A stretch of DNA of 46,939 bases from Deltaproteobacteria bacterium. GTDB lineage: Bacteria > Desulfobacterota > Binatia > UTPRO1. The translations under genes and the position numbers were made by a program. Below, piece after piece: positions 1 through 46,939 of this stretch; position 1 is the stretch's first letter; each line of letters begins with the position of its first letter. The notes beneath the pieces were generated by a model. It saw only the letters and a list, made by a program, of their open reading frames with translations, did no database searches and was not told the origin of the DNA. The DNA lies in the NCBI GenBank assembly GCA_029262315.1, contig JAJCZP010000132.1, positions 1-46,939 of the forward strand. The letters are read 5' to 3'.

Positions 1-60
1 GGGTGCCCCCCCCCCCCCCCGGGGGTCGCGGGGGTCGCCCGCGCGTTGGGGGGCGACGCC
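1..60. other. Low-complexity G/C homopolymer contig edge
   Basis: The first 60 bases are almost pure G and C, with a C run of about 16 bases followed by G-rich repeats. No coding signal is visible. It looks like a contig end with poor read support rather than a biological element. The far end of the window is similar. Confidence 0.6.
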
Positions 61-81
61 GAGACTCGTCGGCAGAACCCG

Positions 82-1059
82 TCACCGTCCGGTGTAACCA
101 TCGTTCGACTCGCTCCTGTCACATAACGCGAGGGCCTCGCCGATCGACAGCATGGGAATCGTCGCCTCGGGCAGGAGGCTGGTCGGAGAAAGATTGAATA
201 CGGAGAAGCCCTCCGACTCGCGCAGCCCTCCGGCCAACGCGAACGACGGCAGAATGTAGGGCTCCAAGTCGCGGCCCAGTCGAGTGGGCGCCGTTTTCGC
301 GCCACGTTCGTAGAATCGTCCCGCGTTCTCACCACCGCCGAGATCGACGCCGAGCAGGAAAACCCGGCGCGCGCCAAGCGCGTAGGCAACCTGTAACGCA
401 ATGAACGCGATCGTCTGGCCCGTGAAGACGCCCGTCTCCAGTCGCTTGCTGAAGCCGACGCGATGCGGATGGCGGCGCGCCCGACGATGCAGGCCCTGTC
501 GCCCCGGAACGATGACATCGTTGCGAGCACCGACCCACCGGTCGAAAGCCGCCGGGCTCAACCTCTCGACACCGTACGCGGAATTCATCTCCGTCCCGAG
601 GAAGATCCGATCGCGCGCCAGAAGTTCTGGCTGGCGGATGCATATCTCGTTCAAGACCCGGAAGGACAGAATGCAACTGGCCGAGGAGCGGAGGACGCGC
701 TCCACCAGCGCGAAGCGGTCGACGACGAACTTGCGATCGGCGATGACGTGGTAGTCGAATGCGAGACCATCCTCTTCCGCCTTGACGATGCTCCCGTTGA
801 CGCCGATGCAGGTTCGGTTCCTGAGCACCGAAAGGTCCTGGGATGACAGCGACGGCCCACTCGCCACGATGAAACAGCTCGATGAAGGCACTCGTTGCAG
901 CGCGCGCAGCGGCTCGGTCCGACCAAACTGTCTCCCTTCCCACAGGATCCGCCACGCATCGAGATTGTCCGGGTCTCTCGTCAACTGAAACCGCGAATCG
1001 ACCGATCGCATGTGCCTCCATCGATGCGGAAAGAACAGCTGCCGGAGGCGCGTGGCCAT
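82..1059 (-). CDS. DUF115 / MptE-like Rossmann-fold protein
   Basis: This 325-residue protein resembles the DUF115 family (6-hydroxymethylpterin diphosphokinase MptE-like; related to Maf-type proteins of surface-glycan loci). A Gly-Pro-Ser nucleotide-binding loop (FIVASGPSLS) is followed by CIGVNGS, a DYHVIADRKFV strand and, near the C-terminus, TGQTIAFIALQVAYALGARRVFLLGVDL, which is the family's second Gly/Asp region (motif at roughly residues 215-245). No signal peptide or membrane segment is seen. I chose the ATG at 1059 because the protein begins there with a short basic stretch. The frame stays open to 1227, but the extra residues look like nothing and have no ribosome site. It is divergent from the histidine kinase gene. 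Its substrate cannot be told from the sequence; a glycan or flagellin-modification role is only a family-based guess. Confidence 0.62.
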   Translation of the reverse strand: MATRLRQLFFPHRWRHMRSVDSRFQLTRDPDNLDAWRILWEGRQFGRTEPLRALQRVPSSSCFIVASGPSLSSQDLSVLRNRTCIGVNGSIVKAEEDGLAFDYHVIADRKFVVDRFALVERVLRSSASCILSFRVLNEICIRQPELLARDRIFLGTEMNSAYGVERLSPAAFDRWVGARNDVIVPGRQGLHRRARRHPHRVGFSKRLETGVFTGQTIAFIALQVAYALGARRVFLLGVDLGGGENAGRFYERGAKTAPTRLGRDLEPYILPSFALAGGLRESEGFSVFNLSPTSLLPEATIPMLSIGEALALCDRSESNDGYTGR

Positions 1060-1336
1060 GCTGGAATCTGTATCAACCTCGCCAACCGTTCGGAAAGTGC
1101 CGCCCGATCCGCGACGCGCAAGTAACGACTCCGCCAACGCCGTCCGCGATCCGACGCTGCGGAGCGCAATCTGCCCGTGGCACTTCGGTACCGCAGAGAC
1201 GTCAGATTGCCGCATGCCAAGCGTCATGCGGCCCAGACGCTCAGTGTACGGGGCACTCGCCGGGCGGAGCCGCGGGAACGATCCTTGCTAAATTCCAGGC
1301 AGCACGGGCCTTTCCCCGCCCGGCGCACGGCAACCG

Positions 1337-3097
1337 ATGAAGGTACAGTCAGAAAAGCCGAACCTGGCGCTGCGGGCGGAAGCCTTCCCCTTCCTACTGT
1401 CGCGGGTCCGCGCGCTGAGCGCCATTGCGACGGCGGGACTTCTGGCATCGCTTCTCGGAGACCGGCACCTACCGCCTGGCATCCAAGAGACTGTCGTGGC
1501 GGCCAAGGGAATCGCCCTCGCCTTCGCGATCGCCACCCTGGCGCTGTCCCCTCTCCTCCGTTCGCGATCGTGGCTCCTACTCGTCTCGGTGTGCATCGCC
1601 TCCGCGGCGCTACCGAGCGCGGCCATGACGGTCGGCGGCTTGGGGCATCAGGATCCGGTGCGCGCCGTCTTCGTGCTGACCTTCATCGCACTGGCCATCA
1701 CCGTGCTCTTCCCGTGGGGCATCGGCCCGCAGGCGATTCTGGCCTCGATCCTGGCCTCCTACACGATCACGATCGCCATCTTCGATCCCACCGGGGCCAT
1801 CCCGACCAACTCGCTGGTGGCTCTGATCTCCATGATCCTGTCGTCGATCTATGTCGCCTACGCCCTCGCCCGACAGCGCGCCGAGCTCTTCGAATCTCGC
1901 ACCGAGCTGGTCCGCGCGCGCGACGCGGCGGACGCCGCCGCCAACGCGAAGAGCGATTTCCTCGCCACGATGAGCCACGAGATCCGTACGCCGATGAACG
2001 GCATCTTCGGGATGATCGAGCTCGCGCTCGACACCGACGACGCTGCCGAGCGCCAAGACTTTCTCGGTCGTGCGCGCAGCTGCGCCGAGCGTCTGATGTC
2101 GATCATCAACGATATCCTGGACTTCTCCAAGATCGAAGCCGGGAAGCTCGACCTTGAACAGATCGAGTTCTCGATGCGAGACGTCGTCGAGGGCGTCCTC
2201 GATACGCTTGTCATCGAAGCGGCACGCAAGAGGATCGAGCTCGTCAACATCGTCGATGACGGCGTCCCGACGCGTCTGGTCGGCGATCCCGGTCGGCTGC
2301 AGCAAATCTTGATGAACCTCGCGGTGAACGCTCTCAAGTTCACTGACCACGGCGAGATCGCGCTCGACGCCAGAGCCGACTCGCCCGCGTCCGGACCAGG
2401 GCCGGTCACGATCACATGCTCGGTGCGGGACACGGGCATCGGTATTCCGGCCGAGCAGCAGGAACACATCTTCGAATCCTTTGCCCAGGCCGATAGCTCG
2501 ACCACCCGCTGCCACGGCGGCACCGGTCTCGGCCTCGCGATTTCACGACGACTCGTGACGGCGATGGGGGGCACGATCGGCGTCACGAGCAAACCGGGAT
2601 TCGGCAGTACGTTCTGGTTCACCGTTCCGTTCGAAGCGCTCTCAGGGGCACGTGCACCCGAACGCCTGACCGTGGCGGGCCTCCGCGTCCTCGTGGTCGA
2701 CGACAACGCGACGAATCGCATGATGCTGCTGAAGGCCCTGCAGCGCGAGGGGTGCCACGTCGGCCTCACCTCCGGAGGCCTCGAGGCCACTGACGTGTTG
2801 CTGCACGCCGCCCACAACTACGAGCCATTCGATCTCGTCCTGATGGATGTGCAGATGCCGGAACTCGACGGCTACGCAAGCGCCCGCCGCATCCGCAACG
2901 AACCAGCGATCCACGCCACGCCACTGATCGCGATGACCTCCATCAGCCGAACCATGCCGCGCGAGGCTCTCGATCTCGAGTTCGCGGCGATCCTACCCAA
3001 ACCCGTCAAGCACGGGCTGCTCCTGGATACGCTCCGCGCAGTGACCGCGTCGACGGTAGCCAGCACCGAGAACTTCGCCAGCGCCCCAGCGCCGTAG
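1337..3097 (+). CDS. Membrane hybrid sensor histidine kinase with receiver domain
   Basis: This is a 586-residue hybrid sensor kinase. About six hydrophobic segments fill residues 20-178 and form an unrecognised membrane sensor. A short linker helix leads to the HisKA domain with the phospho-acceptor His214 in SHEIRTP. The HATPase domain shows the N box (Asn331 in NALKF), the DTGIGIP G1 box (Asp365) and GGTGLGLA (394-401). The C-terminal receiver (about 449-570) has Asp455/Asp456, the phospho-acceptor Asp504 ([11 protein letters not shown]), Thr534 and Lys555, so it looks active. There is no HPt domain and no separate response regulator beside it, so the phosphate must go to a partner elsewhere. 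The signal is unknown. It stands alone, divergent from the DUF115 gene. Confidence 0.93.
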
Positions 3098-3244
3098 AGT
3101 CCTCGCAGGAGTGACCGCCCGGGGCGCGAGACACAGGACTCGCGCATTGCCGCGGCAGAGCGTAAGAGCAGTGTCGCATGGCAAACTGGGCCGATGCGAC
3201 ACGCGTGGCAGGTCGTTCGCGCCCCGCCCGTGAAAGAGGTGCTC

Positions 3245-4429
3245 ATGACCGTCCCTGCGTCCCCGATCTTCCAGCTCCGGAGCGGCGAAACCTGGCGGGA
3301 CCCCTTCCCCATGTATGCGGCACTCCGCGACAACGATCCGGTGCACTACGCCGCGTCGGGAGACTTCTACGTCCTGTCCCGGTTCGACGACGTCTGGGCG
3401 GCGGCGGGCGACAGCGCCACCTTCTCGTCGGCGCGCGGACTGACCGTCACCTACGGGGATGTCGACCGGATGGACATGGGCGACGCCATTCCCATGGTGT
3501 TTCTCGACCCACCCGCACACACGGAGTTTCGCCGATTGGTCACGCCTCGTCTGTCCCCACGGAAAGTCTCGACGATCGAGCCCGACATTCGCCGCTTCGT
3601 GGTCGAGCGCATCGAGAAGCTTCGGAGCACTGGTCAAGGTGACATCGTCGCCGAGCTGTTCAAGCCGCTGCCGAGCTTCGTCGTCGCGCACTATCTCGGC
3701 GTTCCTGCCGACGACCGCTCGCTCTTCGACCGCTGGACCGAAGCGATCGTCCAGGGCGCCGCTGGCGGCGACCCCACGGAAGCCGCCGAGCCCTTCAGTG
3801 ACCTACTCGGCTACTTCGCCACCCTCGCGGAACGCCGCCGCACGGAGGCGGGTGACGACATCATTTCTGATCTCGTAGCGCTCGGCGAGGACAACGTCTC
3901 CATCGCCCGCATTCTCGGCTTCGCGTTCACCATGGTGACCGGTGGCAACGACACCATCACAGGCATGCTCTCGGGCTCGGCCTGCCTGCTGACCGAGCAT
4001 CGCGATCAGCGAACGACCTTGCGCGAGCATCCCGATCTGATTCCTGGTGCGGTCGAGGAGATGCTGCGCCTGACGTCTCCCGTCCAGAACCTGGCACGCA
4101 CCGCGACCAGAGACGTCGAGATCCGCGGCGTGAAGATCCCCGCGGGCAAGAAACTCCTGCTCTGTTACGCGGCCGCGAACCGGGACCACGATGAATTCGG
4201 GCCGACGGCCGACACCCTCGACATCGAGCGACGCATCAATAAGATTCTGACCTTCAGCTACGGCACCCACTACTGCGTTGGCGCGGCGGCGGCCCGACTG
4301 CAAGCGCGCATCGTGCTCGAGGAGATGCTCACCCGCTGCCCCGACTTCGCCGTCGACATCGAGCACGGCCGCTACGCCGCAGGGAACTACGTGCGGCGCC
4401 ACGATTCGCTGCCCTGGGTCGCCGGCTGA
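3245..4429 (+). CDS. Cytochrome P450
   Basis: A soluble bacterial P450 of 394 residues, the usual length for the class. The heme-binding loop reads FSYGTHYCVGAA with the thiolate ligand at Cys344. The I-helix oxygen-activation motif is GGNDTITG, and an ExxR motif (EEMLR) lies between them. The start at 3245 is supported by a good ribosome site (AAAGAGG) six bases upstream; the frame extends 17 codons further up without one. No ferredoxin or ferredoxin reductase gene is adjacent, so electrons must come from partners elsewhere. The sequence style (N-terminal WRDPFPMYAALRDNDPVHY) resembles P450s that oxidise terpenes, sterols or other hydrophobic compounds, but the substrate is not determinable. 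The next gene downstream is a flavin-dependent oxygenase, 196 bases away. Confidence 0.95.
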   Translation: MTVPASPIFQLRSGETWRDPFPMYAALRDNDPVHYAASGDFYVLSRFDDVWAAAGDSATFSSARGLTVTYGDVDRMDMGDAIPMVFLDPPAHTEFRRLVTPRLSPRKVSTIEPDIRRFVVERIEKLRSTGQGDIVAELFKPLPSFVVAHYLGVPADDRSLFDRWTEAIVQGAAGGDPTEAAEPFSDLLGYFATLAERRRTEAGDDIISDLVALGEDNVSIARILGFAFTMVTGGNDTITGMLSGSACLLTEHRDQRTTLREHPDLIPGAVEEMLRLTSPVQNLARTATRDVEIRGVKIPAGKKLLLCYAAANRDHDEFGPTADTLDIERRINKILTFSYGTHYCVGAAAARLQARIVLEEMLTRCPDFAVDIEHGRYAAGNYVRRHDSLPWVAG

Positions 4430-4625
4430 ACCGCGAGCTTCCCGGTACGGACGCCTTTCCCCGGACACACGGGCCGAGCGCGCGACTGCCTGACGCATCG
4501 CGTCCGGATACCGTGGCACCACTGCGTCCCCTGCGAGCCGGCCTATCCCTCGAGTGAAGACCACGCCATCGTCCGCGTAACAAACCGCTGGTCAGAGGTA
4601 TGTCCGGATAGTAGACAGGGACGCC

Positions 4626-5615
4626 ATGAAGACACGTATTACCGAGATGCTTGGTATCGAGCACCCCATCATCCAGGGGGGCATGCACTACGTAGGATTC
4701 GCCGAGCTGGCGGCGGCCGTCGCAAACGCGGGGGGCCTCGGCATCATCACCGGCCTCACGCAGAAGACAGCGAAGGATCTCACGAACGAGATCGCGCGCT
4801 GCCGCGACATGACGGACAAGCCGTTCGGCGTGAACCTCACCTTCCTCCCGGTGATGAAAGACCCCGACTATCCTGGATACGTGAAAGCCATCATCGATGG
4901 TGGCGTGAAGGTCGTCGAAACCGCTGGGAACAACCCCCAGCAGTGGCTCCCCATCCTGAAGGACAATGGCATCAAGGTCATCCACAAATGCACATCGGTC
5001 CGCCATGCGCTGAAGGCGCAGAAGATCGGCTGCGATGCGGTCTCGGTGGATGGCTTCGAGTGCGGCGGACACCCGGGGGAGGACGACATCCCGAACATGA
5101 TCCTGCTCCCACGCGCGGCCGATGAGCTCGAGATCCCGTTCGTGGCTTCGGGAGGTATGGCCGACGCGCGATCACTCGTGGCGTCCCTCGCCATGGGCGC
5201 CGATGGAATGAACATGGGCACCCGCTTCATCGCAACGAAGGAAGCGCCGGTACACGACAACGTCAAACAGGCCATCCTCGCCGCCAGCGAGCTCGACACG
5301 CGTCTCATCATGCGTCCATTGCGCAATACCGAGCGTGTGCTCTCAAATTCGGCAGTCGAGCGGCTCCTGGAGAAGGAGCAGCAGCTCGGAGCGGACATTC
5401 AGATCACCGACATCCTCGACGAAGTGGCCGGCGTCTATCCCCGCATCATGTCCGAGGGCGATATGGACGCGGGCGCCTGGTCATGCGGAATGGTGGCCGG
5501 ACTCATTCATGACATTCCGACGTGTCGCGAACTCATCGAGCGTATCATGCGCGACGCGGAGCAGCTGATCCGACAGCGTTTAGACGGCTTTCTCGATACC
5601 AGGGAGGCATCATGA
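4626..5615 (+). CDS. Nitronate monooxygenase (2-nitropropane dioxygenase family)
   Basis: A 329-residue FMN-binding TIM-barrel protein of the nitronate monooxygenase family, which oxidises alkyl nitronates; some members instead act as enoyl reductases. Visible landmarks are the N-terminal PIIQGGM, the AAVANAGGLGIITG loop, the GFECGGHPG segment holding the conserved active-site His, and the phosphate-binding VASGGMADARSL and ALAMGADGMNMGTRF. An AGGGA ribosome site precedes the ATG. Its TGA stop overlaps the ATG of the hydrolase gene (ATGA), so the two are translationally coupled. It may act on a compound related to the neighbouring P450 or hydrolase, but nothing in the sequence proves it. Confidence 0.92.
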   Translation: MKTRITEMLGIEHPIIQGGMHYVGFAELAAAVANAGGLGIITGLTQKTAKDLTNEIARCRDMTDKPFGVNLTFLPVMKDPDYPGYVKAIIDGGVKVVETAGNNPQQWLPILKDNGIKVIHKCTSVRHALKAQKIGCDAVSVDGFECGGHPGEDDIPNMILLPRAADELEIPFVASGGMADARSLVASLAMGADGMNMGTRFIATKEAPVHDNVKQAILAASELDTRLIMRPLRNTERVLSNSAVERLLEKEQQLGADIQITDILDEVAGVYPRIMSEGDMDAGAWSCGMVAGLIHDIPTCRELIERIMRDAEQLIRQRLDGFLDTREAS

Positions 5616-7375
5616 CACCACGCCGGGACACGCACACGCAACTTCGCTCCTCTGCATTCGGGCTGCTGCTCCTCTTCGCGGTCGTGAGCATCATGCCCTA
5701 CCTCGTCAGCCCGGCGCTCGGCCAGGGTCTCCCCGCCGAACTGATCGACAAGGACACGCTCAAGTGCCTGAAACTCGCAGGCAAGATCGGGGAGACCTGC
5801 CTCAAAAAGAACACCAAGGCTTTGACCGACCTGGTGGCACCCGATCCGATCAGCGTCGCTTTGCCCGGATTCGGCGACAAAGAGACCCTGAAACTGCTGA
5901 CGAAGTGCACCGACGCGCAGGCGGAGGCGCTCGGATTTCGCAGTCGCATAGATCTCATCGATCGAGTCGAGAGTGGCTGTGAGCTCTTCGCCTTCGACCT
6001 GAACGCGCTCGTGTACTCGGTCGATCAGGTAGGCCTCACGCCCGACCAGGAAAAGTGCCGTCTCAAGACGTACAAGCAGCTCACCAAGGTACAGAAGAAC
6101 ACCACCAAGCTCTGGGGAAAGAAGTGCACGCTAACCGACTACAAACCCGGCAAAGTGTGCGACCGCATCAAGCGCGATGAGAAGATCACGAAAGCGGAAT
6201 CGAAGCTCCGCGCCAACACCGAAAAATTCTGTGGGCCCGATTTCGACGTCCTGGGAACGTTCGCCGGCATCACGTTGCAGGATCGTATCGCCACCTTCGC
6301 CGAGATCGTGGTCACGCGCGGGCGCCACTGGGCCGAGCGCATCTATCCCCCGAACAACGCGGGACCGACATCGAAGTTCGGAGCGTTCAACGTCGGCCTG
6401 ACCACGCTCGCGCTCGAAGACGCCTCGCGGTTGAACGTCCCGGGCACCGGCCCGCGCCCGGTGACGACGGAAGTGTACTACCCGGCCACCGACGCGGCGA
6501 TCGCAGGTGTGCCCCGCGACGTCGCGCAACTGCTCGGGCTGAATCTCTTTCAGATCCCCGCCTACCGCGATGTCGACGTGGCGCCCGGCTCGCATCCCCT
6601 CATTGTCTTCTCGCACGGCAACCAGGGCACGCGCATCCAGTCGTTCTTCTTCGGCGCGCAGCTGGCGAGCCAGGGGTTCATCGTCGTGAGCCCGGACCAC
6701 CACGGCAATACGTTCACCGACACCGCGCTCGACCTCGCAACATTCAGCAATCGCCCGCTGGACGTGAGCTTCCTGATCGACGAGTTCACTACGCTGAACG
6801 CGACGCCAGGAAACGCGTTCGAGAACACTCTCGATCTGAGCAAGGTCGGCGTGAGCGGCCACTCGCTCGGCGGCTACACCACCCTCGCGGTCGCCGGTGG
6901 CACCTTCGCGCTCGGAAACTTCCAGGACGTACGGGTCAAAGCGATCTTCCCGCAGGCACCGGCAACCGCCCTCGCGTTCGATGCGTCGTTCTTTCCAACG
7001 ATCACGATCCCGACGCTCATCGTCGGCGGCACGATCGACGAGACGACCCCGTTCGTCAGCGATCAGCAGTTCGCGTTCGACAACCTGCCCGCGGGCGCTT
7101 CGGTCGTCGGCTTGGCCGAACTCGTCAACGCCGGGCACTTCACGTTCTCGAGCTTCTGCGAGATCGATCCGGTATTGCTCGCCTTCCTTGGGGGCTTCGA
7201 GGAAGCCTGCGAGCCGCGCCACCTGCCCTGGCGACACGCCCAGGATCTCACCATGTATCTGGCGCACAACTTCTTCGACGCAACCCTGAACGGCAATCCC
7301 GCCGCGCTGGCGCGACTCGATCCCGTGATCGTTGCTGGGTTCGACGCCGAGGATCTGCTCTACCAGAGCAAATGA
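5612..7375 (+). CDS. Secreted alpha/beta hydrolase with N-terminal Cys-rich helical module
   Basis: A 587-residue exported hydrolase. The start at 5612 has a strong GGGAGG site and overlaps the previous stop (ATGA). A signal peptide (about residues 1-38, hydrophobic core around 16-30, ending ALGQ) is followed by a Cys/Lys-rich helical region (about 40-210) with spaced Cys such as LKCLKL, ETCLKK, EKCRLK, GKKC, KVCDRI and KFCGP. The C-terminal half is an alpha/beta hydrolase related to platelet-activating-factor acetylhydrolase and dienelactone hydrolase families: oxyanion region VFSHGNQG, nucleophile Ser418 in GHSLGG, Asp476 in GGTIDETTP and His509 in NAGHF. It is likely an esterase or lipase outside the cytoplasm. 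The N-terminal module resembles the C-terminal domain of the large secreted protein at 33480-36833. Confidence 0.88.
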   Translation: MTPRRDTHTQLRSSAFGLLLLFAVVSIMPYLVSPALGQGLPAELIDKDTLKCLKLAGKIGETCLKKNTKALTDLVAPDPISVALPGFGDKETLKLLTKCTDAQAEALGFRSRIDLIDRVESGCELFAFDLNALVYSVDQVGLTPDQEKCRLKTYKQLTKVQKNTTKLWGKKCTLTDYKPGKVCDRIKRDEKITKAESKLRANTEKFCGPDFDVLGTFAGITLQDRIATFAEIVVTRGRHWAERIYPPNNAGPTSKFGAFNVGLTTLALEDASRLNVPGTGPRPVTTEVYYPATDAAIAGVPRDVAQLLGLNLFQIPAYRDVDVAPGSHPLIVFSHGNQGTRIQSFFFGAQLASQGFIVVSPDHHGNTFTDTALDLATFSNRPLDVSFLIDEFTTLNATPGNAFENTLDLSKVGVSGHSLGGYTTLAVAGGTFALGNFQDVRVKAIFPQAPATALAFDASFFPTITIPTLIVGGTIDETTPFVSDQQFAFDNLPAGASVVGLAELVNAGHFTFSSFCEIDPVLLAFLGGFEEACEPRHLPWRHAQDLTMYLAHNFFDATLNGNPAALARLDPVIVAGFDAEDLLYQSK

Positions 7376-7415
7376 ACACGCGCGCGTGGGCCGCGGTCAG
7401 GCGTACGTAGCGCGT

Positions 7416-8063
7416 TCAGGCGGGACACGGCAGCACGATCGGCACCTCGGGGAGCGTGACCGTGGAACGATCGCTATGGGTCTTCACCGCGTCGTCGATC
7501 GACCCGTCGTTGTTCGCGTCGATCGAACAAGTACGTGAGGCATCCGTATCAATGAGCGTCGTGATCGTCCGCACGCGAGCCCTGCCCCCGGGCTCGATCC
7601 CCGGAATGTTCCCCGCGAAGCTCGCGACGTAGGACAGACTGACCCTGCCTTCGGGCAGGTTTTTGATCGACGCGAACGGAATCGGATTGCCGTCCTCATC
7701 GACGAAGTCGAGGCTGCCGGGAAGGACGCTGTCGGCGTAGAGGCGGTCACATGTCTCGACGACGTCGTCACCCGCTTCGTTCAACACCCGACGCGCCACG
7801 GGGGTGAACCTGCCACCGACCTTCGCCTCGAGCTCGACCACCAGACTCGCGAGCTCTGGCGTCGCACGGCCATTGCTGAGAACGATCGTTCCCGAAACGG
7901 TCACGATATCTGGCAACGGGATGCTGCCATCCTCGCAAGGACAACCGCACTCGTAGATCCAGATCTCGGGACGCACCTGCAGCGACGAACAGGCAACGGC
8001 CGCGGCCGCCTGAAGTAAGGTCCCAAAGAGCATAGCGGTCGCGATAAGGGTTGCAGGTCGCAT
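7416..8063 (-). CDS. Secreted protein of unknown function with a Ca-loop-like motif
   Basis: I do not recognise this 215-residue protein. It begins with a clear signal peptide (MRPATLIATAMLFGTLLQ, then Ala-rich). The peptidase site lies near AVAC, so it could be a lipoprotein, but the position three residues before the Cys is Ala and that box is weak. Cysteines are grouped early (ECGCPCED) and late (TCSID, LPCPA), suggesting disulfides in the periplasm or outside. DANNDGSIDD near residue 185 matches an EF-hand or dockerin-type calcium loop. The middle (VSGTIVLSNG...) looks like beta-sandwich material. It faces the hydrolase gene tail to tail with a 40-base gap and lies downstream of another secreted-protein gene on the same strand. 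Confidence 0.7.
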   Translation of the reverse strand: MRPATLIATAMLFGTLLQAAAAVACSSLQVRPEIWIYECGCPCEDGSIPLPDIVTVSGTIVLSNGRATPELASLVVELEAKVGGRFTPVARRVLNEAGDDVVETCDRLYADSVLPGSLDFVDEDGNPIPFASIKNLPEGRVSLSYVASFAGNIPGIEPGGRARVRTITTLIDTDASRTCSIDANNDGSIDDAVKTHSDRSTVTLPEVPIVLPCPA

Positions 8064-8383
8064 GAGACGGTCTGCGAAACGGAGCAGAGCCTCACCAGCA
8101 GCAACAGCGATGCCAGATCACGCATGGTACGGCTCGGCAGGCATCCGACACCTAAGGCTTTGATTTGAGGACGGGGTCGATGCGGGAACGATGCTCCGAC
8201 GCCGCGCGTATGACCGCGCGCGCGCACGCGGGGTCGCACGATCGCGCAACACCGCACTGCGAGGGCGCGTGAACCACGCCGCGAACACAGCGGCCGCGAC
8301 ACAGCAGACGCCGAGGCCGATGATCTAGTGCGGGCTGGAAGGGTCCGGCCCCGCGTATCTCGGGCGCGACGACCCGGGCCGTG
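8064..8383. other. Intergenic region between two secreted-protein genes
   Basis: This 320-base gap separates two minus-strand genes. I see no RNA gene, no convincing hairpin terminator and no clear promoter. Short open frames cross it on both strands, but none has a credible start or protein-like composition. Confidence 0.5.
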
Positions 8384-10210
8384 TCAGCGAGTCACGCGAG
8401 ACGGCACACAGATCTCGCGCGGGCCAGAGAGAACGACCCGCACTTCTTCGAACTGATTGGCGAGAAAGAGCTCGCTCCCGGCCAGGAGCTTCCGCGGGCT
8501 CGTCTTCACCCGGTAGCACATGAGATGCGTCTCGAGATCGCTGACCAGGGTTCCATTCGCGCTCGCCGGAGCACAGAGACGCACGGGCTTCTTCACCTCG
8601 ACCAGCAAGTCGCCGAATTGATCTTTCGAAGTGACGCTCCCCCTGGTCCGCGCACCTTTTACGTCCCAGCACTTCATGTGGTCGACCGCAGGATCGGCAG
8701 AGGGTGGTGGCGGGTTGCCGCCCGACGCCAACTCCTTCGCGGAGGGAACCAACATCTCCTTCGGCTTCCTGAGATCGACCGAGATGGATCCGAACTGGTT
8801 CACGACGGCGATGTCCTTGAGCCGTTCGATGCGCGGCTCGGTCTGCTTGATCAGGTACCCGACGTAGTGGTCGTCGGCGAACGGCGCGTTCGGGCTCTCA
8901 CCGTTCTTGCTGGTGGGATTGCAGATGCGCCACCGACGCCGCGCCTTGACGAGTGAGGGACCGAACTGATCCTCCAGCGGGAAGTCTTCAATCGCAGGAG
9001 GTGGGGGCTCTCGTCGCAGCTCGTAGCACATGAAGTGGACCGGCACGGTCGGTGTCGGAACAGGAATCGTCGGGCTCGAACTCGACACGCCGGTAGACAG
9101 CGGAGTCGGTGTCGCCGCGGGGGTCGGCGTCGCGGTTCGCAAGTCGGGAGGTGTCGCGGTCTGTGTCGGGGTCGCCGTCATCGGCACCGTGGCAGTCGAA
9201 GCGGGTGTTCCCACGGGCGTCGGTGTCGCCGTTCCCCCCGACGTCAGGGTGGGCGTGCCGAGGGGCGAGACGGTGGGCACGGCGGAGACGGTCGCGGTCG
9301 GGGTGCCGGCAGTCGTCGCGGTCGGGGTGCCGGCAGTCGTCGCGGTCGGGGTGCCGGCGGTCGTCGCGGTCGGGGTGCCGGCGGTCGTCGCGGTCGGGGT
9401 GCCGCTTGGAGGCAGGCTCGGCGTGATGGCTGGAGTGGGCGAGAATACGATCGGCGTCGTTGTGGACTGGATACTCACTGTCGAAGTCGGCTCGGGGCAC
9501 CACGGGCACAGGTCGAGCGCCGCACGTACGTCACCGCCAAGACTCTCGGAGTCGTCGATGCTCAGCCCCAGGCTCGTCACGGTCAAACGTGGCGCCCCGC
9601 TGTCACGCACCGCACCACGCGCCTTCACCCGGAGGGACCTGCCCCCTCCGAACGCGTCAAAGGTCGCACCTTCGGTGAAGAGATCGCCCTTGGAGCTTAC
9701 GGACACGGTGCGTCCACGAATCAAGGTATCGACGAAGCTCACCTGGCACGATCTGGCGGTACAGCGGAGGTCGACTTTCGCCTCGGAGCGGATCTCGCCG
9801 GGCCCTCGAACCTGCAGCACGTTGCCGGCCCTGATGCGCACCCGCCCTTTGGGATGGGACGTCTCGATCGGACCGCGAACGAGGACGGCGCCGGTCGCGA
9901 TCACGTCCACCGCGATCCCCCTTCCGGACGAGCTCAGGCTGCCTCCTCCGGGTCCGTCGACGATGACCACCAGGGCGACGATCTTGAGACTCCTCGCCCC
10001 GGAGACGGGGGCAAGCGGTCCACGAATCGTGACGGTATCGCCCGGCGCATGGATCAGCGTGCGCGTGTTCTTCGTCGTGCACACGGGCGGTGCGCAGTCG
10101 GTAAGCACGACGTGCCCCGCCCACACTGTCGGCACGACGAGCACACCGAGGAGTGCGACACTGGCCGCAACCGTCACGCATCTGAGCACCCGCGTACGCA
10201 TGAGCTTCAT
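8384..10210 (-). CDS. Secreted protein: beta-solenoid, Thr/Pro linker, four C-terminal CY...DQFG repeats
   Basis: A 608-residue modular exported protein. Residues 1-31 form a signal peptide ending VWAG. Residues about 35-235 are short Val/Ile/Gly-rich strands typical of a right-handed beta-solenoid. Residues about 240-390 are a Thr/Pro/Ala linker containing perfect GTPTATTA repeats. From residue 392 to the end are four copies of one module, seen as HFMCYEL...DQFG...ICNPTSKNG, HYVGYLIK...NQFGSISVDLRKP, DHMKCWDVKG...DQFGDLLVEVKKPVRLCAP and HLMCYRVK...NQFEEVRVV...ICVPS. The second copy has lost its cysteines. The same module is common in secreted proteins of Myxococcota-like bacteria (I associate it with DUF7450, from memory). 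A cell-surface or matrix role is inferred. No good ribosome site precedes the ATG; a second ATG lies three codons in. Confidence 0.8.
   Translation of the reverse strand: MKLMRTRVLRCVTVAASVALLGVLVVPTVWAGHVVLTDCAPPVCTTKNTRTLIHAPGDTVTIRGPLAPVSGARSLKIVALVVIVDGPGGGSLSSSGRGIAVDVIATGAVLVRGPIETSHPKGRVRIRAGNVLQVRGPGEIRSEAKVDLRCTARSCQVSFVDTLIRGRTVSVSSKGDLFTEGATFDAFGGGRSLRVKARGAVRDSGAPRLTVTSLGLSIDDSESLGGDVRAALDLCPWCPEPTSTVSIQSTTTPIVFSPTPAITPSLPPSGTPTATTAGTPTATTAGTPTATTAGTPTATTAGTPTATVSAVPTVSPLGTPTLTSGGTATPTPVGTPASTATVPMTATPTQTATPPDLRTATPTPAATPTPLSTGVSSSSPTIPVPTPTVPVHFMCYELRREPPPPAIEDFPLEDQFGPSLVKARRRWRICNPTSKNGESPNAPFADDHYVGYLIKQTEPRIERLKDIAVVNQFGSISVDLRKPKEMLVPSAKELASGGNPPPPSADPAVDHMKCWDVKGARTRGSVTSKDQFGDLLVEVKKPVRLCAPASANGTLVSDLETHLMCYRVKTSPRKLLAGSELFLANQFEEVRVVLSGPREICVPSRVTR
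9291..9404. repeat. 24-bp tandem repeat (about 4.75 copies) in the Thr/Pro linker
   Basis: The unit GTCGCGGTCGGGGTGCCGGC plus four bases is repeated nearly perfectly at 9291, 9315, 9339, 9363 and 9387 (last copy partial). Copies differ only at one A/G position. On the coding minus strand each unit gives the octapeptide GTPTATTA. Because 24 is a multiple of three, copy-number change alters linker length without breaking the frame. Confidence 0.93.
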
Positions 10211-10340
10211 TCAACGCCACAGCACCTGGACCGGCTAGATCCAAAGCGCTGGGGTCGGCGGCGTTCCTCAGGATGTCATGCGCGCTGACACACGAAGGCG
10301 CGCGCCAAGTGGGTGATCTCGATGCACACTCTCCACGGGA

Positions 10341-10360
10341 GGCCGGTACTAACGCCGGCC
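10341..10360. terminator. Hairpin downstream of the GST gene
   Basis: GGCCGG (10341-10346) and CCGGCC (10355-10360) form a perfect 6-bp stem with an 8-base loop, 37 bases after the glutathione transferase stop on the minus strand. There is no U-run, so it is only a possible terminator or leader hairpin of the next gene. Confidence 0.35.
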
Positions 10361-10396
10361 ATGGTCGGATGCCGCCACCGCGTCTAGTGTTGGCCT

Positions 10397-11017
10397 CTAG
10401 CGATCCACGAAACTCGGACGCGTCGTGACGGCCCCGAGCCAGCGCTCGATATGGGGACGCGCCAGCTCGACGTCGAAATTCCCCATGCCCTGCACGCGCT
10501 CGGCGAACCGGATCGCCACGGCGAGAGTGATGTCCGCGATGGTGAAGCGGTCGCCCGCCAGGTACGCACTCTCTCCGAGCCGGGCCTCAAAAACCCCGAG
10601 CTTGCTCCGTGCCTCCTCGGCGGCGACCTTCCCCCACTCGGGCACACAGGTTTCCCGATCCTTGAAGATCCCGGTCAAGTTCCGAAACGCCATCGCGACA
10701 TTGCCAAAGAAGTTGATCTCGGCACGCCGATTCCACATCTCGATCTGCGCCATCTCGAGCGCATCGTGACCAAAGAGATTCGGCTCGGGTTGCAGACCCT
10801 CGAGATAGCGACAGATGGCGACGGACTCGGAGAGATAGGATCCGTCATCGAGTTCCAGCACCGGAACACGGCCCATCGGATTCTTGGCGACGTAGTCCTC
10901 CGCCAGATTCCCCCCCTTGAAGAGGTCTACGGGGACGCGAGGGATTTCGATGCCTTTCTCCGCCATGAATACCCACACTCGGAGTGCGTTCGGTGACTCG
11001 GCCTCGTAGAGCTTCAT
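10397..11017 (-). CDS. Glutathione S-transferase family protein
   Basis: A 206-residue cytosolic GST. The N-terminal thioredoxin-like half (1-80) starts MKLYEAESPNALRVWVFMAEKG, has the cis-Pro segment GRVPVLELDDGSYLSESVAICRYLE, and the Ser in SESVAI is the glutathione gamma-glutamyl contact. The all-helical half (about 90-200) has the N-capping box FTIADITLAVAIRFAE. The catalytic residue is probably Ser8 or Asn10 by position, which is uncertain. A GAGGGAG ribosome site precedes the ATG. Substrate unknown; detoxification or a small-molecule role is possible. It stands alone, upstream of the secreted repeat protein on the same strand. Confidence 0.93.
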   Translation of the reverse strand: MKLYEAESPNALRVWVFMAEKGIEIPRVPVDLFKGGNLAEDYVAKNPMGRVPVLELDDGSYLSESVAICRYLEGLQPEPNLFGHDALEMAQIEMWNRRAEINFFGNVAMAFRNLTGIFKDRETCVPEWGKVAAEEARSKLGVFEARLGESAYLAGDRFTIADITLAVAIRFAERVQGMGNFDVELARPHIERWLGAVTTRPSFVDR

Positions 11018-11225
11018 GTCGCTTCTCCCTCTTGCTGTCTCGGAAAGGATGCGGCCAGAACGCGCGCGATCCTATCCGGCGGTCGTGTCCGGGGAAAGCC
11101 CCACGCACGACGCGCGTAGGCACTGATCCCGCGCACTGGTAGAACGCATGGGAGTCCGGTAGCAACGAGACGATGGGAGGGCACGTACGGCTCGACGGCA
11201 TCACCGAGTCCTGCGGCGAGAGGGT

Positions 11226-13655
11226 ATGAATCATCAGGCGTCCGCCGCCTCCCGGTTTGCAGGTGCCGCAACCTGTTTCCTCGTGGCACTGAGCTACCTG
11301 CTCCTGCTTCGCCCCTACGGCTTCCAAGTCGAAGACGAGGGAACCCTGCTCTCGCAGTTCGACAGGGTCTCCCGCGGCGAGGTGCCCTATCTCGACTTCC
11401 ACACCGGATACACGCCAGGGTTCTTCTATGGTGGCGCGGCGGCGTACGCGTGGCTCGGCCGCTCCGCGCTCGCGATTCGAACGATCGTCGCGCTGCTCAA
11501 CGCGATGACGGTGACCGGCCTCTATGTCATCGGGCGGCGCCTGGTCGGACCATGGATGGCCGCGCTCGCTCCCGTCCTCTGGCTGACGCTGATGCCGTTC
11601 TACCCTGGCGAGTTTGCGGCCTTGAACGTGCCCTACCCGACCTGGCCCGCAACCGCGGCGTGGGTCGTCGTGGTGCTGGCACTCCTCCGGTGGGAACGCA
11701 CCGATCAACGAGCGGCACTCGCCCTCGCCGGCCTCGGCGCGGCGGCCGCCCTCGCCGTACGCCCCGACGCGGGCGCGTTCGCCATCGCAGGCGCGACGTG
11801 GGTCGTCTGCGCCTTCGGCCGGCGCACGAGCTTGCTCGACCATGTCGCGGCGGGACTCGCCTCGGCGTTCATGGCCCTCGGCGTCTGGTTCACGTTCGAC
11901 TTCCGAGTACTCGGGCTGGACGCCGCCGTGCACTTGCTCCCGATCGCCGTCGTCGCGGTCGCGTACACGGGACCGCTGGCGAGCACGCTCGGCGGCCGCA
12001 CGCGGACACGCACGGTCGTGGCGCTCACCGTCCTCGCGCTCGCCTTCCTCATCCCGAGCGTCGGCTGGATGACACGTTTTCTGTCGCTCCTCGGCACCGA
12101 CCTATTCTTCCGCGAGGTACTCCTGATCGGTGCGGACTACAGCACGCTCTACTACACCGGGCAGCCCACACCGACGCTCTATGCTCTGGTTGTCGTACTC
12201 GGCATGTTGCTCCTGGCAGGCGTCGGCCGGCTCGTCGGCCGCGGCGCGCTGGCGCCGATGCTTCCGTTGGCCGGCGCCGCGGTCGGGGCGTTGGCACTGT
12301 CGTTGCTGCTGAAGCGCTACATGTTGATGCCCGAAGGAGTCCGCGCATCGCTGATCTTCGAGGTGGAGAACGCGCTCTTCTGGCTGGTACCACTCGCGCA
12401 CCTCGGCGCGCTCGCTTTTCTCGTGCGGCGCATGCGCGGAGAGAGCGGCCTGCACGCCGAACGTGACGCACCGATCGCGTTCAGCGCGCTGGCGATCATC
12501 ACTCCGCTCGCCATCGGCATGTACCTGCAACTCTACCCGCGCAGCGACTTCATGCACCAGATCACCGCGGCGCCGTTGTCGCTCGTCGTCGGCGTCGCAC
12601 TCCTCGATCGCGTGCTCGGATGGTGGGAACGCGGACGCTGGCCGAGCGCGCTCGCTGGACGGCGCTTCGTACGCGGCGCGCTGGCGGTGGCCGTCGGCAT
12701 CGTCGTCATCGCCAAACTCAGCCAGACTCTCAGCGGCCCCCTCCAGATCTGGTTCGCCGCCGAACCCGAGGGCACGCGTTCCGTAGCAATCCCGGTGGGG
12801 CTCGAGCCGGGAGCCGACGACGATCTGGAGGCGCTGCAACGCGCGGCCCAGTTCATCCACGCCCACACTGACGCAGACGACCGAATCTGGTCATTCCCTG
12901 CCACGAGCGGGATACTGTTCGCCGCGGATCGCGCGAATCCCCTGGCGCACGACTACTGGTTCCCAGGCCGGCCCAATCACGAGGACGAAACCGTCATGCT
13001 GGCCCGCCTGCGCGCCGATCTTCCGCCTTTCATCGTCACACTCAACAGCGGCTGGACGTTCTTCCAAGGCGCCCCCGCGTATTTCGCCGCGGCCCGCGCG
13101 TTGGCGGTGGCGCACTACCATCTTGCGGCGCGCTTCGGTCGCTTCGATGTGCTCGCCCGCACTGGGGTGGCCCCCGAAGGCGTCACCACGCACTTTCAGC
13201 CGACCGGAACCATCGCCGACACGATGGAACCGCAGCTCGCGCGACGCCGCCAAGCCACCCGCCGATGGATGGCGGCACTCACACCAACCGAAGCGACGAC
13301 TGCCGAGATCCCCGAAGATCCAGTCCGCGCCGTGCTGCTGCTACGTGGACTCCGCGATGGGGGCGACATGCGCGCCGGCGGATGGGCGATCGCCGGCTAC
13401 GCCAGCCCCCGTCCCCAGGTACGGCAAGCGGCCCGGGCAGCGATGGCCGCGCTGGTCGACGATCTCACGGTGCGCCAACTACGCTGGGCCAACGACTTCG
13501 ACCCGAGCACCCTGGAGCCCTTCCTCCGACCGCACCTACGCGCGGCGCGGAGAATCCTTCAGGATGCGCCAGAAGATCCGGTAGCCGCACGGTTCGCCCA
13601 CGCCGCGATAGCGATCGCCGCGGGCGATGCTCCCCGCGATCCGCCCGGACGCTAG
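11226..13655 (+). CDS. GT-C fold integral membrane glycosyltransferase-like protein
   Basis: An 809-residue polytopic protein with roughly 11-13 hydrophobic segments within residues 8-510 and a soluble C-terminal part of about 290 residues. The first loop carries the acidic motif VEDEGTLLSQFDRV, as expected for the catalytic Asp/Glu of GT-C enzymes (PMT/ArnT-like), which transfer sugars from polyprenyl-phosphate carriers on the outer side of the inner membrane. The C-terminal part includes IWSFPATSGILFAADR...HDYWFPGRPN, a pattern seen in the periplasmic domain of this class. Donor and acceptor are unknown. Its TAG stop overlaps, on the opposite strand, the stop of the rhamnose-epimerase gene (CTAG), so the two genes end within 4 bases of shared sequence. 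Confidence 0.75.
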   Translation: MNHQASAASRFAGAATCFLVALSYLLLLRPYGFQVEDEGTLLSQFDRVSRGEVPYLDFHTGYTPGFFYGGAAAYAWLGRSALAIRTIVALLNAMTVTGLYVIGRRLVGPWMAALAPVLWLTLMPFYPGEFAALNVPYPTWPATAAWVVVVLALLRWERTDQRAALALAGLGAAAALAVRPDAGAFAIAGATWVVCAFGRRTSLLDHVAAGLASAFMALGVWFTFDFRVLGLDAAVHLLPIAVVAVAYTGPLASTLGGRTRTRTVVALTVLALAFLIPSVGWMTRFLSLLGTDLFFREVLLIGADYSTLYYTGQPTPTLYALVVVLGMLLLAGVGRLVGRGALAPMLPLAGAAVGALALSLLLKRYMLMPEGVRASLIFEVENALFWLVPLAHLGALAFLVRRMRGESGLHAERDAPIAFSALAIITPLAIGMYLQLYPRSDFMHQITAAPLSLVVGVALLDRVLGWWERGRWPSALAGRRFVRGALAVAVGIVVIAKLSQTLSGPLQIWFAAEPEGTRSVAIPVGLEPGADDDLEALQRAAQFIHAHTDADDRIWSFPATSGILFAADRANPLAHDYWFPGRPNHEDETVMLARLRADLPPFIVTLNSGWTFFQGAPAYFAAARALAVAHYHLAARFGRFDVLARTGVAPEGVTTHFQPTGTIADTMEPQLARRRQATRRWMAALTPTEATTAEIPEDPVRAVLLLRGLRDGGDMRAGGWAIAGYASPRPQVRQAARAAMAALVDDLTVRQLRWANDFDPSTLEPFLRPHLRAARRILQDAPEDPVAARFAHAAIAIAAGDAPRDPPGR

Positions 13656-14230
13656 CCGACCAAGACGCCGGCCTCGCAGAGACGCGGCAGCCCAGCGTCC
13701 TTCTCTGACACCGATGGTTCGGCCGTGGGCCACGCGATACCGAGGTCGGGATCGCTCCAGAGCACACCGACCTCATCCTCACGATCGTAGGGAGTCGTAC
13801 ACTTGTACGCGATCACAGCCTCGGCGCTGGTCACACAGAAGCCGTGGACGAATCCCGGCGGCACGTAGATCTGAAGGAAATTCTCCGCGGAGAGGGTGAC
13901 CGCGACCCACTGACCGTAGGTCGGCGACGCCGGACGCACGTCAACGGCGACGTCGTAGATCTCGCCAGCAAGCACGCGCACGAGCTTGCCTTGCGCATTC
14001 CGCCGCTGCGCGTGCAATCCACGCAACACGCCACGCACGGACCGCGACTCGTTGTCCTGCACGAACGGTCCGGCCACACCGGCGTCACGATAACGCTGCT
14101 CCTGATACGTCTCGACGAAATATCCGCGAGAATCACGATACACGTCGGGCTCAATGATGACGACGTCGGGGATGCGACTCGGACGAACCTGCACGTTTCG
14201 GGCCTCCTGATGCGGGCCCTGACCGGGCAC
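13652..14230 (-). CDS. rfbC: dTDP-4-dehydrorhamnose 3,5-epimerase
   Basis: A 192-residue cupin-fold epimerase that makes dTDP-4-keto-L-rhamnose on the route to dTDP-L-rhamnose. Diagnostic segments are DSRGYFVETYQEQRY, RSVRGVLRGLHAQ with the catalytic His, QGKLVRVLAGEIYDVAVDVRP (catalytic Asp), and PPGFVHGFCVTSAEAVIAYKCTTPY with the conserved Tyr. It starts at a GTG with an AAAAGG site upstream. rfbA, rfbB and rfbD are not in the window. It points to a rhamnose-containing surface polysaccharide and fits the nearby GT-C glycosyltransferase, with which it converges. Confidence 0.96.
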   Translation of the reverse strand: MPGQGPHQEARNVQVRPSRIPDVVIIEPDVYRDSRGYFVETYQEQRYRDAGVAGPFVQDNESRSVRGVLRGLHAQRRNAQGKLVRVLAGEIYDVAVDVRPASPTYGQWVAVTLSAENFLQIYVPPGFVHGFCVTSAEAVIAYKCTTPYDREDEVGVLWSDPDLGIAWPTAEPSVSEKDAGLPRLCEAGVLVG

Positions 14231-14399
14231 CGTCGCCTTTTCTCTAGCTGATTCCTCGGCATGGGGCGAGGCATACGACTTACGAACGATATCGATGGAC
14301 GTACACGTCGCCTATGCGCTTGCACCTTTGTCGGCAACGGGATAATTCGCATCCGGGTTCGGCCGCTAGTCCATAGCCGTACCTATTCATTTATACTTT

Positions 14400-14405
14400 A
14401 GGAGG
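14400..14405 (+). promoter_or_regulatory. Strong consensus ribosome binding site (AGGAGG)
   Basis: A perfect AGGAGG lies six bases before the ATG at 14412, in an unusually A/T-rich patch (14383-14400, including TATACT) for this genome. It is the strongest ribosome site seen in the window and suggests a highly expressed product. Upstream, TTGCAC (14320) and GATAAT (14341) could be a promoter, but the 15-base spacing is short. Confidence 0.7.
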
Positions 14406-14411
14406 TCACAC

Positions 14412-14936
14412 ATGCCGGCTCGCAAAACGAAGCGGCCAAGCGCCAAACGAACGCCCACCAAACGCAAGACGAAAGCGACGTCGCGAAAGCCACGCGTGGG
14501 AGCAAAAGACGACGGCAATCCGCTGGCCGAACTGCGACGCCAGGCACAAACCGTCATCAAACAACTGCAACAGGTTGGATGGCAACGCATCAACGCCATC
14601 GAGCGACAGATCGAGGGGCTCAATCGCCAGCGCCAGTCGTTGGTGAACGAACTCAGCTCCGTCGTCCGCGGTGTTAGTGGCGTTGCGCGAGGCGGCTCGG
14701 CGGGCGCACGACGGACAGCGGCTGGCACCCGACGCCGTGGAGGCAGCCGGACGCGCGTCGATTGGGACAAGGTCTATACGAAGCTTCCGCGGGGTTCTTT
14801 CCAGGCCGGTGACGTACGGCGGCTCGTCCCAGGCGTGGCGGGCGGCACGCTCTCGCAAAGACTGACCGCCTGGGTGAAAGCCAAGAAGCTCCGCCGAACG
14901 GGGTCCCGACGCGGCACGCGCTACACCCGCACCTAA
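14412..14936 (+). CDS. Histone-like basic protein with C-terminal winged-helix-like domain
   Basis: A 174-residue, very basic protein. Residues 1-32 are a Lys/Arg/Pro/Ala tail like that of histone H1 (MPARKTKRPSAKRTPTKRK). Residues about 36-80 form an amphipathic, probably coiled-coil helix (LRRQAQTVIKQLQQ, NRQRQSLVNEL). Residues about 84-115 are Gly/Arg-rich. The C-terminal 60 residues (WDKVYTKLPRGSFQAGDVRRL...LSQRLTAWVKAKKLRRTG) read like a winged helix, with SQRLTAWVKAKK as recognition helix and RRGTRY as wing. I infer a nucleoid-associated DNA-binding protein in the cytoplasm. A consensus ribosome site and a perfect hairpin after the stop define a single-gene transcript. I know no exact family name. 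Confidence 0.75.
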   Translation: MPARKTKRPSAKRTPTKRKTKATSRKPRVGAKDDGNPLAELRRQAQTVIKQLQQVGWQRINAIERQIEGLNRQRQSLVNELSSVVRGVSGVARGGSAGARRTAAGTRRRGGSRTRVDWDKVYTKLPRGSFQAGDVRRLVPGVAGGTLSQRLTAWVKAKKLRRTGSRRGTRYTRT

Positions 14937-14942
14937 GGGTCC

Positions 14943-14978
14943 GCTGGGAGCGGCAAACACGCCTCCGCCGCTCCCAGC
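14943..14978 (+). terminator. Perfect 12-bp hairpin after the histone-like gene
   Basis: GCTGGGAGCGGC (14943-14954) pairs perfectly with GCCGCTCCCAGC (14967-14978) across a 12-base loop, beginning six bases after the TAA stop. There is no T-run, as is common for terminators in high-GC genomes. Confidence 0.75.
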
Positions 14979-15030
14979 TCCCCAAAGCACAGCGCCTTCC
15001 AGATAGATTCGACTACCCCCCAGAACCCGG

Positions 15031-15059
15031 TTGACACCCCAGGGGGGCCTCCCTAAGCT
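15031..15059 (+). promoter_or_regulatory. Sigma-70-type promoter for the HExxH gene
   Basis: TTGACA (15031-15036), a 17-base spacer and TAAGCT (15054-15059) form a plausible promoter about 50 bases before the start at 15113. The -35 box is perfect and the -10 box keeps T1, A2 and the final T. A C-run and a G-run flank the -35 box symmetrically and might be an operator. Confidence 0.5.
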
Positions 15060-15112
15060 TGCCCTCGCAACTTCCGACTCTCGCCAACCCCTAGACCTGC
15101 GAGGCCCAGCCC

Positions 15113-15562
15113 ATGCGAATGATTCTCCCGACGCAGCGCGATCGGCTGCGCGTCGACTCTGCCCTCCGCGCATTCTTCACCTCATACCGCGAGGCCGACT
15201 TTCGCCGTGCCATCCGTACCGTATGTGGTTTCTACAATCTAAAGATGCCGACCGTTGAATGGTTCGAGTATCTCGATTGGGGAAAAGGCGCCGGGCGGAC
15301 GTTCGACAATGGGTGCATTCATCTCGTCCATCCCGAGAACTGGAAGAAGGGTCGCAAGTACAATTCAATGAAGCAATGGGTGCTCACCGTCCATCACGAG
15401 ATGGGACATTACCTCTTATGGACCGACGCCGAACGCAAAGCTGATATCTTCGCCGCAGGCATGATGCAGGGTACGAACCATACCGCACCCCGCGCTCGCC
15501 CAACTACTCGCGTCCGCCTCACCGGCTCCCGACAAACCGCCGGAGGCCGCTCGTCCCGCTAG
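15113..15562 (+). CDS. Small HExxH zinc-metallopeptidase-like protein
   Basis: A 149-residue protein with the zinc motif HEMGH (residues 95-99, preceded by TVH), followed by ERKADIFAAGMM in which Glu107 or Asp111 could be the third ligand. The spacing resembles small ImmA/IrrE-type or minigluzincin peptidases. An N-terminal helical segment and WFEYLDWGKGAGRTFDNGCIHLVHPENW (about 50-77) precede it. There is no signal peptide. The C-terminal 30 residues are Arg/Thr-rich and look disordered. A GAGG site lies six bases before the ATG. ImmA-like proteins usually cleave a repressor encoded beside them; here no such repressor is seen, though the DNA-binding protein upstream is a neighbour. Function uncertain. 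Confidence 0.65.
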   Translation: MRMILPTQRDRLRVDSALRAFFTSYREADFRRAIRTVCGFYNLKMPTVEWFEYLDWGKGAGRTFDNGCIHLVHPENWKKGRKYNSMKQWVLTVHHEMGHYLLWTDAERKADIFAAGMMQGTNHTAPRARPTTRVRLTGSRQTAGGRSSR

Positions 15563-15662
15563 CCAGCAAAACATCCAGGCCCGGACCAACGCGCTTCCAG
15601 CCGAGTCCCTAAAACCACCAACACCCCATCGCGAACGTAGCGCGTGCGCCGCGGCACACGCG

Positions 15663-16466
15663 CTAGACGACCAGGTCTTCGCCGCCGTTGATTTCTAGCA
15701 CGGTGCCCGTGATCCACTGCGCCTCGTCGGTCGCGAGAAGCCCGACGACGCGCGCGACATCGTCGGTTGTGGTCATGCGGCCACTCGGGTTGCGCTGCGT
15801 CACCTGCTCCGCCATCCACTCGCTCCCGGGAATCTTCCGAAAAGCGGGGGTGTCGGTCACGCCAGCGCGGAGGGCATTCACGGTCACGCCGCCGCCACCG
15901 AGCTCGACCGCAAGCTGGCGCACATGCGCCTCGAGCGCAGCCTTGGCCGCCGAAACTGCCCCGTACCCGGGCAAGACCCGCGTCGAGCCGGCGCTCGTCA
16001 TGGCCAGCACGCGGCTCCCCGTCGTCAACAAGCTCCTGGCGACGGCATCCTGCACCCAGTAGACCAAGCTGTGCGCCATCACGTTCAGCGTCATCTCCAG
16101 CTGCGCGGGAGTCGCCCATTGCGACGGTTCACCGCTCACCAACGGCGTCAGACTACCGAACGCGAGCGAGTGCATGAGCACGCGCACGCGGCCACCACCG
16201 TCCTCGGCAATTCGTGCGGCGAGTGCGTCGAGGACCCGGCGCCGCTTCTCATGATCCGCCGCATTGGTGTTGAAAAACAGCGCCGTCCGCCCCTCGGCCT
16301 CGATAGCGGCCGTGATCTCGCTTACATGCGCCATTCCCGCGCGCCGATCGAGATGCACACCGCAGATGTCGAATCCGCGCCGGGCGAGGTCCCGCGCTGC
16401 CGCCTCACCGAATCCGCTCGAGGCGCCGAGAATCAACGCCCATTGACGCTCGTCGCCGTCCGCCAT
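15663..16466 (-). CDS. Short-chain dehydrogenase, enoyl-ACP reductase (FabI/FabL)-like
   Basis: A 267-residue Rossmann SDR. The cofactor loop is ILGASSGFGEAAA (12-24). The active site has the FabI-type spacing Tyr168-x6-Lys175 (GYGAVSAAKAALEAHVRQLAVEL) rather than the classical Tyr-x3-Lys, and the segment LMHSLAFGSL parallels the substrate-loop start of enoyl reductases. The C-terminus ends ITGTVLEINGGEDLVV as usual for the family. It probably reduces the enoyl-ACP double bond in fatty-acid synthesis or acts on a related enoyl thioester. It is on the opposite strand to the acyl-reduction operon at 17759 and not co-transcribed with it, but shares the fatty-acid theme. A GC-rich 100-base gap separates it from the HExxH gene. 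Confidence 0.82.
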   Translation of the reverse strand: MADGDERQWALILGASSGFGEAAARDLARRGFDICGVHLDRRAGMAHVSEITAAIEAEGRTALFFNTNAADHEKRRRVLDALAARIAEDGGGRVRVLMHSLAFGSLTPLVSGEPSQWATPAQLEMTLNVMAHSLVYWVQDAVARSLLTTGSRVLAMTSAGSTRVLPGYGAVSAAKAALEAHVRQLAVELGGGGVTVNALRAGVTDTPAFRKIPGSEWMAEQVTQRNPSGRMTTTDDVARVVGLLATDEAQWITGTVLEINGGEDLVV

Positions 16467-16710
16467 CGGCCGCAGAAACTAGTGGAAGGGCGGCTGACCG
16501 GCAAGCCGTTCTGCCGACGCCACGAGGATGGGCACACCTGCCCGGCTTTCCTTGCCTTTCAGAACCTTGCCTTGTAAGGGTTCCGAGCATGCCGGACGAC
16601 CGCCCTAGCGAAGATTCTCTGCGAACGACGGGTCGGAAGATGTGCTCGCACAGGCGGCCACTCGTGGCGCATTACCTCAGCGTCCAGCAGCCCCAAGCGG
16701 TTTAGTCCAC

Positions 16711-16726
16711 CGGAGCGTTGGCTCCG
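16711..16726. repeat. Hairpin in the leader of the small membrane-protein gene
   Basis: CGGAGC-GTTG-GCTCCG is a perfect 6-bp stem with a 4-base loop, ending eight bases before the ribosome site GGGAGG of the gene at 16745. It could stabilise the leader or mark the end of an upstream transcript. The rest of the gap 16467-16710 holds nothing I recognise. Confidence 0.4.
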
Positions 16727-16744
16727 CATATGTAGGGAGGCGGT

Positions 16745-17011
16745 ATGACAGAGGCTGGACACGAGGCAGAAGAGATCAAAGAAACCATATGGCAGTACAC
16801 CCAGTACGTCGTGATCCTGCTGGCATGCGTCGGTACCGGCGTGTTCATCGGATGGACCATGTGGGGTGATGCCTCCGTTCTCCGACGAGATCTGAACGCC
16901 GCCACGGAGCAGGTACACGCGCTCAAGAACCAGCGTGAAAACGTCAGTAGCAAGCTCGCGCTCATGACGCGCGAGTACGAGACCTGCCAACAGAAGTTGA
17001 GCGAACAGTAG
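16745..17011 (+). CDS. Small single-pass membrane protein with C-terminal coiled coil
   Basis: An 88-residue protein with no known family to me. One transmembrane helix (about residues 20-40, QYVVILLACVGTGVFIGWTM) is followed by a coiled coil (about 45-86) with heptad hydrophobics (LRRDLNAATEQVHALKNQ, VSSKLALMTREYETCQQKL). A strong site (GGGAGG) stands seven bases before the ATG, supporting it as a real gene. It could be an inner-membrane scaffold with the coiled coil in the periplasm or cytoplasm. It converges with the TPR protein gene. Confidence 0.75.
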   Translation: MTEAGHEAEEIKETIWQYTQYVVILLACVGTGVFIGWTMWGDASVLRRDLNAATEQVHALKNQRENVSSKLALMTREYETCQQKLSEQ

Positions 17012-17028
17012 TCAGCCGGCAAGCACCT

Positions 17029-17068
17029 GACCGGGGCCGCGATCCACGATCGTCAGACCGGGGCCGCG
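17029..17068. repeat. 13-bp direct repeat in a convergent intergenic gap
   Basis: GACCGGGGCCGCG occurs at 17029-17041 and again at 17056-17068 between two convergent genes. Between them lies the palindrome ACGATCGT. No hairpin terminator is obvious in the gap; the function of the repeat is unknown. Confidence 0.55.
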
Positions 17069-17124
17069 GCCCAGCATCGCCAAGCCGGGCGCAGCCCTGC
17101 ATCAAGAGGCAGAGCCGGTAAGAC

Positions 17125-17787
17125 TCAGGACTCGTCGTCGTCCTTCTGCTCTGCCTCCTCTGCGAGCTGGCGCTTCCAATCGAGCATCCGCGCCTTCGCG
17201 CCCTCGGCCTCGGCCTCAGCGATCATGCCCTTCCGCTGGTAGAACATCGAGAGACTCGTGTGCGCGAGGGTCTCCTCCGGGGCGAGTTCGGCGAACTTCT
17301 TGCCCCAGACGATCGCTTCGTCGAACATCTCTTTGTCGGCGTAGGCCAAGGCGATGCCCTGGATGGCATCGATGAATACCGGGTCGATCTCGAGAGCTTC
17401 CTGGTAAGCGGCAATCGCTTGATCGAGCTCACCGTCGGCAAGATGATCTACAGCGCGGTCGAAACACTCATCTTTGGTTGCCATGGCGGCTGGAAGCGTA
17501 ACCGATCGCCCTGACCCGAACAAGCCACCACCGACCTCGGCGGCCACGTTGACACCGCCCGAACGGGTTTCTATCGTCTCCACAATCGGCTTCCCGTTGA
17601 TCGCCCGCACTTGCCTTCGCGAGAGACCCACAACCCCACGTCCAACGACCAGCCTGACTTCGTCGCCCTCATGCCAATAGCTCTCAGCAACCATCTCGCG
17701 ACCGTTCGCCAATCGCACGCGCACTGAGGACGCTACGGTGAGAGAGGGAACACCCGCAATGAGCAACACAGAAATAGGCACCCGCAT
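17125..17787 (-). CDS. TPR protein with a signal-peptide-like N-terminal extension
   Basis: The C-terminal 119 residues (from an internal ATG at 17484: MATKDECFDRAVDHLADGEL) form about two and a half tetratricopeptide repeats (LDQAIAAYQEALEIDP, FDEAIVWGKKFAELAP, SMFYQRKGMIAEAEAEGAKA), a compact protein also found alone in related bacteria. In frame before it lie a signal-peptide-like segment (MRVPISVLLIAGVPSLTVASS) and an SH3-like beta region (VRVRLANGREMVAESYWHEGDEVRLVVGRG). So this is either one exported 220-residue protein or a 119-residue cytosolic TPR protein starting at 17484. The longer form overlaps the divergent luxE-like gene by 29 bases. No strong ribosome site is seen at either start. 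TPR implies protein-protein interaction. Confidence 0.7.
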   Translation of the reverse strand: MRVPISVLLIAGVPSLTVASSVRVRLANGREMVAESYWHEGDEVRLVVGRGVVGLSRRQVRAINGKPIVETIETRSGGVNVAAEVGGGLFGSGRSVTLPAAMATKDECFDRAVDHLADGELDQAIAAYQEALEIDPVFIDAIQGIALAYADKEMFDEAIVWGKKFAELAPEETLAHTSLSMFYQRKGMIAEAEAEGAKARMLDWKRQLAEEAEQKDDDES

Positions 17788-18784
17788 TCGGCGGTATATC
17801 GCTGACCACACGACCGGTGATTTTGGCGAGCTGGCGCTCGCGGCGCACCACTATCAGTACGCACGGAACGACGCGTACCGACGCTTCGTAGATCGCCAGG
17901 AGGGCCCAGCCCCGCAGCGATGGGAGGAAATCCCGGCGGTCCCAGCGTTTGCCTTCAAAGAAGCGGACCTCGCAAGCGCACCAGCCGCCGACGTGTTCCT
18001 GAGCAGCGGCACTACACAGGGGCCGACGCGACGGGCCCGACATCACGTTCCGGACCTCACGCTGTACCATCACGCCGCGCTCACGGGCTTTCAGCGGGCC
18101 GTCTTACCGTCCGGGCAGCGGCGCCCGTTTCTGGTGGCGGCCCCCGAACGCCGCTCACATCCGATGTCATCGCTCGGCGCGATGGTCACCTGGCTTCGCG
18201 AGGCCCACGATAGCGGCACCGAGCCGTCTTTCTTGGTCGAAGGGGCGGTCAATTGCGAGCGATTCGCCAGCGTCCTCGATGCACTCGATCCCAACCAACC
18301 GATCCTGGTGCTCGCCGTCACCGCGGCCCTGCTCCAGCTTGCCGACTACGCCGACCCGCGCGGCCGGTCGTGGACGCTGCCCTCGGGAAGCCTCGTGGTC
18401 GACACCGGCGGATGCAAAGGCTACGCGGAGAATCTCGAGCGCGCGGCGATTCTGGCCCGCTATCGAACCTTGCTCGGCGTCGAGAGCTCCGCGGTGATCA
18501 ACGAGTACGGCATGACCGAAATGTGCTCCCAACTCTATGCGCGTGACGCGAAAGCACACCGCCCTCCACCGTGGGTCCGCTCCCGCGTCTTCGATCCCGC
18601 CACGGGGACGGAGGCGGCACCTGGGCAGGTCGGCATCTTACGGCACCTCGATCTCGCGAACCTCGGGTCGGTCGTGTGCGTACAAACAGAGGACATCGGA
18701 CGGCGAACGGAGACGGGCGTCGAAGTCCTTGGACGAGTTGCCGGCGCAGAGCCGCGTGGCTGCTCGCTGCTCCTCGCCTCGTGA
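17759..18784 (+). CDS. luxE: LuxE-like acyl-protein synthetase (acyl-AMP ligase/transferase)
   Basis: A 341-residue member of the LuxE family of adenylate-forming enzymes, which activate a fatty acid with ATP and pass the acyl group to the LuxC reductase. Visible motifs are the ATP loop SSGTTQGP (82-89), NEYGMTEM (248-255), TEDIG (310-314) and a C-terminal RGCS with Cys335, matching the acyl-accepting Cys of LuxE. The start at 17759 is chosen because the usual LuxE N-terminus (FGELALAAHHYQYARNDAYRRF) follows; a GTG seven codons upstream is the alternative. Its TGA overlaps the ATG of the luxC-like gene by one base. No luxA, luxB or luxD is present, so bioluminescence is not implied. Confidence 0.9.
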   Translation: MSNTEIGTRIRRYIADHTTGDFGELALAAHHYQYARNDAYRRFVDRQEGPAPQRWEEIPAVPAFAFKEADLASAPAADVFLSSGTTQGPTRRARHHVPDLTLYHHAALTGFQRAVLPSGQRRPFLVAAPERRSHPMSSLGAMVTWLREAHDSGTEPSFLVEGAVNCERFASVLDALDPNQPILVLAVTAALLQLADYADPRGRSWTLPSGSLVVDTGGCKGYAENLERAAILARYRTLLGVESSAVINEYGMTEMCSQLYARDAKAHRPPPWVRSRVFDPATGTEAAPGQVGILRHLDLANLGSVVCVQTEDIGRRTETGVEVLGRVAGAEPRGCSLLLAS

Positions 18785-20190
18785 TGAGTACGCCCGTCTC
18801 GGCCTATCACCTCCCTCGTGGGGTCGCCCGACCACCATCGCGGCGCATCCCCTGGAGATCGACCCACGGAACCGCCGCCCCGGCGACCGTCGGCGAGGCG
18901 ACACTGGTGGCCGCCGGCTTGGAGCTACCCGAGCTGTCGCCCGCCGCCATCACCGATGTGGCAGACCGACTGCGCGCCGCCGGAGCGGATCTCCGCCTCG
19001 TCCCGGTGGAGGAGCGCATCGCCGTCATCGATCGCGTCGCCGCACGTTGGTTGAGTCCCGACTTCCCGCTCCGCCGTCTCGCGGTCGAACGACTCCCCCT
19101 CGTGACGGGCTATCCGGCGCGTGTTGTCAGCCAAGCCCTCGACAACCTCTGGGGCGCACTTCGCGCCAGCGAGCTGCAGGGAACCGTGCGCGCGGAGTTC
19201 AGCGACGTCCGTAGTCCATCAGGCCTGGCCCTCCACATCCTCTCCGGCAACGTTCCGGGATCCGGCGTCTTCGGGCTGATCGCGGCGCTTCTTGCGGGTG
19301 TGCCGAGCCTCGTCAAAACCGCCCGCCGCGAGCCTCTCCTTCCGGCACTGATCGCGGGCTCACTTGCGGACGAAGACGCGCGCCTCGGCGCCGCGTTGGC
19401 CGTGACGCCCTGGACCGGGGGCGATGCGGGACTCGACGGTGCCGCCATTGCGGCCGCCGACCTCGTCCTCGCCTACGGTCGCAGCGAGAGCCTGGCCGAG
19501 ATCGCCGCCCACGAGCCCACGCGATTGCTGTCTTTCGGACCGCGCGTGAGTGTCGGGCTGATCGCGGGTGAAGCCCTCGATCGGCATACGGCGGCGACCT
19601 GCGCAATGCAGGTGGCCCTCTTCGACCAACAGGGCTGTCTGTCCCCACAAATCCTTTTCGTCGAGGATACCAGCGCGACTCCACGTTTCGTCGAGGCCGT
19701 CCTCGCCGAGCTCGGGCGGCTCGAGACCACGCTGCCACGCGCACCGCTCTCGCTTGCCGAGACGACCGCCAGTTGGCGGCACCTCGAGCGCGCGCGCTGG
19801 CGCGCGCAGGAAGGCGAAGCCCTCAGCGTTCACGCAGGTCCGAGCGGCGGCTTCAGCATCGTCTGCGATCGCAGTGGTACCGTCCCGACGAGCCCGCTGA
19901 ATCGCCATGTGGTGATCGTGCCCATCCTTCATCTCGGTGCGGCCGAGCAGACCCTCTCGCAGATCGCGAGCTGCGTAGAAGCCGTCGGCTATGCCGGTCC
20001 CACCGCCCGCCTGTCCGAGGCCGTGGCCGTGGCCACCGCGTGCGCCGCGCCGCGACTCTGCCCGCTCGACCGTATGCAACAGCCACCCTTCGCGTGGCGC
20101 CAGAGTGGGCATGATCGATTGGCCTGTTTCGGCGCCTCAGCCACACCGGCGTCGGCGCCCGCGCCCCGGATGGCGACATCGGCAGCATGA
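18784..20190 (+). CDS. luxC: LuxC-like acyl reductase (fatty aldehyde-forming)
   Basis: A 468-residue protein of the LuxC family, related to aldehyde dehydrogenases, which reduces an enzyme-bound acyl thioester with NADPH to a fatty aldehyde. The catalytic Cys285 lies in the characteristic DQQGCLSPQ. The nucleotide-binding segment HILSGNVPGSGVFGLI (151-166), the VKTARREPLLP loop and the RLLSFGPRVSVGLIAGEAL region are typical. The start overlaps the LuxE stop (TGATG), and the gene's own stop overlaps the aminotransferase ATG (ATGA), so the three proteins are translationally coupled. The acyl chain length is not evident. Confidence 0.92.
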   Translation: MSTPVSAYHLPRGVARPPSRRIPWRSTHGTAAPATVGEATLVAAGLELPELSPAAITDVADRLRAAGADLRLVPVEERIAVIDRVAARWLSPDFPLRRLAVERLPLVTGYPARVVSQALDNLWGALRASELQGTVRAEFSDVRSPSGLALHILSGNVPGSGVFGLIAALLAGVPSLVKTARREPLLPALIAGSLADEDARLGAALAVTPWTGGDAGLDGAAIAAADLVLAYGRSESLAEIAAHEPTRLLSFGPRVSVGLIAGEALDRHTAATCAMQVALFDQQGCLSPQILFVEDTSATPRFVEAVLAELGRLETTLPRAPLSLAETTASWRHLERARWRAQEGEALSVHAGPSGGFSIVCDRSGTVPTSPLNRHVVIVPILHLGAAEQTLSQIASCVEAVGYAGPTARLSEAVAVATACAAPRLCPLDRMQQPPFAWRQSGHDRLACFGASATPASAPAPRMATSAA

Positions 20191-21437
20191 CGAGGGCGCG
20201 TCCGGGGCCTGGCGCGCGCGCGGCGGCACGAGCACTCACGGACACGTTTCGGCAACACGTCGCGCAAACGTCGGCGGACCCTCTCGGCATCGTCGTCGCG
20301 CGCGCGCGCGGCTCGTGGATCGTCGACGTCCACGGCCGACGCTACCTCGATCTCCTGAGCGGCATGGGGGTGTCCAATCTCGGCCACGGCAATGCCGCCG
20401 TCCGACGCGCATGCCGAGCGCAGTTGGACCGCTATCTCCACGTCATGGTGTACGGCGAGTTCGTCCTCGCCGCACAGGTGCAACTCGCCGACCAGCTGAC
20501 CACACTTGCCGGTCATCCCTTCGAACAGGCGTACTTCACCAACAGCGGGGCCGAAGCCATCGAGGGCGCCCTGAAGACCGCGCGGAAACACACCAAGCGC
20601 GCGGGCCTGGTGGCCTTCGATCTCGGGTTTCACGGCGACACCCTCGGAGCGCTCTCCCTTGGTGGCAACCCCCGCTATCGGGATCCCTTCCTGCCCCTCT
20701 TACCGCACACGACGATCCTTCCATGGTGCGACGCTGAGGCCCTCCGCGGGATCGATCGCCGCACCGCCGCGGTCGTCATCGAGCCCGTACAGGCAGAGGG
20801 CGGCGTGCGGACCGCTGATCCAGCCTTTCTCCGGCTGCTCCGGGATCGTTGCACGCAGGTCGGCGCGCTCCTGATCTTCGACGAGGTCGTCACAGGACTC
20901 GGCCGTACCGGCACGCTCTTCGCCTTCGAACAATCGGGCATCCGACCAGATCTGTTGGTCCTGGCAAAAGCGTTGGGCGGCGGACTTCCGCTCGGCGCGT
21001 TTCTCGGCTCCCGCACGGTACTCGGAACCCTGGCGCGAAACCCTCCCCTGGGTCACGTGACGACGTTCGGGGGCCATCCACTCTCATGTGCCGCGGCCGT
21101 GGCCGCACTCGAGGTGCTCACGAGCCGCCGCCTGGTCGCACGAGCCGCCGCGCGGGGTCGGACCTTCCTGGCTGGCCTCCAGCAGCTGCAACAGGCGCAT
21201 CCGGTGATCCGCGCGGTCCGCGGCGTCGGCCTCCTCCTCGCCATCGAGTTCCGCAGCCCGCGGGCAACGCGACGGTTCGCGGCGGCCTGCCTCGCGCGCG
21301 GTCTCATCCTGAACTGGACGCTGCACCGCGACACGGTGGTCCGGCTGGCGCCGCCACTCACGATCTCACCCGCCGAGATTCGACACGCCCTCGACGCCCT
21401 CGACAGCGCATTGCGGTCGCTGCGAACCTCGACCTGA
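20187..21437 (+). CDS. Class III PLP-dependent aminotransferase
   Basis: A 416-residue aminotransferase of the ornithine/acetylornithine/omega-amine class. The PLP Schiff-base Lys261 is in LVLAKALGGGLPLGAF, the pyridine-binding Asp232 is in IFDEVVTGLGRTG, and the phosphate-binding segment is TNSGAEAIEGALKTAR (118-133), with GFHGDTLGALSLGG and the C-terminal TTFGGHPLSC. Class III enzymes often transfer amino groups to or from terminal aldehydes. Since it is the third gene of a luxE-luxC operon that makes a fatty aldehyde, amination of that aldehyde to a long-chain primary amine is the most economical proposal. It could also act on another aldehyde or keto acid. It ends 8 bases from the convergent prfB end. 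Confidence 0.92.
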   Translation: MTRARPGPGARAAARALTDTFRQHVAQTSADPLGIVVARARGSWIVDVHGRRYLDLLSGMGVSNLGHGNAAVRRACRAQLDRYLHVMVYGEFVLAAQVQLADQLTTLAGHPFEQAYFTNSGAEAIEGALKTARKHTKRAGLVAFDLGFHGDTLGALSLGGNPRYRDPFLPLLPHTTILPWCDAEALRGIDRRTAAVVIEPVQAEGGVRTADPAFLRLLRDRCTQVGALLIFDEVVTGLGRTGTLFAFEQSGIRPDLLVLAKALGGGLPLGAFLGSRTVLGTLARNPPLGHVTTFGGHPLSCAAAVAALEVLTSRRLVARAAARGRTFLAGLQQLQQAHPVIRAVRGVGLLLAIEFRSPRATRRFAAACLARGLILNWTLHRDTVVRLAPPLTISPAEIRHALDALDSALRSLRTST

Positions 21438-21445
21438 CGCCTAAT

Positions 21446-22568
21446 TCAGCTCTCCAACTTCGAGAACAGATAGGCTTCGATGAAGCCGTCGAGATCTCCA
21501 TCGAGGACATCATCGGCTTTGCCGGTCTCGAACGCGGTGCGATGGTCCTTCACCATGCGATAGGGATGCAGCACGTAGGAGCGAATCTGGCTCCCGAACC
21601 CGATCTCTTTCTTGTTCTTGGCGAACTCATCGTGCCGCTCGCGTTGTTTCTGCAGTTCGAGTTCGTACAAGCGCGCGCGGAGCACCTTCATCGCCATGGC
21701 GCGGTTCTTGTGCTGGGAACGCTCGTTCTGGCACGCCACGACGATGCCCGTTGGCAAGTGGGTCAGCCGGACGGCAGAGTCAGTCTTGTTCACGTGCTGC
21801 CCGCCAGCTCCGCTCGAGCGGTAGGTATCGACGCGCAGATCTGACTCGTCGACCTCGACCTCGACGTCGTCCTCGATCTCGGGGTAGACGAACGCCGACG
21901 CGAATGAGGTATGGCGTCGCGCGTTGGCATCGAACGGCGAGATACGGACCAAGCGATGGATGCCCGCCTCGGCACGCAGATAACCGTAGGCGAAGGAGCC
22001 GCGCAGAATCACGGTCGCGCTCTTGATTCCCCCACCCTCACCTTCCTGTTGCTCGATCAACTCGACGCTGTACCCCTTGCGCTCGCCCCACCGGAGATAC
22101 ATGCGCAACAACATCTCGGCCCAGTCCTGCGCTTCGAGCCCCCCGGCACCGGGATGAATGTTCAGGATGGCGTTGCCGGAATCGTGCTCGCCGCCGAGCA
22201 TCTGCCTCATTTCGAGGGCGGTGATCCCCTGCGTACTGCTCGCCTCTTTCGCAACGCCTTCGGCGAGCGCCTCCTCGTCCCCTTCCTGCGCAAGTTCGAG
22301 GAATACGAGTGCGTCGTCGAGCTCGGTTCGCTGCGTCCGCCACTCATCAAGGATCGCGAGGAGCTGCGACCGCTCTTTCTGGACCTTCTGGGCGGCCTCG
22401 TTGTCGTTCCAGAAGGCCGGCGCCTGGATCAGCGTGTCGAGTTCTGCGAGCCGCGCGGTCGTCCCAGGGATGTCAAAGATGCCCCCTGAGCGTCTCCAGG
22501 CGGCCCTCAAGACCCGCCAGACGCTCTTTCAACTCCCCCGGGGTGATCGTCGGTTCGCTCGTGCTCAT
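21446..22568 (-). CDS. prfB: Peptide chain release factor 2, with programmed +1 frameshift
   Basis: RF2 ends translation at UGA and UAA. The gene is read in two frames: codons 1-31 from the ATG at 22568 to 22476, then a +1 shift over the in-frame UGA (22475-22473) into the frame that runs to 21446, giving about 373 residues (E. coli RF2 has 365). The N-terminal part (MSTSEPTITPGELKERLAGL) has a strong ribosome site (GGAGG) and overlaps the lnt stop (ATGA). The main part shows the stop-codon recognition tripeptide SPF (RISPFDANARR) and the GGQ catalytic loop (GAGGQHVNKTDSAVRLTH). Annotating only the long frame from 22510 would miss the true N-terminus. Confidence 0.97.
22472..22487 (-). promoter_or_regulatory. 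RF2 autoregulatory frameshift signal
   Basis: On the minus strand the sequence reads AGG GGG CAT CTT TGA C. AGGGGG is the internal anti-SD-pairing element, three bases upstream of the CTT slip codon, followed by the in-frame UGA at codon 32 and a C. This is the same architecture as E. coli prfB (AGG GGG TAT CTT TGA C). When RF2 is scarce, UGA is read slowly and ribosomes shift +1. Confidence 0.97.
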
Positions 22569-24220
22569 GATACCTGCCTCCGCATCCGGAATACGACGGG
22601 ACCGACCAGCCCGAGTGCCACGACCAGCATGACGCAGGTAGCGACGAACACATCGCCATACTGCGCGTACACCGTCGGCGCGTCGACCCATCGAACGGTA
22701 TCGACCCGCCACGCGGTCTCGAAAAGATCCGTCCGCCAGCGAATCGTGCCGTCGATTTCGACCATAGCAGAGAACCCGGTATTCGCCACGCGCACGAGCG
22801 GCATCCGGTTCTCCACGGCTCGCAGGGTTCCCATCGCGAGGTGTTGGTGGGGAGCCGACGTCCGTCCGAACCAGGCGTCGTTGGTGATGTTGACGAGGAA
22901 GTCGGCGCCTCCGTACGCGAACCGCCGCGTCAAGTCAGGGAAAATGCCCTCGTAGCAGATCAGGATTCCGAAGCCGCCATATGGGGTGGTGGCCACGACC
23001 GCCTCGCGACCGGGCCGAAAGTCGCCGACCCCCTCGACGATCTTGTGCACGAAGTAGTACACGTCCGCGAGCGGCACGAACTCGCCAAACGGAACCAACT
23101 TGATCTTGTCGTACGACTGTTCGTCCCCGGCGGGCGCCACGACATACGCACGGTTGTGGAGCACCGGCTCGCCCTCGTCGTAGCCGTAGGCCGCGCTCCC
23201 GAACACCAGCCATACGTCGAGCCGGCGCGCCAACGTGCGGATCCTCTCCCGCAGCTCGCCCTCGTTCTGAAAGAAGATGGGCGCCGCCGCCTCCGGCCAG
23301 ACTACGATCTTGGCTCCGGCAGCGACCGCCTGCTCCGTCAACGACGCGTAGTGCTCAATGGTGCTCTCCTGATACGCCGGATCCCACTTCACGTCTTGGG
23401 GAATATTGCCCTGAACCAGGCCGACGCGAACTTCGCCTGCCGTCGGCAACGCATGGAGTGCCTGCACCCGCGCGTACCCCCATCCAACGCACAGCATCAG
23501 GAGCGCGGCCACCGCGGCGAGCGGACCGACACGCGGCGCCTCCCCATCACGCGAGCGGCGTACCGCCTGATAGACGATGACGTTCACGAGCACGATCAGC
23601 GCCGCGATACCGTGCACGCCGGTAAACTCGGCGAACTGAATCAGGTGTCGGCTGCGCCACTGCGAATAGCCGAGGCCGACCCATGGGAATCCACCGAGAA
23701 TCCATCCACGGACCCATTCGAGCGCGACCCAGAGCGGCGGCGCGGCCAACGCGAGCGGAATGCGGTACCGACTCGCGTACGCACAGCCCCAGACGAACGT
23801 GGCGGGAAAGCATCCCAGGAACGCGCACATAAGGACCAGAGGCCCGACGGCGATGAGTGGTGACAGCGCCGTGTAGTGACTGATCGTGAATACGATCCAG
23901 TAGAGGGTGCCCAAGAAGAACGCGAAGCCGCCAAGCCAACCCATCCGGAACGCACGCCCGAGGCTACCGCCAAGCCCGACCCACAGCAGCGGCACCAGAG
24001 CGATCCATGCGAGCGGGCTCCAGTCGAACGACGGAAACGCCAGCGCAAGCGCGGCACCACCGAGCACGGCGACGACACTCCGCGACCCCGCCGACATATC
24101 GGAACCCACCGGCTGGGCGAGGCGTTCCGCCGGCACCATGGAATCGGCCCCGGCCACGCTATCCGGGTGGAATGCCGGGTCGGATGCCGGGTCCGACGGA
24201 TGCGTAGGCTCCCCCGTCAT
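22565..24220 (-). CDS. lnt: Apolipoprotein N-acyltransferase
   Basis: A 551-residue inner-membrane enzyme that N-acylates the terminal Cys of lipoproteins, the last lipoprotein maturation step. About six to seven transmembrane helices (residues 45-225) precede the nitrilase-like domain. The catalytic triad is visible as Glu in VVWPEAAAP, Lys in DKIKLVPFGEFVPL and Cys in LICYEGIFPDLTRRF. The C-terminal helix ends VVFRMRRQVS. The start at 24220 is chosen because it overlaps the ybeY stop (ATGA); the open frame continues 74 codons upstream inside ybeY and is not coding there. The first 45 residues are Ser/Pro/Asp-rich and unusual for the family, so an internal ATG at MVPAERL or MSAGSRS is possible. 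Confidence 0.96.
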   Translation of the reverse strand: MTGEPTHPSDPASDPAFHPDSVAGADSMVPAERLAQPVGSDMSAGSRSVVAVLGGAALALAFPSFDWSPLAWIALVPLLWVGLGGSLGRAFRMGWLGGFAFFLGTLYWIVFTISHYTALSPLIAVGPLVLMCAFLGCFPATFVWGCAYASRYRIPLALAAPPLWVALEWVRGWILGGFPWVGLGYSQWRSRHLIQFAEFTGVHGIAALIVLVNVIVYQAVRRSRDGEAPRVGPLAAVAALLMLCVGWGYARVQALHALPTAGEVRVGLVQGNIPQDVKWDPAYQESTIEHYASLTEQAVAAGAKIVVWPEAAAPIFFQNEGELRERIRTLARRLDVWLVFGSAAYGYDEGEPVLHNRAYVVAPAGDEQSYDKIKLVPFGEFVPLADVYYFVHKIVEGVGDFRPGREAVVATTPYGGFGILICYEGIFPDLTRRFAYGGADFLVNITNDAWFGRTSAPHQHLAMGTLRAVENRMPLVRVANTGFSAMVEIDGTIRWRTDLFETAWRVDTVRWVDAPTVYAQYGDVFVATCVMLVVALGLVGPVVFRMRRQVS

Positions 24221-24750
24221 CGTCCGCCGCCCACGCTCCGACGACGCGTCCGGCTTTCCGAAGTCCGTCCTGTCCGCCTCACGACCCCCAACGGCGTAGC
24301 GAGCGCCGGCAGCGCCGCGCGCACCTCGCGTGCGCGGCGTGCCATGCGACGCTCTTCCGCGGGCGAGATCTCGTGGTCGTAGCCTACGAGATGCAGAATG
24401 CCGTGGATCAACAACGCATCGAGTCGTGCGGCCAGCGCGCAATGGCTCTCACGTGCTTGCCGCGTCGCGGTGTCGATCGAGATGACCACATCACCGAGCG
24501 GTGCGTGCGGAAACTGCGGCATCGCCGGGAGCCCGCCACTCTCGTCGAGGGCGAAGGCCAGGACGTCGGTTGGACGGTTCCGCCGCCGATACCGGCGGTT
24601 CAGCGATTGCATCTCGTCGTCGCCAACGAGCGAGAGACTCAATTCACGGCGACCGAGACGGAGTACGCGCAGCACGTGCCGTCCGCGCGTGGCCACATAT
24701 CCCTGCCAGCGATCACCTGCCGGGCTACGGGAGGACGCCGCTACCGGCAT
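24217..24750 (-). CDS. ybeY: Endoribonuclease YbeY (rRNA maturation)
   Basis: A 177-residue YbeY, a zinc-dependent endoribonuclease for 16S rRNA 3' processing and ribosome quality control. The metal motif HGILHLVGYDH matches the family's HGxLHLxGYDH. The upstream strand LSLVGDDEMQSLNRRYRRRNRPTDVLAFAL is the usual conserved region. The ATG at 24750 starts seven bases after the phoH stop; the frame is open further up, but that part lies in phoH. The C-terminal 25 residues (Arg/Thr/Ser/Gly) extend past the normal family end. It sits in the common phoH-ybeY pair. Confidence 0.95.
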   Translation of the reverse strand: MPVAASSRSPAGDRWQGYVATRGRHVLRVLRLGRRELSLSLVGDDEMQSLNRRYRRRNRPTDVLAFALDESGGLPAMPQFPHAPLGDVVISIDTATRQARESHCALAARLDALLIHGILHLVGYDHEISPAEERRMARRAREVRAALPALATPLGVVRRTGRTSESRTRRRSVGGGR

Positions 24751-24757
24751 TGCGCGG

Positions 24758-25804
24758 TCAGGATTCGCTCTGCTCTGACGAGCGCTCGGCGCGATCGTAG
24801 GCGGTGATGATGTCCTGAACGAGGGGGTGACGCACCACATCGCGCTCGGAGAACTGGACGAACTCGATCCCGTCGATGTCGCGTACGATGCGCTGCGCTT
24901 CCTTGAGGCCGGACACCTTTCCCGAAGGCAGATCGGTCTGTGTAATGTCGCCCGTGATGATGGCTTTCGACCCGTAACCGAGGCGCGTCAGAAACATCTT
25001 CATCTGCTCGGGCGTCGTATTCTGCGCCTCGTCGAGAATGACGAACGAGTCGTTCAGTGTGCGTCCACGCATGAAAGCGAGCGGCGCGACCTCGATCGTG
25101 CCGCGATCGAGCATCTTCTGCGCGCGATCGAAATCGACCATGTCGTGCAAGGCGTCGTACAGGGGGCGGAGGTAGGGATTGACCTTCTCCGCCAGATCAC
25201 CGGGAAGAAACCCCAACTTCTCGCCGGCCTCGACCGCGGGCCGCGTGAGAATGATGCGATTGAAACTTTGCTTCAACACCTCGGCCACGCCCATGGCCAT
25301 CGCCAAGTAGGTTTTCCCCGTGCCCGCGGGGCCGATCGCGAACACGATGTCGTGATGGCGGATGGCCTCGATGTAGGCCTTCTGAATCACGCTCTTAGGC
25401 GTAATTACGCGCTTGTTGGCCGGAATGTAGATGGTGTCGAGAAAGATGTCGCGAAGGTTGGCGTTGTGATCGCTCGACAGAATGCGGAGCGCGTAATTGA
25501 CGTCGCTGGCGTAGACCGGATAGCTCCGCTCGATCACGCCGTAGAGCTGCGTGAGCACATTGGAAGCGAGCTCGCACTCGACGTCGTCGCCGGCAATCGA
25601 CAGCGTCTTGTCCGACACGCCGATCCGCACGCTCAGGAACGCCTCGATGACCTTCAAGTGCTCGTCTTGATGGCCGCAGAGATCGTTCAAGGTACCGTGA
25701 TCGCGGAATTCCAGTCGCAACACGCCGGGGGCGGCCTCCGCGGCCGGCGTCCGCGGCTCGGGCGTGATCGCCGCCGACACCCGCGCGCGATCTCTGGCAC
25801 TCAT
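24758..25804 (-). CDS. phoH: PhoH-like ATPase
   Basis: A 348-residue PhoH-family P-loop ATPase (PhoL/YbeZ type). Residues about 28-110 form the N-terminal KH-like region, followed by the Walker [10 protein letters not shown] (158-166), Walker [11 protein letters not shown] (254-263) and the sensor segment [12 protein letters not shown]. The PhoL/YbeZ type is linked to RNA metabolism and works with YbeY, encoded next. Its ATG overlaps the alaS stop (ATGA). The operon context gives no sign of phosphate regulation. Confidence 0.96.
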
Positions 25805-28419
25805 TCAACCAACTCGTAGACCTTCGCGAGGGCCTCGTCGAGACGCCCTGGATCCTTGCCGCCCGCCTGCGCGAAATCCGGGCGGCCGCCTCCGCCGCCC
25901 CCAACGAGCGGGGCGATCTGTTTGATCAGATTTCCCGCGTGGACGCGTTTCACGAGCTCCTTGCTGACAGCCGCAATCAAGGTGACCTTGGCGCCGTCGG
26001 TCGTTCCCAGGGCGATGACGCTCGGCGCGAGCTTCTCCTTCAGGCGATCCACCAGCTCGCGCAGGGCCTTATCATCGAGATCGTCGACGCGTGCCGCGAG
26101 GACTTGAAACCCGTCGACCTGCCGGGCCTGCGCCGCCAGATCGCCGCTCTGGGCCCCGGCCCGGTCGCGCTGCAGTTTCGCGAGCTTCTTCTCCATCTCG
26201 CGCTGCTCGGCGAGCAACTTCTCGAGACGATCGACGGCGTCGTCGTCCGACGCCCGCAGCGTCTCGCGAATCTGCCGCAAGTAGTGCTCGCGCTGCTGGA
26301 TCCAGGCCAGCGCACCAGGACCCGAGGCGGCCTCGACCCGGCGCACGCCGGCCGCCACGCCGGTCTCCCCGTGAAACTTGAACAACCCGATGTCGCCCGT
26401 CCGGACCACGTGAGACCCGCCGCACAGCTCGAGCGAGAAGGCGCCCATCTGCACGATACGGACGCGGTCGCCGTACTTGTCGCCGAAGAACGCGAGCGCC
26501 CCGCGCTTCATCGCCTCGTCGAACGAGAGCTCTTCGCTGACGCACTCGACGTTGGCGCGAATGCGCACGTTGACCTCGTCTTCGATCGCCTTCAGCTGCG
26601 CGTCGTCGACCGGCTTCGTGTGATTGAAGTCGAAGCGCAGACGATCCGCCGCAACCAACGAGCCCGCCTGACGCACATGCTCGCCGAGCTGCACGCGAAG
26701 CACCCCGTGCAACAGGTGTGTCACCGAATGATTCAAACGGATGGCCGCGCGCCGAGACGCGTCGATGGTGAGCCGCAGGGTGTCGCCCGGCGCGATCCCA
26801 CCGCGGACGACGACCACGCGATGAACCGTGAGATCGGGCTGCGGTCGCAAGGTGTCGATGACTTCGAGAAGATCGCCGCGCTCGGTCGTGAGGGTGCCGA
26901 CGTCGCCGACCTGGCCACCCGACTCGCCGTAGAAGGGTGTCTCCTCGGTGACGAGCTCGGCCGTCTCGCCCTCGCGAATCCCTCCAGGGCGCTCTTCCCC
27001 CTTCACCGACAGCGTCGTCACCGGCGACTCCCATTCCGTGATGCGGTCGCCGACGAAGCGTGAGCGACGCCCGTCGGCGGATGCATCGAGTGTCACGAAC
27101 TTCTTGGCGCCGCGACCACGAGCCCGCTGCGCCTCCATCATGCGCGCAAAGCCGGCATCGTCGACTCCGAGCCCACGACTCCGCATAATGTCTTCGGTCA
27201 AATCGAGCGGAAATCCGTAGGTATCGTAGAGCCGAAACGCGACCTCGCCAGAAAGAGCCCCGCCAGACCCGAGCTTGGCGACTTCTGCTTCGAGCAGACT
27301 CAGCCCCTTGTCGAGCGTCTCCGCGAAACGGCTCTCCTCAGTCCGGACGACTTCGGCGATCGATGATTGTCGTGTGCGAAGATCCGGATAGGCACCGCCA
27401 AGCGTCGTGGCCACGGTCTCGACGAGGCGCGTGAGGAACGGCCCCTCGAGACCGATCATCTTCCCATGGCGCGCCGCCCGGCGCAGGATCCGCCGCAGCA
27501 CGTACCCGCGCCCCTCGTTGGAGGGCAGGACGTGGTCGGCGATCATGATGGAGACGGCACGCGCATGATCCGCGATCACGCGAAAGGAAACGTCGTCCTC
27601 GGCCCGAACCCCATATTCCCGACCGGCCAACGCCTCGGTTGCACCGATGATGCCGCGAAAGAGATCTGTATCGTAGTTGCTCGGCACGTCCTGCAGCACG
27701 GCGGTGACGCGCTCGAGGCCCATCCCCGTATCGACGTGTTTCGACGGGAGGTCGCGGAGCGAGCGATCGGCTTCGCGATTGTACTGGATGAAAACCAAGT
27801 TCCAGAGCTCGATGTAGCGAGCGCATCCGGCATTCACCGCACAGACGTGTGTTGCGTCTCCCTGCTGATCGCACGTGCCTGGACCGCGGTCGAAGTGAAT
27901 CTCGGAACAGGGACCGCACGGCCCCACCTCGCCCATCTCCCAGAAGTTCTCCTCCTCGAATCGAAGGACACGTTCTTTCGGAAGATCGGTCACCCGCGCC
28001 CACTCGGCCGCGGCCTCGTCGTCGGTGGTATAGACGGTCGCGTACAACTGGGACTTCGGCAGACCCCAGACATCGGTGAGGAGTTCCCAGGCCCAGCTGA
28101 TGGCCTCGGGCTTGTAGTAGTCACCGAACGACCAGTTCCCGAGCATCTCGAACAGCGTGTGGTGATAGGTGTCGCGCCCGACCTCTTCGAGGTCGTTGTG
28201 CTTGCCCGAGAGGCGCAGGCACTTTTGCGAGTCGGCAACGCGGAGCGCCGCAGGAGTCACATCGCCGAGAAAGATCTTCTTGAACTGCACCATCCCCGCA
28301 TTCGTGAACATCAGGGACGGATCGCCCTCGGGGACGATTGGCGCGCTGTCGACGATGCGGTGCTCCCGCGCACGGAAGAAATCGAGAAACCCGCTTCGAA
28401 TGTCACTACCGCTCGGCAC
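25801..28419 (-). CDS. alaS: Alanyl-tRNA synthetase
   Basis: A full-length AlaRS of 872 residues (E. coli 876). The class II catalytic core begins SGFLDFFRAREHRIV, with motif 2 around HHTLFEMLGNWSFGDYYK. The editing domain has the zinc motif HSVTHLLHGVLR and later CGGSHV. A coiled coil (VDRLEKLLAEQREMEKKLAKLQ) links to the C-Ala domain, with the Gly-rich VGGGGGGRPDFAQAGGKDP near the end. It starts at a GTG with GGAAGGG upstream, seven bases after the recX stop. It is part of the recA-to-prfB operon. Confidence 0.98.
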   Translation of the reverse strand: MPSGSDIRSGFLDFFRAREHRIVDSAPIVPEGDPSLMFTNAGMVQFKKIFLGDVTPAALRVADSQKCLRLSGKHNDLEEVGRDTYHHTLFEMLGNWSFGDYYKPEAISWAWELLTDVWGLPKSQLYATVYTTDDEAAAEWARVTDLPKERVLRFEEENFWEMGEVGPCGPCSEIHFDRGPGTCDQQGDATHVCAVNAGCARYIELWNLVFIQYNREADRSLRDLPSKHVDTGMGLERVTAVLQDVPSNYDTDLFRGIIGATEALAGREYGVRAEDDVSFRVIADHARAVSIMIADHVLPSNEGRGYVLRRILRRAARHGKMIGLEGPFLTRLVETVATTLGGAYPDLRTRQSSIAEVVRTEESRFAETLDKGLSLLEAEVAKLGSGGALSGEVAFRLYDTYGFPLDLTEDIMRSRGLGVDDAGFARMMEAQRARGRGAKKFVTLDASADGRRSRFVGDRITEWESPVTTLSVKGEERPGGIREGETAELVTEETPFYGESGGQVGDVGTLTTERGDLLEVIDTLRPQPDLTVHRVVVVRGGIAPGDTLRLTIDASRRAAIRLNHSVTHLLHGVLRVQLGEHVRQAGSLVAADRLRFDFNHTKPVDDAQLKAIEDEVNVRIRANVECVSEELSFDEAMKRGALAFFGDKYGDRVRIVQMGAFSLELCGGSHVVRTGDIGLFKFHGETGVAAGVRRVEAASGPGALAWIQQREHYLRQIRETLRASDDDAVDRLEKLLAEQREMEKKLAKLQRDRAGAQSGDLAAQARQVDGFQVLAARVDDLDDKALRELVDRLKEKLAPSVIALGTTDGAKVTLIAAVSKELVKRVHAGNLIKQIAPLVGGGGGGRPDFAQAGGKDPGRLDEALAKVYELVE

Positions 28420-28425
28420 GTTGGA

Positions 28426-28932
28426 TCACCCTTCCTCCTCGAGCACCGCGTTCACCACATCCTCCGGATGACCGCGACCGACCAGAAATCGATACGCCCG
28501 GGCCCGGTCGGCCGCCGTGGTGAGAGGCAGAGCACGGAAGCGACGCGCGAGAGCGCGCCGGGCGAGATCGACCGGACGACGGTCCTCCAGCACTGCCGCA
28601 ATGGCACGCGTCACGACGGTATCGGCCACTCCGCGAAGAGTCAATTCGTGCCGTACGCGAAGCTCGCCATGCCCTCGTTCCAGCAGGAGCTCTTCGGCGC
28701 GCCGGTGCGCCAGTACCGTATCGTCGACGTAGCGGCGCTCGGTCAGGAAGACCAGTGTGTCAGCGACGACCGCATCGGCGAACCCGCGGGTGCGTAGCCG
28801 GGACTCAACCTCGCTCGCCGAGCGTGGGGCTCGGGCGAGCCAGCGACAGGCTTCATCCTGCGCCGAGGCCTGCAGCGCCTCCGCGGAAGGGTCAGAAACG
28901 CGCGATCTTGAAACCCGCCGATTCACTGTCAT
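28426..28932 (-). CDS. recX: Regulatory protein RecX
   Basis: A 168-residue RecX, which modulates RecA filament growth. Three tandem three-helix repeats are visible: ACRWLARAPRSASEVESRLRTRGF, RYVDDTVLAHRRAEELLLERG with HELTLRGVADTVV, and ALARRFRALPLTTAADRARAYRFLVGRGHPEDVVNAVLEE. I place the start at the ATG 28932, which overlaps the end of pilT by 41 bases; no better start follows before the conserved region. The long open frame upstream of this ATG is a pilT shadow. Its job fits the recA gene two positions upstream. Confidence 0.88.
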   Translation of the reverse strand: MTVNRRVSRSRVSDPSAEALQASAQDEACRWLARAPRSASEVESRLRTRGFADAVVADTLVFLTERRYVDDTVLAHRRAEELLLERGHGELRVRHELTLRGVADTVVTRAIAAVLEDRRPVDLARRALARRFRALPLTTAADRARAYRFLVGRGHPEDVVNAVLEEEG

Positions 28933-30049
28933 CGGCCTCGTCGGTCTTGTCGAACTGGTCCCAACGCGCATCGCTGGTGGAGCCGATACCGCGGACCTTG
29001 AGGGCGAAATCGTCGGGGTTCGTCGCCTGCGCGAGCGCCTCGTCGTACGTGATGAAGTCGCCCCGGTAGAGGCCCATGAGCGACTGATCGAACGTCTGCA
29101 TGCCGTAGGTGGCATGACCACGCGCGATTGCGTCGGTGATCTCGTGGGTCTTTTCCTTGATCGCAATACATTCGCGAATGAGCGCCGTCGAAAGCAACAC
29201 TTCGACCGCCGGCACCATGCCGTTCCCGTCGGCCCGCCGCACGAGACGCTGGCTGACGATACCACGGATGATCGACGAGAGGATCAGTCGCATCTGATCG
29301 CGTTGATGCTCGGGGAACGCCGAAATCGCGCGGGTGATGGTCTCGCGAGCGTCCAGCGTATGCAGTGTGCTCATCACGAGGTGACCCGTCTCGGCGGCAA
29401 GAATGGCCGTCTCGATGGTCTCCAGGTCGCGCATCTCGCCAACCAGAATGACGTCGGGATCCTGCCGGAGCGCACCGCGCAGCGACTCTGGAAAACTCCG
29501 GGCGTCGTAGCCGATCTCGCGTTGGTTGATGATGCACTTGTTGTCGGAATGCGTGTACTCGATCGGGTCTTCGATGGTGATGATGTGCCGGTCGTGGCGC
29601 TGATTGATGTGATTGATCATCGCGGCCAGGGTCGTACTCTTGCCGCTCCCCGTGGTGCCGGTGACCAGAATCAATCCGCGATGCTCGAGCGCGATCTGTT
29701 CGACGATCTGCGGCAGATGCAGATCGGTGATCGACTTCACCTGCGGTGGAATCAACCGCAGCGCGATGCTGATCTCCCCCCGCTGTCGGAAGATGTTGAC
29801 GCGGAACCGGCCCGAGCCCGCCAGCGCGTAGGAGAGATCGGCCTGGAGGCGTTCGGTCAGCTGGGCGCGATGGTAATCATCGAGCAGGATCTCGAGGAAG
29901 CCAGACATCGACTCCGAAGTGAGCGTAGGCGCGCCCGCGAGGGGCTCGAGCTTCCCGTGCGTTCGGAGCATCGGCGGGACGCCGACCTTGAGATGGATGT
30001 CCGATGCCTCGACCTTGCAGGCGTGTTCGAGAATCTTATCAAACTCCAT
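28892..30049 (-). CDS. pilT: Type IV pilus retraction ATPase PilT (PilT/PilU family)
   Basis: A 385-residue secretion ATPase. The N-terminal PAS-like domain (SDIHLKVGVPPMLRTHGKLEPL) is followed by Walker A GTTGSGKST (131-139), the Asp box ITIEDPIEYTHSD, Walker B ILVGEMRDLETI (201-212) and the His box TGHLVMSTLHT (221-231). The C-terminal motif that is AIRNLIRE in classical PilT is degenerate here (ALIRECIAIKEKTHEI), and GMQTFDQSLMGLYRGDFITYDEAL looks closer to PilU. It would drive pilus retraction at the inner membrane. No other pilus gene is in the window. It lies 32 bases after recA and overlaps recX, an unusual position. Confidence 0.94.
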   Translation of the reverse strand: MEFDKILEHACKVEASDIHLKVGVPPMLRTHGKLEPLAGAPTLTSESMSGFLEILLDDYHRAQLTERLQADLSYALAGSGRFRVNIFRQRGEISIALRLIPPQVKSITDLHLPQIVEQIALEHRGLILVTGTTGSGKSTTLAAMINHINQRHDRHIITIEDPIEYTHSDNKCIINQREIGYDARSFPESLRGALRQDPDVILVGEMRDLETIETAILAAETGHLVMSTLHTLDARETITRAISAFPEHQRDQMRLILSSIIRGIVSQRLVRRADGNGMVPAVEVLLSTALIRECIAIKEKTHEITDAIARGHATYGMQTFDQSLMGLYRGDFITYDEALAQATNPDDFALKVRGIGSTSDARWDQFDKTDEADDSESAGFKIARF

Positions 30050-30081
30050 ACGGCTCGCTGCTCCAGGTGCGGCGTCATGGG

Positions 30082-31128
30082 CTATTCCGCACTGCCATTG
30101 CTGCCATTATCCTGCGCTACGATGAGGCCGAACTTCTCTCGAACGGCCTGCTCTATGGCATCGGCAGTTTCTGGATTTCCCTTGAGGAATTCTTTCGTAT
30201 TCTCTCGCCCCTGGCCTATCCGCTCGCCCTTACAGGAGTACCAGGACCCACTCTTCTCGACGATGCCCATTTCGACACCCATGTCGACGAGCTCGCCCTC
30301 GCGCGAAATGCCGAGCCCGTAGACGATATCGAACTCGGCCTCCCGAAACGGTGGCGCGACCTTGTTCTTGACGACCTTCACACGGGTGCGACTTCCGACG
30401 ATCTGATCACCTTGCTTGATGGCCGCGATCCGCCGAATGTCGAGCCGCACCGATGAATAGAATTTGAGCGCGTTGCCGCCCGTGGTCGTCTCCGGATTGC
30501 CGAACATGACGCCGATCTTCATCCGAATTTGATTGATGAAGATGACGATTGTGTTCGACTTCGAGATCGTGCCGGTGAGCTTCCGGAGCGCCTGCGACAT
30601 CAGTCGTGCTTGCAGGCCCATTTGCGGATCGCCCATGTCGCCCTCGATCTCGGCACGAGGCACGAGCGCGGCCACCGAATCGACCACGAGCACGTCGATG
30701 GCGCCGCTCCGCACAAGCGTTTCAGCGATCTCGAGCGCCTGCTCGCCGTTGTCGGGCTGTGAGATGAGAAGGTCTTCCGTCTTCACGCCGAGCTTCCGCC
30801 CGTAGATGACGTCGAGCGCGTGCTCCGCATCGACGAAAGCGCAAATGCCGCCCTTACGCTGCGCTTGCGCCACCACCTGCAAGGCGAGGGTCGTCTTGCC
30901 CGACGATTCCGGACCGTAGATCTCCACCACGCGACCGCACGGCAGGCCACCCACACCGAGCGCCACATCGAGACCGAGCGAGCCTGTTGAAATGGTTTTG
31001 ACGTCGCGAATCGAGGCGTTTTCCCCGAGCTTCATGATCGAGCCCTTGCCGAATTGCTTCTCGATCTGACTGACGGCGCGATCGATCGCGCGATCGCGGT
31101 TGCTCGTTTCTGTCGTGGTTCCGGCCAT
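30082..31128 (-). CDS. recA: Recombinase RecA
   Basis: A 348-residue RecA for homologous recombination and SOS induction. Walker A is GPESSGKTT (72-80), followed by [11 protein letters not shown], the Walker B region [14 protein letters not shown], loop L1 region [19 protein letters not shown], and loop L2 with [22 protein letters not shown]. The C-terminal tail is short and mildly acidic, as usual. There is no intein. AGGGAGAGG precedes the ATG. It is the first gene of the minus-strand operon extending to prfB, with a good promoter about 210 bases upstream. Confidence 0.99.
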
Positions 31129-31463
31129 GGTCCTCTCCCTTTTCCTGTGTGAACTGCGGCGAAACCGCCGTTGCTCCCTGTTCTGCCCCCGCTCCGTCTC
31201 GCAATAGGCGCCGGACCGCGAGGTGAACCCCTATTTCCAACCCCTACCTACCTGGCGTCCGACGGCTCGTACATCCGAACCAGCCCCTACTGGTAGCCCT
31301 TCGAGTTGCGCTGACTGCCGTTCTCGCCAGAAGGCGAAAATTAGACGAAAGTGAAGGCGGCGTCAACGCGCCAAGACAAGATCCCGTTGGCTGGCGTAAA
31401 GCGACGCGGACCAGTGGACCTCGGGACGGAACTGGCGAGCACGTCGCCCCCTCGCCCGGGTTC
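31129..31463. other. recA leader and promoter region
   Basis: The 335 bases between thpR and recA hold the recA promoter (31338-31366) and an approximately 200-base untranslated leader. The palindromic element TTCGCC...GGCGAGAA (minus strand, 31321-31338) lies at the expected transcription start. No known LexA box of other phyla is present. The part next to thpR (31367-31463) shows nothing I recognise. Confidence 0.5.
31338..31366 (-). promoter_or_regulatory. Sigma-70-type promoter of recA
   Basis: On the minus strand TTGACG (31366-31361), a 17-base spacer and TAATTT (31343-31338) match the -35 and -10 consensus well for this GC-rich genome. Transcription would start near 31331. Confidence 0.65.
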
Positions 31464-32069
31464 TCAGGGCGGCGCAACGCCCTCTCGTCCGAATACCCAG
31501 GACCCTAGTGGGGTGTGCCTGGCACCGCCTGGACCAAGGTCGCTGCGAAAGAGAGTCAGCGTGTCAGCCGGCGAGCGCCCGAAAGCCGTGTCGCCGTCTT
31601 CGACCAACGCCCTGAGAGGCGCTGGCGCCTGGCGGCCGTCTCCCCGGGCCGCTGACCGACGCATACGGCCCAGCGTGACATGGGCGCGAAAAACGCGGGT
31701 CTCCCGTGGGAATCCATGGCTCGCACAGGCCACGTCCACGGCCGCCGCAAGTGCTCCGAGCAGGGGCGACTCGACCCCCACCCAGAAGGCGCGAGGGCGG
31801 GCGAGCGAGGGAAAGCCGCCGATCCCTCGAACATCGAGAACGAACGGCTTCCGACCGGCAGCCACGGCGGCCAGGGAGGTGCCCAGCGCCTCCAGGCGCT
31901 TCGGACTCACCCCGCCGAGGAATTTGAGCGTGACATGGAGATTCTCGGGCTTGGTCCATGCAATGCCCGTGGCATCGGCCTGAAGACGCCTGAGCAGCGC
32001 CTCGACGCCCGTCCGCCCATCACCCGCGAGCGTGATCGCCACGAAACTTCGGACATCATCCGTCCCCAC
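31464..32069 (-). CDS. thpR: RNA 2',3'-cyclic phosphodiesterase / 2'-5' RNA ligase family
   Basis: A 201-residue 2H phosphoesterase. The two HxT motifs are HVTLKFLG (about residue 41) and HVTLGRMR (about residue 126), spaced as in ThpR/LigT, which opens RNA 2',3'-cyclic phosphates and can join 2'-5' ends. The start is a GTG (32069) 14 bases after the cinA stop, giving VRSFVAITLAGD as the usual first strand. The frame is open much further up but only inside cinA. The cinA-thpR-recA neighbourhood is common in several proteobacterial groups. Confidence 0.9.
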   Translation of the reverse strand: MGTDDVRSFVAITLAGDGRTGVEALLRRLQADATGIAWTKPENLHVTLKFLGGVSPKRLEALGTSLAAVAAGRKPFVLDVRGIGGFPSLARPRAFWVGVESPLLGALAAAVDVACASHGFPRETRVFRAHVTLGRMRRSAARGDGRQAPAPLRALVEDGDTAFGRSPADTLTLFRSDLGPGGARHTPLGSWVFGREGVAPP

Positions 32070-32083
32070 GCAACGTGGCGCGA

Positions 32084-33391
32084 TCAGCCGGGGCCGACGC
32101 TCTCCTGCTGCGGTTTCTTGGGAGCAGCGCCCTGACGTCCGATCTCCAACAGGGGGAGGCCAAGTACGTAACGACGGACCCAGTCGAGCGCGATCTGCGA
32201 TGCCAGGAGCTTCACCCACTCCCGGTTGCCCCAGAGTTGGTACTGCCGGGTCACCGTCGGCGCATCCTTGGCGGCCATCCCGAAGCACACCAACCCGACG
32301 GGCTTCTCCTCCGTGCCGCCATCGGGGCCCGCGATGCCTGTGATCCCAACCGCGATATCGGTTTCGATTGCGCGCCGCGCGCCCTCCGCCATCGCACCGG
32401 CAACCTCTTGGCTGACCGCACCATGCTTCTCGAGCAGAGCCGCCGGGACGCCGAGCAGGCGCTCCTTGATGCCGTTGGCATAGGCATTGATGCCGCCACG
32501 AAAGTAGGAGGAACTCCCGGACACGTTGGTGAGACGATGTGCGACCAGCCCGCCGGTACACGACTCGCCAAACGCGACCGTCAGCCCACGCTCGCGCAGC
32601 AAACCACCGACCACGGCCTCCATGTTGGTGTCGCCCTCACCGTAGATGTGTTGACCAGCGCGCGCGTACACCTCGCGCCCGAAGGCCTCGAGCCGCGCAT
32701 CGATGTCGTCACCACGCACCGTGACTCGTACCGACACTTCGGGAAAGTTGGCGCGGTACTGCCAACGCCCCTCGCCCGGAATCCCCGCCAACGCCGCATC
32801 CAGGCCCGATTCGCTGATGCCGAACGTCTGAAACGTCCGGTGCCCCACGCGCCCCGTGCCCGCCAACCCGGCGATCCAGGGGAGCACGGTCTCGGTGAGC
32901 ATCGGCTTCATCTCGCGCGGCACGCCGGGCAGGACGACGATGTGGCGCGGATCGTCCGGCGTCCCAACCTGCATGCGATAACCAGGTGCCGTCCCGAGAG
33001 TGTTCGGCACGATCACCGCACCCTCGGGAATCAACGCTTGCTTCAGATTGTTCTCTGGCATCGGGCGGTTGAAGAGCCGAAACAACTCGCGAATGCGCTC
33101 CCCCACCTCCTCGTCAATCACCAACTCACGGCCGAACAAGACGCCAATGGTCTCCGTCGTCAGATCGTCCGCGGTCGGCCCAAGTCCACCCGTCGCGATG
33201 ACGACATGCGCCAGCTTGCACGCCTCTGTCCACACCCACCGCAACCGATCAGGCCGATCGCCAACGGTCATCACACCAACCACATCGACCCCGATCTGCA
33301 TGAGCCGGTCGGCGATAAATGTCGCGTTGGTATCGGTCGTACGACCCGTTACGAGTTCGTCTCCGGTACTGATGATGGCGGCATCGATCAC
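32084..33391 (-). CDS. cinA: CinA-like competence/damage protein (NMN amidohydrolase domain)
   Basis: A 435-residue CinA. The N-terminal MoaB/MogA-like domain shows IISTGDELVTGRTTDTNATFIADRL and TGGLGPTADDLTTE. The C-terminal CinA domain (about 270-420), with NMN deamidase activity in characterised members, shows FGESCTGGLVAHRLTNVSGSSSYFRGG and VGITGIAGPDGGTEEKPVG. I prefer the GTG at 33391 as start because family members begin just there (VIDAAIISTGDEL); a TTG at 33439 is the alternative. It precedes thpR by 14 bases. Homologues are linked to pyridine-nucleotide recycling and, in some species, to competence together with RecA. Confidence 0.95.
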   Translation of the reverse strand: MIDAAIISTGDELVTGRTTDTNATFIADRLMQIGVDVVGVMTVGDRPDRLRWVWTEACKLAHVVIATGGLGPTADDLTTETIGVLFGRELVIDEEVGERIRELFRLFNRPMPENNLKQALIPEGAVIVPNTLGTAPGYRMQVGTPDDPRHIVVLPGVPREMKPMLTETVLPWIAGLAGTGRVGHRTFQTFGISESGLDAALAGIPGEGRWQYRANFPEVSVRVTVRGDDIDARLEAFGREVYARAGQHIYGEGDTNMEAVVGGLLRERGLTVAFGESCTGGLVAHRLTNVSGSSSYFRGGINAYANGIKERLLGVPAALLEKHGAVSQEVAGAMAEGARRAIETDIAVGITGIAGPDGGTEEKPVGLVCFGMAAKDAPTVTRQYQLWGNREWVKLLASQIALDWVRRYVLGLPLLEIGRQGAAPKKPQQESVGPG

Positions 33392-33479
33392 GTCGGAATG
33401 CGTAGCAGGCCGGTGCGGTTCAGGCCAACGCGGGCCCAAGCTCTCCTCGCGTGCTGTGCGCCCTCCGGCCGTCGCTCGT

Positions 33480-36400
33480 CTACAAACAGCCGGCGCTGGG
33501 GAAGACCACAGGTGGGTCCTGCAAACCCACCATCTGACTCACGCGCGGCATGGCCACGGCGAGCATCTCCTCGCTCAGGCATTGCGCTTGGGAGCGCATC
33601 GCGTCTTCGTACTTGGCGAGTGTATCCAATGTGACCCCGGCACCAGTGTCGAGCGCTTCGACGTTGAGAGCGAACTGGGGACGTACGGCGGCGGCGTAGT
33701 CTAGGGCGCCACACTTTCCGTCGATGCTGGCAGCCAGCTTGGCCCGTGCCTTGAGAATCTTCTCCTGCTCCTTGTCACATGTCCGATCGGCCTTCGTGAG
33801 ACAGGAGGCATCGCCTGGCTTGGTCTGAACGCACTTGTAGAGCTTGTCGAGACACTTGCCCTGGCCCTTCAGCTCGGCAACATCGAGTTTCAGGCCGGCC
33901 TTCGCGACCGCGTCCTGACACTTCCGCACGAGCTTGCCGAGGCCGGTCGGCTCGCCGACATCCTCGCCGGACCCACCGTGGGCACCAAGGCAGCTGAATC
34001 GATCGATGTCGGGTTGCGGCACGCCCGCCTGCGCCATCAACTCCTTGGCCCGTGGGGTATGGCGCTCGAAGAGGGTCTCGGCCTGGCACTGATACGAAGC
34101 GGCAACGCACGCAGCCACGTCATCCACGGTCTCGCCGACCGCACCCAGCTGACATTCCACCTCGAGCGATTCGTACCCGAGGCCGGCCTCGCTGCGTAGA
34201 TTCTCGCCACCGATATCGCCGCACCGCTTCGCGATCTTCTGAATCAGTGCCGCCTCTTCCTTGCTGATTTTGGCGAACTCCTTCGCGCACCGGGCACCGG
34301 CCTTGACGAGACAGTCGTCACGCTTCTCGTCGACCTTCGTCTGGATGCACTTGAAGGCGCCGCCCGTGCACTTGCCGAGACTCTTGAGCGTCTTCTCGAG
34401 GAACTTGAGCGCGCGCTTGTTGATCTCGGCCTGACACTTCGTCGCCGCCTTCGCGGTCTTCTGATCGAGGAGGTGCAGGAACGCATCCGGGGTCGCGGTC
34501 GGGGTCGGCGTCACGCCCGTCGGACTCGGTGTCACCGTGGGACTCGTGGTCGGGGTCGCGGTCACCGAGGGATTCGGCGTCGCCGTCGCGGTCGGCGTGG
34601 CCACGGGAGTGAGACTGGGCGTCGGTGTCGTCGTGACCGTTGCGGTCGGAGTGCCTGTCGCGGTTGAGGTCGGCACCGGAGTAGCCGTCGGGGTCACGCC
34701 CGTGGCGGTGGGCGTAACTGTGGCGGTAGCGGTGACGGTCGGCGTGGGTGTTGCGGTTGCACTGGTGGCCGTGGGGGTGGTCGTGAGCGTCGCGGTGACG
34801 GTTGGCGTCGGCGTAACCGTCGGCGTGGCCGTAACGGTCGGCGTCGCCGCGGCAGCGGTCACCGTGGCGGTAGCAGTGGCGGTGATCGTCGGCGTGGCGG
34901 TGACAGTCACCGTCGGTGTCCCACCGGCTCCCGGTGTCGGCGTGCGACTCGGGAACGGGGTAATCGTGGGTGTAACCGTGACCGTCGGTAGCGCGGTGAT
35001 GGTCGCAGTCGGCGTGGCCGTCACGGTCGCCGTCGGCGTGGGCGTCGCGGTCGGACAGAGGAACGTGCGACAGTCCGTACTGCAACATCCGCCACCACCA
35101 CCGCCATCGTCGCAGACCTCGCCTGGTTGCACGACGCTGTCGCCACAGACCGGACAGGCCGGAAAATCCGGATCGTCGACGACGGTGTTGTCGGTGAGTA
35201 TGGGATCGAACGTGACGTTGTTGCCGATGACGGGGCCGAAGCCAGCGAGATGCGTCGCCGTTGTCGTCCCAGGGGAACGCGCGAATACGCGCACACCCGT
35301 CTCGAACTCGGTCGCCCGCCGGGATGCGAACTCTATTTGCGCCCCACCGGGGCTGACGCCGCCGTCACCATCGATTTTCACGTCCTCCTCGATCACAATA
35401 CCGCAGCCGGCGAATACGACGTCGTGCGACGTCGTATCGTTGGCACCCGACGCCGCGAGCACGTTGCGGCGCACGATTACGTTCCCAAGAGCGCCCTCGT
35501 CGGACGCCAGGCCCGCGGCGACGTCGACCTCGCCTCCCGACGCCTCGTTCGATGTTCCTTCCACAGAAACGACGCCATCGAGGACGGCGGTCCGACCGGC
35601 ATCGACCGTCATCGCGCCGCCCGCACTCTTCCCGTTGGCGGTGATGGTTCCGTTCAGCGTGAAGTCACGTCCCGACGCGAACTCGAGGAACGCGCCGTCG
35701 CCGCCCAGGCTACCGCTCGTGCCGACGATCTGACCGTCGATGATGATGTCGCCATCGAGAGGGCCGATCGTGCCGGCATCGTCATCACCACTGTCGAGCG
35801 ACACGACCCCCGCCGACCCTTCGAAGCCTGTGCCGGCGTTCAGCCGAAGAACCGCGCTCGATCCGATCTGAATGGTCCCCTGTGCCCGCGCGTCGAAGAT
35901 GCCGCCGTCGCCACCAAACTGATCGAAGGCGCTCCCGCTCATCAACACGTTGGCGTCGATGAGGATGTTGCCTCCCACCTTGGTACCGCCGACGGAGTCC
36001 TGGCCAGCCTCGAGCAGGACCATTCCTCCATCACCGCCGCCCGCCTTACCTTCGACACTGATCTTTCTCGTAATAGTGATGTCGTCGCCCGCCTGGGCAA
36101 CGAACTCCGCACCGCCGAGACCGCCCCCGTCGAGGATCACGGGCTGCGAAACCACGATGTCCTTGGCCGCGGCCAGGGTCGCCTGCCCGCCCTCGCCCTG
36201 CTGCTGAGCGTCGAGCAACATCTCGCCGTCGATGATGATGCTGCCGGAAGCGCTGAGGGCGGTGAACTCACCACCGTCCGCGTCACCGTCCGTAGACGAG
36301 CCCTCGCCGTTGCCGCGAATATCGTTTCCGTTCCCCATGATGTGAATGTCGTCGACAGCCGTCAGGATGATCTCCCCGGCGGGGTCACCGTTCACATCGA

Positions 36401-36833
36401 GGAGCCCATTGGTCGCGACGGTGATGGCACCAGCACTATCGATCTGGATCAACCCGCCCTGACTCTTCTTGCCGTCCACTTTCACGAAGTCGCCGTTTGC
36501 GCGGAGGCCACGCGAGATCGTGACATCGTCGGCGTTCGTAATGATGATGAAGTGCTTGCCGTTCATCTCGATCGTCTTGTTGATCTCGACATCACGCCCG
36601 CCAGCGTCGAACTCGCACCCGCCGTCCTTCACATCGATGTCTTCGCTCAGCACGACAGTCGCCGGCGTACAGGGCCCGACGGCGCACAGCACCTGAGCCG
36701 TCGCCTCGAGCGGGGTCAGGCCGACGCAGCTGCGCAGGGTCGCGGCCGCGGCAGGACGTGCAGCCCCCGCCACGCATAGCGCGACACCGACCGTGGCCAG
36801 GACGCTGAGTCCGAGATGTCTCGTTGTGCTCAT
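33480..36833 (-). CDS. Large secreted beta-solenoid / Thr-Pro / Cys-rich modular protein
   Basis: A 1,117-residue exported protein. A signal peptide (1-30, ending RPAAA) is followed by a Gly/Asp/Val-rich right-handed beta-solenoid (about 60-560, repeats like [13 protein letters not shown] and [15 protein letters not shown]). Residues 562-590 are a Myxococcota-type Cys repeat ([16 protein letters not shown]...CCSTDC). A 190-residue Thr/Pro/Val/Ala linker (about 594-782) leads to a Cys/Lys-rich helical domain (783-1117) containing two copies of one module: KCQAEI...KCIQTK...CLVKA..CAKE..KI...KRCG and KCQDAV...KCVQTK...[16 protein letters not shown]...KCG. An in-frame ATG 21 codons upstream would put a polar stretch before the signal, so I reject it. 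A surface-displayed adhesin or matrix protein is inferred. Confidence 0.85.
34490..35060. repeat. Degenerate Thr/Pro-coding repeat tract
   Basis: About 570 bases of GGTCGGCGT/GGCGGTGAC-like short repeats encode [11 protein letters not shown]-type residues on the minus strand. The repeats are diverged, unlike the near-perfect 24-bp array at 9291-9404. On the plus strand the same DNA gives a long open Val/Gly frame, which is an artefact. Confidence 0.85.
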
Positions 36834-36982
36834 GTTGTTCTCGTTTGGAACGACCGTGATTGCCGGATGCACCCGCCTGCCGCTCTTCCTAGCCATTCTC
36901 AGCCAGCTCAGGGATGCGACAGAACCGAGTGAACCCTTGGAGGAGGTAAGACGCGCAGGGAGACTCCGATCCGTGCAGGATC

Positions 36983-37012
36983 AAAATACCGAACTGCGAA
37001 GAAGGGTGTCAA
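36983..37012 (-). promoter_or_regulatory. Sigma-70-type promoter for the large secreted protein
   Basis: On the minus strand TTGACA (37012-37007), an 18-base spacer and TATTTT (36988-36983) make a good promoter about 150 bases before the ATG at 36833. The surrounding 290-base divergent gap is A/T-richer than the genes. Confidence 0.55.
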
Positions 37013-37123
37013 CGTACATTCGAACACATACGCGAAATGACACACGATTGTTCAGGCACGTGTAAAGGTGCTAACAGCTGACGCCTGTTTCTCGGGTCCC
37101 GTAAGGAGGGGAGAGCCAGCCCT

Positions 37124-38230
37124 ATGGCAAAGCGCAGCGCGTTACTCGATCGACCGCGCATCGATCCGACACCGATCACCGGCGCACTGTCCGTGCAGGA
37201 GCTCATCGACGGCACCTTCCTCGCCTACAATGGCGCGCGTCTCCGGGAAGCCTGCCAGGTGTTCAGCCGGAAGATGCTGGACGACGACGTCACGATCGGC
37301 ATGAGCCTGACCGGCGCGCTGACGCCCGCAGGCCTCGGCGTCGCCGCCATCATCCCGCTGATGGAAGCGGGCTTCATCGACTGGATCTGCTCGACCGGCG
37401 CGAACCTGTATCACGACGCGCACTATGGGCTCGATCTTCCGATGCTCCAGGGCACCCACGACGCCGACGACGTCAAGCTGAAAGACGAGGGCGTCGTCCG
37501 GATCTACGACATCTTCTTCGACTACGACGTGCTCCTGAAGACCGACGGCTTCTTCAAGCAGATGATCACGGCGCCAGAATTCCAGAAGTCGATGGGCACT
37601 GCGGAGTTCCACTACCTCGCGGGCGGATACGTCAAAGCGCGGGAGCAGGCACTTGGGATCGGGCGGCGCTCCATCCTCTCGACCGCCCACGATCTCGGGG
37701 TACCGATCTACACCTCGTCGCCCGGGGACAGCTCCATCGGCTTGAACGTGGCCGCGATGTCGCTCCTGGGCAACAAGCTCGTCTTCGACCCCTCGATCGA
37801 CGTCAACGAGACGACCGCCCTCGTCTACGACGCAAAACACTCCGATCGCCGGAGCGGGGTACTGATACTCGGCGGGGGGTCCCCCAAGAATTTCGTCCTC
37901 CAAACCGAGCCCCAGATCCAAGAAGTCATGGGCTTGGAGGAGAAGGGGCACGATTTCTACCTCCAATTCACCGATGCGCGGCCCGACACCGGGGGTCTCT
38001 CGGGCGCCACCCCCGGAGAAGCCGTTTCGTGGGGAAAGGTTGACCCTGAGAAGCTGCCCGATACTATCGTGTGCTATGTGGACACGACCGTGGCCCTGCC
38101 GCTCCTCACAGCATACGCGCTCGCGACCAGGGGTCCCCGGAAGCAGAGAAGGCTGTACGATCAACGGGAGGACCTGGTGAAGCAGCTCGCACGAGAGTTC
38201 CAACGTACGGGAGGGCTCCGGACCTCCTGA
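37124..38230 (+). CDS. Deoxyhypusine synthase-like protein (possible homospermidine synthase)
   Basis: A 368-residue NAD-dependent enzyme of the deoxyhypusine synthase family. The active-site segment [14 protein letters not shown] carries Lys305, equivalent to the catalytic Lys of eukaryotic DHS (SGARPDEAVSWGKI). Earlier segments TLAYNG-like ([13 protein letters not shown]), [13 protein letters not shown] and [15 protein letters not shown] are also conserved. Archaea and eukaryotes use DHS to modify eIF5A; bacteria lack that target, and some bacterial homologues make homospermidine instead. The role here is therefore probably polyamine synthesis, by inference. AAGGAGGGG lies 12 bases before the ATG. 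The next gene begins 10 bases later. Confidence 0.93.
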
Positions 38231-38240
38231 GCAAACTGTG

Positions 38241-39032
38241 ATGCAACGCGAGCTGGAAACAGCGCGTGAGGCCGCCCGCGGCGCGGGCGAGTTGCTGATG
38301 CGGCACTACGGGGGCGAGGTTAAAGTCGCCGAGAACAGCATCGACGACCCGGGTGCGGAGGCTGATCTCGCGAGCAACGAGTTCCTGCGGTCGAAGATCG
38401 TCGCGGCGTTCCCCGACGATGGCTGGCTGTCAGAGGAGAGTTCCGACTCGCCCGAGCGCCTGGACAAGAAACGCGTCTGGATCGTCGACCCGCTCGACGG
38501 CACGAACGAATTCATCGCCAAGGTTCCGGAGTTCTGCGTCTGCATCGCCCTCGTCGAGGATGGCCTGCCGCAGATCGCTGTCGAGTATAATCCGGTGACC
38601 AACGAACTGTTCCACGCCATACGGGGCAGCGGGGCCTTCCTGAACGACGCCGCCATCCACGTCAGCGACCAGGCAGAGCTTCGCCATGCGCGCGTGCTCG
38701 CCAGTCGCAGCGAGGAAGAACGTGGCGAGTGGGATCCCTATCAGCCCATGATGAAAGTCGAGCTCACCGGCAGCGTGGCGTACAAGTTCGCGCGCATCGC
38801 CGCTGGACACGCCGATGCGACGTTCACGCTGACGCCGAAAAACGAGTGGGACGTCTGCGCCGGCACATTGCTGGTCACCGAGGCCGGCGGGATGGTGACC
38901 GAGCCGGGTGGCCGAAAGATTCGATTCAACAATGAGGCCACACTCATCGAAGACGGCCTGATCGCCTCCAACGGCGTGCTGCACCGATCGATCCTGAACA
39001 CGATCAAGGCAACGCGCGCGTCGATGGAATAG
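38241..39032 (+). CDS. Inositol monophosphatase / CysQ-like phosphatase
   Basis: A 263-residue Mg-dependent, Li-sensitive-type sugar or nucleotide phosphatase. Metal-binding motifs are LSEES (Glu65/66), WIVDPLDGTNEFI (Asp83, Asp86, Gly87, Thr88) and NEWDVCAGTLLVTEAGG. The NEFI after DGT resembles the 3',5'-bisphosphate nucleotidase CysQ more than classical SuhB, but substrate cannot be fixed. Start: ATG 38241, directly after a GTG that is an alternative. It is likely co-transcribed with the deoxyhypusine-synthase-like gene and converges with the phosphodiesterase gene, 11 bases apart. Confidence 0.92.
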   Translation: MQRELETAREAARGAGELLMRHYGGEVKVAENSIDDPGAEADLASNEFLRSKIVAAFPDDGWLSEESSDSPERLDKKRVWIVDPLDGTNEFIAKVPEFCVCIALVEDGLPQIAVEYNPVTNELFHAIRGSGAFLNDAAIHVSDQAELRHARVLASRSEEERGEWDPYQPMMKVELTGSVAYKFARIAAGHADATFTLTPKNEWDVCAGTLLVTEAGGMVTEPGGRKIRFNNEATLIEDGLIASNGVLHRSILNTIKATRASME

Positions 39033-39039
39033 ACGCGCG
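39015..39039. terminator. Inverted repeat between convergent genes, overlapping a stop codon
   Basis: CGCGCGTC (39015-39022) pairs perfectly with GACGCGCG (39032-39039) across a 9-base loop that holds the phosphatase stop codon. It could end transcription from both sides; there is no T-run. Confidence 0.4.
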
Positions 39040-39043
39040 GCCG

Positions 39044-39838
39044 CTAGGACGTCGCCCGCGCGTCGAAGAGATCGCGCGCGCGGCCGGGAAAATCGGTCAC
39101 GATCCCGTCGCAGCCGAGCGCGAGGAGCCGCGCCATCTCGACCGGATCGTTGATGGTCCACACGTGCACTTCAGCGCCACAGGCGTGCGCCGCGGCGACG
39201 CTGGCCTCGGTCACCAGCTCGATTTCCCCGAAGCGTGGCGGAATCTGTAGTGCAACCGTCGCCGTGGGCAGCGTCGGAGTTGCTCCGCGCTCGAGCGCGT
39301 AGTGGAACTCGGCGACCTCGCCGGCGGCGAGGCTGGTAGGAAGATCGGGCGCCGCCTGCCGGATCATCGTCATGATCGTGTCGTGCTCGGCGGCAAGCAC
39401 GACCGTCGCCGGAGCATCGCGGGCGATGCGGACCACAGCATCGACGAGCGGCGGCTCCTCCTGCTTGATCTCGATATTCAGGGGCATATCGGGCAATGAC
39501 CGCACGAGATCAACCAGCCTCGGAACGGTCACCCCCTGCCCCCGGTACGGATACGACCGACCACCATCCACCGTGAAGTTGAACCCGGCGTCATGGCGCC
39601 GCACCTCGTCCCAGGTGAGTTGGTTGATCGGACCTGTAGCGTCGGTGGTCCGATCGATGGTGGCGTCGTGTATGACCACGACCTCGCCGTCGACCGTCGC
39701 GTGCACAACGAGCTCCAGAACGTGCGCGCCCTCCGCCCGCGCGCGATGAAACGACACGAGCGTGTTCTCAGGCGCGAGCCCCGCAGCTCCCCGATGGCCG
39801 ATCACCCGCGGCGTCGATCCCTCGAAGCCCCGCGGCAC
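39044..39838 (-). CDS. Glycerophosphodiester phosphodiesterase family protein
   Basis: A 264-residue TIM-barrel GDPD, which splits glycerophosphodiesters to sn-glycerol-3-phosphate and an alcohol. The catalytic HRG (His15) and His57 in VVIHD are present, as are APENT (Glu24, Asn25) and a metal-type Glu in LNIEIK. However, the family's ExD metal pair (E-L-D-V) reads E-L-V-V here: the Asp expected at 44 is Val (codon GTT at 39709-39707). Activity may be altered, or it may be a one-base sequence error. It starts at GTG five bases after the M23 peptidase stop, so the two are coupled. No signal peptide. Confidence 0.92.
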   Translation of the reverse strand: MPRGFEGSTPRVIGHRGAAGLAPENTLVSFHRARAEGAHVLELVVHATVDGEVVVIHDATIDRTTDATGPINQLTWDEVRRHDAGFNFTVDGGRSYPYRGQGVTVPRLVDLVRSLPDMPLNIEIKQEEPPLVDAVVRIARDAPATVVLAAEHDTIMTMIRQAAPDLPTSLAAGEVAEFHYALERGATPTLPTATVALQIPPRFGEIELVTEASVAAAHACGAEVHVWTINDPVEMARLLALGCDGIVTDFPGRARDLFDARATS

Positions 39839-39843
39839 GGCCG

Positions 39844-41211
39844 TCAGTTCGCGTACGAGGCCAGGTCCGAGCGAATCAGGTCTCTGACCGACCGCGGCGC
39901 CAGCGCCACGGCCTGCAGATCAATCGGCGCCTTCAGCTGCGCCAGGCGGGCCGTCACTTCATTGCGAACCCGCGCGAAGCGCGCGTGCCGCTCGCCCGAC
40001 AACTGCTCGTCGGCGAGTCCCCCCATCGAGAACGGGTTCATGTAGTGACCGTTCTTGAACATCATGTAGTGCAGGTGCGGTCCCGTCGCCATGCCCGTGC
40101 GCCCAACGTAGCCGATCACCTGGCCCTTCCGTACCGTGGATCCCACGCGAATCCCGCGCGCCATGGCCCGAAGATGCGAGTACGACGTCTCATACGGATC
40201 CTCGTGCTTGACGCCAACCTGCCGTCCGTACTGGCCGTTCCAGCCAGCAAAGGTCACGACACCTTCCGCGGCCGCACGCACCGGGGTTCCACTTGGCGCC
40301 GAGAAGTCGATGCCGCGGTGCGGACGCCGCCGCTTGAGGACGGGATGCAGACGCGATCCGGTGAAGCCAGAGCTGACCCTGCGAAACGCCACTGGATAGC
40401 GAAGAAACGGCCTGCCGAGTGCACGGCCGTCGAGGTCGTAATACTCGGGATCGCCGTGTTCGTCCTCGAAACGCACCGCCGTCAACGTGCGCCCGCGGGC
40501 ACTGAACTCCGCCGCCAGAAGCTCTCCCGGACGGGTCGCGCCGTCCTCCCCCCGCACTTCCGAATAGAGCAAGCGAAACTCGTCGCCAGCGGATGCGTCG
40601 CTCTCCAGGTCGATTCCCCACCCGAACACGTCGGCAAGCTGCGTCAGCACCTTGACCGGCATGCCGACCGACGTCGCCGAGGTCGCGAGGCTCGATTGCA
40701 CCCGACCCATCGTGCCGCGAACAGCAGCGAGTCTCGGCATCGCCTTCAGCCGGGCACGAATCTGGCCGTGCAGCAGCCGCAGACTCAGCATCGAATAGCC
40801 GTCGATCTCGTACTCGCAATGGGTCAACCGACCGCGGCCTTTGGCGAACGTGAACGAGAGCGCGTGTCCGGCGCGGATCTGGTCGAGATCGTAGGTGTCT
40901 CGCGCGGCGTGGTACCAGGCCATGATCGCCGCCTCGGGCAGACCGTAGCCGCCGAGGATCTCGATGAAGGTCTCCTCTGGTGCCACGAGGTGGTGCACGG
41001 GAACGTCGCCGCCCGATTCGGACCGATCCTGATAGATCGGCGGATCGAGTCGGCGGGTCATCCCCGGAACGCCGTTTTCACGAACCGATCCCGAGGCTAG
41101 CGTCTCTGGAACGAGACACGCCACCAGGCTCAGTGCCATCAGGCACGAAGCGAGTCCTAGCGGACCGAGTGGACTGAGAGTGCGCGCTCTCCGTCCAGGC
41201 AGCCAATGCAA
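39844..41211 (-). CDS. Secreted M23-family metallopeptidase
   Basis: A 455-residue envelope peptidase. With a TTG start at 41211 (AGGGGGG upstream) the protein begins MHWLPGRRARTLSPLG and a hydrophobic signal segment follows (ASCLMALSLVACLVP). Residues about 70-300 hold OapA/LysM-like and spacer domains (HHLVAPEETFIEILGGYGL). The LytM zinc domain has HRGIDFSAPSGTPV (HxxxD) and TGPHLHYMMF (HxH). This architecture matches MepM/NlpD-like endopeptidases that cut peptidoglycan cross-links or activate amidases. An ATG at 41139 would remove the basic n-region. The long frame upstream to 41475 overlaps the previous gene and is not coding. It precedes the phosphodiesterase gene. Confidence 0.9.
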   Translation of the reverse strand: MHWLPGRRARTLSPLGPLGLASCLMALSLVACLVPETLASGSVRENGVPGMTRRLDPPIYQDRSESGGDVPVHHLVAPEETFIEILGGYGLPEAAIMAWYHAARDTYDLDQIRAGHALSFTFAKGRGRLTHCEYEIDGYSMLSLRLLHGQIRARLKAMPRLAAVRGTMGRVQSSLATSATSVGMPVKVLTQLADVFGWGIDLESDASAGDEFRLLYSEVRGEDGATRPGELLAAEFSARGRTLTAVRFEDEHGDPEYYDLDGRALGRPFLRYPVAFRRVSSGFTGSRLHPVLKRRRPHRGIDFSAPSGTPVRAAAEGVVTFAGWNGQYGRQVGVKHEDPYETSYSHLRAMARGIRVGSTVRKGQVIGYVGRTGMATGPHLHYMMFKNGHYMNPFSMGGLADEQLSGERHARFARVRNEVTARLAQLKAPIDLQAVALAPRSVRDLIRSDLASYAN

Positions 41212-41338
41212 GATGAGAAGCCCCCCTGGAAAACGTGAAGTGTCAGGAACCTGCCAAGCGAACCCTATATTGTCAAGAACTTGGGGTCGGTCGGGGCACG
41301 GCCACAGGATATCGTGGTTTTGCGGCCATTTACGACGA

Positions 41339-42757
41339 TCAGCGGGGTCTCCGATTGGGCAGCCACATAGGATCGACGAGGCGAGCAGCGTCCTCGATCC
41401 TGGCCCCTGGCAGATAGCTCCCAGTGACCTCCCATCCGCGGATGAACCGCGACCCCGACTCGGCCGGAAAGACAACCCCGGTCGTGAACACCAGCGCCGC
41501 GGCGGCCGCCGCTCCCGCCGAGACGACGAGCGAGCCTACCCGCAGCGATGTGGGGAGGACGCTCGCTCCACGCGCGAAGAACACGGCAGCGGGTAGGACC
41601 AGCGATAGGAGATATGATCCCTTCACGGCAACCAGGGCTGGCGCGAACCAGGTGATCACCGTCACCGCCACCAGGCCGATCACAGCCATGACGACGACCG
41701 GCGCATCCGGCGAGCGACCACGCTGCCGGACGAGCGCGACCAGCCCGCCGCCGAAGCCCAGCAACATGACCGCGGTCGGAACCAGACCGAGCAGGGTCAG
41801 CACCGGCCCCGCCCACACTCCATCTCGATGAAAGCGCAGCGGCACCCGGTGGGTGAAGGCGTCGTACCAGAGGCTCGCGTAGGTCAAACCCCACACGCTC
41901 TGCATCGATGTGTTCCAGACGCCTGACCGAGGCGGCCCGTCAGGCAGATGAATGATCGACGGCCGAAGCAGGCAGTCGACCGGAACCCACAAGTAGTCGC
42001 CGACGCGCCGCGGGCGGAGCACGTAGGCCTCCTCGATACCGCGCATCGGCTCGAGCGTCCTGGTTACGGGCGTGAGCGTCCCGGTAACCGAAAGGTTCCT
42101 GAGATACACCGGCAAGACGACGAGGAGCCCGCATGCCAGACATACAGCTGCCGACCGGACCAGCCGCCCGTCGACGTCGCGACGGAGAAACGGCACGGCA
42201 CACGCCAAGGCCACGTAGAGGCCCGTGTACTTCGTCGCCAACGCCAACCCCGCGCAGAGGCCAGCCAGGGCCGCCGCACCCAAGGCGCGGGGCGCCGCCT
42301 GCAAGCGGACCAGACTCAGGAGCGCCAGCGTCGCGAAGAACGCCGCCAGAGGTTCGTTGCCGATCATGACCGCGGCCATCTGCGCCACGGGCGTGAAGAA
42401 CACGAGCGCCGCGGCGACGACGGCGATGGCGGGGCTGTAGCCAAGCAAGCGCAGAGCTACGAACGCGACCACCCCACAGCCGAGAATCGCGAACGCCGAG
42501 ATCGCGCGCAGCCCTGTCATGAGTGCACGCGGCCCCTCCGACTCGAGCGCCCGCCACACGCCGGCTGCCAGCAGGTAGTAGGTGGGGGGGTGGAACGTCG
42601 ACCACCCCTCGAGCGGGTGCGGGAGACGCCCCTCATCGGCGATGGTGAGCACATAGGCCGCATGCCCGCCGGCATCGTACGCGGCCAGGGGCGCTACCTC
42701 ACGCGCGTTCCATCCATAGTGGACGGCCGCCAGAACGAGAAGCGCGGCAAATGCCAT
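41339..42757 (-). CDS. GT-C family membrane glycosyltransferase (GT39/ArnT-like)
   Basis: A 472-residue protein with about ten transmembrane helices. The first periplasmic loop contains AAYDAGGHAAYVLTIADEGRLPHPLEGW, where the Asp-x-x-x-His arrangement is the usual catalytic or donor-binding motif of polyprenyl-phosphate-dependent sugar transferases, and the next loop is STFHPPTYYLLAAGVW. The start at 42757 has GGGGGA upstream; a GTG ten codons earlier is the alternative. Sugar and acceptor are unknown. It is divergent from ruvX and precedes the M23 peptidase by 127 bases. It is the second GT-C enzyme in the window, unrelated in detail to the 809-residue one. Confidence 0.85.
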   Translation of the reverse strand: MAFAALLVLAAVHYGWNAREVAPLAAYDAGGHAAYVLTIADEGRLPHPLEGWSTFHPPTYYLLAAGVWRALESEGPRALMTGLRAISAFAILGCGVVAFVALRLLGYSPAIAVVAAALVFFTPVAQMAAVMIGNEPLAAFFATLALLSLVRLQAAPRALGAAALAGLCAGLALATKYTGLYVALACAVPFLRRDVDGRLVRSAAVCLACGLLVVLPVYLRNLSVTGTLTPVTRTLEPMRGIEEAYVLRPRRVGDYLWVPVDCLLRPSIIHLPDGPPRSGVWNTSMQSVWGLTYASLWYDAFTHRVPLRFHRDGVWAGPVLTLLGLVPTAVMLLGFGGGLVALVRQRGRSPDAPVVVMAVIGLVAVTVITWFAPALVAVKGSYLLSLVLPAAVFFARGASVLPTSLRVGSLVVSAGAAAAAALVFTTGVVFPAESGSRFIRGWEVTGSYLPGARIEDAARLVDPMWLPNRRPR

Positions 42758-42872
42758 CCGTCCCCCGGCGATCGCGCGACCCGTCACGCGCCTCGGCTAT
42801 CGGCCACCAGACGCCGGGTCAAGTACACCGAACCGCGTTGCCAGCCCCGAGCCGCGCTGTTAATGACCGGCC

Positions 42873-43310
42873 ATGCGGATCGGCGCACTCGATGTCGGCG
42901 ACCGTCGCATAGGCGTGGCCGTCTCCGACGAGCTCGGCCTGACAGCGCAGGGATTGAGCGTCGTACGGCGCACGAACCTCGAGGCCGACATGCGTGCGCT
43001 GCGGGAGTGCTTCGAGCCCTACACGCCGACGACGATTGTGGTGGGGCTCCCGAGAAACATGAACGGCAGCGAGGGACCACAGGCGGGGAAGGTCAGACGC
43101 TTCGCGACCGATCTCGAGCAATCGCTCGGGCTCCCGCTGGTCTTCTGGGATGAGCGTCTATCCACGGTCGCCGCCGAGCGCGTCCTGATCGAGGGCAACG
43201 TGCGGCGTGCCAAGCGCAAGCATGTGATCGACAAAGTCGCGGCCGTCGTCATACTGCAGGGGTATCTCGACAGCCTCGGCACGACGCTCGGCCCCCCCCA
43301 TCCGAAGTGA
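42873..43310 (+). CDS. ruvX: Pre-16S rRNA nuclease YqgF (RuvX)
   Basis: A 145-residue RNase H-fold nuclease that trims the 5' end of 16S rRNA. The acidic residues are visible in LDVGDRRIGVAVSD, in VVGLPRNMNGSEG (between strands) and in HVIDKVAAVVILQGYLD; WDERLST is also typical. The start ATG at 42873 gives MRIGALDVGDRR. Its stop overlaps the GTG of mltG (GTGA), so the pair is coupled. Confidence 0.96.
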   Translation: MRIGALDVGDRRIGVAVSDELGLTAQGLSVVRRTNLEADMRALRECFEPYTPTTIVVGLPRNMNGSEGPQAGKVRRFATDLEQSLGLPLVFWDERLSTVAAERVLIEGNVRRAKRKHVIDKVAAVVILQGYLDSLGTTLGPPHPK

Positions 43311-44290
43311 GTCGCTGGCTCGCGCTCGGCCTGACACTGGCGATCCTCACGCTGGGCGGGCTCGCCTTTCTGCACAGCGGGCCCACGCCGAGCGAGGGCG
43401 GCGCCCTCATCGTGATCCGCCAGGGAGATGCCTTGGCGACGATCGGCGCACGGCTCGCCCGTTCCCGCGTCATCAGGAGCCAATCGCTCTTCCGACTCTG
43501 GGCACGGGCCACCGGCCTCGACCGCTCGATCCAGCCGGGCGAGTACGGCTTCGAGGAGGCGACCAACGTCCGCGCGGTCGTCCGACGCCTCGCCCGCGGA
43601 ACCCAGCGCCCAGGCGTCACCATTCCCGAGGGTCTCACCGTCCGCGAAGTCGCCGCGCTGCTGGCCGAGGCCGGCCTCGGTAACGAGGCAAGCTTCCTCT
43701 GCCTTGCCCACGACCCCGAGTTCCTGCTCGAGGCCGGTGTGCCCGGAGCGCAACTCGAGGGCTATCTCTTCCCCGACACGTACCGCCTGTCGCCGCTCAT
43801 GGCTCCCGGCGAGATTCTCGGAACCATGGTGCGGCGCTTCCACGAGCGTTTCAGCGCTGCCCACCACCGCCGTGCGGCCACCCGTGGCCTCACCGTCGAC
43901 GAAGTCGTCACGCTGGCGTCGATCATCGAGAAGGAAACCGGACAACCCGACGAGCGGGCGCGCATCGCCGGCGTGTTTCAGAACCGTCTCCGTATCGGCA
44001 TGCGCCTGCAGAGCGATCCCACGGTGATCTACGGGCTACCCCACTTCGACGGCAACTTAACCCGGGCGCATCTCCGCGAGCCGACGCCGTACAACACGTA
44101 CGTCATCTCCGGACTGCCGCCGGGCCCAATCGCCAACCCTGGTCTGGCGGCGATCGATGCCGCGCTCGCCCCGGCCGACGTGCCGTACCTCTATTTCGTC
44201 TCGAAGAACGACGGCAGCCACGCCTTCTCGAGGACCCTCGCAGAACACAATCGAGCGGTCGCCCAGTATCAGCGGCGCGGTCGCCGATAG
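43307..44290 (+). CDS. mltG: Endolytic murein transglycosylase MltG
   Basis: A 327-residue YceG-like protein. One N-terminal membrane helix (about residues 4-22) is followed by a LysM-like region (IVIRQGDALATIGARLARSRVI) and the catalytic domain with LASIIEKETGQPDERARIAGVFQNRL, where Glu in IIEKE is the catalytic residue. PYNTYVISGLPPGPIANPGLAAIDAAL and YFVSKNDGSHAFSRTLAEHN close the domain. It cuts nascent glycan strands at the inner membrane, fixing their length. It begins at GTG within the ruvX stop and ends immediately before the lexA promoter. Confidence 0.97.
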   Translation: MSRWLALGLTLAILTLGGLAFLHSGPTPSEGGALIVIRQGDALATIGARLARSRVIRSQSLFRLWARATGLDRSIQPGEYGFEEATNVRAVVRRLARGTQRPGVTIPEGLTVREVAALLAEAGLGNEASFLCLAHDPEFLLEAGVPGAQLEGYLFPDTYRLSPLMAPGEILGTMVRRFHERFSAAHHRRAATRGLTVDEVVTLASIIEKETGQPDERARIAGVFQNRLRIGMRLQSDPTVIYGLPHFDGNLTRAHLREPTPYNTYVISGLPPGPIANPGLAAIDAALAPADVPYLYFVSKNDGSHAFSRTLAEHNRAVAQYQRRGRR

Positions 44291-44319
44291 TTGACACTTC
44301 GCCTTCTCTTCGCTTATAT
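44291..44319 (+). promoter_or_regulatory. Sigma-70-type promoter of lexA
   Basis: TTGACA (44291-44296), a 17-base spacer and TTATAT (44314-44319). The expected transcription start is at about 44326, the A of the lexA ATG, so the mRNA may be leaderless. The spacer contains TTCGCCTTCT (44298-44307), also found in the recA promoter region. Confidence 0.65.
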
Positions 44320-44325
44320 GGCGTC

Positions 44326-44964
44326 ATGGCGGCGGCGATGCTGACGAAGAGGCAGAAGGAGCTAGTCGACTATCTCGACGGGTATATTGCCAAACATGGC
44401 TACGCCCCGACGCTCGAGGAGATCGGCAAGCAGCTCGATCTGAGCTCACTGGCAACGGTCCACAAGCACCTCACCAACCTCGAGAGTAAGGGCGTCATCC
44501 GCCGCAAGTGGAACCGCAGTCGGGCACTCGATGTCGTACCCCAACAGCCACGGGCGACGGCACTCGAGCTTCCGCTCCTCGGACGCGTCGCGGCCGGCGC
44601 TCCGATCGAACCGCTGGAAGATGCCGATACCATCGCCGTACCAGAAGAGTTGGTTGGGCCTGGCGAGACGTTCGTCCTGCGCGTGAAGGGCCGCTCGATG
44701 GTGAACGAGGGCATCCTCGACGGCGACTTCATCGTCGTGCAGTCGCGCCCGAACGCCGACAACGGAGAAACCGTGGTAGCTCTGGTGCGGGGCGAGGCAA
44801 CGGTCAAGCGTCTGTATCGCGAGAAGGCCGGCATGGTACGGCTACAACCCGCGAGCGACGACATGGCACCGATCGTCGTCCCGGGCGGAGATGTCGAGGT
44901 CCGTGGGGTCGTCGTCGCCGTGATGCGCAAGTATGGTACCAGCCGCAAGCGTGCCGCCGCCTGA
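44326..44964 (+). CDS. lexA: LexA repressor
   Basis: A 212-residue LexA with all key parts. The winged-helix DNA-binding domain (1-70) has TLEEIGKQLDLSSLATVHKHLTNLESKGVIRR. The self-cleavage site is Ala90-Gly91 in VAAGAP, with the catalytic Ser124 in GRSMVNEGILDGD and Lys161 in VKRLYRE. It represses SOS genes and is cleaved when RecA filaments form. No ribosome site lies before the ATG at 44326; a second ATG is at codon 5. It sits just after mltG but with its own promoter. Confidence 0.97.
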   Translation: MAAAMLTKRQKELVDYLDGYIAKHGYAPTLEEIGKQLDLSSLATVHKHLTNLESKGVIRRKWNRSRALDVVPQQPRATALELPLLGRVAAGAPIEPLEDADTIAVPEELVGPGETFVLRVKGRSMVNEGILDGDFIVVQSRPNADNGETVVALVRGEATVKRLYREKAGMVRLQPASDDMAPIVVPGGDVEVRGVVVAVMRKYGTSRKRAAA

Positions 44965-45009
44965 CACGTCGCGCCCTTCTCCACGACTTCCCCGTCGTCC
45001 CTCAGATCC

Positions 45010-45657
45010 ATGTCGCGCGAAAATCCATTGACGCACCTTATCTTCGATCTCGACGACACGCTCTACGCGCCCAATCTCGGCGTCGTCCAACGGGTCAACG
45101 CGCGCATCGACCTCTTCATCCGTGAGCACCTCGGGCTCGTGGGCGCGGACGTCGATACGCTCCGGGAGCGCTACCGGCTCGAGCACGGCACCACCCTGCA
45201 CGGTCTGATGCTGCATCATCGTATCGAGCCCGACGTCTACCTAGCGGACGTACACGCCATAGAACTCGACGACGTGCTCGCACCCGATCCGAGACTCAAC
45301 GCGATACTTGCGCGCCTGCCGTACGAGAACATCGTCTTCACGAACGGCTCGGCTGCGCATGCCGAGCGCGTGCTGGACCGGCTCGCCATCCGCGAGCGCT
45401 TTGCCGGCGTCTTCAGCCTCGACCGTGTCGGCTACGTCCCCAAACCGCGCCCTGAAGCCTTCCAGACGGTTCTGGACGCGCTCGGCATCGAGGCCGAGCA
45501 TTGCATGTTCATCGACGACCATCCGGACAACCTCGACACCGCTCGTGCCCTCGGTATGCGTACGGTGCTCGTTCGACCGACACCCCGAGACGATCAGGCG
45601 CACGACCATCCGACAATCGCTTCGGTCCACCAAGTCGCTGACCTGCTCGCCCCCTGA
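45010..45657 (+). CDS. HAD-superfamily pyrimidine 5'-nucleotidase-like hydrolase
   Basis: A 215-residue HAD phosphatase. Motif I is FDLDDTLY (nucleophile Asp13 and acid Asp15), motif II is IVFTNGSAAH, motif III is the Lys in YVPKPRPEAF, and motif IV is CMFIDDHPDNLDTA. The insert and length match the SDT1-type pyrimidine 5'-nucleotidases, which dephosphorylate UMP and CMP. It follows lexA by 45 bases and precedes hemW by 16, so it is probably co-transcribed with hemW. Confidence 0.92.
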   Translation: MSRENPLTHLIFDLDDTLYAPNLGVVQRVNARIDLFIREHLGLVGADVDTLRERYRLEHGTTLHGLMLHHRIEPDVYLADVHAIELDDVLAPDPRLNAILARLPYENIVFTNGSAAHAERVLDRLAIRERFAGVFSLDRVGYVPKPRPEAFQTVLDALGIEAEHCMFIDDHPDNLDTARALGMRTVLVRPTPRDDQAHDHPTIASVHQVADLLAP

Positions 45658-45673
45658 CGAGAGGTATCCCGGC

Positions 45674-46813
45674 GTGGCCTCCCTCTACATCCACATTCCC
45701 TACTGCGCCGTGAAGTGCCCCTATTGCGACTTCAACTCGTACGCGGCGCGTGAATGGCCCGAGGATGCCTACACCGCGGCGCTCGTCGCCGAACTGCAGA
45801 CGCGTGCCACCGAAACTCCCTGGTCGGACACGACCATCGAAACGATCTTCTTTGGCGGTGGCACGCCGTCTCTATTTCAAGCCTCCAGCATCGGGCAGAT
45901 CCTCGACGCCATCGGCCGCGCTTGGCCCGTAGCGGCGGACGTCGAGGTCACCCTCGAAGCGAATCCCGGATCGGCCGAACAAGCCCGACTACGCGATTTC
46001 CGCCTCGCCGGGGTCAACCGACTCTCGCTCGGCATCCAGTCGCTTCATGAGGACCTGCTCACCACGCTCGGGCGCGTCCACGGGGTCGAAGAAGCCCGTA
46101 CCGCCGTCGACACCGCGCGCGCCGCGGGATTCGACAACCTGAATCTCGATCTCATGTTCGCGATCCCCGGCCAGACGCGAACGCAATGGTCGGACGACGT
46201 GCGCGCACTCCTCCAACACCAGCCAGAACACGTCGCCGCCTACAACCTCACCTACGAGCCCCAGACTCCCTTTCACGCCTGGCGCGCGAGCGGTGAGGTA
46301 CAACCGCTCGGCGAGGACGACGAGCTCTGGATGTACGAGCACGTCCGCGCCGCCTGCGCCGAGGCTGGCTACGACCACTACGAAATCTCGAACTTCGCGC
46401 GCCCAGGCCACACCGCCCGCCACAACCGCGGCTACTGGGAGGGCCGCGACTACCTCGGCGTCGGCGCCGGCGCCCACTCCTACGCCAGCCACCCCGGCTG
46501 GGGTCGAAGATGGTCGAACCATCGGCTCCCCGAGCGCTACATCGCCTCCGCCACCGCTGGCGACGCCACGGCGGCGACCGAGGACCTCGCGTTCGAGACA
46601 GCCGCTGCCGAGTTCATGTTCCTCGGTCTCCGCCAACTCGACGGCGTCGACCCAACCGCGTTCCATGCCCGGTTCGGCCAAGACCTCGAAGAGGTCCACC
46701 CCGAGGTCGCCACCTTCCGCACCGACGGCTTCCTAGAGCACCGCGCCGGCCGCCTCACCCTCACCAACCGAGGCCTCCTAGTAGCAGACGCCATCTTCGC
46801 CACTTTCCTCTAG
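45674..46813 (+). CDS. hemW: Radical SAM heme chaperone HemW
   Basis: A 379-residue radical SAM protein. The 4Fe-4S motif is CAVKCPYCDF (Cys11, 15, 18), followed by IFFGGGTPSLF, EVTLEANPGS, NRLSLGIQSLHEDLL and LNLDLMFAIPGQT. The C-terminal HemW-type domain includes HYEISNFARPGHTARHN and LGVGAGAHSY. HemW binds heme and delivers it to membrane proteins; it was long misannotated as HemN. It starts at GTG 45674 with AGAGG upstream; the frame is open another 122 codons inside the HAD gene but is not coding there. It ends near the contig edge. Confidence 0.95.
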   Translation: MASLYIHIPYCAVKCPYCDFNSYAAREWPEDAYTAALVAELQTRATETPWSDTTIETIFFGGGTPSLFQASSIGQILDAIGRAWPVAADVEVTLEANPGSAEQARLRDFRLAGVNRLSLGIQSLHEDLLTTLGRVHGVEEARTAVDTARAAGFDNLNLDLMFAIPGQTRTQWSDDVRALLQHQPEHVAAYNLTYEPQTPFHAWRASGEVQPLGEDDELWMYEHVRAACAEAGYDHYEISNFARPGHTARHNRGYWEGRDYLGVGAGAHSYASHPGWGRRWSNHRLPERYIASATAGDATAATEDLAFETAAAEFMFLGLRQLDGVDPTAFHARFGQDLEEVHPEVATFRTDGFLEHRAGRLTLTNRGLLVADAIFATFL

Positions 46814-46939
46814 CGTCCGAACGTCCCCCCGCACGGCATTGTCGCACCACATGCCTGGGGGCGGTGGGGGCCCCCGGGCCGGGGCAATTGAGGCGGCCCC
46901 CGCCCCCCCCCAAGCCCCACGAAAACCGGGCCCACGAGG
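46814..46939. other. Low-complexity G/C-rich contig end
   Basis: After hemW the last 126 bases become G and C runs (for example GGGGGCGGTGGGGGCCCCCGG). No gene or terminator can be read. It mirrors the other end of the window and is probably a poor-quality contig edge. Confidence 0.6.

Follow-up and report, generated by a model that had tools for sequence, protein, structure and literature searches.

A conserved luxE-luxC-aminotransferase gene trio in Candidatus Binatia and a probable route from carboxylic acids to primary amines

We conclude that three overlapping genes of Candidatus Binatia, encoding a LuxE-like ligase, a LuxC-like reductase and a class III aminotransferase, act together, and that the aldehyde made by the first two enzymes is most probably aminated by the third. 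Four observations lead to this conclusion: the genes occur together in 48 of 48 LuxC-positive Binatia genomes, LuxE and the aminotransferase being absent from all nine LuxC-negative genomes that could be judged (0/9); LuxC and the aminotransferase are fused in some relatives; the aminotransferase forms a distinct clade; and a second, independent pairing exists outside the class. As judged from the chemistry of the families, which also sets the direction of the reactions, the operon is likely to be a three-step route that takes a free carboxylic acid, whichever acid it may be, through the aldehyde to the primary amine.

Layout of the operon and its enzymes

The operon lies in the genome of a Deltaproteobacteria bacterium (UTPRO1; assembly GCA_029262315.1; 5.92 Mb, completeness 99.96%), which named relatives place in Candidatus Binatia. 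The window, meaning the whole stretch of DNA analysed, comprises 46,939 nucleotides (contig JAJCZP010000132.1, positions 1–46,939; Table 1). Inspection of the sequence and its reading frames reproduced exactly the open reading frames, gene ends and TGATG and ATGA overlaps of a first-pass annotation, and the catalytic residues that it had named (LuxE Cys335, LuxC Cys285 and aminotransferase Lys261) were all found in place. LuxC and LuxE each occur once in the whole genome, and class III aminotransferases give seven matches; with so few copies in 5.9 Mb, yet the three together across the class, their linkage is not a matter of chance.

Table 1. Features of the operon and its upstream flank in the window
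Feature	Position	Strand	Description
FabL-like SDR	15663..16466	-	Tyr168-x6-Lys motif; NCBIfam FabL is the best model, score under its cut-off
TPR-repeat protein, divergent	17125..17811	-	signal-like N terminus; Pfam TPR_2
luxE-like ATP-dependent acyl-protein synthetase	17759..18784	+	ATG to TGA, 341 aa; Pfam LuxE
luxE/luxC stop/start overlap TGATG	18782..18786	+	CGTGATGAGT; read from the sequence
luxC-like acyl-thioester reductase	18784..20190	+	ATG start, 468 aa; Pfam LuxC
luxC/aminotransferase start/stop overlap ATGA	20187..20190	+	GCATGACG; read from the sequence
class III (fold type I) PLP aminotransferase	20187..21437	+	ATG start, 416 aa; Pfam Aminotran_3

The LuxE-like protein belongs to the Pfam LuxE family (PF04443; 46.6 bits, cut-off 24.9). 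It carries the adenylation motifs SSGTT at 82, TGGxKG at 216 and YGMTE at 250 and a C-terminal RGC335, whose acyl-acceptor cysteine is present in all 40 relatives compared. Its sequence matched the LuxE of 7xc6 using phmmer (7xc6_E; E 7.6e-9), and its AlphaFold model (pLDDT 92.7) matched PaaK-type adenylating ligases. The LuxC-like protein likewise falls within its family (Pfam LuxC, PF05893; 157.1 bits, cut-off 21), with its nucleophile, Cys285, in the catalytic motif DQQGC285LSPQ; both Cys285 and Asn156 are conserved in 41 of 41 relatives. The best structural match in the PDB to its AlphaFold model (pLDDT 88.8) was Photobacterium LuxC (7xc6_A; E 7e-19, 19% identity), and aldehyde dehydrogenases ranked behind it.

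The pair thus shares families, folds and catalytic cysteines with the LuxC-LuxE of luminous bacteria (7xc6), in which LuxE carries out acyl-adenylation and acyl transfer through a cysteine and LuxC reduces the thioester. The likeness is distant, however: LuxC identity is about 19%, and the scores against the bioluminescence equivalogs are far under the cut-offs (LuxE NF052244, 44.8 bits against 550; LuxC NF052251, 69.9 bits against 750). Judged by sequence, these are proteins of the same families as the luminescence enzymes but not the same enzymes, and with such low equivalog scores the substrate range of the latter is not transferable to them. Unlike the lux operon of luminous bacteria, this one has an aminotransferase in place of luciferase, a different gene order and no adjoining lux genes; in the local neighbourhood, no luxAB adjoins it. 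A genome search for LuxD (PF02273) gave no match, as did its controls.

The aminotransferase is a class III enzyme (Pfam Aminotran_3, PF00202; 338.8 bits, cut-off 30.5), with the PLP-binding Lys261 conserved in 39 of 39 relatives and Asp232 also present. Among the matches listed, it scored under every NCBIfam cut-off: 337 bits against 410 for ArgD (TIGR00707), 268.7 against 658 for PatA (TIGR03372) and, over the aminotransferase part only, 298.6 against 850 for PigE (NF053554). The host has a separate ArgD, which scores 474.7 and so passes the TIGR00707 cut-off of 410. The closest solved structures are of the PatA and ArgD/LysJ types, which share the fold and the PLP lysine; the operon enzyme differs from these in its HGD motif (HGR or HGK in theirs), its separate clade and its constant partnership with LuxEC. 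In our tree, the Binatia operon aminotransferases form one clade (support 100), apart from ArgD, AstC, PatA, GabT, PuuE and BioA. A plasmid protein of Aureibacter (Bacteroidota), without adjoining luxEC, also falls inside this clade on a long branch (43.5% identity).

The active site offers hints about the substrates. The arginine of the HGR motif of ArgD, AstC and GabT binds the substrate carboxylate. In the operon enzyme this motif is replaced by HGD151T, with Asp151 invariant across the Binatia, a substitution that, as a reading of the sequence, makes a substrate resembling ornithine or GABA less likely. Arg386, which aligns with the arginine that binds the α-carboxylate of amino acid donors, is retained in the Binatia operon aminotransferases. 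With one arginine kept and the other lost, the donor is probably an amino acid and the acceptor a compound that lacks the usual carboxylate.

Co-occurrence, loss and gene fusion in the Binatia

Whether other genomes carry the same arrangement was a check proposed in the first-pass annotation, and it was found widely. Our sample comprised 58 Binatia genomes from 40 genera and 15 families, of which 48, from 13 families, were LuxC-positive. Every one of these has LuxE and the aminotransferase orthologue as well, even the three where one gene has been relocated. At 32 of the 40 loci for which longer sequence was retrieved, the three genes are consecutive, and at the others they lie near one another or one of them has moved. 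In two genomes the aminotransferase is not beside luxC and was found elsewhere in the genome, and in another LuxE is non-adjacent, 8 kb away.

Neither LuxE nor the aminotransferase orthologue is present in the nine judgeable LuxC-negative genomes (six from a single family, plus three others). The highest-scoring aminotransferases there reach at most 376 bits, the level of ArgD, against at least 549 for the orthologues, even truncated ones. In a tenth LuxC-negative genome (80% complete), LuxE is cut off by the end of a contig. One of the three others has kept the flanking TPR and SDR genes, with unrelated DNA at the position of luxE, near a contig end. From the LuxC-negative genomes, the complete trio was lost on about four separate occasions. 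In the Binatia genomes sampled, the trio is all-or-none.

Fusion ties two of the enzymes still more closely. LuxC and the aminotransferase share a single reading frame in eight of eight genomes of one family and in one further locus; one such fusion, of 930 aa, has LuxC at 64–507 and the aminotransferase at 537–929. We regard the fusion as strong support for the aminotransferase taking the product of LuxC, the aldehyde, as its substrate.

The genes around the operon say less, being mostly housekeeping genes that indicate no product. The enoyl-ACP-reductase-like SDR to which attention had been drawn does lie 1.3 kb away, with the divergent TPR gene in between, but its relevance to the pathway did not hold up: it is missing from 12 of 12 operon-bearing genomes examined, representing 7 families, and was rejected as a fourth enzyme in favour of a syntenic neighbour. 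The TPR gene adjoins luxE in many families; it was rejected as a partner, as it is also present in eight of the nine genomes without the operon. In three genera of one family, an SCP2 (sterol/lipid carrier) gene comes after the aminotransferase gene, and it keeps this place in the one of these loci where the aminotransferase is split from luxEC. This linkage weakly favours a lipophilic compound, and hence a lipophilic acid as the substrate of the operon. In three other families a zinc alcohol dehydrogenase gene lies downstream of the aminotransferase, where an alcohol could also be made or used.

LuxE-LuxC with other partners

A LuxE alignment scan covered 84,980 species genomes. A class III aminotransferase adjoins LuxE in 16 of about 75 loci that it found outside the Binatia. 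Except for one extra long-branch copy at a single locus, the aminotransferases whose position in the tree could be determined make up a different clade (14 sequences, support 98), with members in at least five phyla: Myxococcota (Polyangium, Minicystis and others), Omnitrophota, Chlamydiota, Bdellovibrionota and Eremiobacterota. The usual gene order is aminotransferase-LuxE-LuxC. Since two unrelated aminotransferase clades are paired with LuxEC, the pairing arose at least twice. In the second clade the two arginine positions are occupied by Leu or Met and mostly by Ser or Thr; as Arg386 is not kept, the amino donor may differ there. The neighbouring genes in these other phyla, named by eye (folK, an Rrf2-type regulator, SUF genes, a thioredoxin reductase and a leuC-like gene), point to no common pathway. 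A scan of genome contigs with a single LuxC sequence gave no matches, and no phage relatives were found.

It had been suggested that a LuxC tree might reveal a clade of aminotransferase-linked copies. No such single clade was recovered, and a quick LuxC tree needed four changes to account for the distribution in the Binatia; a tree constrained to one Binatia clade was nevertheless better and was not rejected (AU p 0.73), so a single Binatia clade is compatible with the data. LuxC evolves too fast for its phylogeny alone to show a single origin in the Binatia.

LuxE and LuxC also occur together in operons that have neither luciferase nor aminotransferase. In Pantoea, Azospirillum, Paenibacillus and on a Lactiplantibacillus plasmid, their partners are an SDR and often transporters, and the LuxC proteins of these units form one clade (support 98). 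Both genes have also been described in flagellin-glycosylation islands of Aeromonas and Enterobacteriaceae (PMC7874193, PMC4875605). These settings point to LuxEC as a general carboxylate-reducing module, and the first-pass view that amination here "replaces light emission" is for that reason unhelpful as a description. Because the contexts are so varied, the link to fatty acids is one drawn from the families.

A probable acid-to-amine route and its alternatives

In the proposed route, LuxE would use ATP to convert the acid to an acyl-adenylate and then load the acyl group onto its C-terminal Cys335. From there the acyl group would move to Cys285 of LuxC, which would use NAD(P)H to reduce the thioester, yielding the aldehyde. 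Last, the aminotransferase, carrying its PLP on Lys261, would turn the aldehyde into a primary amine at the expense of an amino acid, probably glutamate. Close coupling, as suggested by the overlapping genes and by the LuxC-aminotransferase fusions in relatives, may channel the reactive aldehyde. The trio is real and conserved, and the earlier reading, a conversion of fatty acids to amines, is probably right in outline: joint action and amination are borne out by co-presence, fusion, the distinct clade and the second pairing, and what we do not retain is the "long-chain" amine, a term taken only from the name of the family.

The nature of the acid leaves room for two tentative possibilities. 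It may be, although we would not presume it, that the Binatia and, independently, several other phyla run a near-core line from free fatty acids to long-chain primary amines, destined for an amine-headed lipid or a signal that has yet to be described. It may also be, if less likely than not, that the same chemistry acts on a short, polar or amino acid substrate, for instance γ-aminobutyrate to putrescine or an ω-amino acid to a diamine, a sub-case of the route that differs in substrate only. The nearest solved aminotransferases, of the ArgD/LysJ and PatA (putrescine) types, favour a small substrate, as do the PaaK-type ligases closest in fold to the LuxE model, which accept small aryl acids, and the small-molecule transporters that adjoin other LuxE-LuxC-SDR units; Asp151, standing in place of the carboxylate-binding arginine, could bind a cationic amine. 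Against it, long-chain acyl groups typify the LuxE and LuxC families, and in one family the SCP2 lipid-carrier gene is tied to the aminotransferase.

The aldehyde might instead be diverted to another product, an alcohol or a glycan or lipid aldehyde, with the aminotransferase doing a separate job in the same operon. The SDR-linked units and flagellin-glycosylation islands (PMC7874193, PMC4875605) and the downstream zinc alcohol dehydrogenases are in keeping with this, but it sits poorly with the LuxC-aminotransferase fusion, the strict co-loss and the second independent class III pairing, and we consider it unlikely. Slightly less probable still is a catabolic operon running in reverse, in which the aminotransferase would release an aldehyde from a primary amine by deamination, for LuxC to oxidise to an acyl thioester. 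Both class III aminotransferases and enzymes of the aldehyde dehydrogenase fold can work in either direction, PatA-type enzymes have a catabolic role, and methylotrophy and alkane degradation have been described for the Binatia (PMC8262859); yet an ATP-using LuxE with an acyl-acceptor cysteine would then be superfluous, although every LuxC-positive genome keeps one, and neither an amine transporter nor an amine oxidase lies nearby. That the aminotransferase is simply the host's ornithine or diaminobutyrate enzyme, in accidental linkage, is very improbable, even though its top library scores go to ArgD models. The host has its own ArgD above the curated cut-off, and the operon enzyme stands in a distinct clade, has lost the substrate arginine and is lost jointly with luxEC. 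We therefore rejected an ArgD identity; the earlier concern that the enzyme might prove a standard ArgD-like aminotransferase without conserved linkage to luxEC is answered by its own clade and its conserved linkage.

Parts of such a route are familiar from other systems. PigE of prodigiosin biosynthesis is likewise a class III aminotransferase that acts on an aldehyde and is fused to a second domain, but the operon enzyme, at 299 bits, is far under the PigE cut-off of 850. The PigE precursor is different, and its second domain is not LuxC. For myxochelin B and zeamine, a thioester reductase has been proposed to supply an aldehyde to an aminotransferase that makes a primary amine (PMC3547906). 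In both pairs, the MxcG reductase domain with MxcL and Zmn14 with Zmn12, a thioester is reductively released as an aldehyde and then transaminated, as proposed here; their acyl group, however, comes from an NRPS/PKS carrier and is reduced by an R-domain, whereas the present route would start from a free acid by way of LuxE and LuxC. Our search of the open-access literature, outside which most subscription papers lie, turned up no account of a pathway that joins LuxE-LuxC to an aminotransferase; the nearest reports concerned the flagellin-glycosylation islands.

If the proposed route is correct, feeding luciferase would be one role among others of a broader carboxylate-reducing module, which evolution has wired at least twice to an aminotransferase. 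It would be a compact, natural three-gene route from acid to amine, a conversion for which carboxylic acid reductases are at present combined with transaminases by engineering. The uncultured Binatia would gain a testable and nearly universal product class, primary amines.

Aminotransferases joined to LuxC or LuxE

LuxC and the class III aminotransferase are encoded in a single reading frame at eight of the loci fetched from relatives (L045, L047, L050, L051, L053, L054, L083 and L194). In several non-Binatia phyla, LuxE or LuxE-LuxC is instead adjoined by a class III aminotransferase clade unrelated to that of Binatia (L076, L085, L087, L099, L103, L104, L110, L111, L116, L120, L121, L123, L126, L129, L137 and L140). 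These second-clade enzymes carry HGL where the Binatia operon enzyme has HGD, and mostly lack the equivalent of its Arg386.

Surroundings of the Binatia operon

Directly after the aminotransferase, family f5 (L039, L041, L192) has an SCP2 lipid-carrier gene, which stays with it even after its separation from luxEC, and families f11, f13 and f15 (L043, L046, L049, L052) have a zinc alcohol dehydrogenase gene. The operon in the window is followed by a housekeeping block, whose prfB-lnt-ybeY-phoH part also stands beside the operon in several other Binatia families.

Upstream, luxE and the divergent TPR gene overlap at their 5' ends, and therefore each promoter would sit within the coding sequence of the other gene; the annotated starts may be off. 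In the LuxC-negative genome G001, TPR and SDR genes are retained and a DNA-methyltransferase-like gene remnant occupies the expected operon site on contig C21, possibly through replacement or as a contig-end artefact. Elsewhere, the window encodes a protein whose N- and C-terminal parts are separated by a tandem Thr/Pro/Ala-rich repeat (TPTATTAG units).

Coordinates of the features discussed
Sequence	Feature	Position	Strand
Window	Repeat protein	8384-10210	-
Window	luxE/TPR gene overlap	17759-17811	+/-
Window	prfB, lnt, ybeY, phoH, alaS, recX-like, pilT-like, recA (named by eye)	21446-31128	
L196 (G001)	Methyltransferase-like remnant	1-1000	
L144 (Nitrospirae MAG)	Tandem LuxE-like genes	3468-5854	

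LuxE and LuxC without the aminotransferase

The Nitrospirae MAG holds its tandem pair of LuxE-like genes without LuxC. Lactiplantibacillus, Pantoea, Azospirillum, Bacillus and Paenibacillus (L171, L172, L173, L089, L093, L098) carry LuxE-LuxC-SDR operons accompanied by transporters of the ABC or NCS2 type. Such LuxE-LuxC-SDR operons are likely a carboxylate-to-alcohol unit.
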